DNA of 64,000 nucleotides. Source: Mahella sp. GTDB taxonomy: Bacteria; Bacillota; Clostridia; Mahellales; Mahellaceae. Position 1 is the stretch's first letter, and each line of letters starts with the position of its first letter. The notes under the pieces were generated by a model, which saw nothing but the letters and a program-made list of their open reading frames with translations, ran no database searches and had not been told where the DNA came from. Below are positions 1 through 64,000 of the stretch, in pieces. The translations under genes and the position numbers were made by a program. The DNA is taken from positions 1 through 64,000 of the forward strand of contig NZ_JAIHAU010000009.1 in the NCBI RefSeq assembly GCF_020054945.1, in the 5' to 3' direction.

Positions 1-1
1 C

Positions 2-97
2 CGGGATACATGGAAAGATGTTGAGGCTGACTATATAGCCCAAAACGTGCTGGACGCCGTTAGGTGGATTATTAATGACTTATATCTCACCAAATGA
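2..97 (+). CDS. C-terminal fragment of an unidentified protein
   Basis: The window opens inside an open frame that runs 31 codons from base 2 to a TGA at 95-97. The peptide ends WIINDLYLTK. It is too short for me to assign a family. It lies 85 bp upstream of surE on the same strand and may be the end of the preceding gene of the same transcription unit. That it is coding rests only on the open frame and its plausible amino-acid composition. Confidence 0.4.
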   Translation, partial: RDTWKDVEADYIAQNVLDAVRWIINDLYLTK

Positions 98-182
98 GCT
101 GGGGCCCGGATAATAGTGTTTGCATGAGATAAGTGGATATAATATAATAAGCATATGAAACAGATGATGGAGGTAATTATAT

Positions 183-956
183 TTGAATATATTGGTCAGT
201 AATGACGACGGTATACATGCCAGCGGTCTTCGCGCATTAGCTGCTTCACTGGCCGATATAGGGCATGTTACAGTTGCCGCTCCAGACAGGGAACGCAGCG
301 CCGCAGGCCATGCTATAACCATGCGCGATCCTTTGCGAGCGGTACAAGTATCGTTTGATATAGCCGGAGTACAAGCCTATGCTATAGAGGGTACCCCGGC
401 CGACTGTATCAAGCTCGGTATAGATGTGCTTATGGATGATAAACCCGATGTGGTATTCTCAGGCATAAATCGTGGTGCTAATCTTGGTACTGATGTAATC
501 TATTCCGGCACTGTATCGGCGGCTATAGAAGGCGCTATATTCAATATACCGGCAGTGGCTATGTCGGTCACATCATATGAATATCTGGACTATAGTGCGG
601 CGGCGGTGCTGGCAGCTGATATATGCCGTACGCTTATAGAACACGATATGCCTTCTAATATATTATTGAATGTCAATATACCACCTATGCCTATAGACGA
701 CATAAAAGGCATTCGTATAACCCATATGGGTGTTAAGCGTTATAAAAACAATTATGAACAGCGTTATGATCCCAGAGGCAGGCCATATTATTGGCTTACC
801 GGAGAGCTCATTGAAGAAGCCAACGATGAGACCAGCGATATAGTAGCCATAGAACATGGATATGTTTCTATAACGCCTATACACTATGATCTGACGAAAT
901 ATGATATGATTAAGGAACTAAAACAATGGCAGATAGGCGAATGGCCATTGAAATAA
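183..956 (+). CDS. surE: 5'/3'-nucleotidase SurE
   Basis: A 257-residue protein matching SurE, a cytoplasmic metal-dependent phosphatase that removes phosphate from nucleoside monophosphates. The N-terminus MNILVSNDDG carries the acidic metal-binding Asp pair; APDRERSAAGHAIT, EGTPADC and SGINRGANLG are conserved SurE blocks, and the length is normal (E. coli SurE is 253). Translation starts at TTG 183, preceded by GATGGAGG at a good distance. The next gene begins 23 bp after the stop. A single substitution cannot be excluded, but nothing is missing or odd. Confidence 0.95.
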   Translation: MNILVSNDDGIHASGLRALAASLADIGHVTVAAPDRERSAAGHAITMRDPLRAVQVSFDIAGVQAYAIEGTPADCIKLGIDVLMDDKPDVVFSGINRGANLGTDVIYSGTVSAAIEGAIFNIPAVAMSVTSYEYLDYSAAAVLAADICRTLIEHDMPSNILLNVNIPPMPIDDIKGIRITHMGVKRYKNNYEQRYDPRGRPYYWLTGELIEEANDETSDIVAIEHGYVSITPIHYDLTKYDMIKELKQWQIGEWPLK

Positions 957-979
957 AAGTATAAATGGGAGAGTATATA

Positions 980-1852
980 ATGAGCGATAGCGACGATTTA
1001 CTTGCACGGATAAAAGAACATTATCAATCCATGAGTAAGGGACAAAAGCTTATAGCGGAATACATAATGGCTCATTACGAAAAAGCCGCCTTTATGACGG
1101 CTTCGCGCATAGGAGAGCAGGTGGGGGTCAGCGAATCCACGGTGGTAAGGTTTGCTGATCTATTGGGTTATGATGGTTACCCGGCGTTGCAGAAAGCGTT
1201 GAGAGAGCTTATACGCAATAAATTGACCACTGTGCAGCGTATAGAGATGTCGGCGGATTTCAATGATCCCAATGTATTATTTAAAACGGTTTTAAAGTCT
1301 GATATAAACAATATACGCTCTACTATAGAGGATATAGATGAGAATACGTTTAATTCCGTTATAGACAACATATTTGCCGCTAACACAATATATATTCTGG
1401 GGATGCGCAGTTCTGCTCCTCTTGCACAATTTCTGGGATATTACCTAAGCTTTATATTACCCAATGTGCGCGTGGTTACCTCAGGGGTCAGCGACGTATT
1501 CGAGCAGATGATTTGGATATCGGATAAGGATTTGCTTATAGGCATAAGCTTTCCACGTTATTCCAGCCGCACGATAGAGGCTGTTCAATTTGCCAAAGAA
1601 AGAAAGGCTAAAATAGTGGCTATGACCGACAGCCAGCTTTCCCCATTGACAAAGTGGGCCGATTGTACATTATTGGCTCGCAGCGATATGGCCTCGTTCG
1701 TGGATTCACTGGTAGCACCGCTTAGCCTCATAAATGCGCTCATAGTGGCCGTAGGGCAACGCAAGCGCGGCGATGTATCGATGTATTTTGGCGAGTTGGA
1801 GAAGATATGGAGTCAATACCACGTGTATGTGGGTAAGGAGAAGGATGAGTAG
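980..1852 (+). CDS. MurR/RpiR-family transcriptional regulator
   Basis: An RpiR-type regulator: an N-terminal helix-turn-helix of about 75 residues (conserved block VGVSESTVVRFADLLGYDGY) followed by a SIS sugar-phosphate-binding domain (ILGMRSSAPLAQFLGYYLS, then GISFPRYSSRTIEAVQFAK). Such proteins bind phosphosugars and control sugar or amino-sugar genes. I prefer the ATG at 980 over the in-frame ATG at 965 because GGGAGAG sits 5-6 nt before it. The gene overlaps the next one by 8 nt, so the pair is probably translated together. The ligand cannot be read from the sequence. Confidence 0.9.
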   Translation: MSDSDDLLARIKEHYQSMSKGQKLIAEYIMAHYEKAAFMTASRIGEQVGVSESTVVRFADLLGYDGYPALQKALRELIRNKLTTVQRIEMSADFNDPNVLFKTVLKSDINNIRSTIEDIDENTFNSVIDNIFAANTIYILGMRSSAPLAQFLGYYLSFILPNVRVVTSGVSDVFEQMIWISDKDLLIGISFPRYSSRTIEAVQFAKERKAKIVAMTDSQLSPLTKWADCTLLARSDMASFVDSLVAPLSLINALIVAVGQRKRGDVSMYFGELEKIWSQYHVYVGKEKDE

Positions 1853-2450
1853 GTGGTATATGGTAAGGCACGGCCAAACGCTGTGGAATTTAGAGGGCAA
1901 AACCCAGGGCCAATGCGATATACCGTTGAGCGATAGAGGAAAGCAGCAAGCGTACGCCGTAGCCAAAGCGTTTAAAGGATGCGATATATCCCATATATTT
2001 TGCAGCGACCTCAAGCGGGCTCGCGAGACGGCGGAAATAATAGGGGAGGAAATAGATGCGCCTATTGATTTTTTGCCGGAGCTTCGCGAAATGAATCTGG
2101 GTTGCTGGCAAGGGCTGACATCGCAGATGCTTAGTACGCGTTATCCTAAGGATTATAATCTTTGGCGTACTGATCCGGGCAGGGTCATTATAAGCGGCGG
2201 CGAATCTTTAGATTCATTCAGGCAACGGATACGTTATTGCATTGAGGTTATAATTTCCAATGGATTTGGGGAAGATATAATCATAGTAAGTCATGGTTTG
2301 ACGTTAAAGGTACTGACGTTGGAATTGCTCGGCATGGATATAAGGCATTTTAATTCTATAAGGATGGATAACGCCAGCATAACCGCTGTGGAGCTTAGAG
2401 AGAAGGGAAATATACTTGTATGGCTTAACGACACCTGTCATTTGCGCTAG
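1845..2450 (+). CDS. Histidine phosphatase superfamily protein (GpmB/CobC-like)
   Basis: A 201-residue phosphoglycerate-mutase-like phosphatase. The catalytic RHG motif is in [12 protein letters not shown] near the N-terminus; [13 protein letters not shown], the acid residue block [13 protein letters not shown] and the second catalytic His in [10 protein letters not shown] all follow in the usual order. Members dephosphorylate diverse small phosphoesters (CobC acts on alpha-ribazole phosphate), so the substrate is undetermined. The ATG at 1845 is the start: it lies within the end of the regulator gene and has AAGGAG upstream. The annotation as a cobalamin enzyme would be attractive given the class II reductase nearby, but that is only context. 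Confidence 0.9.
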
Positions 2451-3566
2451 CTATGATGTGGTAGTGGTCGGAGGAGGCGCCGCCGGCATGATCGCCGCAG
2501 GGACCGCGGCCGGCCGCGGTAAGCGCGTTTTGTTGATCGAGCGCAATGAAAAGCCGGGCAAGAAGATATACATAACCGGTAAAGGCCGGTGCAATGTTAC
2601 AAATGCATCGGATTTAAACGGTTATATGAGCGCGGCAACAGGGTCTTTCCGGTATCGGATAAGTCCAGCGATATCATAAAGGGACTATACCGATATGTGG
2701 AGCAAAGCGGCACGGATGTATGGTTTAATGCGCGTGTTAAAGATATAATGACGGAGAATAATGTTGTAAAAGGGGTTGAACTTTATGATGGCAGGTCGGT
2801 TGAAGCAAGTAGCGTAATCCTGGCTACAGGCGGTTTGTCATATCCTACCACAGGTTCTACGGGTGACGGTTATACTATGGCTCAGCGATTGGGCCATACC
2901 ATTAAGCCACTTATGCCATCGCTGGTACCTCTGGATATAGTCGAGGATTGGGTGAAAGGTCTGCAGGGGTTATCGTTAAAAAACGTTAAATTATCCGCTT
3001 ATGCTGTCGGCAAACGATTTTTTGAAGAACAGGGAGAGATGTTGTTCACGCATTTCGGGATCTCTGGCCCGCTTGTCTTGACACTAAGCCGATATGTGCT
3101 CGACTGCAATGTGGCTGATATAGAGATCGTGCTGGATTTAAAGCCGGCTTTGACGCTACAACAACTGGATGAACGCATAAGAAGGGACTTCTCAAAGTAT
3201 AATAATAAGCAATTTAAGAATTCCCTAGGCGACCTTTTGCCTCAAAAACTGATACCTGTCATAGTGGAATTGTCGCAAATAGAACAGGATAAACCCGTTA
3301 ATCAGATTACCAAAGAAGAAAGGCGAAACTTGGCGGAGATGTTGAAGGAGCTGAAAATGCATGTGTCAGGCCTGCGTTCATTCAAAGAGGCTGTTATAAC
3401 GCACGGGGGCGTGGATGTTGGAGAAATAAATCCCAAGACTATGGAATCGAGATTGGTAAAAGGGTTATATTTTGCCGGCGAGATCATCGATGTAGATGCT
3501 TTGACGGGAGGATATAATCTTCAAATAGCTTTTTCCACCGGTTACCTGGCCGGCGCCAGTTGCTGA
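2416..3566 (+). pseudogene. Broken BaiN/HI0933-family flavoprotein gene (internal loss plus frameshift)
   Basis: The 5' part (about 2416-2635) encodes the FAD-binding start [18 protein letters not shown] and [13 protein letters not shown] of the HI0933/YhiN/BaiN family. The 3' part, in another frame from about 2634 to 3566, resumes at [15 protein letters not shown] and is complete to the family C-terminus (GLYFAGEIIDVDALTGGYN). In Bacillus YtfP, as I remember it, about 40 residues separate these blocks; here they are nearly abutting, so roughly 35-40 codons are missing and the frame changes. The first reading frame stops at 2679. TTG 2416 is the best start, preceded by GAGAGAAGGG. The gene overlaps the phosphatase gene. 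No full-length protein can be made as written. Confidence 0.85.
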
Positions 3567-3570
3567 AAGG

Positions 3571-4050
3571 ATGTTCGAGCAGTTGTATAAGAGAATAATC
3601 AATAATATGGAGAAGCTTGAAAGAAAGATCAGCGTTGTGCTTATTACGGCGCTTATATTAACGGTGGTGTCACAGGCATTTTTATTTTTTTATTCGGACA
3701 ATATACCTTTGAACAGAGCGGCCAGATTAGAAGGTCAATCGTTGCAAAGCAACGATATAACCTGGCAGCAACAAGCGCACTTGGTGCTTCATATAGAGGC
3801 GCAAAGCCTATATTTCGGCGATGTCTATGCTATGATAAATGGAGAGAGACGAGCGCTGCTGCGTGGCGAGGATACTTCGATAGTTGTATATGATGGGGAT
3901 ATATTGGAGATAGATGGCAGCGATTGTCAAGGGACGGTTATGCTTACTATAAAGGATGTCGATAGAATAATAGAACAACCGGAGATCGGACAGAAGCTTG
4001 TGGTGGCCGGCCGCATAGAAAAATGGGGTAAAATCGAATTTGAAAAATAA
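3571..4050 (+). CDS. Hypothetical protein with one N-terminal membrane anchor
   Basis: A 159-residue protein I do not recognise. A hydrophobic segment at about residues 20-41 (SVVLITALILTVVSQAFLFF) follows a basic N-terminus, so the rest is probably outside the membrane. The outer part is beta-rich in character, with no cysteine pair or catalytic motif visible. It starts 2 nt after the flavoprotein gene; ATG 3571 has almost no ribosome-binding-site spacing, and ATG 3607 (MEKLERK) is a possible alternative start. It is followed by the nrdJ promoter region. Confidence 0.7.
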   Translation: MFEQLYKRIINNMEKLERKISVVLITALILTVVSQAFLFFYSDNIPLNRAARLEGQSLQSNDITWQQQAHLVLHIEAQSLYFGDVYAMINGERRALLRGEDTSIVVYDGDILEIDGSDCQGTVMLTIKDVDRIIEQPEIGQKLVVAGRIEKWGKIEFEK

Positions 4051-4053
4051 TTA

Positions 4054-4082
4054 TTGAAATCCCGAGCATAGTATTATACAAT
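4054..4082 (+). promoter_or_regulatory. Sigma-A-type promoter of nrdJ
   Basis: TTGAAA (4054-4059) and TACAAT (4077-4082) are separated by 17 bp, giving a transcription start near 4089. The -10 hexamer lies inside the first NrdR box, so repressor binding would block polymerase directly. Confidence 0.65.
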
Positions 4083-4123
4083 ATGTTGTATGAAGTGCAT
4101 GACTGAACTTCTATATATAGATA
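4076..4123 (+). promoter_or_regulatory. Tandem NrdR boxes upstream of nrdJ
   Basis: Box 1, ATACAATATGTTGTAT (4076-4091), is a 16-bp inverted repeat. Box 2 (4108-4123) has the exact NrdR core CTATATATAG at 4111-4120. Their centres are 32 bp apart, three helical turns, which is the usual spacing of paired NrdR boxes (consensus ACACWATATATWGTGT, from memory). By my count 11 and 10 of 16 positions agree with consensus. NrdR is the ATP/dATP-sensing repressor of ribonucleotide reductase genes; its own gene is not in this window. Confidence 0.75.
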
Positions 4124-4144
4124 TAACGGATAGGGGGCTATAAC

Positions 4145-7100
4145 TTGAAACTTACTGATAATGCAATTAAAGTGCTTGAGAAACGTTATTTGGCAAAAGA
4201 TGAGCAAGGAAACATCATTGAAACGCCGGAGCAAATGTTCAGGCGGGTGGCCCATCATGTGGCTCAAGCCGATTCCATATATGATTCCAAGGTTGATGTG
4301 TCGAAAACCGAACAAGAATTCTACGATATTATGACCGAGTTGGAATTTTTACCGAATTCTCCCACTCTTATGAATGCCGGCAGACCGCTGGGACAGCTTT
4401 CAGCATGCTTTGTTTTGCCCATAGAAGATTCTATGGAGGGCATTTTTGATTCTGTAAAAAATGCGGCGCTCATCCATAAAAGCGGTGGTGGCACTGGATT
4501 CAGCTTTTCGCGCTTGCGCCCGAAGGGGGCTACCGTGCGTTCTACCGGTGGCGTGGCCAGCGGTCCGGTCAGCTTTATGAAGGTATTCAATGCTGCTACG
4601 GAAGCGGTTAAGCAAGGCGGCACCCGTCGAGGCGCAAATATGGGCATACTTCGCGTGGATCATCCGGATATACTGGAGTTTATACAGTGTAAGAAGGATA
4701 ACAGCGACATAACCAATTTCAATATAAGCGTCGGCATAACCGAGAGGTTTATGGAAGCAGTAGAAAGGGATGAAGAGTACGACCTCATAGATCCTCATAC
4801 GGGCAAGACAACACAGCGTCTCAGAGCCAGACAGGTATTCGACCTTATAGTTGATATGGCTTGGCATAACGGCGAACCGGGCATAGTATTCCTTGATCGC
4901 ATCAATAAGGATAATGCAGTGCCGGCTCTTGGAGAGATAGAAAGCACCAACCCTTGTATAACCGGAGATTCCTGGGTGGTTACCAGCAATGGTCCGGCAC
5001 AGGTATGGGATATTCTCGGGCAGGAAGAGAATCTGGCTTTGAATGGCGTATTTAACAAGTCGGATAAAAAAGGCTTTTTCAAAACTGGAGTAAAGAATGT
5101 AATAAAATTGAGCACAGATCGGGGATATGAATTGACCCTGACAAAGGATCATTTGGTTAGAACTGCATCTAATGTTACAAGATTTAAAATTGATGAAGAA
5201 TGGAAGGCAGCCGGTGAATTAAAACCGGGAGACCGTATTATCCTTTCAAATAACAGGGGACTGGTATGGGAAGGCAAAGGCAGCTATAATGAAGGCTTTC
5301 TTTTAGGACTTCTCATTGGGGACGGTACTCTTAAAAAAGAAGGCGGAATTATTTGTGTCTGGGGTAGTGATGAAGAAGCTCAAACACTTATGAAGGCTGC
5401 CGAGGATGCAGCATATACCCTGCCGCACAGAGGAGATTTCAATGGATTTCAGACAATAATCAGTGACAGACAGGAAAACAGGATGCGCCTTGCTTCATTG
5501 AGAGATCTGGCTGGTGAATACGGTATCCTGCCTGGAGATAAAAAAGTCAATTGTTCCATAGAGAAAACCAGTTATAATTTCCACAAAGGCTTCCTTAAAG
5601 GCTTATTTGATTCTGACGGGACAGTAGTAGGAACCCAGAAAAAAGGAATTTCGGTAAGACTCTGGCAAAAAGATATTGAATGTCTGAAAACGGCTCAAAG
5701 AATGCTTCACAGGCTTGGTATCGCATCCACGATTTATGTTGACAGAAAAGAGCAGAGTATGAAATCCATGCCTGATGGCAAGGGGGGACATAGGGAATAT
5801 ACTGTACAGTCAGGACATGAACTAATCATTTCCCAGGATAATTTGTTCCAATTCGCTGAAACAATCGGATTCAGCAGCAGTGAAAAGCAAAAAAGATTGA
5901 AGGAAGGTCTTGACAATTATAAGCGCAGCTTGAACAGAGAGCGGTTCTATGCTGAAGTTACAGAATGTTTTGAAATGGGAGAACAAGAAGTATTTGACGT
6001 GCAAGTTCCCGCAATCAATGCTTTTGATGCCAACGGCATATATATACACAACTGTGGCGAACAGCCTTTGCTTCCATACGAAAGCTGCAACCTCGGTTCG
6101 ATAAACCTGCTTTCGGTAGTACAGCCCGTAGACGCCGGGAAATGGGAGATAAATTATGCTAAATTGGCCAGGATAGTGGATACCGCAGTGCATTTTCTGG
6201 ACAATGTCATAGATGTGAATCTTTATCCCCTGCCTGAGATAGAAAAAATGACTAAGAGCACGCGAAAGATAGGATTAGGAGTCATGGGTTGGGCCGATAT
6301 GCTGTTCAGGCTGGGCGTACCCTATAATTCAGATGAGGCAATAGAACTCGGTACTAAGCTCATGAAATTTATATGCGATAGGGCAAGACAGCAGTCGGTC
6401 GAATTAGCTGAGCAGCGTGGTACGTTTCCTGCGTATGAACAGAGCATATGGAATGATAAGGGATTGAGGGTGCGCAATGCCACCGTCACCACCATAGCGC
6501 CTACCGGCAGTATAAGCATTATAGCCGGTGTTTCTAGCGGGATAGAGCCGTTATTTGCCATATCATTCGTGCGTAATGTGATGGATAATACCCAATTGCC
6601 GGAAGTGCACCCAATATTTGAGGAAGTGGCTAAACAAAGGGGCTTTTACAATGCCGAATTAATGCGCCAAATAGCGCGTCAAGGCAGCATAAGGCACATA
6701 GACGGCATACCCGAGGATATAAAAAAGGTATTTGTTACAGCTCACGATATATCGCCGGAATATCATATCCGCATGCAGGCTGCATTCCAACACTATACCG
6801 ATAATGCGGTGTCTAAAACGGTGAATTTTCCGAACAGCGCTACTCAAGAGGATGTGCGCCAGGCCTATATCCTTGCCTATAAGCTGGGATGTAAGGGCGT
6901 TACCATATACCGCGACGGCAGCAGGGAGGCACAGGTGCTGAATATAGGCGATAAAGATAAGGCTGATGCTGACGCTATGGCTCAACCCGAGCTGACCATC
7001 ATACCGAGGCCTAGGCCGGAGATTACCCGGGGAATAACGGAGAAGGTACGAATAGGATGCGGCAATCTCTATATAACGGTGAACTATGATGATCAAGGCA

Positions 7101-7483
7101 TATGCGAGGTATTTACCAATCTCGGTAAAGCGGGAGGATGCCCGTCTCAATCTGAAGCCACCAGCAGGTTGGTATCGCTTGCGCTGCGTTCGGGGATCGA
7201 TGTGAAGGCGCTGGTGGATCAGCTAAAAGGCATACGCTGTCATACTACCATACGACAAAGGGGATTGAAGGTATTATCCTGTCCTGACGCTATAGCCCGT
7301 ACTATCGAAAAGGTCATGAAAATACAGTCGGATGAGCAGCAGAACCACTTTGACACAGCCGATGATATAGAAAAACAAGATGATAATGAAGGCGGAGCTG
7401 TGTGCCCGGAATGCGGCGGAGAGTTGGAGCATGAGAGCGGATGCGTGATGTGTCCGAGCTGCGGCTATTCCAAATGCGGCTGA
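4145..7483 (+). CDS. nrdJ: Adenosylcobalamin-dependent (class II) ribonucleotide reductase with intein
   Basis: The gene encodes 1112 residues: a class II ribonucleotide reductase of about 746 residues interrupted by a 366-residue intein (residues 271-636). The enzyme reduces ribonucleotides to deoxyribonucleotides using coenzyme B12 to form a thiyl radical. Visible are an N-terminal ATP-cone-like start, the redox Cys88 in QLSACFV, the glycine-rich stretch HKSGGGTGFSFSRLRPKGA, the active-site block NPC/GEQ, APTGSISIIAG, the TSCPD domain near residues 960-1060, and a Cys-rich zinc-ribbon tail (CPECGG and CPSCGYSKCG). Start is TTG 4145 after GATAGGGGG. The intein must be spliced out for activity, since it splits the protein immediately before the radical cysteine (Cys637 in the precursor). 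Regulation by NrdR is indicated upstream. Confidence 0.95.
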   Translation: MKLTDNAIKVLEKRYLAKDEQGNIIETPEQMFRRVAHHVAQADSIYDSKVDVSKTEQEFYDIMTELEFLPNSPTLMNAGRPLGQLSACFVLPIEDSMEGIFDSVKNAALIHKSGGGTGFSFSRLRPKGATVRSTGGVASGPVSFMKVFNAATEAVKQGGTRRGANMGILRVDHPDILEFIQCKKDNSDITNFNISVGITERFMEAVERDEEYDLIDPHTGKTTQRLRARQVFDLIVDMAWHNGEPGIVFLDRINKDNAVPALGEIESTNPCITGDSWVVTSNGPAQVWDILGQEENLALNGVFNKSDKKGFFKTGVKNVIKLSTDRGYELTLTKDHLVRTASNVTRFKIDEEWKAAGELKPGDRIILSNNRGLVWEGKGSYNEGFLLGLLIGDGTLKKEGGIICVWGSDEEAQTLMKAAEDAAYTLPHRGDFNGFQTIISDRQENRMRLASLRDLAGEYGILPGDKKVNCSIEKTSYNFHKGFLKGLFDSDGTVVGTQKKGISVRLWQKDIECLKTAQRMLHRLGIASTIYVDRKEQSMKSMPDGKGGHREYTVQSGHELIISQDNLFQFAETIGFSSSEKQKRLKEGLDNYKRSLNRERFYAEVTECFEMGEQEVFDVQVPAINAFDANGIYIHNCGEQPLLPYESCNLGSINLLSVVQPVDAGKWEINYAKLARIVDTAVHFLDNVIDVNLYPLPEIEKMTKSTRKIGLGVMGWADMLFRLGVPYNSDEAIELGTKLMKFICDRARQQSVELAEQRGTFPAYEQSIWNDKGLRVRNATVTTIAPTGSISIIAGVSSGIEPLFAISFVRNVMDNTQLPEVHPIFEEVAKQRGFYNAELMRQIARQGSIRHIDGIPEDIKKVFVTAHDISPEYHIRMQAAFQHYTDNAVSKTVNFPNSATQEDVRQAYILAYKLGCKGVTIYRDGSREAQVLNIGDKDKADADAMAQPELTIIPRPRPEITRGITEKVRIGCGNLYITVNYDDQGICEVFTNLGKAGGCPSQSEATSRLVSLALRSGIDVKALVDQLKGIRCHTTIRQRGLKVLSCPDAIARTIEKVMKIQSDEQQNHFDTADDIEKQDDNEGGAVCPECGGELEHESGCVMCPSCGYSKCG
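4955..6052 (+). mobile_element. Intein with LAGLIDADG-type homing endonuclease inside nrdJ
   Basis: The insertion splits the reductase sequence ESTNP / CGEQPLLPYESC. The intein begins with Cys (CITGDSWVVTSNG, splicing block A), has the TxxH block B (LTKDHLVRT), two LAGLIDADG-like blocks (LLGLLIGDGT near precursor residue 390 and FLKGLFDSDGTV near 488), and ends with block F/G (VPAINAFDANGIYIHN) followed by the +1 Cys. The His usually present in block F appears as Asn. Coding DNA of the intein uses ATT/ATC for Ile far more than the flanking extein, which prefers ATA; that suggests it arrived from elsewhere. It spans 1098 bp, an exact multiple of three, as needed for in-frame splicing. Confidence 0.93.
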
Positions 7484-7641
7484 TTCATATAAAAATTTCT
7501 TCTATGCTCACTCTAAAATAGCGAGCCTGTTTTACTCCCAGATAGTTCTTCGAAACACCGTCCTTCCTTTATGGGGAGAGGCTTACTCCCCTCTCTCATA
7601 CATGACATTATCATAGAATAGCAACAGTTTCGACAAATTTC

Positions 7642-7670
7642 TTGCTCATGATAAAATTATGTGGTATTAT
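7642..7670 (+). promoter_or_regulatory. Predicted promoter of cheX-nnr
   Basis: TTGCTC (7642-7647) and TATTAT (7665-7670) with a 17-bp spacer, 56 bp before the cheX start. The rest of the 224-bp gap after nrdJ contains a weak hairpin (GGGGAG/CTCCCC near 7574) without a T-run; I see no clear terminator. Confidence 0.5.
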
Positions 7671-7725
7671 TAAAGGCGGATAAATTCATTATTTTTATAA
7701 TTACAATATGCAGGAGAAAATACTA

Positions 7726-8190
7726 ATGAAAGCAGAGTATATCAATCCGTTTTTAGAGGCTGGGCATATGGTGTTGTCTATGATTTGCGGTATTGAACCT
7801 AAGGTTGGAAAGATATATCTTCGAACTTCGCCATTTTCAGCAAATGATCTCATAATAATTATAGGGGTAACTGGTAAAATAAAAGGTCAAGTACATTTTC
7901 TTTTATCTAAGGAGGATGCAAAAGGTATAGCATCATACATGATGGGTGGTATGGAAGTAAAAGAATTGGATGAGATAGCTGTAAGCGCCATAGGGGAAAT
8001 AGGCAATATGGTGATGGGCAATACCAGTACCATATATGCACAGAAGGGGCTGCAGATAGACATAACGCCGCCTACTATACTGACAGGGGATAGCATCGAG
8101 ATTTCCAGTAAAACACCTGCTATATCCGTGCCAATGGATCTGGAGCGCTTCGGCAGTATGGAGATAGTAATAGCTGCTATAGAACAATAG
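7726..8190 (+). CDS. cheX: CheX-family chemotaxis phosphatase
   Basis: A 154-residue protein of the CheX/CheC family, which dephosphorylates CheY-P. The signature with the catalytic Glu and Asn is at SAIGEIGNMVMGN near the middle; the N-terminus MKAEYINPFLEAG is typical of CheX. I choose ATG 7726 rather than 7708 because GGAG lies 8-10 nt before it and because the family starts there. It is the only classical chemotaxis-pathway gene here besides the broken H-NOX receptor 3 kb downstream. nnr follows 11 bp after the stop. Confidence 0.9.
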   Translation: MKAEYINPFLEAGHMVLSMICGIEPKVGKIYLRTSPFSANDLIIIIGVTGKIKGQVHFLLSKEDAKGIASYMMGGMEVKELDEIAVSAIGEIGNMVMGNTSTIYAQKGLQIDITPPTILTGDSIEISSKTPAISVPMDLERFGSMEIVIAAIEQ

Positions 8191-8201
8191 GGGATGGTAA
8201 T

Positions 8202-9749
8202 ATGAAAGCTGTGACGGTTCAACAGATGCGTTCTATAGATAGAATAGCAATAGAGCGTTACGGTATACCCGGCGTAGTACTTATGGAGAATGCTGCTTTG
8301 GCAGTTGTGGACAGGGTGATGAAACGTGTTCAACATCATAATGGCCGTCGCATTGCCGTTGTATGTGGCGGAGGCAATAATGGCGGCGACGGCCTGGCAA
8401 CGGCCAGGCATCTTTATCAACATGGCTTAAACGTAAAGATTTATCTTTTGACCAATCCTTCTAAATTTAATGGCGATGCCGCTGTAAATTTTAATATCAT
8501 TCAGGGAATAGGCGTGCCTTGCATGCAATTAGACGATGAGAATGCCTTGCATGAATTTTACACCGATATAAAGTATGTCGATGTGATTATTGATGCAATA
8601 TTCGGTACTGGTATCAAGGGAGAGGTAACGGGTTTGCCTGCTGATGTAATAAGAGCTATAAATGAGTCAGCCGGTTATGTGATATCTGTCGATATGCCGT
8701 CGGGTATAAACGGTGATACGGGTGAGGTGTGCGGATGCGCAGTGACAGCCGACCAAACCGTGACGTTTGCGTTACCGAAGATAGGCCAGATCATCTATCC
8801 GGGTAAAAAGTATGTCGGACATTTGAGCATAGCCGATATATCTATACCGAAGGCTGCTATAAATAATGTGGATATAAACGCTGCATATATAACTGCTGAT
8901 GATATAGCTTTGCCTGTGCGTGAAGCAGACAGTCATAAAGGCGATTACGGTCACGTATTGGTGGTGGGTGGTTCCGTCGGGTTTTCCGGTGCGCCGATCA
9001 TGGCCGCTAAAGCCGCCATGAGAAGCGGAGCGGGTATGGTTACTGCGGTCGTACCGTATGGTATATACAATGCAGCAGCGGCTTCGGTGCAGGAAGTTAT
9101 GGTGAAACCTGTAACTGATGATGGCGTGGGCAGAATTTCGGCCGATGCTCTAGCCGATATCCTTGCCTTGGCGCAAAAAGCCGATGTCATGATTATAGGC
9201 CCCGGTATGCAGGTCTATGATGAAATTTTTTATGTTTTGAGGAATATTATCGATTATATAGATATACCTATAATAGTAGATGCTGATGGCTTAAATGCCA
9301 TTGCCCAACAAAAAGATTTGCTTAAGAACAGTAAAGGCAATATTATTTTGACGCCGCATCCGGGTGAGATGAGCCGTCTGACAGGGCTACCTATTGGACA
9401 GATACAATGCCAACGCATCGATATAGCCAGGAATTTTGCCTCTCAATACAACGTTGTGGTTGTATTGAAGGGGGCGGCTACCGTAACAGCTTGCCCGGAT
9501 GGCCGCGTGTATATAAATAGTACCGGGAATGCGGGTATGGCCACAGCCGGAAGCGGAGATGTATTGACAGGCGTTATAGCGGCTATGGCAAACCAATGCC
9601 GATGCCTTGATAAAGCTTCATATATCGGTGTCTTTATACATGGGCTGGCGGGTGATAAAGCCGTTGAGGACAAGGGGATGGATGGATTGGTGGCCGGTGA
9701 CATAATAGAAATGATACCGACAGCCATAAAATACATTTATAACCATTGA
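8202..9749 (+). CDS. nnr: Bifunctional NAD(P)H-hydrate epimerase / ADP-dependent dehydratase
   Basis: A 515-residue metabolite-repair enzyme. Residues 1 to about 215 are the YjeF N-terminal epimerase domain (GGGNNGGDGLATARHL, then DAIFGTGIKG and VDMPSGINGDTG). Residues about 230-515 are the ribokinase-like dehydratase domain (HKGDYGHVLVVGGS, GPGMQ, DADGLNAI, LTPHPGEMSRLTG, and AGSGDVLTGVIAAM with the catalytic Asp). Together they repair hydrated NADH and NADPH. Length matches E. coli NnrD/YjeF. Start ATG 8202 follows AGGGGATGG. The mazEF promoter overlaps its last codons. Confidence 0.95.
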   Translation: MKAVTVQQMRSIDRIAIERYGIPGVVLMENAALAVVDRVMKRVQHHNGRRIAVVCGGGNNGGDGLATARHLYQHGLNVKIYLLTNPSKFNGDAAVNFNIIQGIGVPCMQLDDENALHEFYTDIKYVDVIIDAIFGTGIKGEVTGLPADVIRAINESAGYVISVDMPSGINGDTGEVCGCAVTADQTVTFALPKIGQIIYPGKKYVGHLSIADISIPKAAINNVDINAAYITADDIALPVREADSHKGDYGHVLVVGGSVGFSGAPIMAAKAAMRSGAGMVTAVVPYGIYNAAAASVQEVMVKPVTDDGVGRISADALADILALAQKADVMIIGPGMQVYDEIFYVLRNIIDYIDIPIIVDADGLNAIAQQKDLLKNSKGNIILTPHPGEMSRLTGLPIGQIQCQRIDIARNFASQYNVVVVLKGAATVTACPDGRVYINSTGNAGMATAGSGDVLTGVIAAMANQCRCLDKASYIGVFIHGLAGDKAVEDKGMDGLVAGDIIEMIPTAIKYIYNH

Positions 9750-9775
9750 CTTATGGATTAAATGTGCAGTATAAT
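9746..9775 (+). promoter_or_regulatory. Predicted promoter of mazEF
   Basis: TTGACT (9746-9751) and TATAAT (9770-9775) with an 18-bp spacer. The -35 hexamer overlaps the stop codon of nnr, so mazEF can be transcribed independently of it. Confidence 0.6.
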
Positions 9776-9824
9776 TCATAGTGTTTATGTTCTTCCTTAC
9801 ATATTTTTTGAGGAGGTTCTAAAA

Positions 9825-10097
9825 ATGTCGGTTTCCAAAAAGATACTGGTTAGCCTGCCCGACAGTCTATTGAAAGAAGTAGACGAGATTGTGGCTATGG
9901 AGAAGAAGAACAGAAGTGAATTTATAAGAGAAGCTATGAAGCTTTATATAAGAGAAAGGCAGAAGATAGAGATAAAAGAACAAATGATTAAGGGCTATCA
10001 GGATATGGCCAGGATAAATGAGGATATGGCCGAGATCGGCGTCAAGGCCGACAATTACGCCCTTAATGCGTATGAAAGCTTTATTGGCGGAGAGTGA
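9825..10097 (+). CDS. mazE: MazE-type (EndoAI) antitoxin, ribbon-helix-helix
   Basis: A 90-residue antitoxin. The N-terminal 45 residues form a ribbon-helix-helix DNA-binding fold (KILVSLPDSLLKEVDEIV, then RSEFIREAMKLYI); the C-terminal tail would bind and block the toxin. ATG 9825 is preceded by a strong AGGAGG. The toxin gene follows 9 bp after the stop, the normal order. By family knowledge the complex autoregulates its promoter. In Bacillus this pair follows alr; here it follows nnr, also a common neighbour in Clostridia. Confidence 0.92.
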   Translation: MSVSKKILVSLPDSLLKEVDEIVAMEKKNRSEFIREAMKLYIRERQKIEIKEQMIKGYQDMARINEDMAEIGVKADNYALNAYESFIGGE

Positions 10098-10106
10098 TAA
10101 AATTAG

Positions 10107-10457
10107 ATGATTATAAAGCGAGGGGATTTGTTTTATGCCGATCTAAGCCCTGTGATTGGTTCCGAACAGGGCGGGGTTCGGCCGGTGTTGGTAGTGCAGA
10201 ACGATATAGGCAATAAATATAGCCCTACTGTCATAGTGGCAGCTATAACGTCGCAGATCAATAAAGCGAAATTGCCGACCCATGTGGAAATAAGCGCTTC
10301 TGACTATGGCTTGCCTAAGGATTCGGTAATACTATTAGAGCAAATACGTACCATAGACAAAAAACGCTTAAGGGAAAAAATAGGTTATCTTTCGGCTGAA
10401 ACTATGAAAAAAGTGGACGAAGCATTACAGATAAGCTTTGGCCTTATAGAGTTATGA
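10107..10457 (+). CDS. mazF: MazF/EndoA endoribonuclease toxin
   Basis: A 116-residue PemK/MazF-type mRNA interferase. Conserved features are the start [20 protein letters not shown], the RPVLVVQND strand, and the basic catalytic region ending in [16 protein letters not shown]. subtilis EndoA, its close homologue, cuts RNA at UACAU; this specificity is expected but not shown. Length is identical to EndoA (116). A rho-independent terminator follows immediately. Confidence 0.95.
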
Positions 10458-10462
10458 TTCAA

Positions 10463-10495
10463 ATCGATTGATCGTATGGTCGGTCGACTTTTTTA
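10463..10495 (+). terminator. Rho-independent terminator after mazF
   Basis: A 9-bp stem (10465-10473 with 10478-10486, three G-U pairs, extended by one A-U pair) with a 4-nt loop, followed by a run of six T at 10489-10494. Confidence 0.75.
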
Positions 10496-10531
10496 TCTTG
10501 TGCTCCTATAGCACCGTACATATTGTAATAT

Positions 10532-10559
10532 TAATGAAATATCTATTTTTAACCGATAA
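10532..10559 (+). promoter_or_regulatory. Possible sigma-D/sigma-28 promoter of the H-NOX receptor
   Basis: ACCGATAA (10552-10559) differs from the motility-sigma -10 consensus GCCGATAA at one base; TAAT (10532-10535), close to TAAA, lies 16 bp upstream. A flagellar/chemotaxis sigma would suit a chemoreceptor gene. The match is short, so this stays tentative. Confidence 0.4.
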
Positions 10560-10623
10560 TTATTATCAGTAGAAGTTCTTTGCTCTTAAACAAAACCTGC
10601 AAGCGGTCGATAAAATGCAAAAG

Positions 10624-10665
10624 AGGAGGGAAAGGCACATACGCCTTATGTGCCTAAATAATATG
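10624..10665 (+). promoter_or_regulatory. Shine-Dalgarno and start codon bridged by a hairpin
   Basis: AGGAGGG (10624-10630) is 32 nt from the conserved ATG at 10663, too far for initiation. Between them lies a perfect 8-bp inverted repeat, GGCACATA (10634-10641) and TATGTGCC (10647-10654), with loop CGCCT. If this stem forms, the effective spacing becomes about 11 nt. Alternative in-frame starts at 10615 and 10648 are less consistent with known H-NOX N-termini. Confidence 0.5.
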
Positions 10666-12319
10666 AAAGGTACTATTGTATCTACGTGGATATCCACGCT
10701 GAGGGAATTATACGGTAAAGATACCGTAAACGCTGCCTTAGAAAGGCTTGATTGGGATGTAAATAGAATCATAGCTCCTTTGGATGATATAGCTGATGAA
10801 CAAGCCAAGGCAATAATAGAGCAGGTAGCACATGATGTGGGCAAAGAGCCCGCAAATGTATGGCGCGATTTAGGACGTCATAATATATATACATTTTCCA
10901 AATGGTTTCCGTCGTATTTCGAACGCAGCAGCTTAAAAGGCTTTTTACTGATGATGGATGCCGTTCATGCTCAGCTGACCAAGATAATACGAGGTGCCAA
11001 ACCTCCGCGCCTAATATGCACAGAGATAACGCCGGATCAGGTTGATATGGAGTATATATCCAAAAGAGGATTGTTCGATTATTTTCTGGGCTTGTTAGAA
11101 GGCAGCGCCGCTTTCTTTAATGAACAATTGGACTATTACAGGTATAGCAACTTTTGCTACATCATGGTTATTTCCCGGGTTATCTATTGGGCAAAGGGTT
11201 ACATATGGGATTGTTATGGCGGTTATAGGTTACATAGTTTCGCGTATAGTGATGGCCCCTATGAAACTCATAGAAGATGAGATGGATAAATTAGCGCAAT
11301 TGGATTTCAGCCATGCGATATTGTTGCATAGCCATGATAATTTCCAGCGTCTAATGGATAAAATAAATATAGTTAAATCTAATATAACCAAAGATATGGT
11401 ATTCTTAAAGGGTGGTACTGATGATATGTATAATTTCGCCAGGAACTTCTCTGATATAGCGATGGATATGAAAGGTGTTTCCGATACCATATCGGATGTA
11501 GTGCAGGATGTGGCCAACGGAGCGATTTACCAAGCTGACGAAACGGTTAATGCCGTTGGTATATTAGATAACGATATAAGGGATATAAATCAATTAGCCG
11601 AACAAGAAGAAAATAGCAGAGAACAATTAGAGCGGGCAGTAGAAAACATTCAAACTTCATCGCAAAATGTCCGTCGTGTATCGGATGTATTGGTGGAAGT
11701 AAAGGATAATTTCTCAGCTGTGAACGAACAAAGCGCGAACTTGGTTCAAAGTGCTGATGATATATTACAGATAAGCGCTGCTGTAGAGGATATAGCCGAG
11801 AAAATTAACTTATTATCGTTGAATGCTTCTATAGAAGCGGCAAGGGCGGGGGAGGCCGGCAAAGGTTTTGCGGTGGTTGCCGGAGAGGTTAGGAAATTGG
11901 CGGAAACATCCAAGCGTTCGGCCCAAAGCATAAGCAGCAGCTTACAATTGTTTGTGCAGCAGATCAATAATCTGGCGGAGCAGATCGCTGCTCAATTTCA
12001 GCAGATCGATGAAAGCAATGAGTTGCTGCAAAATGCTTCCGGCGATACCATGAGCGCCGCCGATAACATACAGGCTGTATCGCAGCAGATTGCTTCTCTG
12101 GTAGATAGGTTGTTTAACGAAACCAAACAGTTAAGCAAGGTTTTCGATAATATACAATCGCTGGCTGCCATAGCTGAGCAAAATTCCGCCTCTTCGGAAG
12201 AAATGAGCGCTAATGTTACCACGTATTCCAATAAGATAAAGGAATTGATGGACTATATAAATCAGCTTGAGGAGCTCACGGCCAGTTTCAAAGAACAGCT
12301 TGAAGAATATCGTATCTAA
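10663..12319 (+). pseudogene. Broken H-NOX / methyl-accepting chemotaxis receptor gene
   Basis: Frame one from 10663 encodes a heme-binding H-NOX domain starting MKGTIVSTWISTLREL: proximal His102, the YxSxR motif (Tyr131, Ser133, Arg135), Pro115, and Trp9, Asn74 and Tyr140, the distal hydrogen-bond network of the O2-binding Thermoanaerobacter protein. Homology stops near residue 155 ([10 protein letters not shown]). A second frame from about 11120 to 12319 supplies membrane segments ([18 protein letters not shown] and [16 protein letters not shown]), a HAMP-like linker and a full MCP signalling domain ([19 protein letters not shown]). The last ~33 H-NOX residues and a linker are missing at the join, with a +1 frame change. 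The first frame ends at 11280. The intact form would be an O2-sensing chemoreceptor. Confidence 0.85.
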
Positions 12320-12524
12320 CTTGCTCAAAAGGGATATATATATTATAATATTAATATAGATCAGTTAGGTCGCTGTTATAGTGTATATACTTTAATTGCG
12401 GCAAACGGGTTTTTGGAGCAAACTATAATATTAAGGATTGCATAGCGCAGTTATACCGTATATGCCTATTTTGGCATGTTCCAGATTAAAGTGTATATAG
12501 TACCTGCAATTAGTATGAGGTGTT

Positions 12525-13388
12525 ATGATGTGGCAACAAGTCTTAAATGCGGTATCATTATTTCGCATAATAGACCTTATAGATATATTGATAATAGCCT
12601 ATATAGCATATAGGATACTTATGCTCATAAAAGAAACGAGGGCGGAGCAGGTGCTCAAAGGCCTCGTTATATTGCTGATATCCACCCAATTAAGCGAATG
12701 GTTGGGGCTCAATACCGTAAACTGGTTACTTAGAAATGCTATGACCGTCGGCGTTATAGCTCTGCTTATAGTATTTCAGCCTGAGCTCAGAAGGGCGTTG
12801 GAGCATATAGGCCGAGCCGGACTTATAAATATTTCGTTATTCATGCCCAGCGAGAACGATTATAGCGATGCCGTAGAGGAAATAGTTAAAACCGTGCAGA
12901 ACTTATCCAAGGATAAAATAGGAGCGCTCATTATTATAGCAGGCAAAACGGGCCTGAATGAGATCATAGAAACAGGTATCAGAGTAGATGGAAAGGTTTC
13001 ATCCGAGCTATTGAGCAACATATTTGTGCCTAACACGCCTTTACACGATGGTGCCGTTATTATAAAAGATGATCGCGTAATAGCGGCGGGGTGTTTTTTG
13101 CCATTGACCGATAGGCAGGATATAAGCAAACAGCTCGGTACACGTCATAGAGCGGCGATAGGCATATCAGAGGTCAGCGATGCGTTGGCTATAGTGGTTT
13201 CGGAGGAGACAGGCGTTATATCTATTGCGCGTGAAGGTAAGCTTACCAGATATCTGGATTCCAAAATGTTAAGGGACATATTGGTTCAAATGTATGCTCC
13301 GAGTCACGAAACAAGAGCTTTCAATTGGCGCATATGGCGGGAATGGAGGGAAAAGCATGGACAGAATATGGGCGGCGATGAAAAGTAA
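12525..13388 (+). CDS. cdaA: Diadenylate cyclase CdaA
   Basis: A 287-residue membrane-bound enzyme making c-di-AMP from two ATP. Three hydrophobic segments lie in residues 10-85, then the DAC domain with the catalytic DGA motif (TPLHDGAVIIKDD) and the RHR motif (GTRHRAAIGISE). Start ATG 12525 has GAGGTG upstream. cdaR overlaps its end by 32 nt, the standard arrangement; glmM, the usual third gene, is absent here. The 205-bp gap upstream is AT-rich and I see no terminator or convincing promoter in it. Confidence 0.95.
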   Translation: MMWQQVLNAVSLFRIIDLIDILIIAYIAYRILMLIKETRAEQVLKGLVILLISTQLSEWLGLNTVNWLLRNAMTVGVIALLIVFQPELRRALEHIGRAGLINISLFMPSENDYSDAVEEIVKTVQNLSKDKIGALIIIAGKTGLNEIIETGIRVDGKVSSELLSNIFVPNTPLHDGAVIIKDDRVIAAGCFLPLTDRQDISKQLGTRHRAAIGISEVSDALAIVVSEETGVISIAREGKLTRYLDSKMLRDILVQMYAPSHETRAFNWRIWREWREKHGQNMGGDEK

Positions 13389-14571
13389 TTTACCACAAAA
13401 AATAATATCTATAGTATTTGCGATAATACTTTGGTCTTATGTTGCCGGCGATCAAAATCCCAATATAGCGCGAACTATACGCAATATACCGGTTGAGATA
13501 CAAAATGAGGCGGTTTTAAAAGGCAAACATCTAATACGTATGAATACGGATATACAAGAGGTAAGCGTAAAAATAGAAGGGCGCCGCAGCGATGTAGCCG
13601 CTTTTAAACCATATGATATAAAAGCCGTAGCCGATATAGGTTCGATAAATACCAGCGGTAAACACCAACTACCGGTTAAAATCATAAATGTCCCGAGCAA
13701 TATAGATATAATCGATATTTCTCCGCCCTATATCGAAGTAGAACTGGAAGATATCGTGAACAATCAATTGCCTGTAGAATTGAAATTAGAAGGCCAACCT
13801 GCAGAAAATCATAGGGTGCTGGAAACCGAATTGGTGCCGGATGCGATCATAGTTACCGGACCGCGCAGTCTGGTTTCAAAGGTACGCACAGCAATAGTAC
13901 GTATGGATGTGAGCGGGGCTGAATACGATATAACGCGTTCATTGCCAATAATGCTTTATGATGAACGGGAAAGACAAATAACAGATGACCTCGATTTAAG
14001 CACCGATTTTGTAAGGGTTTATCAAAAGATAAGGGCTGTAAAAACTGTGCCTGTAAAAGTAAATACGTCGGGGAAATTGCCTGATGGTCTGGAGATGGTC
14101 AGTATAGTCGCTCAACCTGCTAATGTGACTGTAGCTGGTTCAGACGACGATATTTCAAAGGTAACGGCAATTGAAACCGAACCCGTTGATCTATCTAAGG
14201 TTCAGGCCACCAGTACTGTTAAAGCGCAATTGATATCGCTCGCAGGTATTGATGTTATAGAAGGAGAACCCGTTATGGTGGATATAACTGTAAAAGAACA
14301 AGATGTACAGGAGGAGGTAGCTGTGACAGATCTAGTAATAGAAAATTTGGCAGAAAACCTTGAAGTAGGCGATAAACCGCGTAGTATAACGCTATCGGTA
14401 AAAGGGCCGTATAGTATTATAAAGGACTTAAAGCCAACCGATATAAAAGTCGTGGTTAATGCTCAAGGTATGAGCCGCGGGCGCCATGATATAACGCCTA
14501 CTATAGTATTACCGGAAGGTGTAGAACTTATAAAAGTGGAACCACAGCCGGTGTCGGTGTTGTTAAAATGA
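13357..14571 (+). CDS. cdaR: CdaR, YbbR-domain regulator of CdaA
   Basis: A 404-residue protein with one N-terminal membrane segment (KIISIVFAIILWSYVAG) followed by four repeated YbbR domains of about 80 residues each on the outer face. CdaR binds and modulates CdaA. The first YbbR repeat begins near ARTIRNIPVEIQN. I choose ATG 13357 (MDRIWAAMK) because GGAGGG lies just upstream and an upstream ATG would add an implausible leader. It overlaps the next gene by 4 nt. Confidence 0.9.
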   Translation: MDRIWAAMKSNLPQKIISIVFAIILWSYVAGDQNPNIARTIRNIPVEIQNEAVLKGKHLIRMNTDIQEVSVKIEGRRSDVAAFKPYDIKAVADIGSINTSGKHQLPVKIINVPSNIDIIDISPPYIEVELEDIVNNQLPVELKLEGQPAENHRVLETELVPDAIIVTGPRSLVSKVRTAIVRMDVSGAEYDITRSLPIMLYDERERQITDDLDLSTDFVRVYQKIRAVKTVPVKVNTSGKLPDGLEMVSIVAQPANVTVAGSDDDISKVTAIETEPVDLSKVQATSTVKAQLISLAGIDVIEGEPVMVDITVKEQDVQEEVAVTDLVIENLAENLEVGDKPRSITLSVKGPYSIIKDLKPTDIKVVVNAQGMSRGRHDITPTIVLPEGVELIKVEPQPVSVLLK

Positions 14572-15245
14572 TGATGTCAGACAAGCGTATAAACATATTC
14601 GTAGGCCATTTCGGCAGCGGTAAGACCGAGATATCTATAAACTATGCTTTGGACCTGCAAAGGCAGGGCTTAAAAACCATGATAGTCGATCTGGATATAG
14701 TAAATCCGTTTTTCAGGACAGTTGAGGTAAGGGATTATCTAGAACAAAATGAAATAAAAGTCATAGCGCCGAATTTTGCCGGTACGGCATTGGACGTACC
14801 ATCTATTCCGGCCTCGGTCTACAGCGCCTTTGATGATACGAATTTTAATGTGGTACTGGATATAGGAGGAGATGAGGTCGGGGCAAAGATATTGGGTAAT
14901 CTGCGCGACCATATAAAAGACGGCACATACAATATGATGTATGTAATAAATGCCAGACGACCGTTGTCAGCTGATATATCGGCTGTCGGGAATTTGTTGC
15001 ATTCTATCGAACAGACGTCGAGATTAAAAGTAACCGGCATTATTAATAATACGAATTTATCTTCCGAGACCACGATATATGATATAATGTATGGTCAGGC
15101 TTTGGCAGAAGATCTATCGCGGCAAACAGATATACCTGTGGTTAAAATATGCGGATTGCCGGACGTCTTAGAGCAACTGCCGGATGAATATAAATATAAG
15201 GCCATGCCTATAAAAATATTTTTACACGTTCCGTGGGAACAGTAA
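14568..15245 (+). CDS. P-loop ATPase of MinD/CobQ type linked to the 2-oxoacid oxidoreductase operon
   Basis: A 225-residue protein with a deviant-type Walker A near the N-terminus (GHFGSGKTEISIN), a switch-like Asp segment (VDLDIVNPFFR) and a second Asp motif (VVLDIGGDEVGAK). It resembles SIMIBI ATPases. No specific function is known to me; similar genes sit before vor/kor operons in Clostridia, which hints at cofactor assembly or regulation. Three consecutive ATG codons (14568, 14571, 14574) leave the exact start open. Confidence 0.75.
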   Translation: MMMSDKRINIFVGHFGSGKTEISINYALDLQRQGLKTMIVDLDIVNPFFRTVEVRDYLEQNEIKVIAPNFAGTALDVPSIPASVYSAFDDTNFNVVLDIGGDEVGAKILGNLRDHIKDGTYNMMYVINARRPLSADISAVGNLLHSIEQTSRLKVTGIINNTNLSSETTIYDIMYGQALAEDLSRQTDIPVVKICGLPDVLEQLPDEYKYKAMPIKIFLHVPWEQ

Positions 15246-15262
15246 CCGAAAGGGATGATGAA

Positions 15263-15475
15263 ATGATTCATATAGTATTTTTCGAAGATATATGTAAGGG
15301 ATGCGGTCTATGTACATCTGTATGTCCTGAAGGTATAGTGTCTATAAATAAAGATCGAATCAATGCCAGCGGATATAATCCGGCCGGTGTTACCGACGAG
15401 ACCAAGTGTACGGGTTGTGCTTTTTGTGCCCGGATATGCCCTGATATAGCTATAAGAATAGAAAAGGTTTCGTAG
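15263..15475 (+). CDS. vorD: 2-oxoacid:ferredoxin oxidoreductase, ferredoxin (delta) subunit
   Basis: A 70-residue two-cluster ferredoxin: CKGCGLCTSVCPEG and CTGCAFCARICPD each bind a 4Fe-4S cluster. It passes electrons from the catalytic subunits to soluble ferredoxin. ATG 15263 has GAAAGGGATG upstream; a GTG at 15233 would overlap the preceding gene and is less likely. The alpha subunit follows 14 bp later. Confidence 0.9.
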   Translation: MIHIVFFEDICKGCGLCTSVCPEGIVSINKDRINASGYNPAGVTDETKCTGCAFCARICPDIAIRIEKVS

Positions 15476-15489
15476 AAAGGTGGAGTATT

Positions 15490-16563
15490 ATGGCTCAAAA
15501 GGTACTTATTAAAGGAAACGAGGCTATAGGGGAAGCGGCTATCATGGCTGGTTGCCGTCATTTTTTTGGCTATCCTATAACGCCTCAAAATGAGGTGGCC
15601 GAATATATTTCCAAACGTATGCCAGAGGCCGGAGGCTGCTTTTTACAGGCCGAAAGCGAATTGGCTGCTATAAATATGGTATACGGTGCGGCAGGAGCTG
15701 GCGCCAGGGTGATGACATCGTCATCCAGCCCGGGTATAAGCCTTATGCAGGAGGGCATATCCTATATAGCCGCATCGGAATTGCCATGCCTGATAGTCAA
15801 CGTCATGCGCGGCGGGCCGGGGTTAGGCGGCATACAGCCATCTCAGGCCGATTATTTCCAGGCCACAAAAGGCGGCGGTCATGGCGATTACAGGTTGGTA
15901 GTGCTGGCGCCATCGACTATACAGGAGATGATAGACCTTATAGTAGAGGGGTTTGATATAGCCGATCAATATAGAAATCCAGTGATGATATTGGCCGATG
16001 GCATGCTGGGACAGATGATGGAGCCTGTGGTATTGGAGCCTAAAAAGCGAATAGAAAGACAGCTTCCGGCAAAGGATTGGGCAACCACCGGATGCGATGG
16101 CAGCCGCCCGAGAAATGTGATAAATTCGCTGTTTATGATACCGGAGCAATTGGAACAGCGTAACCTTATACTCATAGATAAGTATAAACGTATTGAACAA
16201 AACGAAGTGCAATATCAATCAATAGATATCGAAGGCTCCGATGTAGTGTTGGTGGCTTACGGCACTATGGCCAGAATAGCCAGGACGGTGGCGAAAAAGG
16301 CCAAGGAATTGGGAATAAGCGTCGGAATACTGAGGCCTATAACTTTGTGGCCGTTTCCATATGATGCTGTTGCTGCCATAGGCGATATGCCGAATGTCAA
16401 GGCGGTATTCTCTATAGAGATGAGCGCAGGGCAGATGGTAGAAGATATAAAATTGGGTATAAACGGGAAAAAACCGGTATATTTCTACGGCCGCACGGGC
16501 GGCATGATACCGTCTCCCAATGAAATATTGGATTATATATGCGATGTACTGGAGGTGCGATAA
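15490..16563 (+). CDS. vorB: 2-oxoacid:ferredoxin oxidoreductase alpha subunit (VorB-like)
   Basis: A 357-residue subunit with the pyrimidine-binding TPP fold (GNEAIGEAAIMAGCRHFFGY, ITPQNEVAEY, QAESELAAINMVYGA) and a C-terminal transketolase-like domain (VVLVAYGTMARIA). It oxidatively decarboxylates a branched-chain 2-oxoacid or 2-oxoglutarate to the acyl-CoA. Sequence character is closest to VorB (3-methyl-2-oxobutanoate), but substrate assignment between Vor and Kor is not certain from sequence alone. ATG 15490 follows AAAGGTGG. It overlaps the beta gene by 1 nt. Confidence 0.88.
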   Translation: MAQKVLIKGNEAIGEAAIMAGCRHFFGYPITPQNEVAEYISKRMPEAGGCFLQAESELAAINMVYGAAGAGARVMTSSSSPGISLMQEGISYIAASELPCLIVNVMRGGPGLGGIQPSQADYFQATKGGGHGDYRLVVLAPSTIQEMIDLIVEGFDIADQYRNPVMILADGMLGQMMEPVVLEPKKRIERQLPAKDWATTGCDGSRPRNVINSLFMIPEQLEQRNLILIDKYKRIEQNEVQYQSIDIEGSDVVLVAYGTMARIARTVAKKAKELGISVGILRPITLWPFPYDAVAAIGDMPNVKAVFSIEMSAGQMVEDIKLGINGKKPVYFYGRTGGMIPSPNEILDYICDVLEVR

Positions 16564-17318
16564 TGTCGATTATATTTGAAAGGCCGCGTTCGCTCACCGA
16601 TAAACCATTTCATTATTGTCCGGGATGTACCCACGGTTTGGTACACAGGTTGGTAGCCGAGGTTATAGATGAATTGGACATCCAAGCCAATACCATAGGG
16701 GTTGAGCCGGTGGGTTGTGCCGTATCGGCACATGATTATTTTGATATAGATATGCAGGAAGCAGCGCACGGCAGAGCTCCGGCGGTAGCTACCGGTATAA
16801 AGAGGGTATGGCCGGATAAAGTGGTATTTACCTATCAAGGCGACGGCGATCTGGCTTCCATAGGTATGGCTGAGATAGTGCATGCCGCCGCTAGGGGCGA
16901 GAGAATAACCACCATATTTATAAACAACGCTATATTCGGTATGACGGGAGGACAGATGGCACCGACATCGTTGCTTGGGCAGGTTACCACCACATCTCCG
17001 CATGGCCGCGACGCGGGTAGTGCCGGTTATCCTATACGCGTGAGCGAACTTTTAGCCACATTGCAGGGAGCGGCCTACGTAGCGCGTGTATCGGTGCACG
17101 ATGTCAAGAACATCGCCAGAGCTAAACGCAGTATAAAAAAAGCTTTTACCACTCAGATAGAGGATAAAGGTTTCTCCATAGTAGAGGTGTTATCCACATG
17201 TCCTATAAACTGGGGCATGACGCCTGCGGATTCGCTTAAATGGTTGCAGGATAATATGATACCGTATTATCCTTTAGGAGAGCTTAAAGTGGACGGCGAG
17301 GGAGTGATCAACCGATGA
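16563..17318 (+). CDS. vorA: 2-oxoacid:ferredoxin oxidoreductase beta subunit (TPP-binding)
   Basis: A 251-residue subunit. FHYCPGCTHGLVHRL carries conserved Cys residues, and GDGDLASIGMAEIVHAA with the downstream FINNAIFGMTGGQ is the thiamine-diphosphate/Mg binding motif. ATG 16563 overlaps the alpha stop codon (TAATG), indicating translational coupling. It ends 4 nt into the gamma gene. It forms the catalytic core with the alpha subunit. Confidence 0.9.
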   Translation: MSIIFERPRSLTDKPFHYCPGCTHGLVHRLVAEVIDELDIQANTIGVEPVGCAVSAHDYFDIDMQEAAHGRAPAVATGIKRVWPDKVVFTYQGDGDLASIGMAEIVHAAARGERITTIFINNAIFGMTGGQMAPTSLLGQVTTTSPHGRDAGSAGYPIRVSELLATLQGAAYVARVSVHDVKNIARAKRSIKKAFTTQIEDKGFSIVEVLSTCPINWGMTPADSLKWLQDNMIPYYPLGELKVDGEGVINR

Positions 17319-17854
17319 CGCACGAAGTTATAATGGCGGGCTTTGGCGGGCAGGGTGTCATGTCGATAGGGCAATTGTTGACGCATGCCGGTATGGAAGT
17401 CGGCTTGAATGTATCATGGTATCCGTCATATGGTCCGGAGATGCGCGGTGGTACTGCGTTTTGCCATGTTATAGTTTCTGATGAATTCATAGGTTCTCCA
17501 CTGGTTACCTCACCTACCGACCTTATAATAATGAACAGGCCTTCGCTGGACAAATTCGAGCAAACAGCAGCGTCCGGAGCGTCGGTGTTTGTGAATAGTT
17601 CGCTTATAGATCGCGAAGTAAAAAGGGATGATATAAAGGCGTATTATATACCAGCCAACGACATAGCCAATCGATTGGGTAACGTGCGTGTAGCCAATAT
17701 GGTAATGTTCGGTGCATTTTTAGCTTGTACTGGTATAGCACCGGTAGATGTGGTTGAGCTTTGTTTTAAGGAGATGCTGGGCCCTTCTAAGGCTCATATG
17801 ATAGATGTGAATCGTAAAGCTTTACGTGAAGGGATGAAGCTCGTCGACAAATGA
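17315..17854 (+). CDS. vorC: 2-oxoacid:ferredoxin oxidoreductase gamma subunit
   Basis: A 179-residue subunit with the typical start EVIMAGFGGQGVMSIGQLL and SYGPEMRGGTAFCHV; this domain binds CoA in related pyruvate:ferredoxin oxidoreductases. ATGA overlaps join it to the beta gene and to uvrC. The order D-B-A-C is the usual one for four-subunit enzymes. Confidence 0.9.
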   Translation: MTHEVIMAGFGGQGVMSIGQLLTHAGMEVGLNVSWYPSYGPEMRGGTAFCHVIVSDEFIGSPLVTSPTDLIIMNRPSLDKFEQTAASGASVFVNSSLIDREVKRDDIKAYYIPANDIANRLGNVRVANMVMFGAFLACTGIAPVDVVELCFKEMLGPSKAHMIDVNRKALREGMKLVDK

Positions 17855-19719
17855 TAAATGATATACCCGATCTGGAGCAACGTCTTAAAGACCTTCCGGA
17901 TAAACCGGGTGTTTATATAATGAGAGATAAAAATGGACGGATAATATATATAGGCAAAGCGGTGTCGCTTAAGAACCGCGTCAGGCAGTATTTCCGCTCT
18001 TCTACAAACCATTCCCCGAGGATACGCTCAATGATAGCGCATATCGCTGACTTCGAGTATATATTGACTGATTCCGAGGTGGAAGCGCTGGTACTGGAGT
18101 GCAGCCTTATAAAAGAGTATCATCCCAAGTATAACGTGTCGCTGCGCGACGACAAGCATTATCCTTATATAAAGATTACAGTAAACGAACCATATCCGCG
18201 CATAATGTTAGCGCGCTCGACTGAACCTGACGGAGCGCGCTATTTTGGCCCTTATCCGAATAGCGCCGCCGTAAAGGAAACTATAGAGGCTATTAAAGGA
18301 TTGTTTCCTGTGCGCACATGCAAACGCAATCTGAACAGCAAAAAGAAAGAGAGACCATGCCTTGATTATTATATAGGCCAATGCATGGCACCGTGCCAGA
18401 AAGACATACCTGCCGAACAGTATGCCGATGTCATAAGACAGGTATGCGATTTTTTGGACGGCCGCCAGGAAGGTATTATAGATAAATTAAAAGAGCAAAT
18501 GCAGCAGGCTATAGATGCGCTTAACTTCGAAAAAGCTGCCGTATTGCGCGATAAGATAAACGCCATATCGAGCTTGCAGGAGAAGCAGAAGGTGGTGTCC
18601 ACAGAGCTCATAGATCAGGATGTGATAGGTGTTTTCCAGCAGAATGAGGATTCCATGATTCAGGTATTTTTTATTCGCGGGGGTAGGATGATAGGAGCGG
18701 AGCACTTCTTATTGGAAGATACGGGGCATGATGATACGGCGTCGCTCTTGGCTTCATTTATGGAACAATTTTATTCCGGCATAAACTTTATACCTAGTGA
18801 AGTATTGTTGCCGGTATGGCCCGAAGATGGGCAAACTATAGAAAAATGGTTGTCTGATAAAAAAGGCTTAAGGATTCAGCTTAAAGTGCCGATAAAAGGA
18901 GAGAAGCGCAAACTTGTGGAAATGGCGGAAGAGAATGCCAAGGAAGCATTAGAGCGTTTCAGTCTAAAGATAAAAGCTGATAAACAGCGTACGCAAGGAG
19001 CTCTTGAACAATTGGCCGAGATACTCGGATTAGATCAGATGCCATGGCGCATAGAGGCTTTTGATATATCCCATATTCAAGGCACCGATACCGTGGCTTC
19101 CATGGTGGTAGCCGAAGGAGGACGGCCCAAGAACAGCGACTATCGCCGGTTCAGGATCAGTACGCCTCAAAACGACGATTTTGCCAGTATGGCTGAGGTC
19201 GTGGAGCGAAGGTACAGTAAAGGCTTGGCGGAAAAGAGAGAACTTGCGGCAAAGGGTTTGGATATAGAAAACGGTAAATTTTCTGCGTTTCCCGATCTGA
19301 TACTTATAGACGGGGGGCGCGGGCAATTAAATGCCGCCGGACAGATATTAACGGGCTTGGGCTTGGACTATATACCGATTATAGGTTTGGCTAAGGAAAA
19401 TGAAGAGATATATATACCGGATAAACCGGAACCGCTGGTATTGCCCAAGGATAGCCCGGCACTTCAGCTGCTCCAACGCATAAGGGACGAAGCGCATCGC
19501 TTTGCCATCTCCTATCATAGGAGCTTACGTGGGAAGAGCGCTCTCCAATCAGTATTGGATAACATCCCCGGCGTGGGCGATAAACGCAGAAAGGCACTGA
19601 TGGAACATTTCGGTTCTGTAGAAAATATAAAACGAGCCGGGGTGGAAGAGCTGGCATCGGTCGAAGCTATGAATATATCGGCAGCTAAAAAGGTGTACGA
19701 ATATTTTCATAGCATATAG
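17851..19719 (+). CDS. uvrC: Excinuclease ABC subunit C
   Basis: A 622-residue nucleotide-excision-repair nuclease. In order: GIY-YIG nuclease domain (KPGVYIMRDKNG then IYIGKAVSLKNRVRQYF), a Cys-containing region (CKRNL, CLDYYIGQCMAPC), a UVR domain that contacts UvrB (near residue 205), an RNase-H-like nuclease domain (EAFDISHIQGTD, LILIDGGRGQLNAA), and a C-terminal helix-hairpin-helix pair (IPGVGDKRRKALMEHFGS). Length is normal. It starts within the end of vorC with ATGA coupling. Confidence 0.97.
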   Translation: MINDIPDLEQRLKDLPDKPGVYIMRDKNGRIIYIGKAVSLKNRVRQYFRSSTNHSPRIRSMIAHIADFEYILTDSEVEALVLECSLIKEYHPKYNVSLRDDKHYPYIKITVNEPYPRIMLARSTEPDGARYFGPYPNSAAVKETIEAIKGLFPVRTCKRNLNSKKKERPCLDYYIGQCMAPCQKDIPAEQYADVIRQVCDFLDGRQEGIIDKLKEQMQQAIDALNFEKAAVLRDKINAISSLQEKQKVVSTELIDQDVIGVFQQNEDSMIQVFFIRGGRMIGAEHFLLEDTGHDDTASLLASFMEQFYSGINFIPSEVLLPVWPEDGQTIEKWLSDKKGLRIQLKVPIKGEKRKLVEMAEENAKEALERFSLKIKADKQRTQGALEQLAEILGLDQMPWRIEAFDISHIQGTDTVASMVVAEGGRPKNSDYRRFRISTPQNDDFASMAEVVERRYSKGLAEKRELAAKGLDIENGKFSAFPDLILIDGGRGQLNAAGQILTGLGLDYIPIIGLAKENEEIYIPDKPEPLVLPKDSPALQLLQRIRDEAHRFAISYHRSLRGKSALQSVLDNIPGVGDKRRKALMEHFGSVENIKRAGVEELASVEAMNISAAKKVYEYFHSI

Positions 19720-19742
19720 CAATTATATATGGGGGCCGTAAT

Positions 19743-21428
19743 GTGAATAACACAAAGGACGTACAAAAGGCGAAATTAAGCATAATAATAGCACTTATGA
19801 AGGTTATGTATACAGTCTTTACAGGCATAGCCGTTACTAGCATTTTATCTGATATTATAGCGCTGGATATACGATATGTACAGGTCCGTATAATGATCGT
19901 ATTAGCCACTATGACCATTTCATGGTGGCAATGGTTTTCGACAAATAATCAGCCGCGGTTATGGGAACAGCCGCGGCTGGCCGATTGTGCGGAATTGCTG
20001 TTTTACATCGCGATTGTAACGTGGATATTATATGCCAGCCAACCCGAAACAAGCATATTTAAGTTGACGTATATTTTTATAATCATGGCCAATGCTTTCA
20101 GATTCGATATGAGATACGGCTTTATATCGGCCGGTATAGCATCGGCAAGTGTTATATTCTGCGATGTGGCCAAGCTTGAACAATCGAGGCGTTTTGCTTA
20201 TTTAGAGCAGGATATGTTGTTGATAGTCAGCTTCTTTGTGTTAGCCTTCATAATGGGATATATATCGATGAGCCAAAAACAGGATTCGGAGAATATGGCT
20301 AGAATGGCCACGACGGATGAATTGACTGGTTTATATAACAATCGCGTATTCCATGAAAGCCTGCTTAAATATATCGGAGAAAGCAATGATAATAGGCGCT
20401 ACGAAAATGTGTGGGTAGCGCTTTTGGATATAGCTGAATTCGGGAGATACAATGAGCTTTACGGTTATACCATAGGCAATTCCGTTTTAACTCAAGTTGG
20501 GGTTATTATATCCGAAGGAGCGAGGGATGCGCAGTTGGTGTCCAGATACGGAGACGATAAATTCGGATTGATTTTTACAAATTGCAGTTTAGGCCATATA
20601 AAAGATACAATAGCACGTATTAAAAGAGATATAGAAGATTACCCATTTTATGGCAAGGACAATATGCCCGGTGGTGTGATAACCGTATATGCAGGGATAG
20701 CAGGCTATCCTATGAACGGTTTAACCAAGGAACAAATTATAAAATCGGCTGCTGATAACATGAATGCCGCAAAGCTTATTTATAATAATATCGATCCCGT
20801 TCGTATGGTACAGATGGAAGGCATGGGCGTCATGCAGGTATTCATAAATATGTTGAATTCTCGCGATCATTATACATATGAGCACACGCAAAGGGTTATT
20901 GCTTATGCCGATATGCTTGCAAGGGCTTTGGACATGCATCAGCGGTTTATAGATGATATAAAGTGTGGTGCATATCTGCACGATATAGGTAAAATAGACC
21001 TTCCTACCGCTATATTGGTCAAAGTTCAGCCTTTATCGGATGATGAGTATGATATATTCAAGAACCATGTCATATGGGGTGCCGATATAGTCGGCTCTGT
21101 AAAGTCATTGGCGCATACAGTGCCGATTATACGGCATCATCATGAGCGCTGGGATGGCTTGGGTTACCCTGATGGCCTGCAGGGTACGGACATACCTTTG
21201 GAAGCCAGAATAGTAGCGCTTGCAAATGGTTTCGATATGATGCTCATGGGTCGATGGCCGGATGAACCTGATTGCAGAGGCGTCGCTGATGCTGTGCAAT
21301 GCCTTATGCGCAACGCCGGTACATATTTTGACCCTGATTTAGTGGATATATTTATCAAGACTATACAATCTTATAATTTGCAACACCTATTTCCAAACGA
21401 TGCGTTTAGTGTTACAATAGATGCGTGA
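19743..21428 (+). CDS. Membrane protein with degenerate GGDEF and HD-GYP domains
   Basis: A 561-residue protein with five or six hydrophobic segments in residues 15-180, then a GGDEF-like domain (TTDELTGLYNNRVF) whose active-site loop reads RYGDDKF instead of GGDEF, so cyclase activity is unlikely. The C-terminal HD-GYP domain has YEHTQRV, the HDIGK motif and HHHERWDGLGYPDGLQG, typical of c-di-GMP phosphodiesterases. A later usual metal-ligand Asp (VAD) appears as Asn in ALANGFD. GTG 19743 is the start after GGGGGCC. It lies between uvrC and hprK with short gaps. Confidence 0.82.
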   Translation: MNNTKDVQKAKLSIIIALMKVMYTVFTGIAVTSILSDIIALDIRYVQVRIMIVLATMTISWWQWFSTNNQPRLWEQPRLADCAELLFYIAIVTWILYASQPETSIFKLTYIFIIMANAFRFDMRYGFISAGIASASVIFCDVAKLEQSRRFAYLEQDMLLIVSFFVLAFIMGYISMSQKQDSENMARMATTDELTGLYNNRVFHESLLKYIGESNDNRRYENVWVALLDIAEFGRYNELYGYTIGNSVLTQVGVIISEGARDAQLVSRYGDDKFGLIFTNCSLGHIKDTIARIKRDIEDYPFYGKDNMPGGVITVYAGIAGYPMNGLTKEQIIKSAADNMNAAKLIYNNIDPVRMVQMEGMGVMQVFINMLNSRDHYTYEHTQRVIAYADMLARALDMHQRFIDDIKCGAYLHDIGKIDLPTAILVKVQPLSDDEYDIFKNHVIWGADIVGSVKSLAHTVPIIRHHHERWDGLGYPDGLQGTDIPLEARIVALANGFDMMLMGRWPDEPDCRGVADAVQCLMRNAGTYFDPDLVDIFIKTIQSYNLQHLFPNDAFSVTIDA

Positions 21429-21447
21429 TATTATATAATAGAGGTGT

Positions 21448-22377
21448 ATGAATTTGCTCTCTATCCCTATAGAAACATTGGTAGAAGATTTGCAGTTGGA
21501 GGTTTTATATAAAGACGACTGCAAATATATAAATATATCCACATCGGATGTTAATAGGCCGGGCCTTCAATTGGCGGGTTTCTTCGATTATTTTGCCTAT
21601 GAACGCATACAAGTGATAGGTAGGGTAGAGATGACCTATCTGATGAGCATAGACGCTAAAACTCGAAGCGAACGTTTGAATGATTATTTCAAGTACCCTA
21701 TACCATGTGTTATAGTGTCGCGCGGCATGGATATACCGACCGAGCTTATGGAAATAGCTCAGACATATAAAAGGCCATTATTTCGTACCCATAAGAGTAC
21801 TACGCAGTTTATAAATCGTACCATGAATTATCTTGAAAGCGTATTAGCGCCGCAGATAACGCGTCATGGCGTGCTGGTGGATGTGTATGGCGTGGGGATA
21901 CTGTTGATGGGGGACAGCGGCATAGGTAAAAGCGAAACGGCGTTGGAATTGGTTAAGCGCGGGCATAGGCTGGTGGCCGATGATGCTGTGGAGATAAGGC
22001 GTGTTACCGATAACAGGTTGATAGGAGAAGCCCCCGATCTCATAAAACATTTCATGGAGGTGCGTGGTATAGGCATTATAGATATTCGTGCCATGTATGG
22101 GGCCGGCGCCGTTATAAGTACAAAGTCAATAGACCTTGTCGTAGCTTTGGAAATATGGGATAATAATAAGGTATATGACAGGCTGGGTCTGGTAGAGGAG
22201 AGTATGGATATCCTGGATGTTACATTGCCTAAGATAACCATACCAGTAAGGCCGGGCAGAAATCTGGCTATTATAGTGGAGGTGGCTGCCATGAACTTTC
22301 GCCTTAAAAACAGCGGCTATCATGCTGCTCAAGTGCTCAATCAGCGCTTGGAGAATATTATAGAACAAAAACAATAG
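21448..22377 (+). CDS. hprK: HPr kinase/phosphorylase
   Basis: A 309-residue bifunctional enzyme that phosphorylates HPr on Ser46 and reverses it, controlling carbon catabolite repression. The P-loop MGDSGIGKSETALELVKRG is near residue 150, and the family signature MEVRGIGIIDIRAMYG follows. Length matches B. subtilis HprK (310). ATG 21448 has GAGGTG upstream. The neighbouring sugar-phosphate isomerase and ROK kinase are consistent with carbon metabolism. Confidence 0.96.
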   Translation: MNLLSIPIETLVEDLQLEVLYKDDCKYINISTSDVNRPGLQLAGFFDYFAYERIQVIGRVEMTYLMSIDAKTRSERLNDYFKYPIPCVIVSRGMDIPTELMEIAQTYKRPLFRTHKSTTQFINRTMNYLESVLAPQITRHGVLVDVYGVGILLMGDSGIGKSETALELVKRGHRLVADDAVEIRRVTDNRLIGEAPDLIKHFMEVRGIGIIDIRAMYGAGAVISTKSIDLVVALEIWDNNKVYDRLGLVEESMDILDVTLPKITIPVRPGRNLAIIVEVAAMNFRLKNSGYHAAQVLNQRLENIIEQKQ

Positions 22378-22392
22378 GGAGGACAGATAAAA

Positions 22393-23463
22393 ATGATAAA
22401 CATCGATGACGTACAAGCATTAAAACAGGCCGATCCGAGCAATATGTTGGATGCGGTATATGGTTTGCCGGAACAAATGGAGCAAGCCCTAAGCATAGCG
22501 GAAAGCATGCAGTTAAATGTCGATAAAAGCTACATAAAAAATATAATAGTAACCGGCCTGGGCGGATCAGCCATAGGAGGGGATTTGGTGCGCGTATTTG
22601 CTGCCACCAGATTGAATATACCAATGGCTGTCAATAGGGATTATGTATTGCCAAATTATGTTGGCGAGGATACACTGGTGTTTACGTCCAGCTATTCCGG
22701 CAATACCGAAGAAACGTTATCAGCTTATGATACGGCTAAAGCTAAAGGCGCTCAAATTATAGCCATAACTACCGGCGGTCAGCTGCTAAAAAGGGCTCAA
22801 GCCGACGGCTATTCGGTCATAAATATACCAGCGGGGCTTCAGCCAAGGGCTGCCATAGGGGTTTCATTTGTTCCGCTTGTTATGGCTTTAGCGAAAATAG
22901 GCTTATTGGATGAAAATGATGTAAAGCCCCAGATACTCGAAGCTATAGAATTGCTCAAAGTTATGAGAAACGAATTAAATCCGTCTAAAGCTGAAGCTGA
23001 TAATTTGTCCAAGCAGTTAGCCAGAAAATTTTATAATAACCTGCCTGTTATATACGGTGTTGTAGGTACCAGCGAAGTCGTCGCTCAACGTTGGAAAGGG
23101 CAGATATGCGAGAATGCCAAAGCGCCTGCTCATTACAATGTATTTCCGGAATGGAATCACAATGAACTGGTTGGTACAGAAGTACCTGCAGATCTCTTGA
23201 AAAGGTTCCAAGTCATAATGCTCAGGGACAAAAACGATCATCCGCGCATACAAAAACGCATAGATATAACAAAAGAGATTTTGAAACAAGTGGAAGGCGG
23301 AGTTACTGAAATATGGTCCAGAGGTAACAGTGATATAGCTAGAATATTTTCGCTTATATATATAGGCGATTACGCCAGCGTATATTTGGCCTTGCTGAAT
23401 GGTGTCGATCCATCGACTGTCGAGAAGATAGATTTGCTGAAAAACAAGCTGGCTCAAATGTAA
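22393..23463 (+). CDS. Bifunctional phosphoglucose/phosphomannose isomerase
   Basis: A 356-residue SIS-fold isomerase interconverting glucose-6-P, fructose-6-P and mannose-6-P. The first SIS domain has GLGGSAIGGDLVRVF and TSSYSGNTEETLSAYD; EWNHNELVG contains the catalytic Glu/His region. It is of the archaeal/clostridial PGI/PMI type rather than classical Pgi. ATG 22393 follows GGGAGGACAG. Mannose-phosphate supply may connect to the mannoside genes at 57-61 kb, which is inference. Confidence 0.9.
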   Translation: MINIDDVQALKQADPSNMLDAVYGLPEQMEQALSIAESMQLNVDKSYIKNIIVTGLGGSAIGGDLVRVFAATRLNIPMAVNRDYVLPNYVGEDTLVFTSSYSGNTEETLSAYDTAKAKGAQIIAITTGGQLLKRAQADGYSVINIPAGLQPRAAIGVSFVPLVMALAKIGLLDENDVKPQILEAIELLKVMRNELNPSKAEADNLSKQLARKFYNNLPVIYGVVGTSEVVAQRWKGQICENAKAPAHYNVFPEWNHNELVGTEVPADLLKRFQVIMLRDKNDHPRIQKRIDITKEILKQVEGGVTEIWSRGNSDIARIFSLIYIGDYASVYLALLNGVDPSTVEKIDLLKNKLAQM

Positions 23464-23496
23464 CTGCATGGGATGAAGGAAGAGAAGGTGTAGGAT

Positions 23497-24109
23497 TTGA
23501 AACTGGTTTTGGATACGCATGCCCATACGGTAGCATGCGGGCATGCGTACAGCACCATAAAGATCTAATATATCCGGCGTTAGAGTATTAAAAGGTATAG
23601 AAGCTAATATCATGGATAGTGATGGCCGCCTCGATTTGCCGGATCATTTGCTCGCCGGATTGGATATAGTGATAGCCAGCCTTCATGATGTGACAATACA
23701 GCCCGGCGATGTGGAGTACAATACGCAGGCTATGATAAATGCCATGAAAAACCCATATGTAGATATAATAGCGCACCCTGGCAATCCCGTATTTGCTATC
23801 GACATAGAAAAAGTAGTAGAGGCGGCAAAGCAATACAATGTGTTGTTGGAGATCAATAATCACTCATTTACAGCGCGCAAGGGCAGCTACGATAATTGCA
23901 TGAACATCGCCAGAAGGGTTAAGGCATTGAATTGGCAGGTAGCACTGGGAAGCGATGCGCATATATGCTATGATATAGGCAATTTTACAGATGCAATGGG
24001 TATAGTGACTAAAGCAGGGATGACAGAGGATAATGTCATAAACACGTCGGTGTATAAGCTGTTGAATTTCTTAAAACAAAAAGGTAAAGTTGTTGAACTT
24101 ATTGATTGA
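23497..24109 (+). pseudogene. Broken PHP-family phosphatase (YcdX-like)
   Basis: TTG 23497 opens a frame encoding MKLVLDTHAHTVACGHAYST, the HxH metal-binding start of YcdX-type PHP phosphatases, but it stops at 23568. A second frame from about 23556 resumes with SGVRVLKGIEANIMD and runs complete to 24109, including ASLHD, IAHPGNP, LEINNHS and GSDAHI. About 38 residues normally between these blocks, including the TDH metal motif, are missing, and the frame shifts by +1. As written no functional enzyme is expected. Flanks are spaced normally from the isomerase and the ROK gene. Confidence 0.85.
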
Positions 24110-24129
24110 TGTGGAGGAAACTATAGTAT

Positions 24130-25089
24130 ATGCTCTATGTAGGTGTAGATTTAGGCGGAACGAAAATGGCTGCCGGCATAATAGACGACAGTGGGCGGAT
24201 ATTGGTGAGGGATACCATGCCGACGGGGCGCGAGAGGCCGTTTGAAGTTATAGCGGCCGATATGGCTAAGCTTATACTGTCGGTTATACAAAAAGGCGGT
24301 TATGCCATAGATGATATAAGCGGCATAGGTATCGGCTCACCAGGTGCCATAGATAATACTAACGGCATAGTTATATTCGCCAATAATTTCGGATGGCATG
24401 ATGTGCCGTTGCGCAGTGAACTGCAAAAATATATTGATTTGCCCATTTATATGGAAAACGATGCCACTGTGGCCGGATTGGCCGAGAGCGTTTATGGCGC
24501 GGGCAAAGGCGTTAAGAATGCTATCACGCTGACGCTGGGTACCGGTCTAGGCGGTGGCATTATAATAAACGGACATATATATAGCGGAAGCCATCATGTA
24601 GGCAGCGAATTGGGGCATCTGATAGTGGAAATAAACGGCCGTCAATGTACATGCGGTAACCGGGGCTGCTGGGAGCAATATGCATCGGCTACGGCGCTTA
24701 TAACGGCAGGTAAAGAAGCCGTACTTAAATATCCCGATTCGCTGATATTGAAATTTGCCGACGGGGATCCGGAAAAAATAACGGCTAAAACCATAGAGGA
24801 TGCGGCCAGAGCAGGTGATGCTGTGGCTGTTGAAGTGTTCGATGAGTACGTATATTATCTTACTATGGGCATAATATCTATTATAAACGCTTTCGATCCC
24901 GAAATGATAATAATAGGGGGAGGCGTATCCGGGGCCGGCGACTTTTTGTTAAAACCTTTGACAGAAAGGGTAAAGGAGCATATATTCTATAAAGAATTGG
25001 ATTTTGCTGATATAAAATTGGCCGAATTGGGCAATGATGCCGGCATAATCGGTGCGGCTATGCTGGCCACCGATAAATATTTCATTTAG
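24130..25089 (+). CDS. ROK-family glucokinase
   Basis: A 319-residue sugar kinase. The N-terminal ATP-binding motif is VGVDLGGTKMAAGI; IGSPGAIDNTNG, MENDATVAGLAE and TLGTGLGGGIIING are conserved, and the zinc-binding ROK signature is GRQCTCGNRGCWEQ. It is probably an ATP-dependent glucokinase, judged from similarity to Firmicute GlcK. ATG 24130 has GTGGAGG upstream. It fits beside PGI/PMI and HprK. Confidence 0.92.
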   Translation: MLYVGVDLGGTKMAAGIIDDSGRILVRDTMPTGRERPFEVIAADMAKLILSVIQKGGYAIDDISGIGIGSPGAIDNTNGIVIFANNFGWHDVPLRSELQKYIDLPIYMENDATVAGLAESVYGAGKGVKNAITLTLGTGLGGGIIINGHIYSGSHHVGSELGHLIVEINGRQCTCGNRGCWEQYASATALITAGKEAVLKYPDSLILKFADGDPEKITAKTIEDAARAGDAVAVEVFDEYVYYLTMGIISIINAFDPEMIIIGGGVSGAGDFLLKPLTERVKEHIFYKELDFADIKLAELGNDAGIIGAAMLATDKYFI

Positions 25090-25105
25090 CGAGGGGTTAT
25101 GACTT

Positions 25106-26023
25106 TTGGACAAGGAACAAATATACCGCCTATTATCTACGGAGATTGATCCGGCAAATATAAAAATGGATGAGCCTATGAAGGCTCATACCTCTTTTAA
25201 GATAGGCGGGCCGGCGGATATATTTGTTACTCCGGACAAATTAAATGAGATATACGGCGTATTGAGAATATGCGGTGAGCATGGGGTGCCGTTGCTTGTT
25301 ATGGGCAACGGCACTGATTTGCTTGTTTTGGACGGCGGCATACGCGGCATGGTCATGCAGATTGCTCATAAGTGGGCTAAAGTGGATATAGACAACACAT
25401 TAGTGACCGTTCAAAGCGGGATACTGTTGTCCAGGCTGTGCAAGACATTGGCCAAACGTGGATTGGGCGGCATGGAATTCGCAGCGGGGATACCAGGTAC
25501 ATTGGGCGGCGCGTTAGTCATGAATGCCGGTGCTTACGGCGGTGAAATGAAAGATGTGGTGCAGGCCGTCCGTGCCATTGATGCAAACGGGAATGACAGA
25601 TGGTTTCGATCTGAAGAATTGGAATATGGTTATCGCAGCAGCATATTTCGGAACGGGAGATATACGCTGCTTGAGGCTAAACTATGCCTTGAGCCGCGAG
25701 AACCGCGAGTGTGCATGGATAATATAAACGATTTGAATCTGAGGCGTCGAACGAAACAGCCGCTGGAATACCCGAGTGCGGGAAGCGTATTCAAAAGGCC
25801 AAGTGGTTGTTATGTAGGTCCGATGATAGAGCAAGCCGGCTTAAAAGGTATGCGCGTGGGCGATGCCCAGGTATCGGAGAAACATGCCGGCTTTATAATA
25901 AACCGCGGCAATGCTACGGCAAGGGATGTACTGGAGCTTATAAACATCGTCAGGCAGCGTATAAAAGAGCTGTTTGGCGTGGAATTGGAGTTGGAGATAC
26001 AGGTAGTAGGCGATGAGAATTAG
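25106..26023 (+). CDS. murB: UDP-N-acetylenolpyruvoylglucosamine reductase
   Basis: A 305-residue FAD enzyme for the second committed step of peptidoglycan synthesis. Conserved blocks are HTSFKIGGPADIF, MGNGTDLLVLDGGIRG, GIPGTLGGALVMNAGAYGG, YRSSIF with the catalytic Arg and SAGSVFKRP with the proton-donor Ser. It starts at TTG 25106 after GAGGGG. Its usual order after the ROK kinase and HprK is common in Clostridia. It ends just before the metK riboswitch promoter. Confidence 0.96.
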   Translation: MDKEQIYRLLSTEIDPANIKMDEPMKAHTSFKIGGPADIFVTPDKLNEIYGVLRICGEHGVPLLVMGNGTDLLVLDGGIRGMVMQIAHKWAKVDIDNTLVTVQSGILLSRLCKTLAKRGLGGMEFAAGIPGTLGGALVMNAGAYGGEMKDVVQAVRAIDANGNDRWFRSEELEYGYRSSIFRNGRYTLLEAKLCLEPREPRVCMDNINDLNLRRRTKQPLEYPSAGSVFKRPSGCYVGPMIEQAGLKGMRVGDAQVSEKHAGFIINRGNATARDVLELINIVRQRIKELFGVELELEIQVVGDEN

Positions 26024-26027
26024 CCTA

Positions 26028-26056
26028 TTGACGATGAAAGCCAATTATGTTACTAT
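26028..26056 (+). promoter_or_regulatory. Promoter of the metK riboswitch transcript
   Basis: TTGACG (26028-26033) and TACTAT (26051-26056) with a 17-bp spacer, placing the start near 26063, shortly before the riboswitch. Confidence 0.7.
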
Positions 26057-26083
26057 ATTTATGAAAATTAAATACGGCAAAGC

Positions 26084-26189
26084 CTTTATCCAGAGAGGTG
26101 GAGGGACGGGCCCGATGAAACCCAGCAACCGACCATCAGGTCAGGTGCTAATTCCTGCAGGAGGTATTTCCTTCTGAAAGATGAGGGTA
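26084..26189 (+). promoter_or_regulatory. SAM-I (S-box) riboswitch
   Basis: The sequence has the S-box core: CCAGAGAGGTGGAGGGAC, GGCCCGATGAAACCCAGCAA, a GGTGCTAATTCC segment and the closing GATGAGGG. It would bind S-adenosylmethionine. CTTCTGAAA (26171-26179) is perfectly complementary to TTTCAGAAG (26213-26221), an antiterminator that competes with the terminator at 26201-26232, so high SAM turns metK off. Confidence 0.95.
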
Positions 26190-26200
26190 TGTGATAGAAT

Positions 26201-26232
26201 AAAACCTCTTCATTTCAGAAGAGGTTTTTTAT
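26201..26232 (+). terminator. Riboswitch-controlled intrinsic terminator
   Basis: An 11-bp stem, AAAACCTCTTC (26201-26211) and GAAGAGGTTTT (26218-26228), followed by further T. Its right arm is shared with the antiterminator described for the SAM-I element. Confidence 0.9.
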
Positions 26233-26293
26233 TGCATATGTAATGTGTCAAAGGGCTTTGGCGTAGTCTAGAAAGGAAAGGACTAATAAAAGC

Positions 26294-27487
26294 ATGAACA
26301 AAAGATTTTTTACTTCAGAGTCGGTCACTGAGGGTCATCCCGATAAAATTTGCGATCAAATAGCCGACGCCATACTGGATGATATAATGTCCAAGGACCC
26401 TATGGGCAGGGTGGCATGCGAGGTGGCCGTTACCACAGGATTGGTTTTGGTGTTGGGTGAAATATCTACCGATTGCTATGTCGATATACCTAAGATAGTG
26501 CGCAATACCATAAAAGAAATCGGATATACCAGAGCAAAGTATGGCTTTGACGGCGATACCTGTGCGGTCATAACATCCATCGATGAACAGTCGCCCGATA
26601 TAGCGTTGGGCGTAAACCAGGCATTGGAGATAAAGAAAGGCCTTTCAACAGAAGAGTATGAAACTATAGGGGCAGGCGACCAGGGTATGATGTTCGGCTT
26701 TGCCTGTGATGAAACCCCTGAGCTTATGCCTATGCCCATAGCACTGGCTCATGAGCTGACCCGCCGGTTAGCGTATGTGCGCAAAAACGATATACTGCCA
26801 TATATAAGACCTGACGGTAAGTCACAGGTAACTGTTGAGTACCAAGATGATAAACCGGTAAGGGTGGATACGGTGGTTATATCCACGCAGCACGGACCGG
26901 AAGTCGATCATGATACAATAGAAAGGGATATAATAGAACATGTCATAAAGGCTGTTATACCGGCCGATTTGCTTGACGATAACACGAAGTATTATATAAA
27001 TCCCACAGGTCGGTTTGTGGTAGGCGGCCCGCAGGGAGACTCCGGTTTGACCGGCCGAAAGATAATAGTAGATACTTACGGTGGATACGGTAGGCATGGA
27101 GGCGGTTCATTTTCAGGTAAAGATCCCACTAAAGTGGATCGATCGGCCAATTATGCGGCGCGATATGTGGCCAAGAATATAGTAGCCGCCGGTTTAGCCA
27201 AAAAATGCGAGGTACAATTGGCTTATGCCATAGGTGTGGCTCATCCGGTGTCAGTATTGGTGGATACGTTCGGTACAGGCAAAGTAGCAGATGACATCCT
27301 GGTAGATTTGGTCAAGCGCAACTTTGATCTAAGGCCGGCCGCTATTATAAAGAATCTTGACCTACGGCGTCCGATATACAGGCAGGTAGCGGCATATGGG
27401 CATTTCGGCCGTCCCGATTTGGACCTGCCATGGGAGAAAACCGATAAAGCAGATATATTGCTTGAACAAGCAAAATCAATGGTATAG
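26294..27487 (+). CDS. metK: S-adenosylmethionine synthetase
   Basis: A 397-residue enzyme making SAM from methionine and ATP. Signature blocks: [56 protein letters not shown] and [17 protein letters not shown]. Length is normal. Expression is controlled by the SAM riboswitch. The stop codon is one nucleotide from the end of convergent fumB, with no terminator visible between them. Confidence 0.98.
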
Positions 27488-27488
27488 C

Positions 27489-28016
27489 TCAGGAATATAG
27501 GCTGCTGCCGCGACAGTCTATGGCGACTATGAGCGGCAAATCTTCTACAACAAGCCGATATATGGCCTCGGGTCCAAGATCCTCAAAGGCCACTATGTCG
27601 GCTTTCTTTATGCAGCTTGCTATTAAAGCTCCGGCACCACCTGTGGCGGCCAGATAAACCGCTTTATATTCTACCATGGCATCTATTACGGCGCGGCTTC
27701 TGGGGCCCTTGCCTATCATGGCGTTTAACCCGCGCGCCAGCAACGGCGGTGTATATACGTCGACGCGGCTGCTGGTTGTAGGGCCTGCGGAACCGATGAC
27801 CTGACCGGGCTTGGGCGGACACGGTCCGGCATAGTATATGGTTTGACCGGCTATATCAAAAGGCAAAGGGATATTCTGATTCAGCAGCTGTATCATACGC
27901 TTGTGAGCTGCATCGCGGGCCGTATAAATTATACCGGTCATTTTGACCATGTCGCCGGCGTTAAGCTCATCTATAGCGGTTTTTGACAACGGGCTCATTA
28001 TACTTTTAATTTCCAT
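27489..28016 (-). CDS. fumB: Fumarate hydratase class I, beta subunit
   Basis: The 175-residue C-terminal part of the two-subunit iron-sulfur fumarase, which interconverts fumarate and malate. The block YYAGPCPPKPGQVIGSAGPT with TTSSRVD is diagnostic. I place the start at the ATG at 28016 (MEIKSIMSPL), preceded by AGGAG, rather than at an upstream codon that would overlap fumA. It starts 13 bp after the fumA stop. Confidence 0.93.
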   Translation of the reverse strand: MEIKSIMSPLSKTAIDELNAGDMVKMTGIIYTARDAAHKRMIQLLNQNIPLPFDIAGQTIYYAGPCPPKPGQVIGSAGPTTSSRVDVYTPPLLARGLNAMIGKGPRSRAVIDAMVEYKAVYLAATGGAGALIASCIKKADIVAFEDLGPEAIYRLVVEDLPLIVAIDCRGSSLYS

Positions 28017-28029
28017 ATTTTCAATTCTC

Positions 28030-28872
28030 CTATAAAACAGCGGTTTTATGTCTGGAAGCATGGCATTGCATATTTATAGCTACCGGCAGTCCTGCTATAT
28101 GCGTGGCGAATGTTTCTATGTGAACGGCCAGAGCTGTAACCGTTCCGCCTAGCCCCTGCGGACCGATGCCAAGGGCATTGATGCTATGGAGCAATTCCTG
28201 CTCCAGCGAGGCTACGGATTCATCCGGATTGTGTCGGCCGGCCTCCCTTAATAAGGCTTTTTTGGCTATATATGCAGCCTTTTCCATAGTGCCGCCTATA
28301 CCTATACCGAGTATAACCGGCGGACATGGATTGCCGCCGGCCGCTTTTACCGTATCCAGCACGAACGCCTTTATACCGTCTATGCCGTCGGCGGGTTTCA
28401 GCATCTTAAGAGCGCTCATATTCTCGCTGCCGAATCCCTTGGGGGCGACGGTAATGGATAAAGACGAACCGGGTACTATTTCAATATGTATTATGGCCGG
28501 CGTATTGTCGCCGGTGTTCACGCGTTCAAGAGGATCTTTCACCACGGAGTTTCGCAGATAGCCTTTCCGATAACCGCGTCTTACCCCTTCGTTTATGGCG
28601 TCGATTATATAGCTGCCGGTTATATGCACGTCCTGGCCTATTTCCACAAAAACCACCGCCATACCGGTATCCTGGCATATAGGCATTTGCTGCTCGCGGG
28701 CTAGTTTTATATTATCGATTAGCTGGTTCAATATATATTGGGCTCGCGGCAACGATTCTTTTTCAGCAGCATCCGATATAAGCTGCTCGACATCATGGCC
28801 GAGATCGCAGGCAGCATCTATGCACAGGCTTTCAACCACATCGGTTATAGTTCTAGCATCTATTTCTCTCAT
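28030..28872 (-). CDS. fumA: Fumarate hydratase class I, alpha subunit
   Basis: A 280-residue iron-sulfur subunit. The three cluster Cys regions are MPICQDTGMAVVF, GGNPCPPVILGIG and INMQCHASRH near the C-terminus; GFGSENMSALKML is conserved. Oxygen-labile class I fumarase suits an anaerobe. ATG 28872 (MREIDARTI) has AAAGGTGG upstream on the minus strand. Confidence 0.94.
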   Translation of the reverse strand: MREIDARTITDVVESLCIDAACDLGHDVEQLISDAAEKESLPRAQYILNQLIDNIKLAREQQMPICQDTGMAVVFVEIGQDVHITGSYIIDAINEGVRRGYRKGYLRNSVVKDPLERVNTGDNTPAIIHIEIVPGSSLSITVAPKGFGSENMSALKMLKPADGIDGIKAFVLDTVKAAGGNPCPPVILGIGIGGTMEKAAYIAKKALLREAGRHNPDESVASLEQELLHSINALGIGPQGLGGTVTALAVHIETFATHIAGLPVAINMQCHASRHKTAVL

Positions 28873-28983
28873 AACAATACCACCTTTTGGCATACTCTTT
28901 GTTACTGCTGCTTACTGTGCACCCATCTTATGGGCTTGATAACACATGAACCGTAAAGCTTGGAAGCTGAGCAGTAAACAATT

Positions 28984-29012
28984 ATAATACATTTTACCAT
29001 AGATGGACTTAA
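28984..29012 (-). promoter_or_regulatory. Possible promoter of fumAB
   Basis: On the minus strand TTAAGT (29012-29007) and TATTAT (28989-28984) are 17 bp apart. The -35 element is weak. Confidence 0.35.
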
Positions 29013-29279
29013 AATGATATGCTTATGCTATGTCCAAGGGCTAAGATGATGTTTGTTTTTTCTCATCGGGATGTTATACCGCCCCCGAATAAAAGGCTAA
29101 CAAAAAGACGCAGTCTTATCTGACCTGTGATAAGCGCTATTTGAGGGTTAAATAACAATGTTTCCAGCGATGTCTTGTTTGCAATAAAGCAGGTTACTAC
29201 TCTAAAATGCTGTAGTGTGGTTAGCTTTGTTTTTGACAGAGAGTTTGACTAATCGCAAGCAATTGTGCATGCTGCTCAG
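29013..29279. other. Intergenic region between fumAB and the PHO-box promoter
   Basis: About 270 bp between divergent units with no open frame, tRNA or recognised riboswitch. It includes short T- and A-runs but no hairpin followed by a T-tract that I trust. Nothing functional is supported here. Confidence 0.4.
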
Positions 29280-29333
29280 TTAACGCACATTTAACGCTGA
29301 CTTAATATGGATTTAACATTATTGATTTATACT
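29280..29333 (+). promoter_or_regulatory. PHO box and -10 element before the lamin-tail-domain gene
   Basis: Four hexamers at exact 11-bp intervals: TTAACG (29280), TTAACG (29291), TTAATA (29302), TTAACA (29313), matching the Gram-positive PhoP consensus TT(A/T)A(C/T)A. A -10 hexamer TATACT lies at 29328-29333, 15 bp after the start of the last repeat. No -35 hexamer is needed at PhoP-activated promoters. The predicted 5' leader is about 225 nt and contains an unclassified stem AAATGCC/GGCATTT (29427-29433 with 29476-29482). Confidence 0.75.
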
Positions 29334-29565
29334 ATCCTAGTATGAACATACATTATTTCCATTGACGGTTGCTGGTTATTGTTGCCATATTTCGACCGAG
29401 ATTTCACGCTTAGGTTATTTATGCACAAATGCCATGGTGACAGGACGTAGCTGCAGGGTATCATGATTACGATAGGGCATTTAGATAAGAAGATAACTCG
29501 ATTAGTTAAAGGTTCACAAAAACACAAGAAAGTGTAATAAAAAGAAATGGGGGGTAATTTTTGAA

Positions 29566-29970
29566 ATGGGGAAATATCGGAATAAGGGCATAGCGCTTAT
29601 ACTAGTGCTGCTTATGGTGTTAAGCTTTATGTCCATAGGTCAAGATAATGTGGCAAGGGCTGTGGACGATGATAGCAAAAAGGTCATCATCAACGAATTT
29701 GGCCAAGGTACTAGCGGTAAAAATTTCGAATGGGTGGAGCTTTTGGTAGTGCAGGATGTGGACATGAGAAAGTGGGATCTTGGCGATACAACCCCAGGGG
29801 TTCTTAGCTTTTCAGACGACGCGTTTTGGTCTGATGTAAAAGCCGGTACCATAATAGTCATAGACAACAATGTAGACGGTAAGACCAGGGTGACAATACT
29901 TGGCGGGACCGGCGTGTTAGGCAGCAGCATAGAGGATTATGCGATGACTAAGCTTGATGCGGCTAAGTGA
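29566..29970 (+). CDS. Secreted lamin-tail-domain protein, probably truncated
   Basis: A 134-residue protein with a clear signal peptide (basic MGKYRNK, hydrophobic to about residue 25, possible cleavage after ARA near residue 34) and the first half of a lamin-tail domain (KVIINEFGQGT, FEWVELLVVQ, WDLGDTTPG). LTD domains often precede a nuclease or phosphatase domain in extracellular enzymes. The domain seems to end early and nothing recognisable follows, so the gene may be a remnant. ATG 29566 has GGGGGG upstream. The PHO box suggests induction under phosphate starvation. Confidence 0.6.
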   Translation: MGKYRNKGIALILVLLMVLSFMSIGQDNVARAVDDDSKKVIINEFGQGTSGKNFEWVELLVVQDVDMRKWDLGDTTPGVLSFSDDAFWSDVKAGTIIVIDNNVDGKTRVTILGGTGVLGSSIEDYAMTKLDAAK

Positions 29971-30335
29971 GTTAATTAGAGCAGAGAGAGGACGGTCCAA
30001 AGAAACGTTCGATTAGAGATTGATAAAAAACTTGAGTGAACAGTTTCAAACAAGGCAAAAAAGACCAGTTACATCAAAGCATAATGCTTGGTGTGGCTGG
30101 TCTTTTTTAATTTCAATACTTCGGGCAATAGGCGTTTGGGACAACCTCATTGGCAGTAAAAAGATAAAGAAAATTTTCAAAAAAAGAAGGAATTATAAAA
30201 TAAATGTAGAATATATAACTATAAGAGGACATGCTGCTGGAAATTTTGTTGGTTTGCTTCTATAAATCAAAATGATAGGAGGTGTACCGGTTCAGTGCTA
30301 GATTGGTCTTTCGGGAAATGTTGTTCTTAAAGAGG
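29971..30335. other. Gene-poor, AT-rich region with possible mobile-element remnant
   Basis: Apart from the hairpin at 30057-30108 I see only small open frames without homology and an isolated AGGAGG near 30282. Base composition is AT-richer than either side. It may be debris of a former gene or insertion sequence; I cannot name it. Confidence 0.3.
30057..30108. terminator. Bidirectional terminator-like hairpin
   Basis: AAAAAAGACCAG pairs with CTGGTCTTTTTT over 12 bp, extended by an imperfect inner stem ending in AGCA/TGCT around loop TAA. The A-run before and T-run after allow termination on both strands. Lone hairpins of this kind also occur at insertion-sequence ends, but no transposase is present. 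Confidence 0.6.
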
Positions 30336-30376
30336 ATGGTAAAGCATTTACCATATAAACATGTAAGATTACATGT
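30336..30376 (+). promoter_or_regulatory. Pair of palindromic operator candidates
   Basis: ATGGTAAAGCATTTACCAT (30336-30354) and ACATGTAAGATTACATGT (30359-30376) are perfect inverted repeats, both containing GTAA and TTAC half-sites. Their centres are about 22 bp apart, two helical turns, and they lie just upstream of the -35 of the MacB-like transporter. They look like tandem sites for one dimeric regulator, whose gene is not adjacent. Confidence 0.5.
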
Positions 30377-30396
30377 GGCTTTTCAGGGAAAGTGTC

Positions 30397-30425
30397 TTGC
30401 ATCATCTCCTAGTTGACGATATAAT
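30397..30425 (+). promoter_or_regulatory. Promoter of the MacB-like transporter operon
   Basis: TTGCAT (30397-30402) and a perfect TATAAT (30420-30425) with a 17-bp spacer, 38 bp before the ATG. Confidence 0.7.
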
Positions 30426-30463
30426 ATAGCTAAACAGTATAAGGTAACGAAGGGAGAATATAC

Positions 30464-31612
30464 ATGAAACCGCTTTCGATATGGAAGTATTATGCCAATA
30501 ATAAAAAATGATTCTTTTCTGTGTTTATCACTATATTCCTTGCGGTGTTCCTTTTGTACACTATGCATATGCTGGTCAGTTCCTTGTCCTATTCCCTCTA
30601 CGCATCGTGGAGCAGGCCTATGGAGCATTTTTCATTGGTGCTGCCGGTCTCGGAAGAGAGGCCTTTGGAGCAAAAGGTGCAAGACGGCATAAAAGGGCAT
30701 GCGGCGGTGGATAGCGTCATACCGATGGTATTGCAGGGAACCGATATCACCAATACATTCGGCGGCAGCAGCACCACGATGGCATTGGCCGTAAAGGGCA
30801 ACGACCGGGAAAGCATCATGTCCGAGCTGGGGCTGACGTTAAAGGACGGCAAGCTGCCGGCTGCCGGTACAAAGGAGATCGCCGTGCATTGGCGCATCGC
30901 AACCAACAAGGGGTGGAAGATCGGCGATAAAATAGGCAGCTATGTGGATAAAGGCGAACGGCTGCCCGGCCAATACACCGTAGTGGGTTTACTGGACGGC
31001 CCGTCAATGATTTCATTCATCTCTTTGGAAACCTATGCCGCCGAGCACAATCTGACCGATCAGGATCTGTACAAGACGGGTATGCTCGTGCTGCCCAAAA
31101 GCGAGGCTTTAGAATCCATGAACCGGTATCTTGCCGATATCCCATCCTATGACGCCAAAGTCATGTCCTATGATACAGAGATGGCCGATGTAAACGAGAT
31201 ATTGGACAGCATAAACACCACCATGATGATAATCGAGGGGATGCTTATCGTAGTATTGTCCATATCGGTGGGCTTATTGTCATATATATACTTCTACCAG
31301 CGTCACAATGAATTCGGTTTGCTGTATGCCATGGGCTATACCCGCGGTCAGGTTATAAACAGGGCTGTGAGCGAGATCAGCGGTATGAACATAGCCGGAT
31401 TTACCATAGGCATATTGCTGGCGTTATTGGGCGGCCTGCTTCTGAATGAGTTTGTATACATACCCCAAGGGCAGCCTTTGGAACTGTGGAATTGGGGATA
31501 TGTGCTGCGGACATTTTCCATACCGCTGTTCGTGATGCTTTTCAGCATTTTTCCGGTATGGAGGATGCTGAGCAGGTTGGATCCCATATCTATAATCGAG
31601 GGGGTAGAGTAG
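30464..31612 (+). pseudogene. FtsX/MacB-like ABC permease gene with an in-frame stop
   Basis: From ATG 30464 (after AAGGGAG) the frame reads MKPLSIWKYYANNKK, then TGA at 30509-30511, then continues in the same frame FFSVFITIFLAVF to 31612. The permease has one N-terminal membrane helix, a large extracytoplasmic domain (about residues 45-250) and three C-terminal helices, the MacB/FtsX layout. The stop sits where Arg (CGA) would be expected and is one transition away. Restart at GTG 30521 is possible but lacks a ribosome-binding site. The partner ATPase begins one base after the stop. Confidence 0.75.
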
Positions 31613-31613
31613 C

Positions 31614-32336
31614 ATGTTATTGGAAGGCAAAGGGCTAACCATGGTATATGATCGGGGCAAAGAATTGGAGACCTATGCTCTAAGGGATGTAAACATAGCG
31701 CTGGACATAAACCAGATGATCGGCGTGATGGGGCCGTCGGGCAGCGGCAAAAGCTCCCTATTGTATGTCCTATCGGGTTTAAAGAAACCCACCGCCGGCA
31801 CGGTGGTTTATAAAGGCATGGATCTGGATGCCATGTCTGCCGTCGAGAGAGCGCGGCTTCGGAAGAAGGAGTTCGGCTTCATTTTCCAGAGGCATTTCCT
31901 TATTGACTACATGACCGCATTGGACAATGTGCTGGTGGGCATAAACGACGCCAGCGCCGCCGGTAAAAATAAAGCGCTGCTGCTGATGGATAGATTGGGC
32001 ATGAAGCATGTGGCTTACAAAAAGCCTTTCCAATTGTCAGGCGGGCAGAGGCAGAGGATAGCCATAGCCAGGGCACTCATAAACGATCCCGCCGTTATAT
32101 TCGCCGATGAACCTACGGCATCGTTGGATCATGCCAATGCTCAAGAGGTCATGGCGGTACTTGAGGAGATAAAAGCCAAAACCAGCGTATTGGTGGTAAC
32201 CCACGATGCCTCTATATTGAAGAATGCCGATAGCGTCATAGAGCGGTGGGATGGCAGAATAAAAGCCGAGCAGCCGGAAAAGCCGGTTGTTGCCTTATCC
32301 AAAGAACGCCATAGGGCGTCGGCCGGATCAGAATAG
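31614..32336 (+). CDS. ABC transporter ATP-binding protein, MacB/LolD type
   Basis: A 240-residue ATPase. Walker A is MGPSGSGKSSLLYVLSG, the signature is LSGGQRQRIAIARAL and Walker B is VIFADEPTASLDH. The D-loop and His switch (VVTHDA) are present. It pairs with the upstream FtsX-like permease; such systems move lipoproteins or peptides, or sense antibiotics. It starts at ATG 31614, one base after the permease stop. A 35-residue C-terminal tail is not part of the ATPase fold. Confidence 0.9.
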   Translation: MLLEGKGLTMVYDRGKELETYALRDVNIALDINQMIGVMGPSGSGKSSLLYVLSGLKKPTAGTVVYKGMDLDAMSAVERARLRKKEFGFIFQRHFLIDYMTALDNVLVGINDASAAGKNKALLLMDRLGMKHVAYKKPFQLSGGQRQRIAIARALINDPAVIFADEPTASLDHANAQEVMAVLEEIKAKTSVLVVTHDASILKNADSVIERWDGRIKAEQPEKPVVALSKERHRASAGSE

Positions 32337-32710
32337 AGGTGCTGACGATGTGAGTGTGCTTTTCATGTGCCTTCATCACAGTTCTTTGAAGTAATCCGTG
32401 ATTTATATACTGAGCTAATTGCGGTTGCTCCTATCTATGCGCTAGCATAGGCGGTGGGAGCGTGTTCACTGCTTTCGATAATAAGTTATAGGGGAATATT
32501 ATGAGGAAGCAATCAAAGCTAAGAAAGCCGTCTATTAAGCCCCTAACGAGATCGGATAACATATCTTAACTATGATAACATGTAAATAAATGCTAGGGAT
32601 ACATATAATTATGTCACAAGAACAATATAAAATAAAACGATTGCTGCCGAGCGCATACTCATAAATTCGTTATATCCGGGCGGAGAGAACGTTGCCTTGA
32701 TTATAAAAAA
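32337..32710. other. Intergenic region with short coding remnants
   Basis: A stem-loop lies around 32430-32460 (arms GCTCC and GGAGC with inner CTATGC/GCATAG) without a T-run. A 22-codon frame with a ribosome-binding site starts near 32502 (MRKQSKLRKP). A second small frame, 32611-32664, begins MSQEQYKIKR. In another frame a 26-codon stretch reads AAERILINSLYPGG and ends at a TGA overlapping ATG 32711. The last two could be the head and tail of a deleted regulator gene. Confidence 0.35.
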
Positions 32711-32731
32711 ATGAGTGGAAAGGAAGGGAAA

Positions 32732-33664
32732 ATGTTTCTTCAAACAAAGGATCTGGTCAAATCATTCGGCGACAAGGTTGTAGTGGACCATGTAAACCTG
32801 GAGGTTAAAGAAGGCGAGGTATTCGGCCTTCTGGGGCCCAATGGGGCGGGTAAAACGACTACTATATCCATGATATGCGGTCTGTTGAAACCCGACGGCG
32901 GCGACATTCTCTTCGAAGGCAAGAGTGCGGTGAAGGACAGCATGTTTCTGAAGCGTGTCATGGGTGTGGTGCCCCAGGACATCGCCTTGTATCCTATGCT
33001 GACCGCCAACGAAAACCTTTATTTCTGGGGGCGCATGTACGGCCTTTCGGGCAGGGAGCTGGATCAAAGGGTGAAAGAGGTGCTGGATATCATGGGCTTA
33101 TCCGACAGGGCCAAGGAACGGATAGATAAATATTCAGGAGGCATGAAGCGCCGCATCAATATAGCCGCGGCGCTTATGCACAGGCCGAGGCTTTTGATCA
33201 TGGATGAGCCTACGGTGGGCATAGACCCTCAATCCCGCAATCATATACTGGAATCGGTGAAACAATTCAACCAGCAAGGGATGACCATAATATATACAAG
33301 CCATTATATGGAGGAAGTAGAGTATCTATGCCATAGGGTGGCCATCATGGATTACGGCAAGGTCATCGCCCTAGGCACCAAGGATGAGCTCAAAGCCATG
33401 GTAGGCGACGCCGATAAGGTTATAATGGAGACGGGTTTGATTTTCGACGATATAAAGCAGCGGTTATCGGCCTTTGATTACGTCGAAAATATTATGGTTA
33501 CCGATAACACTGTAGATATATTGGTGCATGATGCCAAGACCCACCTGCCCGATCTCATCTCGGCCGTGATCGGTGCCGGTGGTGATATAGCCTCGATAAA
33601 GGTTGAAGAGCCTAATCTCGAGGGGGTTTTCCTGCATTTGACAGGACGTCAGTTGAGGGATTGA
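32732..33664 (+). CDS. ABC-2 type exporter ATP-binding protein
   Basis: A 310-residue ATPase of the DrrA/CcmA class. Walker A is LLGPNGAGKTTTISMICG, the signature YSGGMKRRINIAAAL and Walker B LLIMDEPTVGIDP; the C-terminal 80 residues are the usual export-ATPase extension. ATG 32732 is preceded by GGAAGGG; an in-frame ATG at 32711 is possible. It forms an operon with two ABC-2 permeases and pabBC. The substrate is unknown. Confidence 0.93.
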   Translation: MFLQTKDLVKSFGDKVVVDHVNLEVKEGEVFGLLGPNGAGKTTTISMICGLLKPDGGDILFEGKSAVKDSMFLKRVMGVVPQDIALYPMLTANENLYFWGRMYGLSGRELDQRVKEVLDIMGLSDRAKERIDKYSGGMKRRINIAAALMHRPRLLIMDEPTVGIDPQSRNHILESVKQFNQQGMTIIYTSHYMEEVEYLCHRVAIMDYGKVIALGTKDELKAMVGDADKVIMETGLIFDDIKQRLSAFDYVENIMVTDNTVDILVHDAKTHLPDLISAVIGAGGDIASIKVEEPNLEGVFLHLTGRQLRD

Positions 33665-33674
33665 GGTGATATTT

Positions 33675-34877
33675 ATGAGAGCAATACATATGCTATTGAA
33701 GGATATACGCATATATACCAGGGATTGGATAGCGCTGCTTATAAACCTGGTCATGCCCATAGCGCTGGTGGGCATATTGGGGCTTTCCTTTAGTTCATCG
33801 TTTGCAGAACTCGGGGCAAGTATAAGCAAATTTCCCGTAGCCGTAGTGGACTATGACAAAGGCGAGATGGCCAGGAAATTGGTGGATGATGTGCTCAAAA
33901 AGGATTTGGCCGATATAGTGGACGTGGAGGAGGTTTCGGAAGATGAGGCCGTGGCAGCGGTTAAAGGCGAAACCCCTGCGGCCATAATCATACCCGAGGG
34001 TTTTACGAAAAATATTAATGAGGGGAAAGCCACCGAACTTCGTGTAATAGCCAATCCTCATCTAAATATAAGCGGAGGCATAGTGCAGCAAGCGGTCGAA
34101 AGCTATACCGTCGCCATATCTTCGATAACCTCGGCCACCGATGCAATAATGAAGATGGTGAGCAAAGAGGGAATAGCCGTAAATCCTCAGGAGATAGCAG
34201 CACAGACCGCGGAGAGGCTGGCTGGGGTACAAGGCAAGAACGTAAACGCCATAGCCTTCAGCCAGCAAACAGGGGGAAAGAAGACCCCCACATCGATGCA
34301 ATACTATGCCGCCGCCATGCTGGCCATGTTCTCTATGTTCATGGCCGCCACCGGCATCACTTCCATGCTGCAGGAAAGGGAGAATTATACCCTAAAGCGC
34401 ATGTACGGCGCAGGTATCCCAAAATGGGAGATAATGAGTACCAAATTGGCGGGCACATGGCTCAGCGCCTTTATCGAGGCCTTGATACTGATGGCGTTTA
34501 CGGCGTATGTCTTTGGGGTCGACTGGGGCGATAATATACCGGCTGTGCTGGGGGTAGCCGCGGCTACGGTATTTGCGGCGACCGGCGTAGCCATGATAAT
34601 AGCCGCCATAACGCGCACGTCCAAGGCCGCCGGTGGGCTGGCTCCTGCCGTCATAAACATTATGAGCGCCATAGGGGGCAGCATGTTCCCCATATATGCA
34701 TTTTCAGGCTTTATGCTCACCGCCAGCAAGGGCACCATAAATTACTGGTCATTGCAAGGCTTTTTAAGCCTTATGAGCCAAGATGCCATATCGGCCATAT
34801 ACCTTCCTATCGCTGTGCTGGCCGCCATAGGGGTCGCCGGGTTGGCTATAGGCATACTGACGCTGCGATTGGACTAG
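33675..34877 (+). CDS. ABC-2 type permease, first subunit
   Basis: A 400-residue membrane protein: one N-terminal helix (LLINLVMPIALVGILGLSF), a long extracytoplasmic region to about residue 215, then five helices. This is the YhgE/DrrB-like ABC2_membrane_3 layout. ATG 33675 has GAGGTG just before it. The next permease follows 16 bp after the stop, and both would form a heterodimer with the ATPase upstream. Confidence 0.9.
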   Translation: MRAIHMLLKDIRIYTRDWIALLINLVMPIALVGILGLSFSSSFAELGASISKFPVAVVDYDKGEMARKLVDDVLKKDLADIVDVEEVSEDEAVAAVKGETPAAIIIPEGFTKNINEGKATELRVIANPHLNISGGIVQQAVESYTVAISSITSATDAIMKMVSKEGIAVNPQEIAAQTAERLAGVQGKNVNAIAFSQQTGGKKTPTSMQYYAAAMLAMFSMFMAATGITSMLQERENYTLKRMYGAGIPKWEIMSTKLAGTWLSAFIEALILMAFTAYVFGVDWGDNIPAVLGVAAATVFAATGVAMIIAAITRTSKAAGGLAPAVINIMSAIGGSMFPIYAFSGFMLTASKGTINYWSLQGFLSLMSQDAISAIYLPIAVLAAIGVAGLAIGILTLRLD

Positions 34878-34893
34878 AAAGGAGGAGCTGAAC

Positions 34894-36093
34894 GTGTTTA
34901 CAGGACTAAAGATTGTTGAGATAATGAGATTGATGTTGCTTCAGGCGTGGAAGGACAAGAGCAGCCTGATATGGATGATAGCGGTGCCCATAGCCTTAAG
35001 CTTTATCTTCGGCTCGCTTATGTCGGGGCAAGGCGGCGATGAACCGCCAAGGGACGATATAACCATATTGGTGGCCGATCAGGATGGCTCAACCCTTTCC
35101 AAGAGCATAATCGAGGGGATAGATGGTCATGAGCGCTATGTGGTGAAGCCGGTGGATGAGGATACATTGCGCGCCGGAATAAAAAAGAGGGATTACAATG
35201 TGGGCGTTATACTGCCTCAAGGCTTTGAGGCGTCGTTAACCACCGATCAGCCGAAAAAAGCCAATGTGGTGGCTTTGGAGATGTCCAACATTAGCATGAG
35301 CGTCATGAAAATAGCGGTCACCCGCACACAACAGCATATCACGGCGGTTGAGGCATCCGCCATAGCCGGGGAATATACCGGCAATGAGGACGCAGAGCAT
35401 CAGGTGTTTGACGATATGAAAGAGCGTTTTGAGGCCGACCCTCCCGTTCAAGTAAAATATACTACCGTGGGCTTGGAGGAGACAAAAACCGATGAAGCGC
35501 TGATGGGCATTAACCGCACATTTTCCGGATTTCTCGTCATGTTCGTCATGTTCACGCTGACCTATGCCGCCGCCGATATATTGGATGAGAAGAAGTATCG
35601 TACATGGGACAGGTTGCTGACGACGCCCACAGGCAAGGTTTCCATCATGGCGGGGAAACTGGCCGGGGCATACGCCGTAGGGGCGGTTCAGTTGGCCGTA
35701 TTGCTGGGCTTTGGGGTGCTGCTTCTGGGGGTAGAGCTTCAAGGCAATGTAGCGGGAGCACTTTTGGTCATCGCCGTTTTTATGCTGGCTGTTACCGGTA
35801 TAGGGCTGTTTTTATCCACCGTGGTTAAAACCTCCGCTCAATTGCAGGGAATGGGGGCGTTTATCATCATAGCCACCAGCATGCTGGCCGGCAGCTTTTA
35901 TCCCGTGGAGGTGATCTCTCCAGCCATGCACACCGTCGCAAAATTTATGCCCCAATATTGGGCTATACGGGGCTTTACCGATGCCACGGTTTTAAATGTC
36001 TCGTTGGCGGCGTTAGGGCCTTCCATAGGCATATTGCTGGCCTTTGCCGGGGTATTCTTCGCTCTGGGGTTAGTGAGGTTGCGCTATGAATAG
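34894..36093 (+). CDS. ABC-2 type permease, second subunit
   Basis: A 399-residue paralogue of the preceding permease with the same layout: an N-terminal helix (IWMIAVPIALSFIFGSLM), an outer domain, then five helices beginning at SGFLVMFVMFTLTYAAADI. GTG 34894 has AAAGGAGG upstream. Its last 8 nt overlap pabB, so exporter and pabB are translationally linked. Confidence 0.9.
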   Translation: MFTGLKIVEIMRLMLLQAWKDKSSLIWMIAVPIALSFIFGSLMSGQGGDEPPRDDITILVADQDGSTLSKSIIEGIDGHERYVVKPVDEDTLRAGIKKRDYNVGVILPQGFEASLTTDQPKKANVVALEMSNISMSVMKIAVTRTQQHITAVEASAIAGEYTGNEDAEHQVFDDMKERFEADPPVQVKYTTVGLEETKTDEALMGINRTFSGFLVMFVMFTLTYAAADILDEKKYRTWDRLLTTPTGKVSIMAGKLAGAYAVGAVQLAVLLGFGVLLLGVELQGNVAGALLVIAVFMLAVTGIGLFLSTVVKTSAQLQGMGAFIIIATSMLAGSFYPVEVISPAMHTVAKFMPQYWAIRGFTDATVLNVSLAALGPSIGILLAFAGVFFALGLVRLRYE

Positions 36094-37519
36094 CGTTTAT
36101 ATAAAAGAAATCGGCACGTCTCTTTCGGCCTTTGAGATCTATAAGCTATTCCGCCATGAAAGGCATAGTTTTTTCTTGGACAGCGGTATGGATCCCAACA
36201 GGCTTGGACGATATTCCTTCATAGGCTTTGAGCCTTTCATGAGCATAAGCACGAAAAATAGCAATGTAAGCATATGGAATAATGGCAGGCACATGCATTA
36301 TATGGACAATCCTTTCAACATATTGAAGGATGCCTTAAAGGAATACTCCGTAGAGAACTGTACAGATCTTCCGTTTATAGGCGGAGCAGTGGGTTTTTTG
36401 GCCTACGACCTGTGCCACCATATAGAGCGGCTGCCCCGCAACGCTGTGGATGATCTGGAGCTGCCCGATATGATCTTTGGCTTATATGACGGCATAATCG
36501 CCGTCGATCATTTAAAAAACAAGGTCTATGCCGTATCGGCGGGTTTGCCCGAGCATGATTCGGAAATAGCCCGCATGAGGGTGCGGCATATGGAGCGGCG
36601 CATAATAGATGGCATGCCAGCGCCTACTGACCGTCTCGACGAGCCTTATGCAAACAATGCCGTAGAGCCGGTATCCAATTTTACGCACGCCGATTATTGC
36701 AAGGCCATAGAGAAGGCGCGGGAGTACATACGCTGCGGCGACATATATCAGATGAACATGACCCAGCGGTTTACAACACTTATAGACCGGCATCCGCTGA
36801 ATATATACGAATACCTACGCAGTATAAACCCCGCGCCTTTTGCCGCTTATCTGGATTACGGCGATATGAAGATATTATGCAGCTCTCCCGAGCGCTTTTT
36901 GCAGATAAGACATGGGCAAGTGGAGACCCGTCCCATAAAAGGCACTGTGCCCAGGGGCAAGGATGAGCATGAGGATGAGCTGAATCGCCGGAGGTTGTAT
37001 AACAGCATAAAGGATCGGGCTGAGAACGTCATGATAGTGGATCTATTACGCAATGATTTGGGCAAAGTGTGCCGTTTCGGCAGCGTAAGGGTACCGGAAT
37101 TATTCCGCGTAGAAACCTATGCCACGGTACATCATCTTGTATCCACGGTAATCGGCGAACTAAAGCCGGGATGCGATGCCGTGGATTGTGTTATGGCTAC
37201 CTTCCCGGGAGGTTCTATTACCGGAGCGCCCAAGGTGAGGGCTATGGAGATCATCGATGAGCTGGAGCCCACCTGCCGCCACGTATATACCGGCTCTATC
37301 GGATACATCGGTTTCGATGGGGACATGGATATGAACATCGTCATACGCACCATATTGATAAAGGGTCAGCGGGCATATTATCAAGTAGGCGGCGGTATAG
37401 TATGGGATTCGGTTCCAGAGAATGAGTATCAAGAAACATTGGACAAAGGCTTGGCGTTGAAACGGGCATTGCTCCACGGCAGGGATGAATTGGCAGCGGC
37501 CAAAGCCATTTTAAGATAG
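36086..37519 (+). CDS. pabB: Aminodeoxychorismate synthase component I (PabB/TrpE family)
   Basis: A 477-residue chorismate-utilising enzyme making 4-amino-4-deoxychorismate for folate. Conserved C-terminal blocks are REYIRCGDIYQMNMTQRF, SSPERFL, TRPIKGTVPRG, VDLLRNDLGKVC and the GGSITGAPKVRAMEI motif. TrpE is distinguished partly by context; pabC follows directly, which favours PabB. No glutamine amidotransferase gene (pabA) is in the window. Start ATG 36086 overlaps the permease gene. Confidence 0.88.
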   Translation: MNSVYIKEIGTSLSAFEIYKLFRHERHSFFLDSGMDPNRLGRYSFIGFEPFMSISTKNSNVSIWNNGRHMHYMDNPFNILKDALKEYSVENCTDLPFIGGAVGFLAYDLCHHIERLPRNAVDDLELPDMIFGLYDGIIAVDHLKNKVYAVSAGLPEHDSEIARMRVRHMERRIIDGMPAPTDRLDEPYANNAVEPVSNFTHADYCKAIEKAREYIRCGDIYQMNMTQRFTTLIDRHPLNIYEYLRSINPAPFAAYLDYGDMKILCSSPERFLQIRHGQVETRPIKGTVPRGKDEHEDELNRRRLYNSIKDRAENVMIVDLLRNDLGKVCRFGSVRVPELFRVETYATVHHLVSTVIGELKPGCDAVDCVMATFPGGSITGAPKVRAMEIIDELEPTCRHVYTGSIGYIGFDGDMDMNIVIRTILIKGQRAYYQVGGGIVWDSVPENEYQETLDKGLALKRALLHGRDELAAAKAILR

Positions 37520-37524
37520 GAGCG

Positions 37525-38283
37525 TTGTATCAATTGGCACAGCATTTAGTATCTATAAATAAAAAGATAGTACCTGTATCCAAAGCCCATATATCGCCTA
37601 TGGATCAGGGCTTGCTTTATGGGTGGGGGCTTTTTGAGACCCTGCGCATCTATGGCGGTAAACCCTTCATGATAAGGGAACATATGGAGCGCATGATATC
37701 TTCGGCCAAGCGCTTGGGCGTTTATGTGTCCTTTGAAGTGGAGGAGCTAACCTTGCATATAGATGAGTTTATAGAAACTGCCCATATATTCAATGATGTT
37801 TTGCGTATAACCTTAACCAAGGAAGGGATGCTGCTTTTGACTCATAGGCCGGTGGTATACGCTAAGGAAAGCTATAGGCGGTGGTTTGCCGCAAAAGTAT
37901 CCTCTATAAAGCGCAATCCCACATCCCCTTTGACCTTCATGAAAACCCTCAATTATATGGACAATATACTGGCCAAACAGGAAGCCGTCGAAGCCGCCTG
38001 CCAAGAGGCGCTGCTTTTCAACGACAAGGGGTATATATGCGAAGGCAGCATGAGCAATGTCTTTTGGATAAAAGAGGGATGTCTGCATACACCATCTGTG
38101 GAATGCGGCCTATTGCCGGGCATAGCCAGGCAGTTGGTGATAGATAGATTGGCCCCGTTGCTGTGCATAGGTGTGCGGGAAGGGGAATACGCAGTAGAGG
38201 ACAAAGCTATAGGCGGCGGGGTTCCCGGCTCTATAACCGCGGCCATTATGGAAGCCTATGATAATCAGGTGGCCGGCGTTTAA
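37525..38283 (+). CDS. pabC: Aminodeoxychorismate lyase (class IV aminotransferase fold)
   Basis: A 252-residue PLP enzyme completing 4-aminobenzoate synthesis. MDQGLLYGWGLFETLR is typical of the family start, the PLP-binding Lys is expected in TFMKTLNYMDNILAK, and GYICEGSMSNVFWIK and LLPGIARQLVI are conserved. TTG 37525 is close to TAGGAG; a second TTG at 37534 is an alternative start. D-amino-acid or branched-chain aminotransferases share this fold, but the pabB neighbour favours PabC. Confidence 0.83.
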   Translation: MYQLAQHLVSINKKIVPVSKAHISPMDQGLLYGWGLFETLRIYGGKPFMIREHMERMISSAKRLGVYVSFEVEELTLHIDEFIETAHIFNDVLRITLTKEGMLLLTHRPVVYAKESYRRWFAAKVSSIKRNPTSPLTFMKTLNYMDNILAKQEAVEAACQEALLFNDKGYICEGSMSNVFWIKEGCLHTPSVECGLLPGIARQLVIDRLAPLLCIGVREGEYAVEDKAIGGGVPGSITAAIMEAYDNQVAGV

Positions 38284-38361
38284 GCCCGAACCGCCGCTAT
38301 GGCACTATTGGCAGCTATAGTAAATTATTTGTTTGCAACTATATATCGAGCGATCCGCCTC

Positions 38362-39198
38362 TCATATGCGAATATACTGCTCAAACCTTTTTCGCATGGC
38401 ATGTAGTTCCTGCAGTTGGGCAAGGGTGTCCTCCTGCTCCATGGTCACCGCTACTATGAGGCACTCTACCAGCGCCATAGGAGCCACCATGGAATGAAAC
38501 TCCCAAAGCTCGCCGCGGGCCGTATACAAGGCTATATCGCTTAAATCTATCATTTCCGATATAAGCATATCTGTTATCAATATAGTGGTGCAGCCTTCGT
38601 TTCTGGCGAAGTCCAGTATAGCATGGATCTCGGGTATCATCCTGACAAAACCGAATATCACCACCGCATCATCTTTCTCTATGTTCACCATGGATTCAAA
38701 TAACTCCCTACCGCTTTTGGCCATCTTCACCATACGCTTGCCCATGCGATTCAACCTGAAACACAAGAGATCGGCTAAGCTTTCGCTTGGACCGGGACCG
38801 AATACATAAACGGCACGAGCCTCCTTAATGGCCTTCACCGCTTTTACAAATTGGTCTTTGGACAGGTTTTTTAAGGTTTCATCGAGATAGGTTGAAGCGG
38901 TTTTCAACATACGGGTTGCAATATCCTCCCTGGATATCTTATTCAATATATCCTTCATCTTGCTTGCCGGAGTTATGGTAAGCTTCTGTTCCAGATATTG
39001 CTTGAAGTCCTTGATGCTCTTAAAGCCCACTGTCCGCCAGAAACGGGACACAGTAGCTATGCTGACGCCTAATTCATCGCCTATATCCCTTTCGGTCATA
39101 TATGCGATCCTCGGCGGGTTCTTTAATATAAAGTCGGCGATTTTCCTTTCACTTTTTGTCATTTCGTCCGCGTTGAGCTCGATGTCAAAAAATTTCAT
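38362..39198 (-). CDS. MurR/RpiR-family regulator, divergent from the ECF operon
   Basis: A 278-residue regulator: an HTH with LGVSIATVSRFWRTVGF near residue 45 and a C-terminal SIS domain (VYVFGPGPSESLADLL, ADIALYTARGE type sequence). ATG 39198 (MKFFDIELN) has GGAGG at the right distance. Its own promoter is overlapped by a palindrome, which suggests autoregulation, and it probably also affects the divergent PHO-box operon. The ligand would be a phosphosugar by family knowledge. Confidence 0.88.
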   Translation of the reverse strand: MKFFDIELNADEMTKSERKIADFILKNPPRIAYMTERDIGDELGVSIATVSRFWRTVGFKSIKDFKQYLEQKLTITPASKMKDILNKISREDIATRMLKTASTYLDETLKNLSKDQFVKAVKAIKEARAVYVFGPGPSESLADLLCFRLNRMGKRMVKMAKSGRELFESMVNIEKDDAVVIFGFVRMIPEIHAILDFARNEGCTTILITDMLISEMIDLSDIALYTARGELWEFHSMVAPMALVECLIVAVTMEQEDTLAQLQELHAMRKRFEQYIRI

Positions 39199-39229
39199 AA
39201 ACATCCTCCAAACAAGATTTTCACACTAT

Positions 39230-39258
39230 ATTATACAATATAAAAGCTAAAAATGAAA
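39230..39258 (-). promoter_or_regulatory. Promoter of the divergent RpiR regulator
   Basis: On the minus strand TTTCAT (39258-39253) and TATAAT (39235-39230), spacer 17 bp. The -35 falls inside the palindrome at 39250-39273. Confidence 0.6.
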
Positions 39259-39273
39259 GAAATTTTTCATTTT
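39250..39273. promoter_or_regulatory. RpiR-type operator palindrome
   Basis: AAAATGAAA (39250-39258) and TTTCATTTT (39265-39273) form a perfect 9-bp inverted repeat with a 6-nt centre. TGAAA/TTTCA half-sites are typical of RpiR-family operators in Firmicutes (from memory). It sits on the regulator's -35 and 18 bp from the PHO box. Confidence 0.6.
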
Positions 39274-39290
39274 ATAATATAAAGATAAAT

Positions 39291-39344
39291 TTTACACAAA
39301 ATTAACCTTGACTTAACATCAGCTTAACATGAAACCATTAAAAT
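39291..39344 (+). promoter_or_regulatory. PHO box and -10 element before the ECF/PHP operon
   Basis: Four hexamers every 11 bp: TTTACA (39291), TTAACC (39302), TTAACA (39313), TTAACA (39324). A -10 hexamer TAAAAT is at 39339-39344, again 15 bp after the start of the fourth repeat. This marks the operon as a probable PhoP target. Confidence 0.8.
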
Positions 39345-39392
39345 TAATGATAGAAAGATCAAAATATTATCGCGAAGGAGAGGTGTTTGATT

Positions 39393-40253
39393 ATGGAAAG
39401 AGTTTTGCGCCCTGAGAGAAAAAACAGCTCAAAAGACCTTATGTTGTTCATATTGGTGTTAGCATTATCGGGTATAGAGAACCTGATAGCCGAAGTCCTT
39501 CCCGAATTTCAATTGGGTCCTATCGAGGTAGGCATTTCCAGTTTCATATTCGTGCCTATTGTGCTGTGCATCCTGTTCGATTCGTTTTGGGCAGCGTTAG
39601 CGGCTCCAATAGGTGAGCTGGTATTTGCCGACCTCATACTCGGCGAGTTCGGTGGATTAGGTGAGTTTGAAGAGGTTATACTGCTCACCATGGGCCTATA
39701 CATCGCCGGCAAGATGGTAAAGGACGTGACCAATAGAAAGCAGATCGCTGCTGCCGCTTTATTTGCTTTCATATTCCAGGATTTGATCGGTACATTTATC
39801 GACATGACTAAGGTGTGGGTTGGCATCGAAGATTTTGAGGCGATCTCCGGTCTCCCCGAGAGCGTGTTCGCTCTGGAGATGATAGACTTCCTTGTTGAAT
39901 TTGCCGTCACGGGTATTATATTCGGCCTTATTCCTACGCTCTACTTCGCACCAAGGCTTTACGGTAAAATAGAACCGCTGCTTGGTATAAAGCCTCGTCT
40001 CATCGAAAAGGGCGCTGCGCTCAATGTGCCTATTCGCTTGATCGGCGGCGCAATTATAGCCGTAATAGCAGCTGCTGCCGTATCCATGCTTTCGGGCGCA
40101 GGCTTTAACATCATAGAATGGGAACCGGAATTTCTGGATCAATTCGGTCAGTGGTACATATGGGTGCCTATAACTATCGCAGCGATTGTGGCTATAGTGG
40201 TCATATGGCTGGGCAAATCGAACAATGGTGAAGGGCAAGATATAAATGTCTGA
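39393..40253 (+). CDS. ECF-transporter S-component-like membrane protein
   Basis: A 286-residue integral membrane protein with about seven hydrophobic segments (for example LMLFILVLALSGIENLIAEV, FIFVPIVLCILFDSFWAALA, GLYIAGKM, LIGGAIIAVIAAAAVSML), unusually long for an S component (typically about 200). The gene precedes the double ATPase and EcfT genes, so it most likely provides substrate specificity. A substrate cannot be deduced from residues; the PHO box suggests a phosphorus compound. ATG 39393 has GAAGGAGAGG upstream. It overlaps the ATPase gene by 8 nt. Confidence 0.75.
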   Translation: MERVLRPERKNSSKDLMLFILVLALSGIENLIAEVLPEFQLGPIEVGISSFIFVPIVLCILFDSFWAALAAPIGELVFADLILGEFGGLGEFEEVILLTMGLYIAGKMVKDVTNRKQIAAAALFAFIFQDLIGTFIDMTKVWVGIEDFEAISGLPESVFALEMIDFLVEFAVTGIIFGLIPTLYFAPRLYGKIEPLLGIKPRLIEKGAALNVPIRLIGGAIIAVIAAAAVSMLSGAGFNIIEWEPEFLDQFGQWYIWVPITIAAIVAIVVIWLGKSNNGEGQDINV

Positions 40254-41970
40254 AAGTATCATACGTATCGAGGGTCTATCGTTTGTATATCCAGCCAACG
40301 AGAGGCCATCTCTCGATAATATCGATCTTGAGATAAACAAAGGGGACTTTGTATCTATAATAGGCGGCAACGGCAGCGGTAAGACCACACTTTGCAAATG
40401 CATAAATGGGATTATACCCCACTTTATAGCCGGTGATTTTTACGGTGAGGTAAAGGTTTGCGGTGTCGATACCTTGGATATGCCGGTATCCACCTTAGCC
40501 CAGCGCGTTTCATATATATACCAGGATTTTGAGAGCCAGCTTGTGCGGCCGACAGTGCTCGACGACGTCACATTCGGGCCGTTGAATTTTGGCATGAAGG
40601 ATTATCACCAAAAGGGCATGGAGGCCTTGAGGATGTTGGACATAGAAGGCCTTAAGGATCGATTTATATGGGAGCTCAGCGGCGGACAGAAGCATCTGAC
40701 CGCGTTAGCGGGAGCTTTAAGCGTAAAACCCGATATAATAATAATCGATGAGCCGGCGGCGCAGCTTGATCCCTACAATGCGGTGGCAATATACCGGAGG
40801 CTTAAAATCTTAAATGAAAGCTTTGGCATAACCGTCATCACCATCGAGCACAACACCGAGCTTATCGCCGAATATTGCAATAGTGTCATATTGATGGACG
40901 CCGGCCGCGCGGTATGGATAAAACCAGTACGCGATGCCTTGAATGCTGTAAATGATCTTGTAAAAAGAAACATATATCCTCCGCAGGTGAGCCAAGCGGC
41001 ATGGCGCATCAGCCCAAACATGCCCTCTTATCCCCTTACTGTCGGCGAAGCCGAGAAATACTTTGCCGCGGCAAGGATACAATGCCCCGTCGAGAGCAAT
41101 GACTGTGGTCTTGGCGATGATGCCCATATGCCTCATCCCGCAATCGAGTTCAAAGACGTTTCCCTTTGGTTCAGATCCTTGACCGAAACCACCAAAAACG
41201 TCTTGAAGGATATAAGCCTCTCTATAAATGAAGGGGAAAATGTGGCCATCGTCGGAAACAACGGCGCCGGCAAATCCACGCTGCTCAAAATGATAACCGG
41301 CGTGATAAAGCCAAAGGGTGGGCATATAACCGTCTATGGTACGGAAACGGCAGAGATTATGCCTGAGGAGCTGTCATCGACGGTGGCTTATATATATCAA
41401 AATCCCGAGGAGATGTTCATAGAGGATAGCATACGCAAGGATATAAGCTATTTTTTAAAGACGAGACACAAAGCGCATGAATACGAGGTGTTGGATTATT
41501 TCATTAATGATATCATAAAATCCTTCGGTTTAGAGGACCTCCAGCACAAAGACGGCCGCATGCTAAGCGGCGGCCAACAGCGCAGGGCATCGTTGGCCAT
41601 AGGCGTCGCCATGCAGCCTAAGATACTCCTTCTTGATGAACCCACCGGCAGCCTCGATATTGAAAGCCGGCGCGAGATGGTCAACTCTTTGGAATTATTA
41701 AAAGATCGGGTCAAGACTGTGATCATAGCCACCCACGATATGTCGCTTGCGGCTGAATGGGCTGATCGGGTTATAGTAATGAAAGACGGTCGGATCATCG
41801 CCGACGGGGATACGAGATCGATATTCGACGATATAACGCTGCTGGATCAATGTCACCTGAAACCGCCGCAAATAGTGGAATTAAGCAAGCGCCTGAACAT
41901 GCGGCCCATAGCCTTGAGCATAGATGAGTTTACCTCCCGCATAAGTTCAATAGATGAGGTGATGATATAA
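40246..41970 (+). CDS. ECF transporter ATPase with two fused ABC domains
   Basis: A 574-residue protein with two complete ATPase domains. First: IIGGNGSGKTTLCKCING, LSGGQKHLTALAGAL, IIIIDEPAAQLDP. Second: IVGNNGAGKSTLLKMITG, LSGGQQRRASLAIGV, ILLLDEPTGSLD. This corresponds to EcfA1 and EcfA2 in one chain. It overlaps the S-like gene and the EcfT gene, indicating a single translation-coupled unit. Confidence 0.92.
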   Translation: MSESIIRIEGLSFVYPANERPSLDNIDLEINKGDFVSIIGGNGSGKTTLCKCINGIIPHFIAGDFYGEVKVCGVDTLDMPVSTLAQRVSYIYQDFESQLVRPTVLDDVTFGPLNFGMKDYHQKGMEALRMLDIEGLKDRFIWELSGGQKHLTALAGALSVKPDIIIIDEPAAQLDPYNAVAIYRRLKILNESFGITVITIEHNTELIAEYCNSVILMDAGRAVWIKPVRDALNAVNDLVKRNIYPPQVSQAAWRISPNMPSYPLTVGEAEKYFAAARIQCPVESNDCGLGDDAHMPHPAIEFKDVSLWFRSLTETTKNVLKDISLSINEGENVAIVGNNGAGKSTLLKMITGVIKPKGGHITVYGTETAEIMPEELSSTVAYIYQNPEEMFIEDSIRKDISYFLKTRHKAHEYEVLDYFINDIIKSFGLEDLQHKDGRMLSGGQQRRASLAIGVAMQPKILLLDEPTGSLDIESRREMVNSLELLKDRVKTVIIATHDMSLAAEWADRVIVMKDGRIIADGDTRSIFDDITLLDQCHLKPPQIVELSKRLNMRPIALSIDEFTSRISSIDEVMI

Positions 41971-42776
41971 TGAACCCCTTCAAAGGTATGCTGGATAAAA
42001 TAAACGTTGAAAGTGTCGAGCTGGAGCTCATGCGGACAGCTTATGGCTCTACCACGACACTTTTGTCCAAACTGGATCCCCGCATATTGATGGTATGGTA
42101 TTTGATATTCGCATTCGCCCCCTGGTTTTTCTTCGACAGCGCAAAGCTTCTTTCCATATTCGCATTTGTAACGGTTATTACGGCCATATCCAAAGCCAAT
42201 AAACTCGTTTTGTTCCTGCTTTGTTTGGGCATCATCGGGCAAATGGCATGTTATGCCATAGTGGCCTACTTTTTAGGAGGAAACATGGCGGCATTAGCAG
42301 CGCTGCTCACGCTTACGCTTAAACTGGCCACCATATCTTTGGCCAGCATAGCGGTATTCTCCAATATAGACCCCGAAAGATTCAGCGATGCTTTATTAAG
42401 CTTCGGCGCTCCGGCTCAATTGGCTTTTTCGATCTCTTACGGATATCGGGTCATACCGGTTATGGTCGAGGAGTACAAGGATATCATGCTCTCTTTCAGA
42501 TTAAGAGGTCATGCCCCTTCAAAAAAAGGGTTCCTGTCTTGGCGTTACGCCTATTATCTGCTAAAGATAGCGGTGCTGGCCTTTTATCCCCTGATATTGA
42601 ATACCGCAAAGCGAATCAGGACCACCATCGAGGCTTTGGAGACAAAGGGCTTTTCCTACGCAATGAACAATAACGATGTAAAACGCCTCAAGCTATCCTA
42701 TTTGAAGATAAAAGCCGCCGATATCATCTTCCTTTTGGTTTCCATTCTGATCCTCATAGCAATAATATTAATATAA
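41970..42776 (+). CDS. ecfT: ECF transporter transmembrane subunit EcfT
   Basis: A 268-residue membrane protein with five or six helices and the cytoplasmic coupling motifs of EcfT (MLSFRLRGHA and TIEALETKGF, positions equivalent to the paired A-R-G motifs). ATG 41970 overlaps the ATPase stop codon (ATAATG). It connects the S component to the ATPases. Confidence 0.88.
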   Translation: MNPFKGMLDKINVESVELELMRTAYGSTTTLLSKLDPRILMVWYLIFAFAPWFFFDSAKLLSIFAFVTVITAISKANKLVLFLLCLGIIGQMACYAIVAYFLGGNMAALAALLTLTLKLATISLASIAVFSNIDPERFSDALLSFGAPAQLAFSISYGYRVIPVMVEEYKDIMLSFRLRGHAPSKKGFLSWRYAYYLLKIAVLAFYPLILNTAKRIRTTIEALETKGFSYAMNNNDVKRLKLSYLKIKAADIIFLLVSILILIAIILI

Positions 42777-42792
42777 ACAGGAGAAATCGAAT

Positions 42793-43530
42793 ATGAATAT
42801 AGATTTTCATTGCCACGGCAAGCCGAGCAAAAAGCTGAGTTTTTCGTTGCCCTATTTTTCGCGATATATAAGAATGGCCAAACGAAACGGATTGGATGCC
42901 ATCGCTTTTACAGAGCATTTCAATACGATGGATTTCTACGATATCTATCATAAGCTGGACAATGCTTTCCCATATGCAGACGGCTATTATGATGCATATG
43001 ATGTCAAGGTGTTTTGCGGCATGGAGATAAACGTTAAAGAAGGCGGCCATGTGCTCATAATCGGCTACAAGAAGGATATCTTGGATATCAGAGCCCTATT
43101 CCCCGAAGAGATATCCAAGAAGGACTATCCGGCCTTTGAGCATCTCATGGAGCTGGCCGACAGCCGCGGCATGATAAAGATAGGAGCGCACCCATTTCGA
43201 AATAGCAATATACTATGCCGCCATGATGAATATGCTTTGAAACAGCTTGATTTCATCGAGTTAAACGGCAAGAACATCGACCAAAAGGACGATGTATACG
43301 ATTTGGCCCGAAAAATCAATCTTCCCGTTATAGCAGGCAGCGACAGCCACCATTGGTTTCAGCTCGGTTGCATGAAAAACCGCCTTCGCGATGAATGCGA
43401 TAGCTTTCAAGAGCTGAAAGATTGCATTAAAAGCAACCGCTACGATATAGACGTATCCCCGCATATAAATCTGAAACTGGCTATGGCTTTCATGTGCAAA
43501 AAACTTATAAAAAGTGTATATGAGAAGTAA
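42793..43530 (+). CDS. PHP-domain phosphoesterase, candidate PhnPP
   Basis: A 245-residue PHP-family metallo-enzyme. Metal motifs in order: DFHCHG, FTEHF, GMEINV, GAHPFR, ELNGKN and GSDSHHW, all present. A PHP enzyme from Eggerthella lenta (PhnPP, EC 3.1.4.57 as I recall) hydrolyses 5-phosphoribosyl 1,2-cyclic phosphate, the product of C-P lyase, and this operon adjoins a phn locus that lacks phnP. I therefore propose that role; it is inference. It lies 17 bp after ecfT and shares the PHO-box transcript. Confidence 0.75.
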   Translation: MNIDFHCHGKPSKKLSFSLPYFSRYIRMAKRNGLDAIAFTEHFNTMDFYDIYHKLDNAFPYADGYYDAYDVKVFCGMEINVKEGGHVLIIGYKKDILDIRALFPEEISKKDYPAFEHLMELADSRGMIKIGAHPFRNSNILCRHDEYALKQLDFIELNGKNIDQKDDVYDLARKINLPVIAGSDSHHWFQLGCMKNRLRDECDSFQELKDCIKSNRYDIDVSPHINLKLAMAFMCKKLIKSVYEK

Positions 43531-43620
43531 GATGTTCGGGGTCAAGCCGATTTTGCTGAACATTTATGATGCATAAAAGAAACGGAATCGACCATAAGCG
43601 TTAGCCAAGTCCTCTCATAA

Positions 43621-43674
43621 TTAACACAGATTTAACAAAGATTTAACACTGCCATAATGTTGACAAGTTATCAT
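43621..43674 (+). promoter_or_regulatory. PHO box and -10 element before the phn operon
   Basis: TTAACA at 43621, 43632 and 43643, exact copies 11 bp apart, with a degenerate fourth (ATAATG, 43654) in register. TATCAT at 43669-43674 is 15 bp after the start of the fourth repeat. A separate TTGACA (43660) with TAAACT (43682) could form an ordinary promoter. PhoP control of phosphonate use is the expected biology. Confidence 0.8.
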
Positions 43675-43714
43675 GCTCTTGTAAACTAAAAAATATGAAA
43701 AGGAGATGGTATCT

Positions 43715-44674
43715 ATGTCAAAGCGTAAATCTATCGCGGTGTTATTTGTCGGCATGATGATCTTAATGCTGGTTTTGTCAGCCTGTAGCGCTCAAGATCA
43801 GCCCGATGCATCCGCCGGTGGCGGATCGAACCAAAGCGTGCCGGAGGACAACTCGAAAAAAGGATGGCCTGAGGTTTTGCATTACAGCGTGGTGCCCGGA
43901 GAAAGCCAGGAGTCTCTCGCTAAGACCTTTGAGCCGGTGGTGGAGGATCTCAGCGAGGCGCTGGGCATTGAAGTGGAATTCTATATTCCTACCGACTATA
44001 CGGCTGTGATCGAGGCTATGCGCACCCAAAAGGTTGATGTGGCCGAATTCGGTCCATTTTCCTATATAATTGCCAATGAGCGCAGTGGTGCCGAGGCCTT
44101 TGCGGTAGCAGCCAAAAGCCCTGAGGAGGCCTTTTACACAAGCGTGATAATCGTGCCCGACGAGTCTCCTGCCAAAACCCTGGATGACCTTAAAGGCAAA
44201 AAATTTCTTTTTGTTGATCCGGCTTCTACTTCGGGGAACCTATTTCCTCACGTGATGCTGGCCAAGCATTTTGGCTTAAAGACAGCGGATGAAGTGGATA
44301 AATTATTCAGCAGCGTGTCCTTCTCCGGAGGGCATGATGCATCAGCGCTGACCATAGCCAAAGGCGATGCTGACGGCGCCGCCGTTTCAAGCTCCAGTCT
44401 GAAACGATTTGTGGATAAAGGCCTGCTCAAAGACAGCGATTACAAAGTTATAGCCGAATCCTCGCCTATTCCCGTTGACCCTATAACCTACCGCAAAGAT
44501 CTGCCTGAGGATTTAAAACAGAAAATAAAAGATTTCTTCTTATCTTACCAAAACGAAGAGATATTCGCTGAACGGGGTATCAACGGCTACTTCCCTATCG
44601 AAGATTCTGACTATGATATAGTTCGAGAAACGGCCGAGATACTCAATATGAGTCCGGAGGAATTGTTGAAATGA
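43715..44674 (+). CDS. phnD: Phosphonate ABC transporter substrate-binding lipoprotein
   Basis: A 319-residue lipoprotein: a signal peptide ending in the lipobox LSAC, a low-complexity linker, then the PhnD periplasmic-binding fold (YIPTDYTAVIEAMRTQKVDV, AEFGPFSYIIA, GKKFLFVDPASTSGNLFP, the phosphonate-binding stretch SGGHDASALTIAKGDAD). It captures phosphonates outside the membrane. I choose ATG 43715 because AAGGAG lies 9 nt before it; ATG 43706 is too close. ATGA overlap with phnC. Confidence 0.95.
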   Translation: MSKRKSIAVLFVGMMILMLVLSACSAQDQPDASAGGGSNQSVPEDNSKKGWPEVLHYSVVPGESQESLAKTFEPVVEDLSEALGIEVEFYIPTDYTAVIEAMRTQKVDVAEFGPFSYIIANERSGAEAFAVAAKSPEEAFYTSVIIVPDESPAKTLDDLKGKKFLFVDPASTSGNLFPHVMLAKHFGLKTADEVDKLFSSVSFSGGHDASALTIAKGDADGAAVSSSSLKRFVDKGLLKDSDYKVIAESSPIPVDPITYRKDLPEDLKQKIKDFFLSYQNEEIFAERGINGYFPIEDSDYDIVRETAEILNMSPEELLK

Positions 44675-45441
44675 GCGAGATCGTAAAGGCCGATGGCATA
44701 GCCCAGCCTATATTGACAGTAAGCGCTTTAAAAAAGACCTATAAAGATGGAACAGTGGCATTGCGAGGTGTGGATTTTACTGTTAAAGCAGGGGAAATTG
44801 TGGGCATCATCGGTTCCAGCGGTGCGGGGAAAAGCACCCTTATGCGCTGCATCAACCGATTGATAGAACCGTCGGACGGTTATGTGTATTTCGATGGCAT
44901 CGATGTGACTAAATCCAATAAACATCAATTGCGCTACGTGCGACGCCAAATGGGTATGATATTTCAAAGCTTCAACCTGATAGCGCGAAGTACCGTTCTA
45001 GGCAATGTATTGAACGGCCGATTGGGGTATATGGACAGCGTAAGGGGGGCTTTGGGTATATTCTCGAAACAAGATATCGAGGATGCCATGAGCATATTGG
45101 AGCGCGTCGGGCTTGTGAATCAAGCGCATAAAAGAGCGGACGAATTGAGCGGGGGTCAACAGCAGCGGGTAGGTATCGCCCGGGCACTCGCCCAAAAACC
45201 CAAACTCATATTGGCGGATGAACCCATAGCCAGCCTCGATCCGGTCACATCTGAAAACATAATGGATTATATATACCGTATATGTAAAGAGGATGGAATA
45301 ACATGTCTTATCAACCTGCATCAGGTGGAGTTTGCTAAAAGGTATGCCGACAGGATAATAGGCATACGAGCCGGCAGAAGGGTCTTTGAGGGCAGAGCGC
45401 AGGATCTTGCTCAGGACGTTGTGCAAGAGATCTATGCATGA
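44671..45441 (+). CDS. phnC: Phosphonate transporter ATP-binding protein
   Basis: A 256-residue ATPase: Walker A IIGSSGAGKSTLMRCINR, signature LSGGQQQRVGIARALAQ, Walker B LILADEPIASLDP. The sequence FDGIDVTKSNKHQLR is PhnC-like. It overlaps phnD and phnE by 4 nt each. Confidence 0.96.
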   Translation: MSEIVKADGIAQPILTVSALKKTYKDGTVALRGVDFTVKAGEIVGIIGSSGAGKSTLMRCINRLIEPSDGYVYFDGIDVTKSNKHQLRYVRRQMGMIFQSFNLIARSTVLGNVLNGRLGYMDSVRGALGIFSKQDIEDAMSILERVGLVNQAHKRADELSGGQQQRVGIARALAQKPKLILADEPIASLDPVTSENIMDYIYRICKEDGITCLINLHQVEFAKRYADRIIGIRAGRRVFEGRAQDLAQDVVQEIYA

Positions 45442-46217
45442 GTTATGAAAGATGTGATGATATGAGATGGAAAAAATTCCTGCTGATTTTGGTCCTTGTG
45501 GCTATCACAGTCTGGTCGATGGCCGGCATCGACTTTTCTATAAAGGAGATCGTTTCCGGCATGGGGGAGGTTATCCGTTTCATAACCGTGGATATGATTC
45601 CTCCGGATATATCCAGCCTGTTCGATCTTATGCAGCCGCTACTGGATACCATTTATATGAGCTTGGTGGCCGTAGTAGTCGCCGCTGTAATTTCCTTTGT
45701 GCTGGCATATCTTGCTTCCAGCATCACCACACCTCATCCGATATTGCAGATAGCCGCTAGGGGAGTGGCATCGATATTGCGCACTATACCAGATATGGTT
45801 TGGGTGCTGCTTTTGGTGCCGGCATATGGTTTAGGGACTCTGGCAGGAACTATGGCGTTGCTCATAGCCGGCGTGGGTCTACTTACACGTTCTTTTGCTG
45901 AGGCGTTGGATGAGGTTGATAAGGGCCAGTTGGAAGCTGTTAAAGCCACCGGAGCCAGTTGGCTTCAGACCATGAGCAGGGCGGTGCTGCCTCAGTTTTT
46001 ACCTCAATTTGTAAGCTGGTCACTTTTCGGATTGGATACCAATGTGCGCAGTTCCACCATGATCGGTATGGTAGGCGCCGGCGGTCTTGGTTTTGCCATA
46101 CAGTCGGGTATAAAGCTATTTCAGTTTGAAGAGGTTACCATGGCCATCCTGATGACGGTGGTTCTATTCATAGGTATAGAGATGATCACGACTAAACTGA
46201 GAAGGAGGATAATATGA
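45438..46217 (+). CDS. phnE: Phosphonate transporter permease, first
   Basis: A 259-residue permease with six helices and the coupling motif EALDEVDKGQLEAVKATGAS, followed by NVRSSTMIGMVGAGGLGFAI typical of PhnE. ATG 45438 overlaps phnC; ATG 45462 would also be a reasonable start. The second permease follows with a 4-nt overlap. Confidence 0.94.
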   Translation: MSYERCDDMRWKKFLLILVLVAITVWSMAGIDFSIKEIVSGMGEVIRFITVDMIPPDISSLFDLMQPLLDTIYMSLVAVVVAAVISFVLAYLASSITTPHPILQIAARGVASILRTIPDMVWVLLLVPAYGLGTLAGTMALLIAGVGLLTRSFAEALDEVDKGQLEAVKATGASWLQTMSRAVLPQFLPQFVSWSLFGLDTNVRSSTMIGMVGAGGLGFAIQSGIKLFQFEEVTMAILMTVVLFIGIEMITTKLRRRII

Positions 46218-47062
46218 GTGTTGATTTAGCAAAAAAGGAGATGCCCATAGGGCAGCCCGAGCCATCCGGCGTCGAGCAGCACAGAAACAGGACCAATGAT
46301 CGCTATCTGCTTTGGATAGCGTTGTTTAGCATTATTTTCTTCATTTTTGCTTTGCAGCAGTTGGATTTCGATTATGGAAGATTGATAAGCGGTACGAGAG
46401 AATTGCCATTAATGGCTGTTAAAATGTTTCCGCCAAATTTTTCCGAATGGGAAGACGTATTGCGATCAGTGGCGGAGACATTTCAGATGACGTGGGCGGC
46501 TACATTGCTGTCGGTGGTTGTTGCCTTTGTGCTTTCATTCTTCTGTGCGGCCAATACGGCGCCCAGCCGTTGGATGTTTTGGTTTCTGCGTGGCTTTGCG
46601 GCGCTCATGCGCGCCATACCGGTGCTGGTATGGGCTATCATATTTGTGGCGGCATTGGGATTAGGACCGCTGCCTGGGGTATTGGCATTGGCCATTCATA
46701 GTTTAGGAATGATGATAAAGGTGTTTTCCGATTCTATAGAAGAGGTGGACCAACGGGTGTTGGAGGCCATGCGCGCCGCGGGAGCCGGGTGGTTACAGAT
46801 GATAGTGCGGGGTGTTCTGCCGTTGGTATATACATCGTTTATGTCATGGGCTTTGCTTAGATTCGATATCGATCTTAGGTACGCCACAGTCCTGGGGATG
46901 GTCGGAGCTGGTGGCATAGGCTGGCAGCTCATTCGATCCATGCACATGTATGAGCTGCACGATGCGCTGTTTATTGTAATGGTTATGTTTGCCATGCTTT
47001 ATACCGTTGAGATGATGAGCAATTTTATTAAAAAAAGGATGATTAACGCTAATGGATTATAA
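46214..47062 (+). CDS. phnE2: Phosphonate transporter permease, second
   Basis: A 282-residue paralogue of the preceding permease, with SIEEVDQRVLEAMRAAGAGW and DLRYATVLGMVGAGGIGWQL. Two PhnE copies are common and may form a heterodimer. It overlaps phnG by 11 nt. Confidence 0.94.
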   Translation: MSVDLAKKEMPIGQPEPSGVEQHRNRTNDRYLLWIALFSIIFFIFALQQLDFDYGRLISGTRELPLMAVKMFPPNFSEWEDVLRSVAETFQMTWAATLLSVVVAFVLSFFCAANTAPSRWMFWFLRGFAALMRAIPVLVWAIIFVAALGLGPLPGVLALAIHSLGMMIKVFSDSIEEVDQRVLEAMRAAGAGWLQMIVRGVLPLVYTSFMSWALLRFDIDLRYATVLGMVGAGGIGWQLIRSMHMYELHDALFIVMVMFAMLYTVEMMSNFIKKRMINANGL

Positions 47063-47501
47063 AGATAAAGCCATATTGACCAGAATACTGGTGGAGGGTG
47101 ACAAAAGCATATGGGGGAACTGGTCTGAAGATGTATCAAGGTGCCATGAAGTGACGGAGGTTAAACCCGCCAGTAGGAGTCTGGTCATGGTAAAGGTCAG
47201 GGATTCGGTATCCCAACAGCCATTTTATATGGGAGAGGCGCTTATGAGCGAGTGCGCAGTGAAGGTGGATGGGGTGGCAGGGTTTGGTGCCATTATGGGA
47301 GATTGCCCGGAGCATGCCCGAAGCTTGGCGGTGATCGATGCGGCGTTCAACGCCTGTCTGCCCGAAGTCGAAAGGTGGCTACCGGTGTTAGCCGAGCAGG
47401 AAAAATTAATTGAGAAGCGGCAGAGACAGGACTATGCGGCGGTATCGAAAACAAAGGTGGATTTTTCCACTATGGAGGATTATGATGGCAAAGACAGATA
47501 G
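47052..47501 (+). CDS. phnG: C-P lyase core subunit PhnG
   Basis: A 149-residue core-complex subunit. The family stretch FYMGEALMSECAVKVDGVAG with GAIMGDCPEHARSLAVIDAA is present. With PhnI it performs nucleosidase chemistry, attaching phosphonate to the ribose of ATP at C1' and releasing adenine. Overlaps phnE2 and phnH. Confidence 0.93.
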   Translation: MDYKDKAILTRILVEGDKSIWGNWSEDVSRCHEVTEVKPASRSLVMVKVRDSVSQQPFYMGEALMSECAVKVDGVAGFGAIMGDCPEHARSLAVIDAAFNACLPEVERWLPVLAEQEKLIEKRQRQDYAAVSKTKVDFSTMEDYDGKDR

Positions 47502-48078
47502 CTTGGTATTTGATCCGGTATTCGATGCTCAATGGGTCTATAGGCAGCTTTTGGATGCCATGGCCCGGCCGGGCAAGATTTGCAGCGTGCTTAAGCCTCC
47601 TATGACCTCTATAGCTTTGACGCTGCTGGATAATGAGGTGACCTTTGCTATTGCAGGTCGCGGTTCTGCCGATGAGGAAAGGCATATAAGATGGCTTACA
47701 GGCAGCAGCCCTGCGCCATGGGATAGAGCCGACTATATATTCGCAGAAGGAGCGCTGGAGGATAAACAAATTGCGGAGATCATGCATATGGCAAAACGAG
47801 GCAGCCTGCTTAGGCCCGATGAGAGCGCTACCATAATTTTGTCCGTGGAAGAGCTTGGCAAAGGGAAACAGCCCGGAGGATATATATTGAGAATATCCGG
47901 GCCGGGCGTCGAACATGAACGGTTTTGTGCGGTCAAAGGGTTATCCTCATGCTGGATGCGCTTACGCGAGATCGTCGATGCGGAGTATCCTATGGGTATA
48001 GACATGATAATAACCGATGAAAAAGGCGAGATCATAGCTTTACCCCGTACTACCATAATAAAGGCTGGTGACAAATAA
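47482..48078 (+). CDS. phnH: C-P lyase core subunit PhnH
   Basis: A 198-residue subunit beginning MMAKTDSLVFDPVFDAQ, with RQLLDAMARPGKIC and LSSCWMRLREIVDAEYPMGI conserved in PhnH. It lies in the core complex with G, I and J. ATG 47482 is preceded by GGAGGA and overlaps phnG by 20 nt. Confidence 0.92.
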   Translation: MMAKTDSLVFDPVFDAQWVYRQLLDAMARPGKICSVLKPPMTSIALTLLDNEVTFAIAGRGSADEERHIRWLTGSSPAPWDRADYIFAEGALEDKQIAEIMHMAKRGSLLRPDESATIILSVEELGKGKQPGGYILRISGPGVEHERFCAVKGLSSCWMRLREIVDAEYPMGIDMIITDEKGEIIALPRTTIIKAGDK

Positions 48079-49208
48079 TGGGATATGTTACAGTTACCGG
48101 AGGAAAAGAGGCTATAGTCTCGGCCAACCGTCTCATAAGGTTTTATCGTTTAAAGGATGCAGCCGTGCCTTTGGATGTAAAGGAAATACAAAGCCAGATG
48201 CGCCTCATGATTGATCGAGTCATGGGAGAAGGTGGGTTATATGCGCCTGAATATGCTGCCATAGCCTTAAAGCAGGCCGAGGGTGATATAGCCGAAGCGG
48301 CTTTTTTGCTGCGGGCTTATCGTTCGACACTGCCACGCAGCCATTATTCTCTCACGGTAGAACCGGCGCAAATGCGCCTCATAAGGCGTATATCATCGGC
48401 ATTTAAGGATATACCGGGGGGGCAGATGCTAGGGCCTACCTATGATTATACCCACAGGTTGATTGATTTCGCTTTGACAAACGAAAATGAGGACGATATA
48501 GCCGCTTTTATAAAGGATTTCCGCCAAGAAATGGATGATGCCGAGCAGATGCCAACATTTTCGAAGGTGATAGATGTCTTGCGTTCAGAGGACTTGATGG
48601 ATGGCATGCCCGAATCCCATGCCGAAGCGACGCCATTCGATGTGACTATGGAAAGCTTGAGCTTTCCGGCACCTCGGTCGGCTAGGTTGCAGCTCTTGGC
48701 TAGGGGAGAGACCGGTGCTATGGTAGCGCTGGCATACAGCAGCATGCGCGGCTACGGTGCGGTGCATCCCACCATAGGCGAATTGCGAGTGGGTTTTGTT
48801 TCGGTGTATATACCCTATCCATTCTCCGACCAAGCGGAGGGAATGCCGATATATATAGGCGAGATATTGCTAACCGAGGTGGAGATTATAAACTCCTTCG
48901 CCGAGAATAAGACAGCTGATAAGGCCCGATTTTCGATGGGCTACGGTCTTTGTTTCGGCCATAATGAGCCTAAAGCCATCGCTATGGCCATATTAGAGAG
49001 CAGCCTTGAAACCCAAGGCACGGCGCCCGTGCAGGATCAGGAGTTCGTACTCATGCATATAGACAGCGTCGAGGCCAACGGTTTTGTATCACATTTAAAG
49101 CTGCCCCATTATGTCACATTCCAATCATCTCTGGATCGCATAAGGCAGACCCGGAACCAGCCCGGAAAGGAGGAAATCGATGTTATCGCTGATCGACGAG
49201 AGGTATAA
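48078..49208 (+). CDS. phnI: C-P lyase core subunit PhnI
   Basis: A 376-residue nucleosidase-like subunit. The start GYVTVTGGKEAIVSANRLI, the MGEGGLYAPEYAAIALKQAE block, and VAGHNEP-like FGHNEPKAIAMAILE match PhnI. Length matches other PhnI proteins (E. coli 354). It overlaps phnH by one base and phnJ by 29 nt. Confidence 0.96.
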   Translation: MGYVTVTGGKEAIVSANRLIRFYRLKDAAVPLDVKEIQSQMRLMIDRVMGEGGLYAPEYAAIALKQAEGDIAEAAFLLRAYRSTLPRSHYSLTVEPAQMRLIRRISSAFKDIPGGQMLGPTYDYTHRLIDFALTNENEDDIAAFIKDFRQEMDDAEQMPTFSKVIDVLRSEDLMDGMPESHAEATPFDVTMESLSFPAPRSARLQLLARGETGAMVALAYSSMRGYGAVHPTIGELRVGFVSVYIPYPFSDQAEGMPIYIGEILLTEVEIINSFAENKTADKARFSMGYGLCFGHNEPKAIAMAILESSLETQGTAPVQDQEFVLMHIDSVEANGFVSHLKLPHYVTFQSSLDRIRQTRNQPGKEEIDVIADRREV

Positions 49209-50034
49209 CTTCGCTTTTTTGGACGAGGGGTCAAAACGGGAGATACGGCGCAAGACTCTTAAAGCGGTGGCCATTCCGGGTTATCAAGTACCATTTGCCT
49301 CAAGGGAACTGCCCATAGCGCGCGGATGGGGCACCGGAGGGCTTCAGCTCACGCTTTCATTGATAGGGCCAAAGGATGTGCTCAAGGTCATCGATCAAGG
49401 CAGCGACGACAGCGTCAACGCGGTGAGCATACGCCATCTGGTGGAGAACACAGCCGGCATAGCTACTACTGAAGAGACCGGAGAGGCTACGATAATACAG
49501 ACGCGCCATCGCATACCTGAACAACCCCTTAGGGAGAATCAAATATTGGTGTTTCAAGTACCACTTCCAGAACCTCTTCGTGTCATAGAGCCAAGGGAGG
49601 AGATAACGAGGCGCCAGCATGCCGAGATGGATTACAGCTCCATGTGGCTGAGCCTTTATGAAGATATAGTGCATTGGGGTGTGGTGACGGTAAGTCACAG
49701 TTACCCATGTATCGCACACGGCAGGTATCTTTTCAGTCCCAGCCCTATACCCCGATGGGACATACCGAAATTAAACCATGCCGAATGTCTTTACCTTTTC
49801 GGAGCCGGACGCGAAAAGCGTATATACGCCATACCGCCTTATACCGATGTGCTGCCTCTGTCCTTTGAGGATTATCCTTTTGAGGTAGAAAGTTTTGTGG
49901 GGCGTGCATGCTGCAAATGTGGCAGCTCGGATACATTCCTCAACGAGATATTTGATGAGGCTAGCGGTCAAAAGATATATCAATGCAGTGATACGGCATT
50001 TTGTAAAAAAAGGCAGAGGGAGCGGGAAATATGA
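49180..50034 (+). CDS. phnJ: C-P lyase radical-SAM subunit PhnJ
   Basis: A 284-residue enzyme that cleaves the carbon-phosphorus bond by radical SAM chemistry. The atypical cluster motif CX2CX21CX5C is complete near the C-terminus (CKCGSSDTF ... YQCSDTAFCKK), and the glycine-rich RGWGTGGLQLTL region near the N-terminus is where the glycyl radical site lies. AAAGGAGG precedes ATG 49180. Confidence 0.97.
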   Translation: MLSLIDERYNFAFLDEGSKREIRRKTLKAVAIPGYQVPFASRELPIARGWGTGGLQLTLSLIGPKDVLKVIDQGSDDSVNAVSIRHLVENTAGIATTEETGEATIIQTRHRIPEQPLRENQILVFQVPLPEPLRVIEPREEITRRQHAEMDYSSMWLSLYEDIVHWGVVTVSHSYPCIAHGRYLFSPSPIPRWDIPKLNHAECLYLFGAGREKRIYAIPPYTDVLPLSFEDYPFEVESFVGRACCKCGSSDTFLNEIFDEASGQKIYQCSDTAFCKKRQREREI

Positions 50035-50909
50035 TGGAAACCAAGATTTTAAGCCAACAGGAAACTGACGATGCATTCGATGAGCATGATATACCTTTAA
50101 TGAAAGTAAAAGGTTTAAGCAAGCGCTATGGTGAGGGATGCGAAAAATGTACCATGGACGACAGTATAAGCCGATGCCCTGAATGTGGTGCCCTGTGGGC
50201 GTGTCGAGATATATCCATCGAGCTTTATCCAAAGGAGATACTCGGCATAGTAGGTGAGAGCGGATCGGGCAAAAGTACCCTTATGCGTTGCCTATACTTT
50301 GAAGAGCAAGTTACCCATGGTGCTATGTATTTGTCGATTTTTAGAAGCGGCAAAGCCGATTTATTTAAGGAATCGTCCCAAATCCAGCGGTATATACGCA
50401 ACCATATGATGGGTATGGTATTTCAGAACCCGTGGATGGGGCTTAGAATGCATATTTCAGGCGGTGGCAATATAGCCGAAAAGCTTATAGCTGCGGATAT
50501 GTACCATGTGGGCAGTATACGCTGCCGGGCAGCCGAACTGTGGCGTCGGGTCGAGATGCCATTAGAGCGCATGGATGAATCGCCGAGAAACTTCAGCGGC
50601 GGTATGCAGCAGAGGGTTCAGATAGCCAAAGCACTGGCCAATCATCCGCCTCTCTTGTTTTTGGATGAGGTTACTACCGGATTGGATCTATCTGTACAGG
50701 CCAAGGTATTAGATCTAGTGCGGCAGTTGCAGCAGGAGCTGGGAGTGGCCATGCTCATCGTATCCCACGATCTGGCCGTCATAAGGATGTTGGCCGATCG
50801 CACCGTGGTCATGAAGCATGGACGGATTATAGAAGAAGGGCTTACCGATCAGATATTGGAGGACCCGCAGCATCCGTATACACAGCTTTTGGTACGTTCG
50901 TTACTATAA
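50031..50909 (+). CDS. phnK: C-P lyase accessory ATPase PhnK
   Basis: A 292-residue ABC-type ATPase (VGESGSGKSTLMRCLYF, FSGGMQQRVQIAKAL, LLFLDEVTTGLDL) that binds the core complex. Between strand 1 and Walker A an insertion carries two Cys pairs, CEKC and CPEC, that could hold a metal. Some PhnK proteins from Gram-positives have a similar insertion, as I recall. ATGA overlap with phnJ. Confidence 0.94.
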   Translation: MMETKILSQQETDDAFDEHDIPLMKVKGLSKRYGEGCEKCTMDDSISRCPECGALWACRDISIELYPKEILGIVGESGSGKSTLMRCLYFEEQVTHGAMYLSIFRSGKADLFKESSQIQRYIRNHMMGMVFQNPWMGLRMHISGGGNIAEKLIAADMYHVGSIRCRAAELWRRVEMPLERMDESPRNFSGGMQQRVQIAKALANHPPLLFLDEVTTGLDLSVQAKVLDLVRQLQQELGVAMLIVSHDLAVIRMLADRTVVMKHGRIIEEGLTDQILEDPQHPYTQLLVRSLL

Positions 50910-50917
50910 AGAAGGGG

Positions 50918-51649
50918 GTGTTTTATATATTAAAGGTGGAATCATTAGTTAAGCGCTTTCATCTGGCCCTGACACGGGACATAGATGTATGCGCGCTGGA
51001 TGGCGTATCATTCGAGGTGCCTCAAGGGTGTTTTCTGGGTATAGCCGGCCCCAGCGGCGTCGGCAAATCGACTATATTGAAATGCATATACCGTACATAT
51101 CTGCCTACGTCGGGCCATGTATGGTATCGGTCAGCGCTTTTTGGGGAAATCGATCTCGCCAATGCTTCAGAGAGACAGATAAGCCTATTGCGGGCGCAGG
51201 AGATAGGATACGTATCCCAATTTCTAAAAGTGATACCCAGGGTGACAGCAATTGATGTGGTGGCCGGGAGGCTGATCCCATTCGATTATACGTGGCAGCA
51301 GGCCCGGCAAAGGGCGCAGTTGTTGCTGGAGATGCTCCATGTGCCGAAGGATCTGTGGGATGCTTATCCAGCCACCTTCAGCGGCGGAGAGCAACAGCGC
51401 ATCAATCTCGCGCGGGGCTTTATAACTCGGCCCCGATTACTGCTTTTGGATGAACCCACCGCATCTTTGGATGATGGAATGAAACAACATGTAGTGGAGC
51501 TTATCTTGAAAATGAAGCAAGAGGGGGTAACTATGGTGGGCATATTTCACGATCAAGACACCATGAAACGAGTGGCTGACAGCGTTCTTAACATGGGCGA
51601 TGTCATCGCAAGAAACGATATCGCGAAGAGAGCGGAGGCTATGTCATGA
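50918..51649 (+). CDS. phnL: C-P lyase accessory ATPase PhnL
   Basis: A 243-residue ATPase (IAGPSGVGKSTILKCIYRTY, FSGGEQQRINLARGF, LLLLDEPTASLDD), with the typical PhnL text YVSQFLKVIPRVTAIDVVA. The GTG at 50918 is a poor start in position relative to the GA-rich stretch; GTG 50936 is an alternative. It overlaps phnM. Confidence 0.94.
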   Translation: MFYILKVESLVKRFHLALTRDIDVCALDGVSFEVPQGCFLGIAGPSGVGKSTILKCIYRTYLPTSGHVWYRSALFGEIDLANASERQISLLRAQEIGYVSQFLKVIPRVTAIDVVAGRLIPFDYTWQQARQRAQLLLEMLHVPKDLWDAYPATFSGGEQQRINLARGFITRPRLLLLDEPTASLDDGMKQHVVELILKMKQEGVTMVGIFHDQDTMKRVADSVLNMGDVIARNDIAKRAEAMS

Positions 51650-52854
51650 TGTCTGTAAAGCGCATAACAGGTGGCAAGCTCGTCATGCCCTTTGGCATTA
51701 TGGAAAACGCCGCTTTGATCTTGGAGAATGGCAAGATCGCTGCCATTGAAGAAAGGCCTTCGGTGGCTTATAAGGAGGGGGATATGGATGCCTCGGGTCG
51801 ATGGGTGTTGCCGGGCATAATAGATTGCCATAGCGACGCCATCGAAAGGGAGATGCAGCCGCGCCCCAACAGCAGTTTTCCTTTTGATGTGGCTTTTTAT
51901 GAATTGGAACGCAGGCTGATGGGTTGCGGTATCACTACAATCTTTCATTCTATATCCATGTTTAACGAGAGCGGAGGAAATCAATTGCGTACCAATGGTG
52001 CAGTCCGCCGCATGGTACATGATATACGTCGCATGGCGAATAGCTGTGGCTTGATAAGGCATAAGATACATTTACGATTTGAGATAAACAATATATCGGC
52101 CGTACCCATCGTAGAGCAAATGCTGCGGGAAGGTTCGATAGATGAGCTGTCATTTATGGATCATACTCCGGGGCAGGGCCAGTTTAGGGATCTAGAGGTT
52201 CAAAAGAGAATCTATAGGGATCTGTATGCCCTTTCAGATGGGGAGGTAGTCCGTCTTTTAGAGAAACGGCAACAGATGGCGGTATTGGATGCCGACGAAT
52301 TACAGCGGTTAGCAGATCTGGCTTATAGCTGCGGTATACCGCTGGCATCTCATGATGATGATTCAATCGAAAAACTGGAGCTTGTCAAGGGATGGCATGC
52401 GTGCATAAGCGAGTTTCCAGTCGATATGGATGTGGCGAACAAGGCGCACCGAGAGGGCTTGCACGTGGCTGTGGGTGCTCCGAATGTGCTGCTGGGCAGG
52501 TCCCACAGCAATAACCTCTCGGCGCTTGATAGCATTAAAGCCGGTGCTGCAGATATACTGTGCTCTGATTATTATCCGCCGGCGCTTTTGCATGCAGTGT
52601 TTTACCTGCAAGATTTGGGATATCCGGCAAACGACGCTGTGAATATGGTATCGTTAAACCCGGCCAAGGCTTTGGGTATAGCGAGGTGCAGTGGCTCCAT
52701 AGAGGTAGGCAAAGAAGCGGATTTAATCTTGATAAATAAGCATGGGGTACGCCCCGTGCTGGAGAAGGTATTGGTCGGAGGCGATGTGGTTTATGAGCTC
52801 CATTGCCAAAAGCAGGATTATTACAATAGAGAGGAGATAAAAGGTGGGCATTAA
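51646..52854 (+). CDS. phnM: Ribose 1-methylphosphonate 5-triphosphate diphosphatase
   Basis: A 402-residue amidohydrolase-fold enzyme converting alpha-D-ribose 1-phosphonate 5-triphosphate to the 5-phosphate plus diphosphate. DCHSDAIEREMQPRPNS, FHSISMFNES, SHDDDS and the C-terminal IARCSGSIEVGKEADLI are conserved. It is the last of the canonical core genes; phnN and phnP are absent. Overlaps phnL and the next gene. Confidence 0.95.
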   Translation: MMSVKRITGGKLVMPFGIMENAALILENGKIAAIEERPSVAYKEGDMDASGRWVLPGIIDCHSDAIEREMQPRPNSSFPFDVAFYELERRLMGCGITTIFHSISMFNESGGNQLRTNGAVRRMVHDIRRMANSCGLIRHKIHLRFEINNISAVPIVEQMLREGSIDELSFMDHTPGQGQFRDLEVQKRIYRDLYALSDGEVVRLLEKRQQMAVLDADELQRLADLAYSCGIPLASHDDDSIEKLELVKGWHACISEFPVDMDVANKAHREGLHVAVGAPNVLLGRSHSNNLSALDSIKAGAADILCSDYYPPALLHAVFYLQDLGYPANDAVNMVSLNPAKALGIARCSGSIEVGKEADLILINKHGVRPVLEKVLVGGDVVYELHCQKQDYYNREEIKGGH

Positions 52855-53782
52855 GGCTGTCGGAGTCAGCCTGATGGATAATCGGGCGGTAAGGGAAATG
52901 GATGTGCTGGAAAGGAAGTTGGCTAAGATATCCCAATTGGGATTTAAAGCAGTGGAGGTCCCAATCGAGGGTATGGACGTTATAGTAAACGGCAATATAG
53001 ATTATAAGCGGTTGAAGATGTATATGGAGCTTCTTGCGCGGTTTGATTTAAAGTATACTGTCCATGCGCCGTTGGACATGAATATATTTTACCGGGAGGA
53101 TTTTGAAAGCGAGCACAGGTTGCTAATGGCGTCACTGGAGGTAAGCGGGATAATGGGCGCGCCTATGATGGTCTATCATCCCGGCAGGTTTGTAGCTGAG
53201 ACCGAATTTTTATGTCCGCGGGATTGGACGGAATACAGTCCGCTGCAACAGGAGAGACTTTTAGAGAAAGAGAGGGAGGTCTTGAGAGAGGCCGGCGATA
53301 AGGCAAAAGCATGGGATATGCTCATAGGCATAGAGAACATGAGGCCGTATCTGGATTATCACGGTTATTGCTACGCCGAGATACCCCGGCGATTAGTAGA
53401 ACAGGTAAAGGCCATAGGACACAGCAACATAGGCATAACGCTGGACGTAGGCCATTTATATATAGCTTCGCGCATATATGGGTTGGATATGACCGATGAA
53501 TTGAAAGCCATGCTACCTTATATAATACACGTGCATATGCACGACAATTTTGGCAAACCATGCTATTCATGGGAGAAGGATCAATACGAGCTGGTGCCCA
53601 GAGGGCGAGGGGATATGCATATGCCTATAGGCCATGGCAGCATACCCATGGATGGAATATACAAGACCCTTTTGCCGCATTATAATGGTTATATAATCCA
53701 CGAACTGCGAGAACGCTACGAGGATCAATGGCCGGAATTGGCGGCTTGGCAAACAAAGGTTTGCCGAGTTGAAAGCGCATAA
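52844..53782 (+). CDS. TIM-barrel sugar-phosphate isomerase/AP-endonuclease family protein in the phn operon
   Basis: A 312-residue AP_endonuc_2-type barrel. Metal ligands are suggested by YHPGRF, IGIENMRPY, TLDVGHLY, HVHMHDN, and IIHEL near the end. Members include xylose isomerase, endonuclease IV and sugar epimerases. Its place directly after phnM, overlapping it by 11 nt, suggests it handles a ribose-phosphate product of C-P cleavage. No specific reaction can be stated. GTG 52844 has GAGGAG upstream. Confidence 0.8.
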   Translation: MGIKAVGVSLMDNRAVREMDVLERKLAKISQLGFKAVEVPIEGMDVIVNGNIDYKRLKMYMELLARFDLKYTVHAPLDMNIFYREDFESEHRLLMASLEVSGIMGAPMMVYHPGRFVAETEFLCPRDWTEYSPLQQERLLEKEREVLREAGDKAKAWDMLIGIENMRPYLDYHGYCYAEIPRRLVEQVKAIGHSNIGITLDVGHLYIASRIYGLDMTDELKAMLPYIIHVHMHDNFGKPCYSWEKDQYELVPRGRGDMHMPIGHGSIPMDGIYKTLLPHYNGYIIHELRERYEDQWPELAAWQTKVCRVESA

Positions 53783-53796
53783 AGGAGGTAGGGCAT

Positions 53797-54423
53797 GTGA
53801 ATATTTGGTCGAAAGGTATGCTTGGGGAGCAAGGTTACACGCATCCTACGTCGAAGGTGGTGGACAGCCGCCTGGGGCAATGGACGGCATTGGGACCTAA
53901 TGTGATCCTAATGGAATCCAGTTTTAACGATTATAGCTATGCGGCAGGGGATAACACCATAATATATTCCGAGATAGGGAAGTTTTGTTCCATAGCGTCT
54001 CATGTATGCATAAACCCCGGCAACCATCCCATGGGAAGGGTTATGCAGCATCATGCCACCTATAGGCGAGCGGCCTATGGATTTGGGGATACGGATGATG
54101 AGAATTTTTTTGGTTGGCGCAAAGCTAATAAGGTGGTAATAGGCCATGATGTGTGGATAGGGCATGGCGCCATCGTGTTGCCCGGAGTCGTCATAGGCAC
54201 AGGCGCAGTGGTGGGCGCCGGTGCTGTGGTAACAAAGGATGTGGAACCGTATATGATAGTAGCGGGCGTGCCCGCAAAGCCCATACGAGAGCGTTTTCCA
54301 AAGGATGTGGCGAATAAGCTCACGGAGGTGGCGTGGTGGGATTGGCCCCGACATCTCTTGGAGGAGCGCTTTGCGGATTTCTTCGATCTCGACGTTTTTC
54401 TGGAAAAATATTGCGGGAAATGA
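53797..54423 (+). CDS. Hexapeptide-repeat acyltransferase of the phosphonate-metabolism family
   Basis: A 208-residue left-handed beta-helix acyltransferase. Hexapeptide repeats are visible at IGHDVWIGHGAIVLPGVVIG, TGAVVGAGAVVTKDVE and in the N-terminal half. A subgroup of the Vat/DapD-like family is annotated as a phosphonate-metabolism transferase because it recurs in phn operons. It may acylate aminoalkylphosphonates. GTG 53797 follows AAAGGAGG. Confidence 0.82.
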   Translation: MNIWSKGMLGEQGYTHPTSKVVDSRLGQWTALGPNVILMESSFNDYSYAAGDNTIIYSEIGKFCSIASHVCINPGNHPMGRVMQHHATYRRAAYGFGDTDDENFFGWRKANKVVIGHDVWIGHGAIVLPGVVIGTGAVVGAGAVVTKDVEPYMIVAGVPAKPIRERFPKDVANKLTEVAWWDWPRHLLEERFADFFDLDVFLEKYCGK

Positions 54424-54511
54424 TCCACTTTGTTTGAGGGCAAATGTTCATTAGGCGATGGTTGGGAAGCAGAGTATGCTATAACTAAGGATAACGATAA
54501 GGAGAATAGGT

Positions 54512-54967
54512 ATGATAATACGGGAGATGAAAGCTGACGAATTGTCCGCCATATGCGGGTTGCTGGAGGAAATAGATCAGGATGCCAATATGCCGTCACC
54601 GCAGGCACAAAGCATATGGGAGGCCATGAACGGCTACAGCTACTACAAGATTTTTGTAGCCGAGGATGAAGCCGCTGATCCGCCGGCCATAGTGGGCACA
54701 TTTGCGCTCTTGATAGTCCATAACCTCGGGCATGGTGGCAAACCCTTCGCTATTGTGGAGAACGTGGTGGTTAACCCTGACCATCGGGGCAAGGGCATAG
54801 GGCACCGGATGATGGAGGAGGCCATGATTTTGGCAAAAGCCCAAGGCTGTTACAAGCTTATGCTTTCCAGCGATATAAAGCGGGAGGCCGCTCATAGATT
54901 CTATGATAGCTTGGGTTTTGAACGGCATGGCATAAGCTTTAGAATAAACCTTATATCGAGGGTATGA
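54512..54967 (+). CDS. GNAT N-acetyltransferase, PhnO-like
   Basis: A 151-residue GNAT protein. The acetyl-CoA-binding motif is VNPDHRGKGIGHRMMEEAM, and FYDSLGFERHG is the C-terminal GNAT signature. In phn loci PhnO acetylates 1-aminoalkylphosphonates, and this gene occupies an equivalent place. ATG 54512 has AAGGAG upstream. It overlaps phnF by 4 nt. Confidence 0.85.
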   Translation: MIIREMKADELSAICGLLEEIDQDANMPSPQAQSIWEAMNGYSYYKIFVAEDEAADPPAIVGTFALLIVHNLGHGGKPFAIVENVVVNPDHRGKGIGHRMMEEAMILAKAQGCYKLMLSSDIKREAAHRFYDSLGFERHGISFRINLISRV

Positions 54968-55701
54968 CCATGGATGAGCTGAACCGAAAAAAGAATATCC
55001 CCAAATATCTGGCTATTTCCGATAAACTACAGGAGGAGATAAAGCATAAATATAGATCAGGCGATCGTTTACCGTCGGAGGCAGATCTGTGCAGCCGATT
55101 TAACGCAAACCGGTATGTGGTGCGACAGGCGCTCGCGCGTTTGGTACAATTGGGGCTGATACGATCCAGCCAAGGCATCGGATATTTCATCAACGAAAAA
55201 CCCATCGATATACGATATACTATGACTCCAATTACCCAATATTCGGAGATCATAAGACAGGCGGGGCGTAAGCCTGGAGCTGAGCTTCTGTCGCAGCAGC
55301 TTCTTATTCCGTCCCGAGATGTGGCCGAAGCCTTGTGCCTGTCCCAAGGGCAGCAGGCTTATAAACTGGAAATACTGCGGTACGCCGATGGGGTGCGGCT
55401 TACCTACAGCGTTTCGTGGTTGCCAGAGTATATCTTCCCTGATTTTTCGGCCCATACCGAGGGGTTCAGTTCCCTTTATGACATATTTAAGACGGTATAC
55501 GGCATACATCCTCTGCGCATGAGATCTACGCTGCGAGCCATATATCCCACCGCCAGTGAAGCGCTGCATCTGCAGATTTCACCCAGTACGCCTCTGCTTC
55601 AGATAGAAAGCATGGTCTGCGATGAACAAAATCGGCATGTAGAGTATACTGTAGCGAAATATCGCGGCGACCTCTGTATGGTGTCAATCCAATTCCAGTA
55701 A
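54964..55701 (+). CDS. phnF: GntR/UTRA-family regulator of phosphonate use, PhnF-like
   Basis: A 245-residue regulator: winged helix of GntR type (YRSGDRLPSEADLCSRF, NRYVVRQALARLVQLGLI) and a UTRA effector domain (about residues 90-240). The location at the end of the phn operon suggests PhnF. ATG 54970 (six bases on) is an equally good start. The effector and operator are not identified. Confidence 0.87.
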   Translation: MTMDELNRKKNIPKYLAISDKLQEEIKHKYRSGDRLPSEADLCSRFNANRYVVRQALARLVQLGLIRSSQGIGYFINEKPIDIRYTMTPITQYSEIIRQAGRKPGAELLSQQLLIPSRDVAEALCLSQGQQAYKLEILRYADGVRLTYSVSWLPEYIFPDFSAHTEGFSSLYDIFKTVYGIHPLRMRSTLRAIYPTASEALHLQISPSTPLLQIESMVCDEQNRHVEYTVAKYRGDLCMVSIQFQ

Positions 55702-55756
55702 ACAACATTCTATACATAATTGGCCTGATCTATGAGTTTTACAGTAAAAATAGTTA

Positions 55757-55806
55757 AAAAACCCGCTAGTCTAGTGCTTTAGAGGGCTAGCGGGTTTTGC
55801 GTTTTT
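55757..55806 (+). terminator. Strong terminator closing the phn operon
   Basis: AAAACCCGCTAG and CTAGCGGGTTTT form a 12-bp stem with a 16-nt loop (an inner TCTA/TAGA can also pair), and T-rich sequence follows to 55806. Confidence 0.9.
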
Positions 55807-56073
55807 ACATAAAGATGTTGTGTATTTATACTTACCAAACTGTATCGGCAAGACAGAAGAAAGGTTTATCGTTCATTCAAAATATTTGCAAAAATACAAT
55901 GATACAACCCGAATTAGAAGGAAGAAACAATGGAAAGGGACAAGAAAGAATATAGCAAATAATCATAAAGGTAGAGTCAGACAAGTAATGAATAGGTTAT
56001 AAAGTGATGTTCTTTTTTCATGCCCATGTTCAATATATATAGATGAGAAAATGTATATTGGGAGGGGTGGTAA

Positions 56074-56874
56074 ATGTTAAGGTTACGTCGCACAATCCTT
56101 TTTGCGTTGATTGCTTGTATCGTTGCTTTGTCGCTATGGTGGTATTTTACGTCGCCATCGGAATATGCTTTATGGGAAGAGAGAGCCGATATACAGCATG
56201 CATTGAGCTATGAACAACCGGTGCAACAAGCCATGAGCGATAAATTGACCATAGAAGGCGCGTCTTATGCCGTGGCAGTTGAACCGCCCGGCGACGGTCA
56301 GCAGATATTTATCGATCTCGAGGATAATACATTGTATCTGCTTAAAGACAATAAGGTTATAAAAAAATATCCTGTGGCTGAGGGCAAATACAAGACGCCT
56401 TCGCCTATAGGTGCATGGCAAATCGTTTCAAAGAAAACGGATTGGGGCAGCGGCTTCGGTACCCGCTGGATGGGCCTTAATGTGCCTTGGGGAATATATG
56501 GCATACATGGCACCAATAAACCCGATTCGATCGGATGGTCGTCATCTCATGGCTGCTTCAGGATGCAGAACAAACATGTCGAGGAGTTATTTGATTTGGT
56601 CAAAGTAGGTACGCCGGTTTATGTATACGGTGGGCCATACGGGCCATTTGGTACCGATCTGAGACCGCTGAATCCAGGCGATAGAAATTCGGCGGTAATG
56701 GAAGTACAGAAACGCTTGAAAAAGCTCGGGTATTATAACGGCCCTTTAGACGGTATTTACGGTGAGGGTATGAAAGCGGCCTTATTAAAATTTAAAAAGG
56801 ATTATGGGCTGCCGTACACCCACACCGTAGATGCTGTAACATATAAGGCATTGAATATACTAAAATTCGACTGA
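56074..56874 (+). CDS. L,D-transpeptidase with peptidoglycan-binding domain
   Basis: A 266-residue secreted or membrane-anchored enzyme: N-terminal helix (ILFALIACIVALSLWWYF), YkuD domain (IFIDLEDNTLYLLKDNKVIK) with the catalytic HGTNKPDSIGWSSSHGCFRM (His, Ser, His, Gly, Cys), then a PG_binding_1 domain (LNPGDRNSAVMEVQKRLKKL). It cross-links or modifies peptidoglycan peptides. ATG 56074 follows GGGAGGGG. The 270-bp gap before it is AT-rich with no supported gene. Confidence 0.93.
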   Translation: MLRLRRTILFALIACIVALSLWWYFTSPSEYALWEERADIQHALSYEQPVQQAMSDKLTIEGASYAVAVEPPGDGQQIFIDLEDNTLYLLKDNKVIKKYPVAEGKYKTPSPIGAWQIVSKKTDWGSGFGTRWMGLNVPWGIYGIHGTNKPDSIGWSSSHGCFRMQNKHVEELFDLVKVGTPVYVYGGPYGPFGTDLRPLNPGDRNSAVMEVQKRLKKLGYYNGPLDGIYGEGMKAALLKFKKDYGLPYTHTVDAVTYKALNILKFD

Positions 56875-56879
56875 TAATT

Positions 56880-58046
56880 TCAGGCTTTCAGGATCTCAGG
56901 TTCCCGCGCTTTAGATACAATCATGCGCCGCAACAGATTATCGTATTGTTGACCTATAATAGGCCATTGCATGTGAAGGCCATATGCGTAGGCCCGTTCC
57001 TCAAGGCTGCGCTGCAGTGCAGGATCAGCCAGTATTTTTATTATATTGTCGGCTATCGATTTGGGGTCGCTGAATTCGGCTATCAATCCTCTGCCATCAG
57101 CCAGCAGTTCCTGCGCGTATATATACGGCGTGGATACTATAGCCTTGCCGGCGCCCATAGCATAGGATAACGTGCCGCTTACCGCCTGATCTTTACCTGG
57201 ATAAGGTGTCACATAGACATCGGTCATGGATAGATAATCATTTAATTCCTGCATACTGAGGTACTTATTGACGAAGAGTACGTGCTGATCGATATCGAGT
57301 TTATTTATGATACTTACCAGGTACTCCCTATAATGCTCACCCTCGTAGCGTTTCAGATTCGGGTGGGTTTGGCCCAATATCAGATACAGAGCGTTGTCGA
57401 ATGCGTTCGATACATCTGCCATGGCTTCTATGGCGTATTCCAATCCTTTACCTGGTCCTATCAATCCAAATGTGGATATTATCTTCTTATCTGCAAATCC
57501 GTATCGTTTTTTTAATCCTTTGCGTGAAAGCCTATCGAATACAGGTATGCCATGGGGTATAATATAGAGCTTATTTTCGCTTATATCATATATATCGCTC
57601 AGCAATTCTTTACTATGTGAGGACATACAAATCGTGGCTGCCGATAATTTGCCGAGTTGACTCAGTATATATCGTTGATAACCACGGGGTTGCGGCAGCA
57701 CCGTATGGCAGGTTACTATAAACGGTTTGCTCAATTGCTCGGCGAGGTTTAATATATATATACCGTCGGGACCGCCGAATATACCGTATTCATGCTCTAT
57801 GACCACTATGTCAATATCGCTGCTATTTATTATCCGAGCAGCTTTTATATAATCGTCTTTATCAAATTGATTTATTTCAAACCATGTTCTGCTATCGTAA
57901 TTGTAGCTGCCTGCTATATCGTTTACCGCTATAGCTGTGCTTTGGACTTGTTCTGTTCTATTCAGCCACTTCATGACATCGGATGTAAATGCGGCTATGC
58001 CGCATTGACGCGGAGGAAACGTGCTTACAAAAACTGTTTTATACAT
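56880..58046 (-). CDS. GT4-family glycosyltransferase
   Basis: A 388-residue GT-B fold enzyme. TFPPRQCGIAAFTSDVM near the N-terminus, the nucleotide-sugar domain with FGLIGPGKGLEYAI and the EX7E-like region VTPYPGKDQAVSGTLSYA are typical of GT4. Start ATG 58046 has GAAGGTG upstream. It is the last gene of a minus-strand unit with the GT/GH130 fusion, so mannoside metabolism is likely; donor sugar is unknown. Confidence 0.85.
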   Translation of the reverse strand: MYKTVFVSTFPPRQCGIAAFTSDVMKWLNRTEQVQSTAIAVNDIAGSYNYDSRTWFEINQFDKDDYIKAARIINSSDIDIVVIEHEYGIFGGPDGIYILNLAEQLSKPFIVTCHTVLPQPRGYQRYILSQLGKLSAATICMSSHSKELLSDIYDISENKLYIIPHGIPVFDRLSRKGLKKRYGFADKKIISTFGLIGPGKGLEYAIEAMADVSNAFDNALYLILGQTHPNLKRYEGEHYREYLVSIINKLDIDQHVLFVNKYLSMQELNDYLSMTDVYVTPYPGKDQAVSGTLSYAMGAGKAIVSTPYIYAQELLADGRGLIAEFSDPKSIADNIIKILADPALQRSLEERAYAYGLHMQWPIIGQQYDNLLRRMIVSKAREPEILKA

Positions 58047-58142
58047 ATCTTGCACCTTCTTTCTGCATTAATTTGAGGTTTCATAATGTGACTGCATTTT
58101 GCTATTATAGCCACCGGCTTGAGCTTTCATACATGAAAGCAT

Positions 58143-61100
58143 TTAGCCCATGCCTATTAGCGGCCCTACGCGTCCGACGGCGGCGCATAATACGGTGTCG
58201 GCAGCCCCGTAATAAACGATGATCTCATCGTTTACATCCAATACTTCCTTATCTTGCATGGGAACTGCTCCGCATGTGAAGACTACGTTGGGTACCCAGC
58301 TCTTGCCGACCTCGCCTTTTTCATAACCGTCTTCAGGGGAGAGTATAGGATTGGGCGAGCGATAGATGACGTGTGAAGGGTCGTCTATATCGACCAACAG
58401 CGTTCCCAGCCTATATACCAGATTTGTATCTATGCCGTGATATATCAGCAGCCATCCGTATTTTGTTTTTATAGGCGGAGCTCCGGCTCCTATCTTTCTG
58501 GCATCCCACATGAGGCCGGAACGCGGTCCGGCTACTATGCGATGTCCTTCGCGCGGCCATGGGCAATACGGAGTGGGAGAATAGGATAACCATATGCTAG
58601 GCTCGGTACGATGATATATAGCATAGCCGTATTTTGTTTTCTCGGGAAATATTATGGCATCTTTATCTGCAAATCTGGGGAATGCCATACCGTGACGTTG
58701 CCATGCGTCGGCTTTGCCGGATATGAAATCATCTATGCTTATGGAAGCGGTGGCTATTTGAGCTATTACACCGTCGTAAGCCGTATACGTCATGTATATC
58801 TGTTCATCTATGATGGTTAGCCGTGGATCCTCGCAGCCGCGTTGTTCTTCAGGCAATATGGGATAGAATACAGGATGTGATAGACGTTCCAGCACCTTGA
58901 ATCCATCCGTTACAGCCAGGCCCAAACGCGATATGCCATCGCTTCCCACCGCCCTGTATAAGAGATATACGCTGTTTTTTATGCGCAGAGCAGCAGCATT
59001 TAAGGTGTAGCGAGATTCCCAATCGTTATCAGCCGACGGCATGAGTACGGGATTGCCGTTATAGCGTGTAAGCTGCGCGGCCGGCGGCTGAGGCATATAT
59101 ATACCCCTGCGCGCCGTGGTCATGTCGGTTTCGTCGCCAGAGTTGATATCGAATAAAACCTCCGATATATCTTTGCCGGTTTCTCCACGGCCGGCCATTT
59201 CGATTATACAGTCTATAATAGAAGAAGGTTGCATATTTAACGCGCGGCATATCTCCTGCAATAATTCGTGAGTAAAAGCATCCCTTTCCACATGCAGCGT
59301 TGTCGGCGAGGGTATATTTTTACCTCCTTTGAAACTATAGCTTGACCATGTCCAAGCCGAGCATGGCATGAAAGTTGCGTCGGGCAGTGTTATGCCCAAT
59401 CTATACCCGTCGGCTATGCTCTCTAAAATATCGGCTGAAGTTTTATCCTGCAATTTACCGGCCATATAAGCTATGCCGGATGCTACATCGATCTGATGCC
59501 AGTCCTCCATTATGTTAAAGGCTGATAATAAATCCTTTCCGTGCGGGGCAAGGATGGAATTTATTATCTTTTTACCAAACTTTCTTCGCTCATCGGCAAA
59601 ATGTGACCATATATATGACCAATGCGTCAATTCTACCATATGCTTGCACAATCGGATAAAATAACGCAGCCGCGGGAAAAGCCCGCCGGTACCGCTTGGT
59701 ATACAGCAGGCCAATACTCTGCCCGCCAATTTATTTACGAAGGTATACTTAAGCGTCGGGCATTCGTTCGATTTAACGGCCAGCATTTTTATATCGTTCC
59801 ATGCAAAATATTCGGGCCTGACATTTTGTTTTATCCATTCGGATATGGATGCAAATAATTGCTCATCGGTCAATGAAGCCAAAGCCATGGCATCAGCAGG
59901 TTCCATATCATGTAGCAGCTCGGCTACGGTATCGTAGCCTCTATTTACCATAAGATTTATAGGAGGGAACATCTCTAAAAGTTGCTTTATTATGTCGCTT
60001 TTAAGTGTGAAAACTTTATTGTGCGGGAAGGAAGCCATTATTGAATCCATGAAGGATTGTAAGGTATCTGTGGCATATATATCGCCGGTTATGCAAGATG
60101 GTATAACAGTTTCTTCCATTCGCTGCATCAGATCGGCTATGCCTTTGCCTATCTGCTGCGAATCGGCTATTTGAGATATATTGAGACGTTTACTTGCCCA
60201 ATTGCAAAATCGATCTGAATAATTATGCAGGAGATTCTGATATATGATTATGGTATTGGCGCTGCGGTTCTGTTTGTATTGTATCTCATGCGGCAGTATT
60301 ATGGGCATATTGGGTATAAACTCCATATAATTTATGCGCGGCAGCAGCGGCAGCCTTCTGGACTGGATTTGTTTCCAACCTTTTATAAATTCGTCCTTGT
60401 ATCTTACAAAAGCGGCAGTTTGAAGCTGTTTGGAGCGTTCTGCCACCATGGCGGCGATCTCCAGATGTTCCGGCGAGGCTATAGTTTCCATCTGTTGAAG
60501 GCGGTTAGCCAAATAACCACTGTAAAGTACCATATAAGACGAAATTACTTCGTCGGGGGACAACGTTCCGCCTCGCTGATATGCCAGTATAATATCATAT
60601 GTAACCCGGGCCCACAAATCCTCATCCCATGTGAAGTTAGCCGATTCGGACATAGATAACCGCTCCACTTGTTCGTGAAGTCTCTCAGGCAGTATATGAG
60701 GCCAGATATTACGATAACGCATAAAGTTGTTTCTGAATGTTCGCAATATATCGTCGGATTTTGCCGTAGGCCGGACAAACCATTGTCCGTCACCGAATCC
60801 ATAGCTATCCGGATGTTCTATAAACAAATGGGAGGTTTTCCAGATATCTTCATCATGTTTTATGCGTTCAAACAGGGTTATAACGGTATCGCGCAGTATG
60901 GCATCGCTTTCATAAAGCATAGGCTTATCCGGTCGCCATCCCAATCTGACGCTGCATATGTTGCTGTGCGATGTGGCGAATATGCATGCCGTTATGGTAT
61001 CTATGCCATAACCCGACATGTTGGCATGCCATGTTTCTTCCATCTGTCGAACCAATTCGTCTACTATGTCGCAGGTTGCGGCCCATACACCGCTTATGGG

Positions 61101-61670
61101 GTCGTCTGTGTCGAATCCGTATAATGCGGCTATGATCGGTTTAACTATATAGAACGATATGGCATTGTCAGGATAATTTCTCTGGAAAGAGGCTATGGCT
61201 ATATCGTAGTTTCCATAACGTATAGGCTCGAACATCATCTTTATCCATTCAGGATGGCTTTCTGCGGTATTTTTTTGTGTTGGCCGCACAAGGTCGTCTT
61301 CGAACATCAATACATCGGCTCGATACATTCGAGCTATTTCCAGTATGGCACGTACTTGCCATCCCTTGCCCGATAATTCTTCAGGCATAACAAAGGACAC
61401 TATTGCTGTATTGTCATTAGGTTTATCGCCTATCGATTTTATTATATCTTCATCATCATAAGCTCCGACGCAAACTATGATGCAGTTTGAATCGCTGTAG
61501 TACTTTTTTAAGCCGTTTATAGCACCGGATATTATAGAGCATACCGATTCTTTCTGCCTGTGAAACGGTATGCCTACCACAATGTCTATAGGCTTGTTTT
61601 TATCTGATACTATATATTGCTGAGATATGATGTTATTCAATAATTGTTCTGCCGGAAAACTGGACTCCAT
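58143..61670 (-). CDS. Large fusion: GT78-like glycosyltransferase plus GH130 phosphorylase
   Basis: An 1175-residue protein. Residues about 25-340 resemble GT-A glycosyltransferases of the mannosylglycerate-synthase type (VVGIPFHRQ, MFEDDLVRP as a likely metal-binding Asp motif, SGYGIDTITACIFAT). A long middle part (about 340-850) is alpha-helical and unassigned. Residues about 860-1175 are a GH130 beta-mannoside phosphorylase (ALRIKNSVYLLYRA, GCEDPRLTIIDEQ, GAGAPPIKTKYGWLLIYHG, SWVPNVVF). It would connect synthesis and phosphorolysis of a mannoside in one chain. RBS GAGGAGG lies 12 nt before the ATG at 61670. Confidence 0.8.
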   Translation of the reverse strand: MESSFPAEQLLNNIISQQYIVSDKNKPIDIVVGIPFHRQKESVCSIISGAINGLKKYYSDSNCIIVCVGAYDDEDIIKSIGDKPNDNTAIVSFVMPEELSGKGWQVRAILEIARMYRADVLMFEDDLVRPTQKNTAESHPEWIKMMFEPIRYGNYDIAIASFQRNYPDNAISFYIVKPIIAALYGFDTDDPISGVWAATCDIVDELVRQMEETWHANMSGYGIDTITACIFATSHSNICSVRLGWRPDKPMLYESDAILRDTVITLFERIKHDEDIWKTSHLFIEHPDSYGFGDGQWFVRPTAKSDDILRTFRNNFMRYRNIWPHILPERLHEQVERLSMSESANFTWDEDLWARVTYDIILAYQRGGTLSPDEVISSYMVLYSGYLANRLQQMETIASPEHLEIAAMVAERSKQLQTAAFVRYKDEFIKGWKQIQSRRLPLLPRINYMEFIPNMPIILPHEIQYKQNRSANTIIIYQNLLHNYSDRFCNWASKRLNISQIADSQQIGKGIADLMQRMEETVIPSCITGDIYATDTLQSFMDSIMASFPHNKVFTLKSDIIKQLLEMFPPINLMVNRGYDTVAELLHDMEPADAMALASLTDEQLFASISEWIKQNVRPEYFAWNDIKMLAVKSNECPTLKYTFVNKLAGRVLACCIPSGTGGLFPRLRYFIRLCKHMVELTHWSYIWSHFADERRKFGKKIINSILAPHGKDLLSAFNIMEDWHQIDVASGIAYMAGKLQDKTSADILESIADGYRLGITLPDATFMPCSAWTWSSYSFKGGKNIPSPTTLHVERDAFTHELLQEICRALNMQPSSIIDCIIEMAGRGETGKDISEVLFDINSGDETDMTTARRGIYMPQPPAAQLTRYNGNPVLMPSADNDWESRYTLNAAALRIKNSVYLLYRAVGSDGISRLGLAVTDGFKVLERLSHPVFYPILPEEQRGCEDPRLTIIDEQIYMTYTAYDGVIAQIATASISIDDFISGKADAWQRHGMAFPRFADKDAIIFPEKTKYGYAIYHRTEPSIWLSYSPTPYCPWPREGHRIVAGPRSGLMWDARKIGAGAPPIKTKYGWLLIYHGIDTNLVYRLGTLLVDIDDPSHVIYRSPNPILSPEDGYEKGEVGKSWVPNVVFTCGAVPMQDKEVLDVNDEIIVYYGAADTVLCAAVGRVGPLIGMG

Positions 61671-61700
61671 CTAGCAGTATAACCTCCTCGGTAAAATATA

Positions 61701-61910
61701 TTATTTACGGCTAAACGCGGCACGCTCAACCAAAATGGCCTCGGTCGGGCATTGATCCGCAGCCTCATCAACGGTATCTTCCAATCCTTCGGGGATTTCA
61801 TCCACTATGACATGGGAAAGGCCGTCATCATCCCAATCGAATACTTCGGGGCATATATCTATACATACGCCGCAACTTATGCATAATTCCGGATCAACGC
61901 TTGCCTTCAT
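61701..61910 (-). CDS. Single-cluster 4Fe-4S ferredoxin
   Basis: A 69-residue ferredoxin with CISCGVCIDICPEVF and a distal Cys in ADQCPTEAI, the clostridial/thermophile one-cluster pattern. Acidic residues dominate. It is upstream of the GT/GH130 gene by 30 bp on the minus strand; the functional connection is unclear and may be chance of operon order. Confidence 0.93.
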   Translation of the reverse strand: MKASVDPELCISCGVCIDICPEVFDWDDDGLSHVIVDEIPEGLEDTVDEAADQCPTEAILVERAAFSRK

Positions 61911-61935
61911 ACTATCACGCCTTTCTGATGCGAAT

Positions 61936-61964
61936 ATTATGTTAGTAGTGTATCAAAAACTCAA
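61936..61964 (-). promoter_or_regulatory. Promoter of the ferredoxin-GT/GH130-GT4 unit
   Basis: On the minus strand TTGAGT (61964-61959) and CATAAT (61941-61936) with a 17-bp spacer, 26 bp before the ferredoxin ATG. Confidence 0.55.
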
Positions 61965-62042
61965 CGCTTAAATTCATGACAGTATAAAACGCCGTCTCAT
62001 GGCAATACTTCATTATATACGCTATGGTTGGAGGAGAACGCA

Positions 62043-62777
62043 ATGCGCAACATTATTTTTGCGGCAATCGCACTGCTCATGACGCTTATTATGGCAGGTT
62101 ATGCGCCTGTAAATACATCATGGGCCGATGATGTCGCACAAACGCAAAGAGCATTTATGAATATGGATATAATGCCAGAAGTTTATAGTATCAATGCGTG
62201 GATTAACGTAAATAATAAGGGACGCGGGGATACAAACCTCAAGGAGTTGGGCAATGACGTGGCAATGGCGGTAGGCATCATGAAAACGCCTTATAGATAC
62301 AATGCCGCAGATGATGGGGCACAACATTGGATAAATATATACAGCGGTAATGTATCCGTATCGGTCAAAATGCCAAATGGGGCTGACGATGCGCAAACTT
62401 ATATAACCGTAAATGCCAGCGGCGACATCCAAAACGCTGAATTGGAGGATATTGTAGAATCTATAGAAAAAGGACTGAAGCAATACAGCGAAGATATTCA
62501 TATGAGCCTTGCGCTGAAAGGGCATATTAAAGGCGAGGCTAGACAACAAACGCTCGATAGATTGAATGGCGTTGCTTTTGAAACGTTGAATGCACAATAT
62601 GTGGAGGGCATAAAATCCGAAAAGCTGAGCAGTACGACCGCTTATAGTCCTTCTATAAAGCATTATGTCGATATAAAGGGACGCAAAGCCAATATGCAGC
62701 TTGCCGCGCGATATAATTCCTATGATGACCGTACTGACGTATGGTTGGGTATGCCGCTTATTACAGTAGAGTATTGA
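62043..62777 (+). CDS. ywmB: YwmB-family secreted protein
   Basis: A 244-residue protein with an N-terminal signal sequence (IIFAAIALLMTLIMAGYAP) and the YwmB fold of about 200 residues, known to be TATA-binding-protein-like but without known activity. The gene commonly precedes murA in Firmicutes, as here. ATG 62043 has TTGGAGGAG upstream; an in-frame TTG at 62028 lies within that ribosome-binding site and is not the start. Confidence 0.8.
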   Translation: MRNIIFAAIALLMTLIMAGYAPVNTSWADDVAQTQRAFMNMDIMPEVYSINAWINVNNKGRGDTNLKELGNDVAMAVGIMKTPYRYNAADDGAQHWINIYSGNVSVSVKMPNGADDAQTYITVNASGDIQNAELEDIVESIEKGLKQYSEDIHMSLALKGHIKGEARQQTLDRLNGVAFETLNAQYVEGIKSEKLSSTTAYSPSIKHYVDIKGRKANMQLAARYNSYDDRTDVWLGMPLITVEY

Positions 62778-62930
62778 ATTGACATACTCACACGAATAAA
62801 CTCGTAGGATCCTGGTTCATCTTTGAAAAGGTGGGATTTCTCAGCGGTAGATCGTAACCTAAGGCATGATAATAACGTATAATGATTAGTGGGTTTAAAA
62901 CTTGCAATAAAGTTTGGGAGGCATCGAGAA

Positions 62931-64000
<1,070 letters not shown>

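Follow-up and report, generated by a model that had tools for sequence, protein, structure and literature searches.

Organization of the locus

Vitamins and trace metals are the known cargoes of ECF importers. In a Mahella sp. contig, the genes of such an importer stand behind a PHO-type box, together with a gene for a PHP-fold enzyme and directly ahead of a phn operon, which raises the question of what this importer brings into the cell and what the enzyme does with it. A sequence-only reading of the stretch of DNA analyzed (64,000 nucleotides, hereafter the window) had proposed a Pho-controlled module that imports a phosphorus-containing nutrient and processes C–P lyase products. The positions and identities of its gene calls agree with the open reading frames and with Pfam and NCBIfam profiles (Table 1). 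The reverse-strand rpiR gene diverges from a series comprising the genes for an S component-like protein, a fused ECF ATPase, EcfT, and the PHP enzyme, followed by phnD and the remainder of the phn operon. The fused ATPase exceeds the cut-offs of the NCBIfam ECF ATPase models TIGR04520/TIGR04521 over two matched stretches, and carries the Walker A, signature, and Walker B motifs twice each.

Table 1. Positions of features in the window, and of corresponding or related features at other loci
Feature	Location	Strand	Support
RpiR-family regulator	38362-39204	-	Pfam HTH_6 E 1.6e-14, SIS 1.5e-11
Candidate RpiR operator TGAAA-N6-TTTCA, perfect palindrome	39254-39269	.	10/10 match
PHO box, four TTHACA-like hexamers, 11-bp period	39291-39329	+	score 23/24
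S component-like protein, 286 aa, ATG 39393	39393-40253	+	predicted six-helix S fold and two C-terminal helices
Fused double ECF ATPase (EcfA-EcfA')	40246-41970	+	TIGR04521 381 bits (cut-off 330)
EcfT, CbiQ family	41970-42776	+	PF02361 39 bits (cut-off 25)
PHP-fold metallohydrolase (predicted)	42793-43530	+	PF02811 and PF13263
Second, separate PHO box (of the phn operon), three perfect hexamers	43621-43648	+	motif search
phn operon phnD-C-E-E-G-H-I-J-K-L-M, TIM barrel, two acetyltransferases, phnF	43706-55701	+	profile matches
AP_endonuc_2 TIM barrel, 3' of phnM	52844-53782	+	PF01261
PHO-type array before HflK/prohibitin-like gene	L112, L113 (G454:C93:3119, G452:C1:4576328)
PF01910 gene, Paenibacillaceae	L015:14712-15014; also L016, L019, L022, L038
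phn loci with TIM barrel in place of PhnPP-type PHP	L135, L137, L142, L148, L149, L151
Haloarchaeal loci	L178-L192, L028
Inositol-monophosphatase family gene	L087:14260-15087; L091:4555-5334

Distribution and conservation of the cassette

Relatives of the S protein were searched for in one genome per species over 84,980 species, and the best 80 of the 394 found were kept for locus reading. The genes for S, the double ATPase (EcfAA), EcfT, and PHP are contiguous in 77 of these best 80, with the exceptions of one haloarchaeon, one Fredinandcohnia species, and one contig end. Within the best 80, the intact set spans Bacillaceae, Paenibacillaceae, and Clostridia, and the closest relative of the window protein (64% identity) is found in a Gracilibacter metagenome-assembled genome. 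Many carriers belong to anaerobic lineages, namely Lachnospiraceae and other gut Clostridia. The rpiR gene adjoins the cassette or lies near it in 74 of the 80 loci; in Bacilli it is upstream and divergent, and most gut Clostridia have it downstream of the cassette. No further neighbor is conserved in Bacilli beyond the core, PF01910 and others being limited to single clades; a PF01910 (thiamine-binding-protein) gene follows the PHP gene in five Paenibacillaceae loci of one clade.

The S gene did not turn up in any other close relative searched, two further Mahella species among them, and a class-wide search starting from one gut Clostridium covered 289 other genomes without yielding another carrier. 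A sample of the phylum (398 genomes) contains the gene in four other genomes, in one of them only as a 77-residue remnant. This remnant shares 70% identity with the S protein and lies within a 105-aa open reading frame (L007:1444-1761, G103:C30), near which no ATPase or EcfT was recognized; the frame is apparently a decayed S remnant.

PHO-type arrays and the RpiR regulator

The four hexamers upstream of the window operon read TTTACA-TTAACC-TTAACA-TTAACA in an exact 11-bp register. For comparison among loci, the best four-hexamer array of 11-bp period within 230 bp upstream was scored, with 726 other genes of the same loci as controls. Scores of at least 19/24 were obtained for 35 of 79 S upstream regions and for none of the 726 control regions. 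The cassette loci are related, so that the comparison is phylogenetic footprinting rather than 79 independent events, and the count is inflated by shared ancestry. In Bacilli the distance between the array and the S start codon is near-constant, usually about 85 bp; gut Clostridia have weaker arrays (scores 14–19). The TTHACA repeats and their 11-bp spacing are shared with the Bacillus Pho regulon (pstS and related promoters). Consistent with a Pho-type role, a search of the whole window genome for three repeats with at most one mismatch gave eight forward and one reverse matches, against zero and one, respectively, for a reversed control pattern, and the arrays include those of pstS, phnD, a phosphoesterase gene, and the ECF operon. 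When the derived pattern was applied to five cassette genomes, pstS was among the exact matches in three. The array may be bound by a PhoP-type regulator. Rfam searches upstream of the operon, covering the window and eight relatives, detected no riboswitch.

Several other elements were seen in these searches. A PHO-box-like array in the window's genome (L098, G000:C54:7203-7230) precedes a gene whose product looks like an EAL-domain c-di-GMP phosphodiesterase, and in two Bacillus-type genomes an exact PHO-type array stands ahead of a gene for an HflK/prohibitin-like (SPFH-looking) membrane protein. Elsewhere in the window, a SAM riboswitch (RF00162, 93 bits; 26083-26187) is located upstream of the gene at 26294.

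A second conserved upstream element, the palindrome TGAAA-N6-TTTCA, matches at 9 or more of 10 positions in 44 of 80 cassette upstream regions and in 23 of 726 controls (3%), and is a candidate site for RpiR. The regulator has the HTH_6 and SIS architecture common to the MurR/RpiR phosphosugar regulators (NanR, HexR, and MurR). However, NanR and its relatives keep the SxSGxT phosphate-binding loop of the SIS domain, whereas the window protein has FGFVRMIPE in its place, and F-x-F-x-R/K replaces the loop in most of the 75 aligned RpiR members; the loss is also evident in comparison with the structure 4ivn. The divergent orientation given in the sequence-only reading holds, but the protein does not look like an ordinary phosphosugar sensor and may respond to something other than a phosphosugar.

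Enzymes accompanying the S family and the proposed function

Among 145 genomes from the haloarchaeal class, 16 also carry the S family, all in one clade, in which other enzymes take the place next to the importer genes. A ComB-family gene (2-phosphosulfolactate phosphatase, PF04029) adjoins S-EcfAA-EcfT in 14 of the 16 haloarchaeal loci. Eight of the 16 have a HisJ-like PHP, unrelated to the PHP type of the window, and the other eight a TIM barrel like that of CbiR, a phosphodiesterase belonging to the AP endonuclease 2 superfamily (PMC7733943). In two gut Clostridia, a gene of the inositol-monophosphatase family is inserted between the PHP and rpiR genes. The S family thus accompanies mutually non-homologous phosphoester-cleaving fold classes, and their presence beside the S gene, together with the PHO-type sites, provides the chief reason to expect phosphorus in the substrate.

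Altogether, we consider it likely, though well short of certain, that the cassette is a self-contained ECF importer of the Pho regulon for a phosphorus-containing organic compound, equipped with a dedicated metallohydrolase. Under phosphate starvation, a PhoP-type regulator would bind the four hexamers phased by 11 bp and switch on S-EcfAA-EcfT-PHP, while the divergently encoded RpiR, possibly acting as a repressor, would tune the operon in a ligand-dependent manner through the palindrome. The S protein would capture the substrate on the outer side of the membrane, and the dedicated EcfT and double ATPase would power its toppling and release of the substrate inside, where the PHP metalloenzyme may cleave an ester of the imported compound, most likely a phosphoester, to yield usable phosphate. 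Several points speak against this proposal. The PHO count comes from related loci, and the arrays of gut Clostridia are weaker. Proteins other than phosphatases also occur among the PHP, AP_endonuc_2, and ComB folds, the diiron oxidative enzyme PsfC being one relevant case, and acidic, base-poor loops such as those of the S protein are odd for a binder of anions. The Pho-controlled importer with its PHP enzyme, as suggested from the sequence, has held up in that S, PHP, and PHO box are conserved together across genomes; the assignment to C–P lyase has not, as described below.

A broader interpretation, to which we give about an even chance, is that the family represents a new class of ECF systems for organic phosphorus, carried by hundreds of Bacillota and by one branch within the Halobacteria. 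In this class, one S family would repeatedly have been paired with non-homologous phosphoester-cleaving enzymes (PsfC-like PHP, HisJ-like PHP, CbiR-like TIM barrel, ComB, and the inositol-monophosphatase family), some of them folds that also replace each other at the end of phn operons. If the proposed function is correct, a conserved PHO-controlled importer would extend the range of ECF transport to phosphorus scavenging, and would constitute an uptake route in hundreds of Bacillota from soil, saline, and gut habitats as well as in haloarchaea. It also names a concrete gene set, with an unannotated orphan S family and a partner enzyme open to assay. To our knowledge, no other ECF importer takes up a phosphorus source, which is a further point against the proposal. 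The earlier suggestion that such a system is undescribed appears to be right, as neither an ECF importer among Pho targets nor a Pho-regulated ECF transporter was found in the open literature searched.

The S protein and the nature of the cargo

A scan of 34 diverse members of the S family gave no plausible match to any Pfam or NCBIfam family, those of known S components included, and a sequence search of the PDB with the S profile gave no match. The AlphaFold2 model, calculated with 34 relatives as input, has a mean pLDDT of 79.6. In a Foldseek search of the PDB, TmRibU, SaRibU, ThiT, and PanT ranked highest, closely followed by YkoE and BioY (probability, 0.85–1.00; E-value, 0.05–0.5; target-length TM-score, 0.42–0.66 over ~190 residues), with probabilities of 1.00 and target-length TM-scores of 0.58–0.66 for RibU and ThiT; the remainder of the model consists of two additional C-terminal helices. 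Because of this predicted S fold and the dedicated EcfT and ATPases encoded in the same operon, we treat the protein as the S component of a new family. The arrangement resembles that of the dedicated (type I) transporters YkoEDC and CbiMNQO, which likewise have their own S component, ATPase, and EcfT in each operon, share the fused ATPases, and have in common with it the RibU/ThiT/YkoE-type S fold. Unlike these systems, the window S protein falls in no described family and carries the two extra C-terminal helices, and its operon, under PHO-type control, includes the gene for a metallohydrolase. The membrane and extracytoplasmic loops contain many conserved acidic residues (Glu34, Glu91, Glu93, Asp137, and Glu162) and few basic ones, which might point, weakly, to a zwitterionic or cationic compound.

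The strongest rival is a cargo without phosphorus, namely a vitamin or cofactor precursor that is in greater demand at low phosphate and is modified by PHP after uptake. All ECF substrates that we know of are micronutrients, the nearest S folds are those of vitamin S components, the pocket loops are acidic, and the gene following the operon in the five Paenibacillaceae loci encodes a thiamine-binding protein. That gene, however, is restricted to one clade, the operon is without an upstream riboswitch, PHO-type control has been kept across genera, and enzymes of phosphatase families recur independently in archaea and Clostridia, so that we regard a phosphorus-free vitamin as unlikely, although a serious competitor.

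Import of a metal ion, required by PHP or by other phosphatases of the Pho regulon, is improbable. This alternative would account for the conserved acidic residues and the CbiQ-family EcfT, and the six plus two helices, with the extra pair acting like CbiN, would resemble in outline a CbiM-CbiN fusion. Against it, the alignment of 34 diverse S members shows no invariant His or Cys, and the metal-binding His at the N-terminus of CbiM/NikM-type proteins is absent; the Foldseek matches listed are RibU, ThiT, PanT, YkoE, and BioY rather than CbiM or NikM. On the basis of the alignment, an importer of the cobalt or nickel type was rejected.

Relationship to the phn operon

We then return to the phosphorus-compound importer and its position beside the phn operon, which had led to the suggestion that PHP processes the C–P lyase product. 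According to this explanation, PHP would replace PhnP or PhnPP in acting on the cyclic phosphoribosyl product, and the importer would feed the phn pathway. The two gene groups adjoin and each has a PHO box, and the absence of phnP noted from the sequence is confirmed insofar as no PhnP scored above the cut-off in the window genome (86% complete). The linkage does not extend beyond the window: none of the best 80 loci has phn genes within 10 kb (only generic ABC-type matches were obtained), and the adjacency is private to the window, phn lying outside the conserved cassette. PhnJ is present in 8 of 46 cassette genomes, compared with 21 of the 398 phylum genomes sampled; carriers thus have it above the average rate, yet mostly lack it (38 of 46). 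Furthermore, both systems occur together in eight genomes; in seven of them the phn operon contains its own, distinct PhnPP, the eighth being a contig too short to judge.

The window PHP is also distinct from PhnPP (phosphoribosyl 1,2-cyclic phosphate diphosphodiesterase, NF041661). Both belong to the PHP superfamily, but the window protein scores 31 bits on a profile of phn-linked PHPs, against 369–432 bits for true members, and 297 bits on a profile of PHPs from the ECF group, indicating a separate branch; it has no match to NF041661 at E-values up to 1. Among 27 other phn loci read, 12 have a PHP of the different branch near or at the operon end, two of which were scanned and match NF041661 with E-values of 1e-70 to 1e-88. 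Six others of the 27 have an AP_endonuc_2 TIM barrel directly 3' of phnM or near it, and none of the 27 has both TIM barrel and PhnPP. The phn-linked TIM barrels of some Bacillota operons look like a non-orthologous PhnP, and the window TIM barrel scores 310 bits on a profile of them; by the simplest reading, it would fill the PhnP/PhnPP slot of the window's phn operon. On the grounds of the profile separation, the missing NF041661 match, and the survey of phn loci, a PhnP-like function was rejected for PHP, and its participation in the C–P lyase pathway is a shade less probable than metal import. The phn TIM barrel is weakly related to CbiR, and inositol-monophosphatase-looking genes are also present in some phn operons (L136, L139, L144, and L147).

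The PHP enzyme

As the putative hydrolase of the proposed phosphorus-compound importer, the PHP enzyme of the window keeps all metal-ligand positions (His6, His8, His42, Glu78, His86, His133, Asp184, and His186), and at least 90% of the 49 aligned members retain the ligands (HxH, E/H, E, H, and DxH). Its AlphaFold2 model (pLDDT, 95.7) is closest by a wide margin to PsfC among solved folds (TM-score, 0.83; E-value, 1.6e-15; sequence identity, 19%); EndoQ and the predicted phosphoesterase TM0559 come next and also match well. The Pseudomonas protein PsfC, a dinuclear non-heme iron enzyme, takes part in fosfomycin biosynthesis (PMC12871164), and shares with the window PHP the fold and the HisxHis...GSDxH framework. 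The surroundings differ, as the window PHP has no phosphonate biosynthesis genes nearby and its relatives are found in anaerobic carriers. That PHP is a PsfC-like diiron oxidative enzyme acting on an imported phosphonate, for which the closeness to this dinuclear iron enzyme speaks, is the least probable of the explanations considered, with an identity of only 19%, the good matches to EndoQ and TM0559, and the many anaerobic carriers in which an O2-using step is unlikely. Since so many carriers live in anaerobic gut lineages, we favor hydrolysis over an oxygen-dependent reaction for the PHP enzyme.
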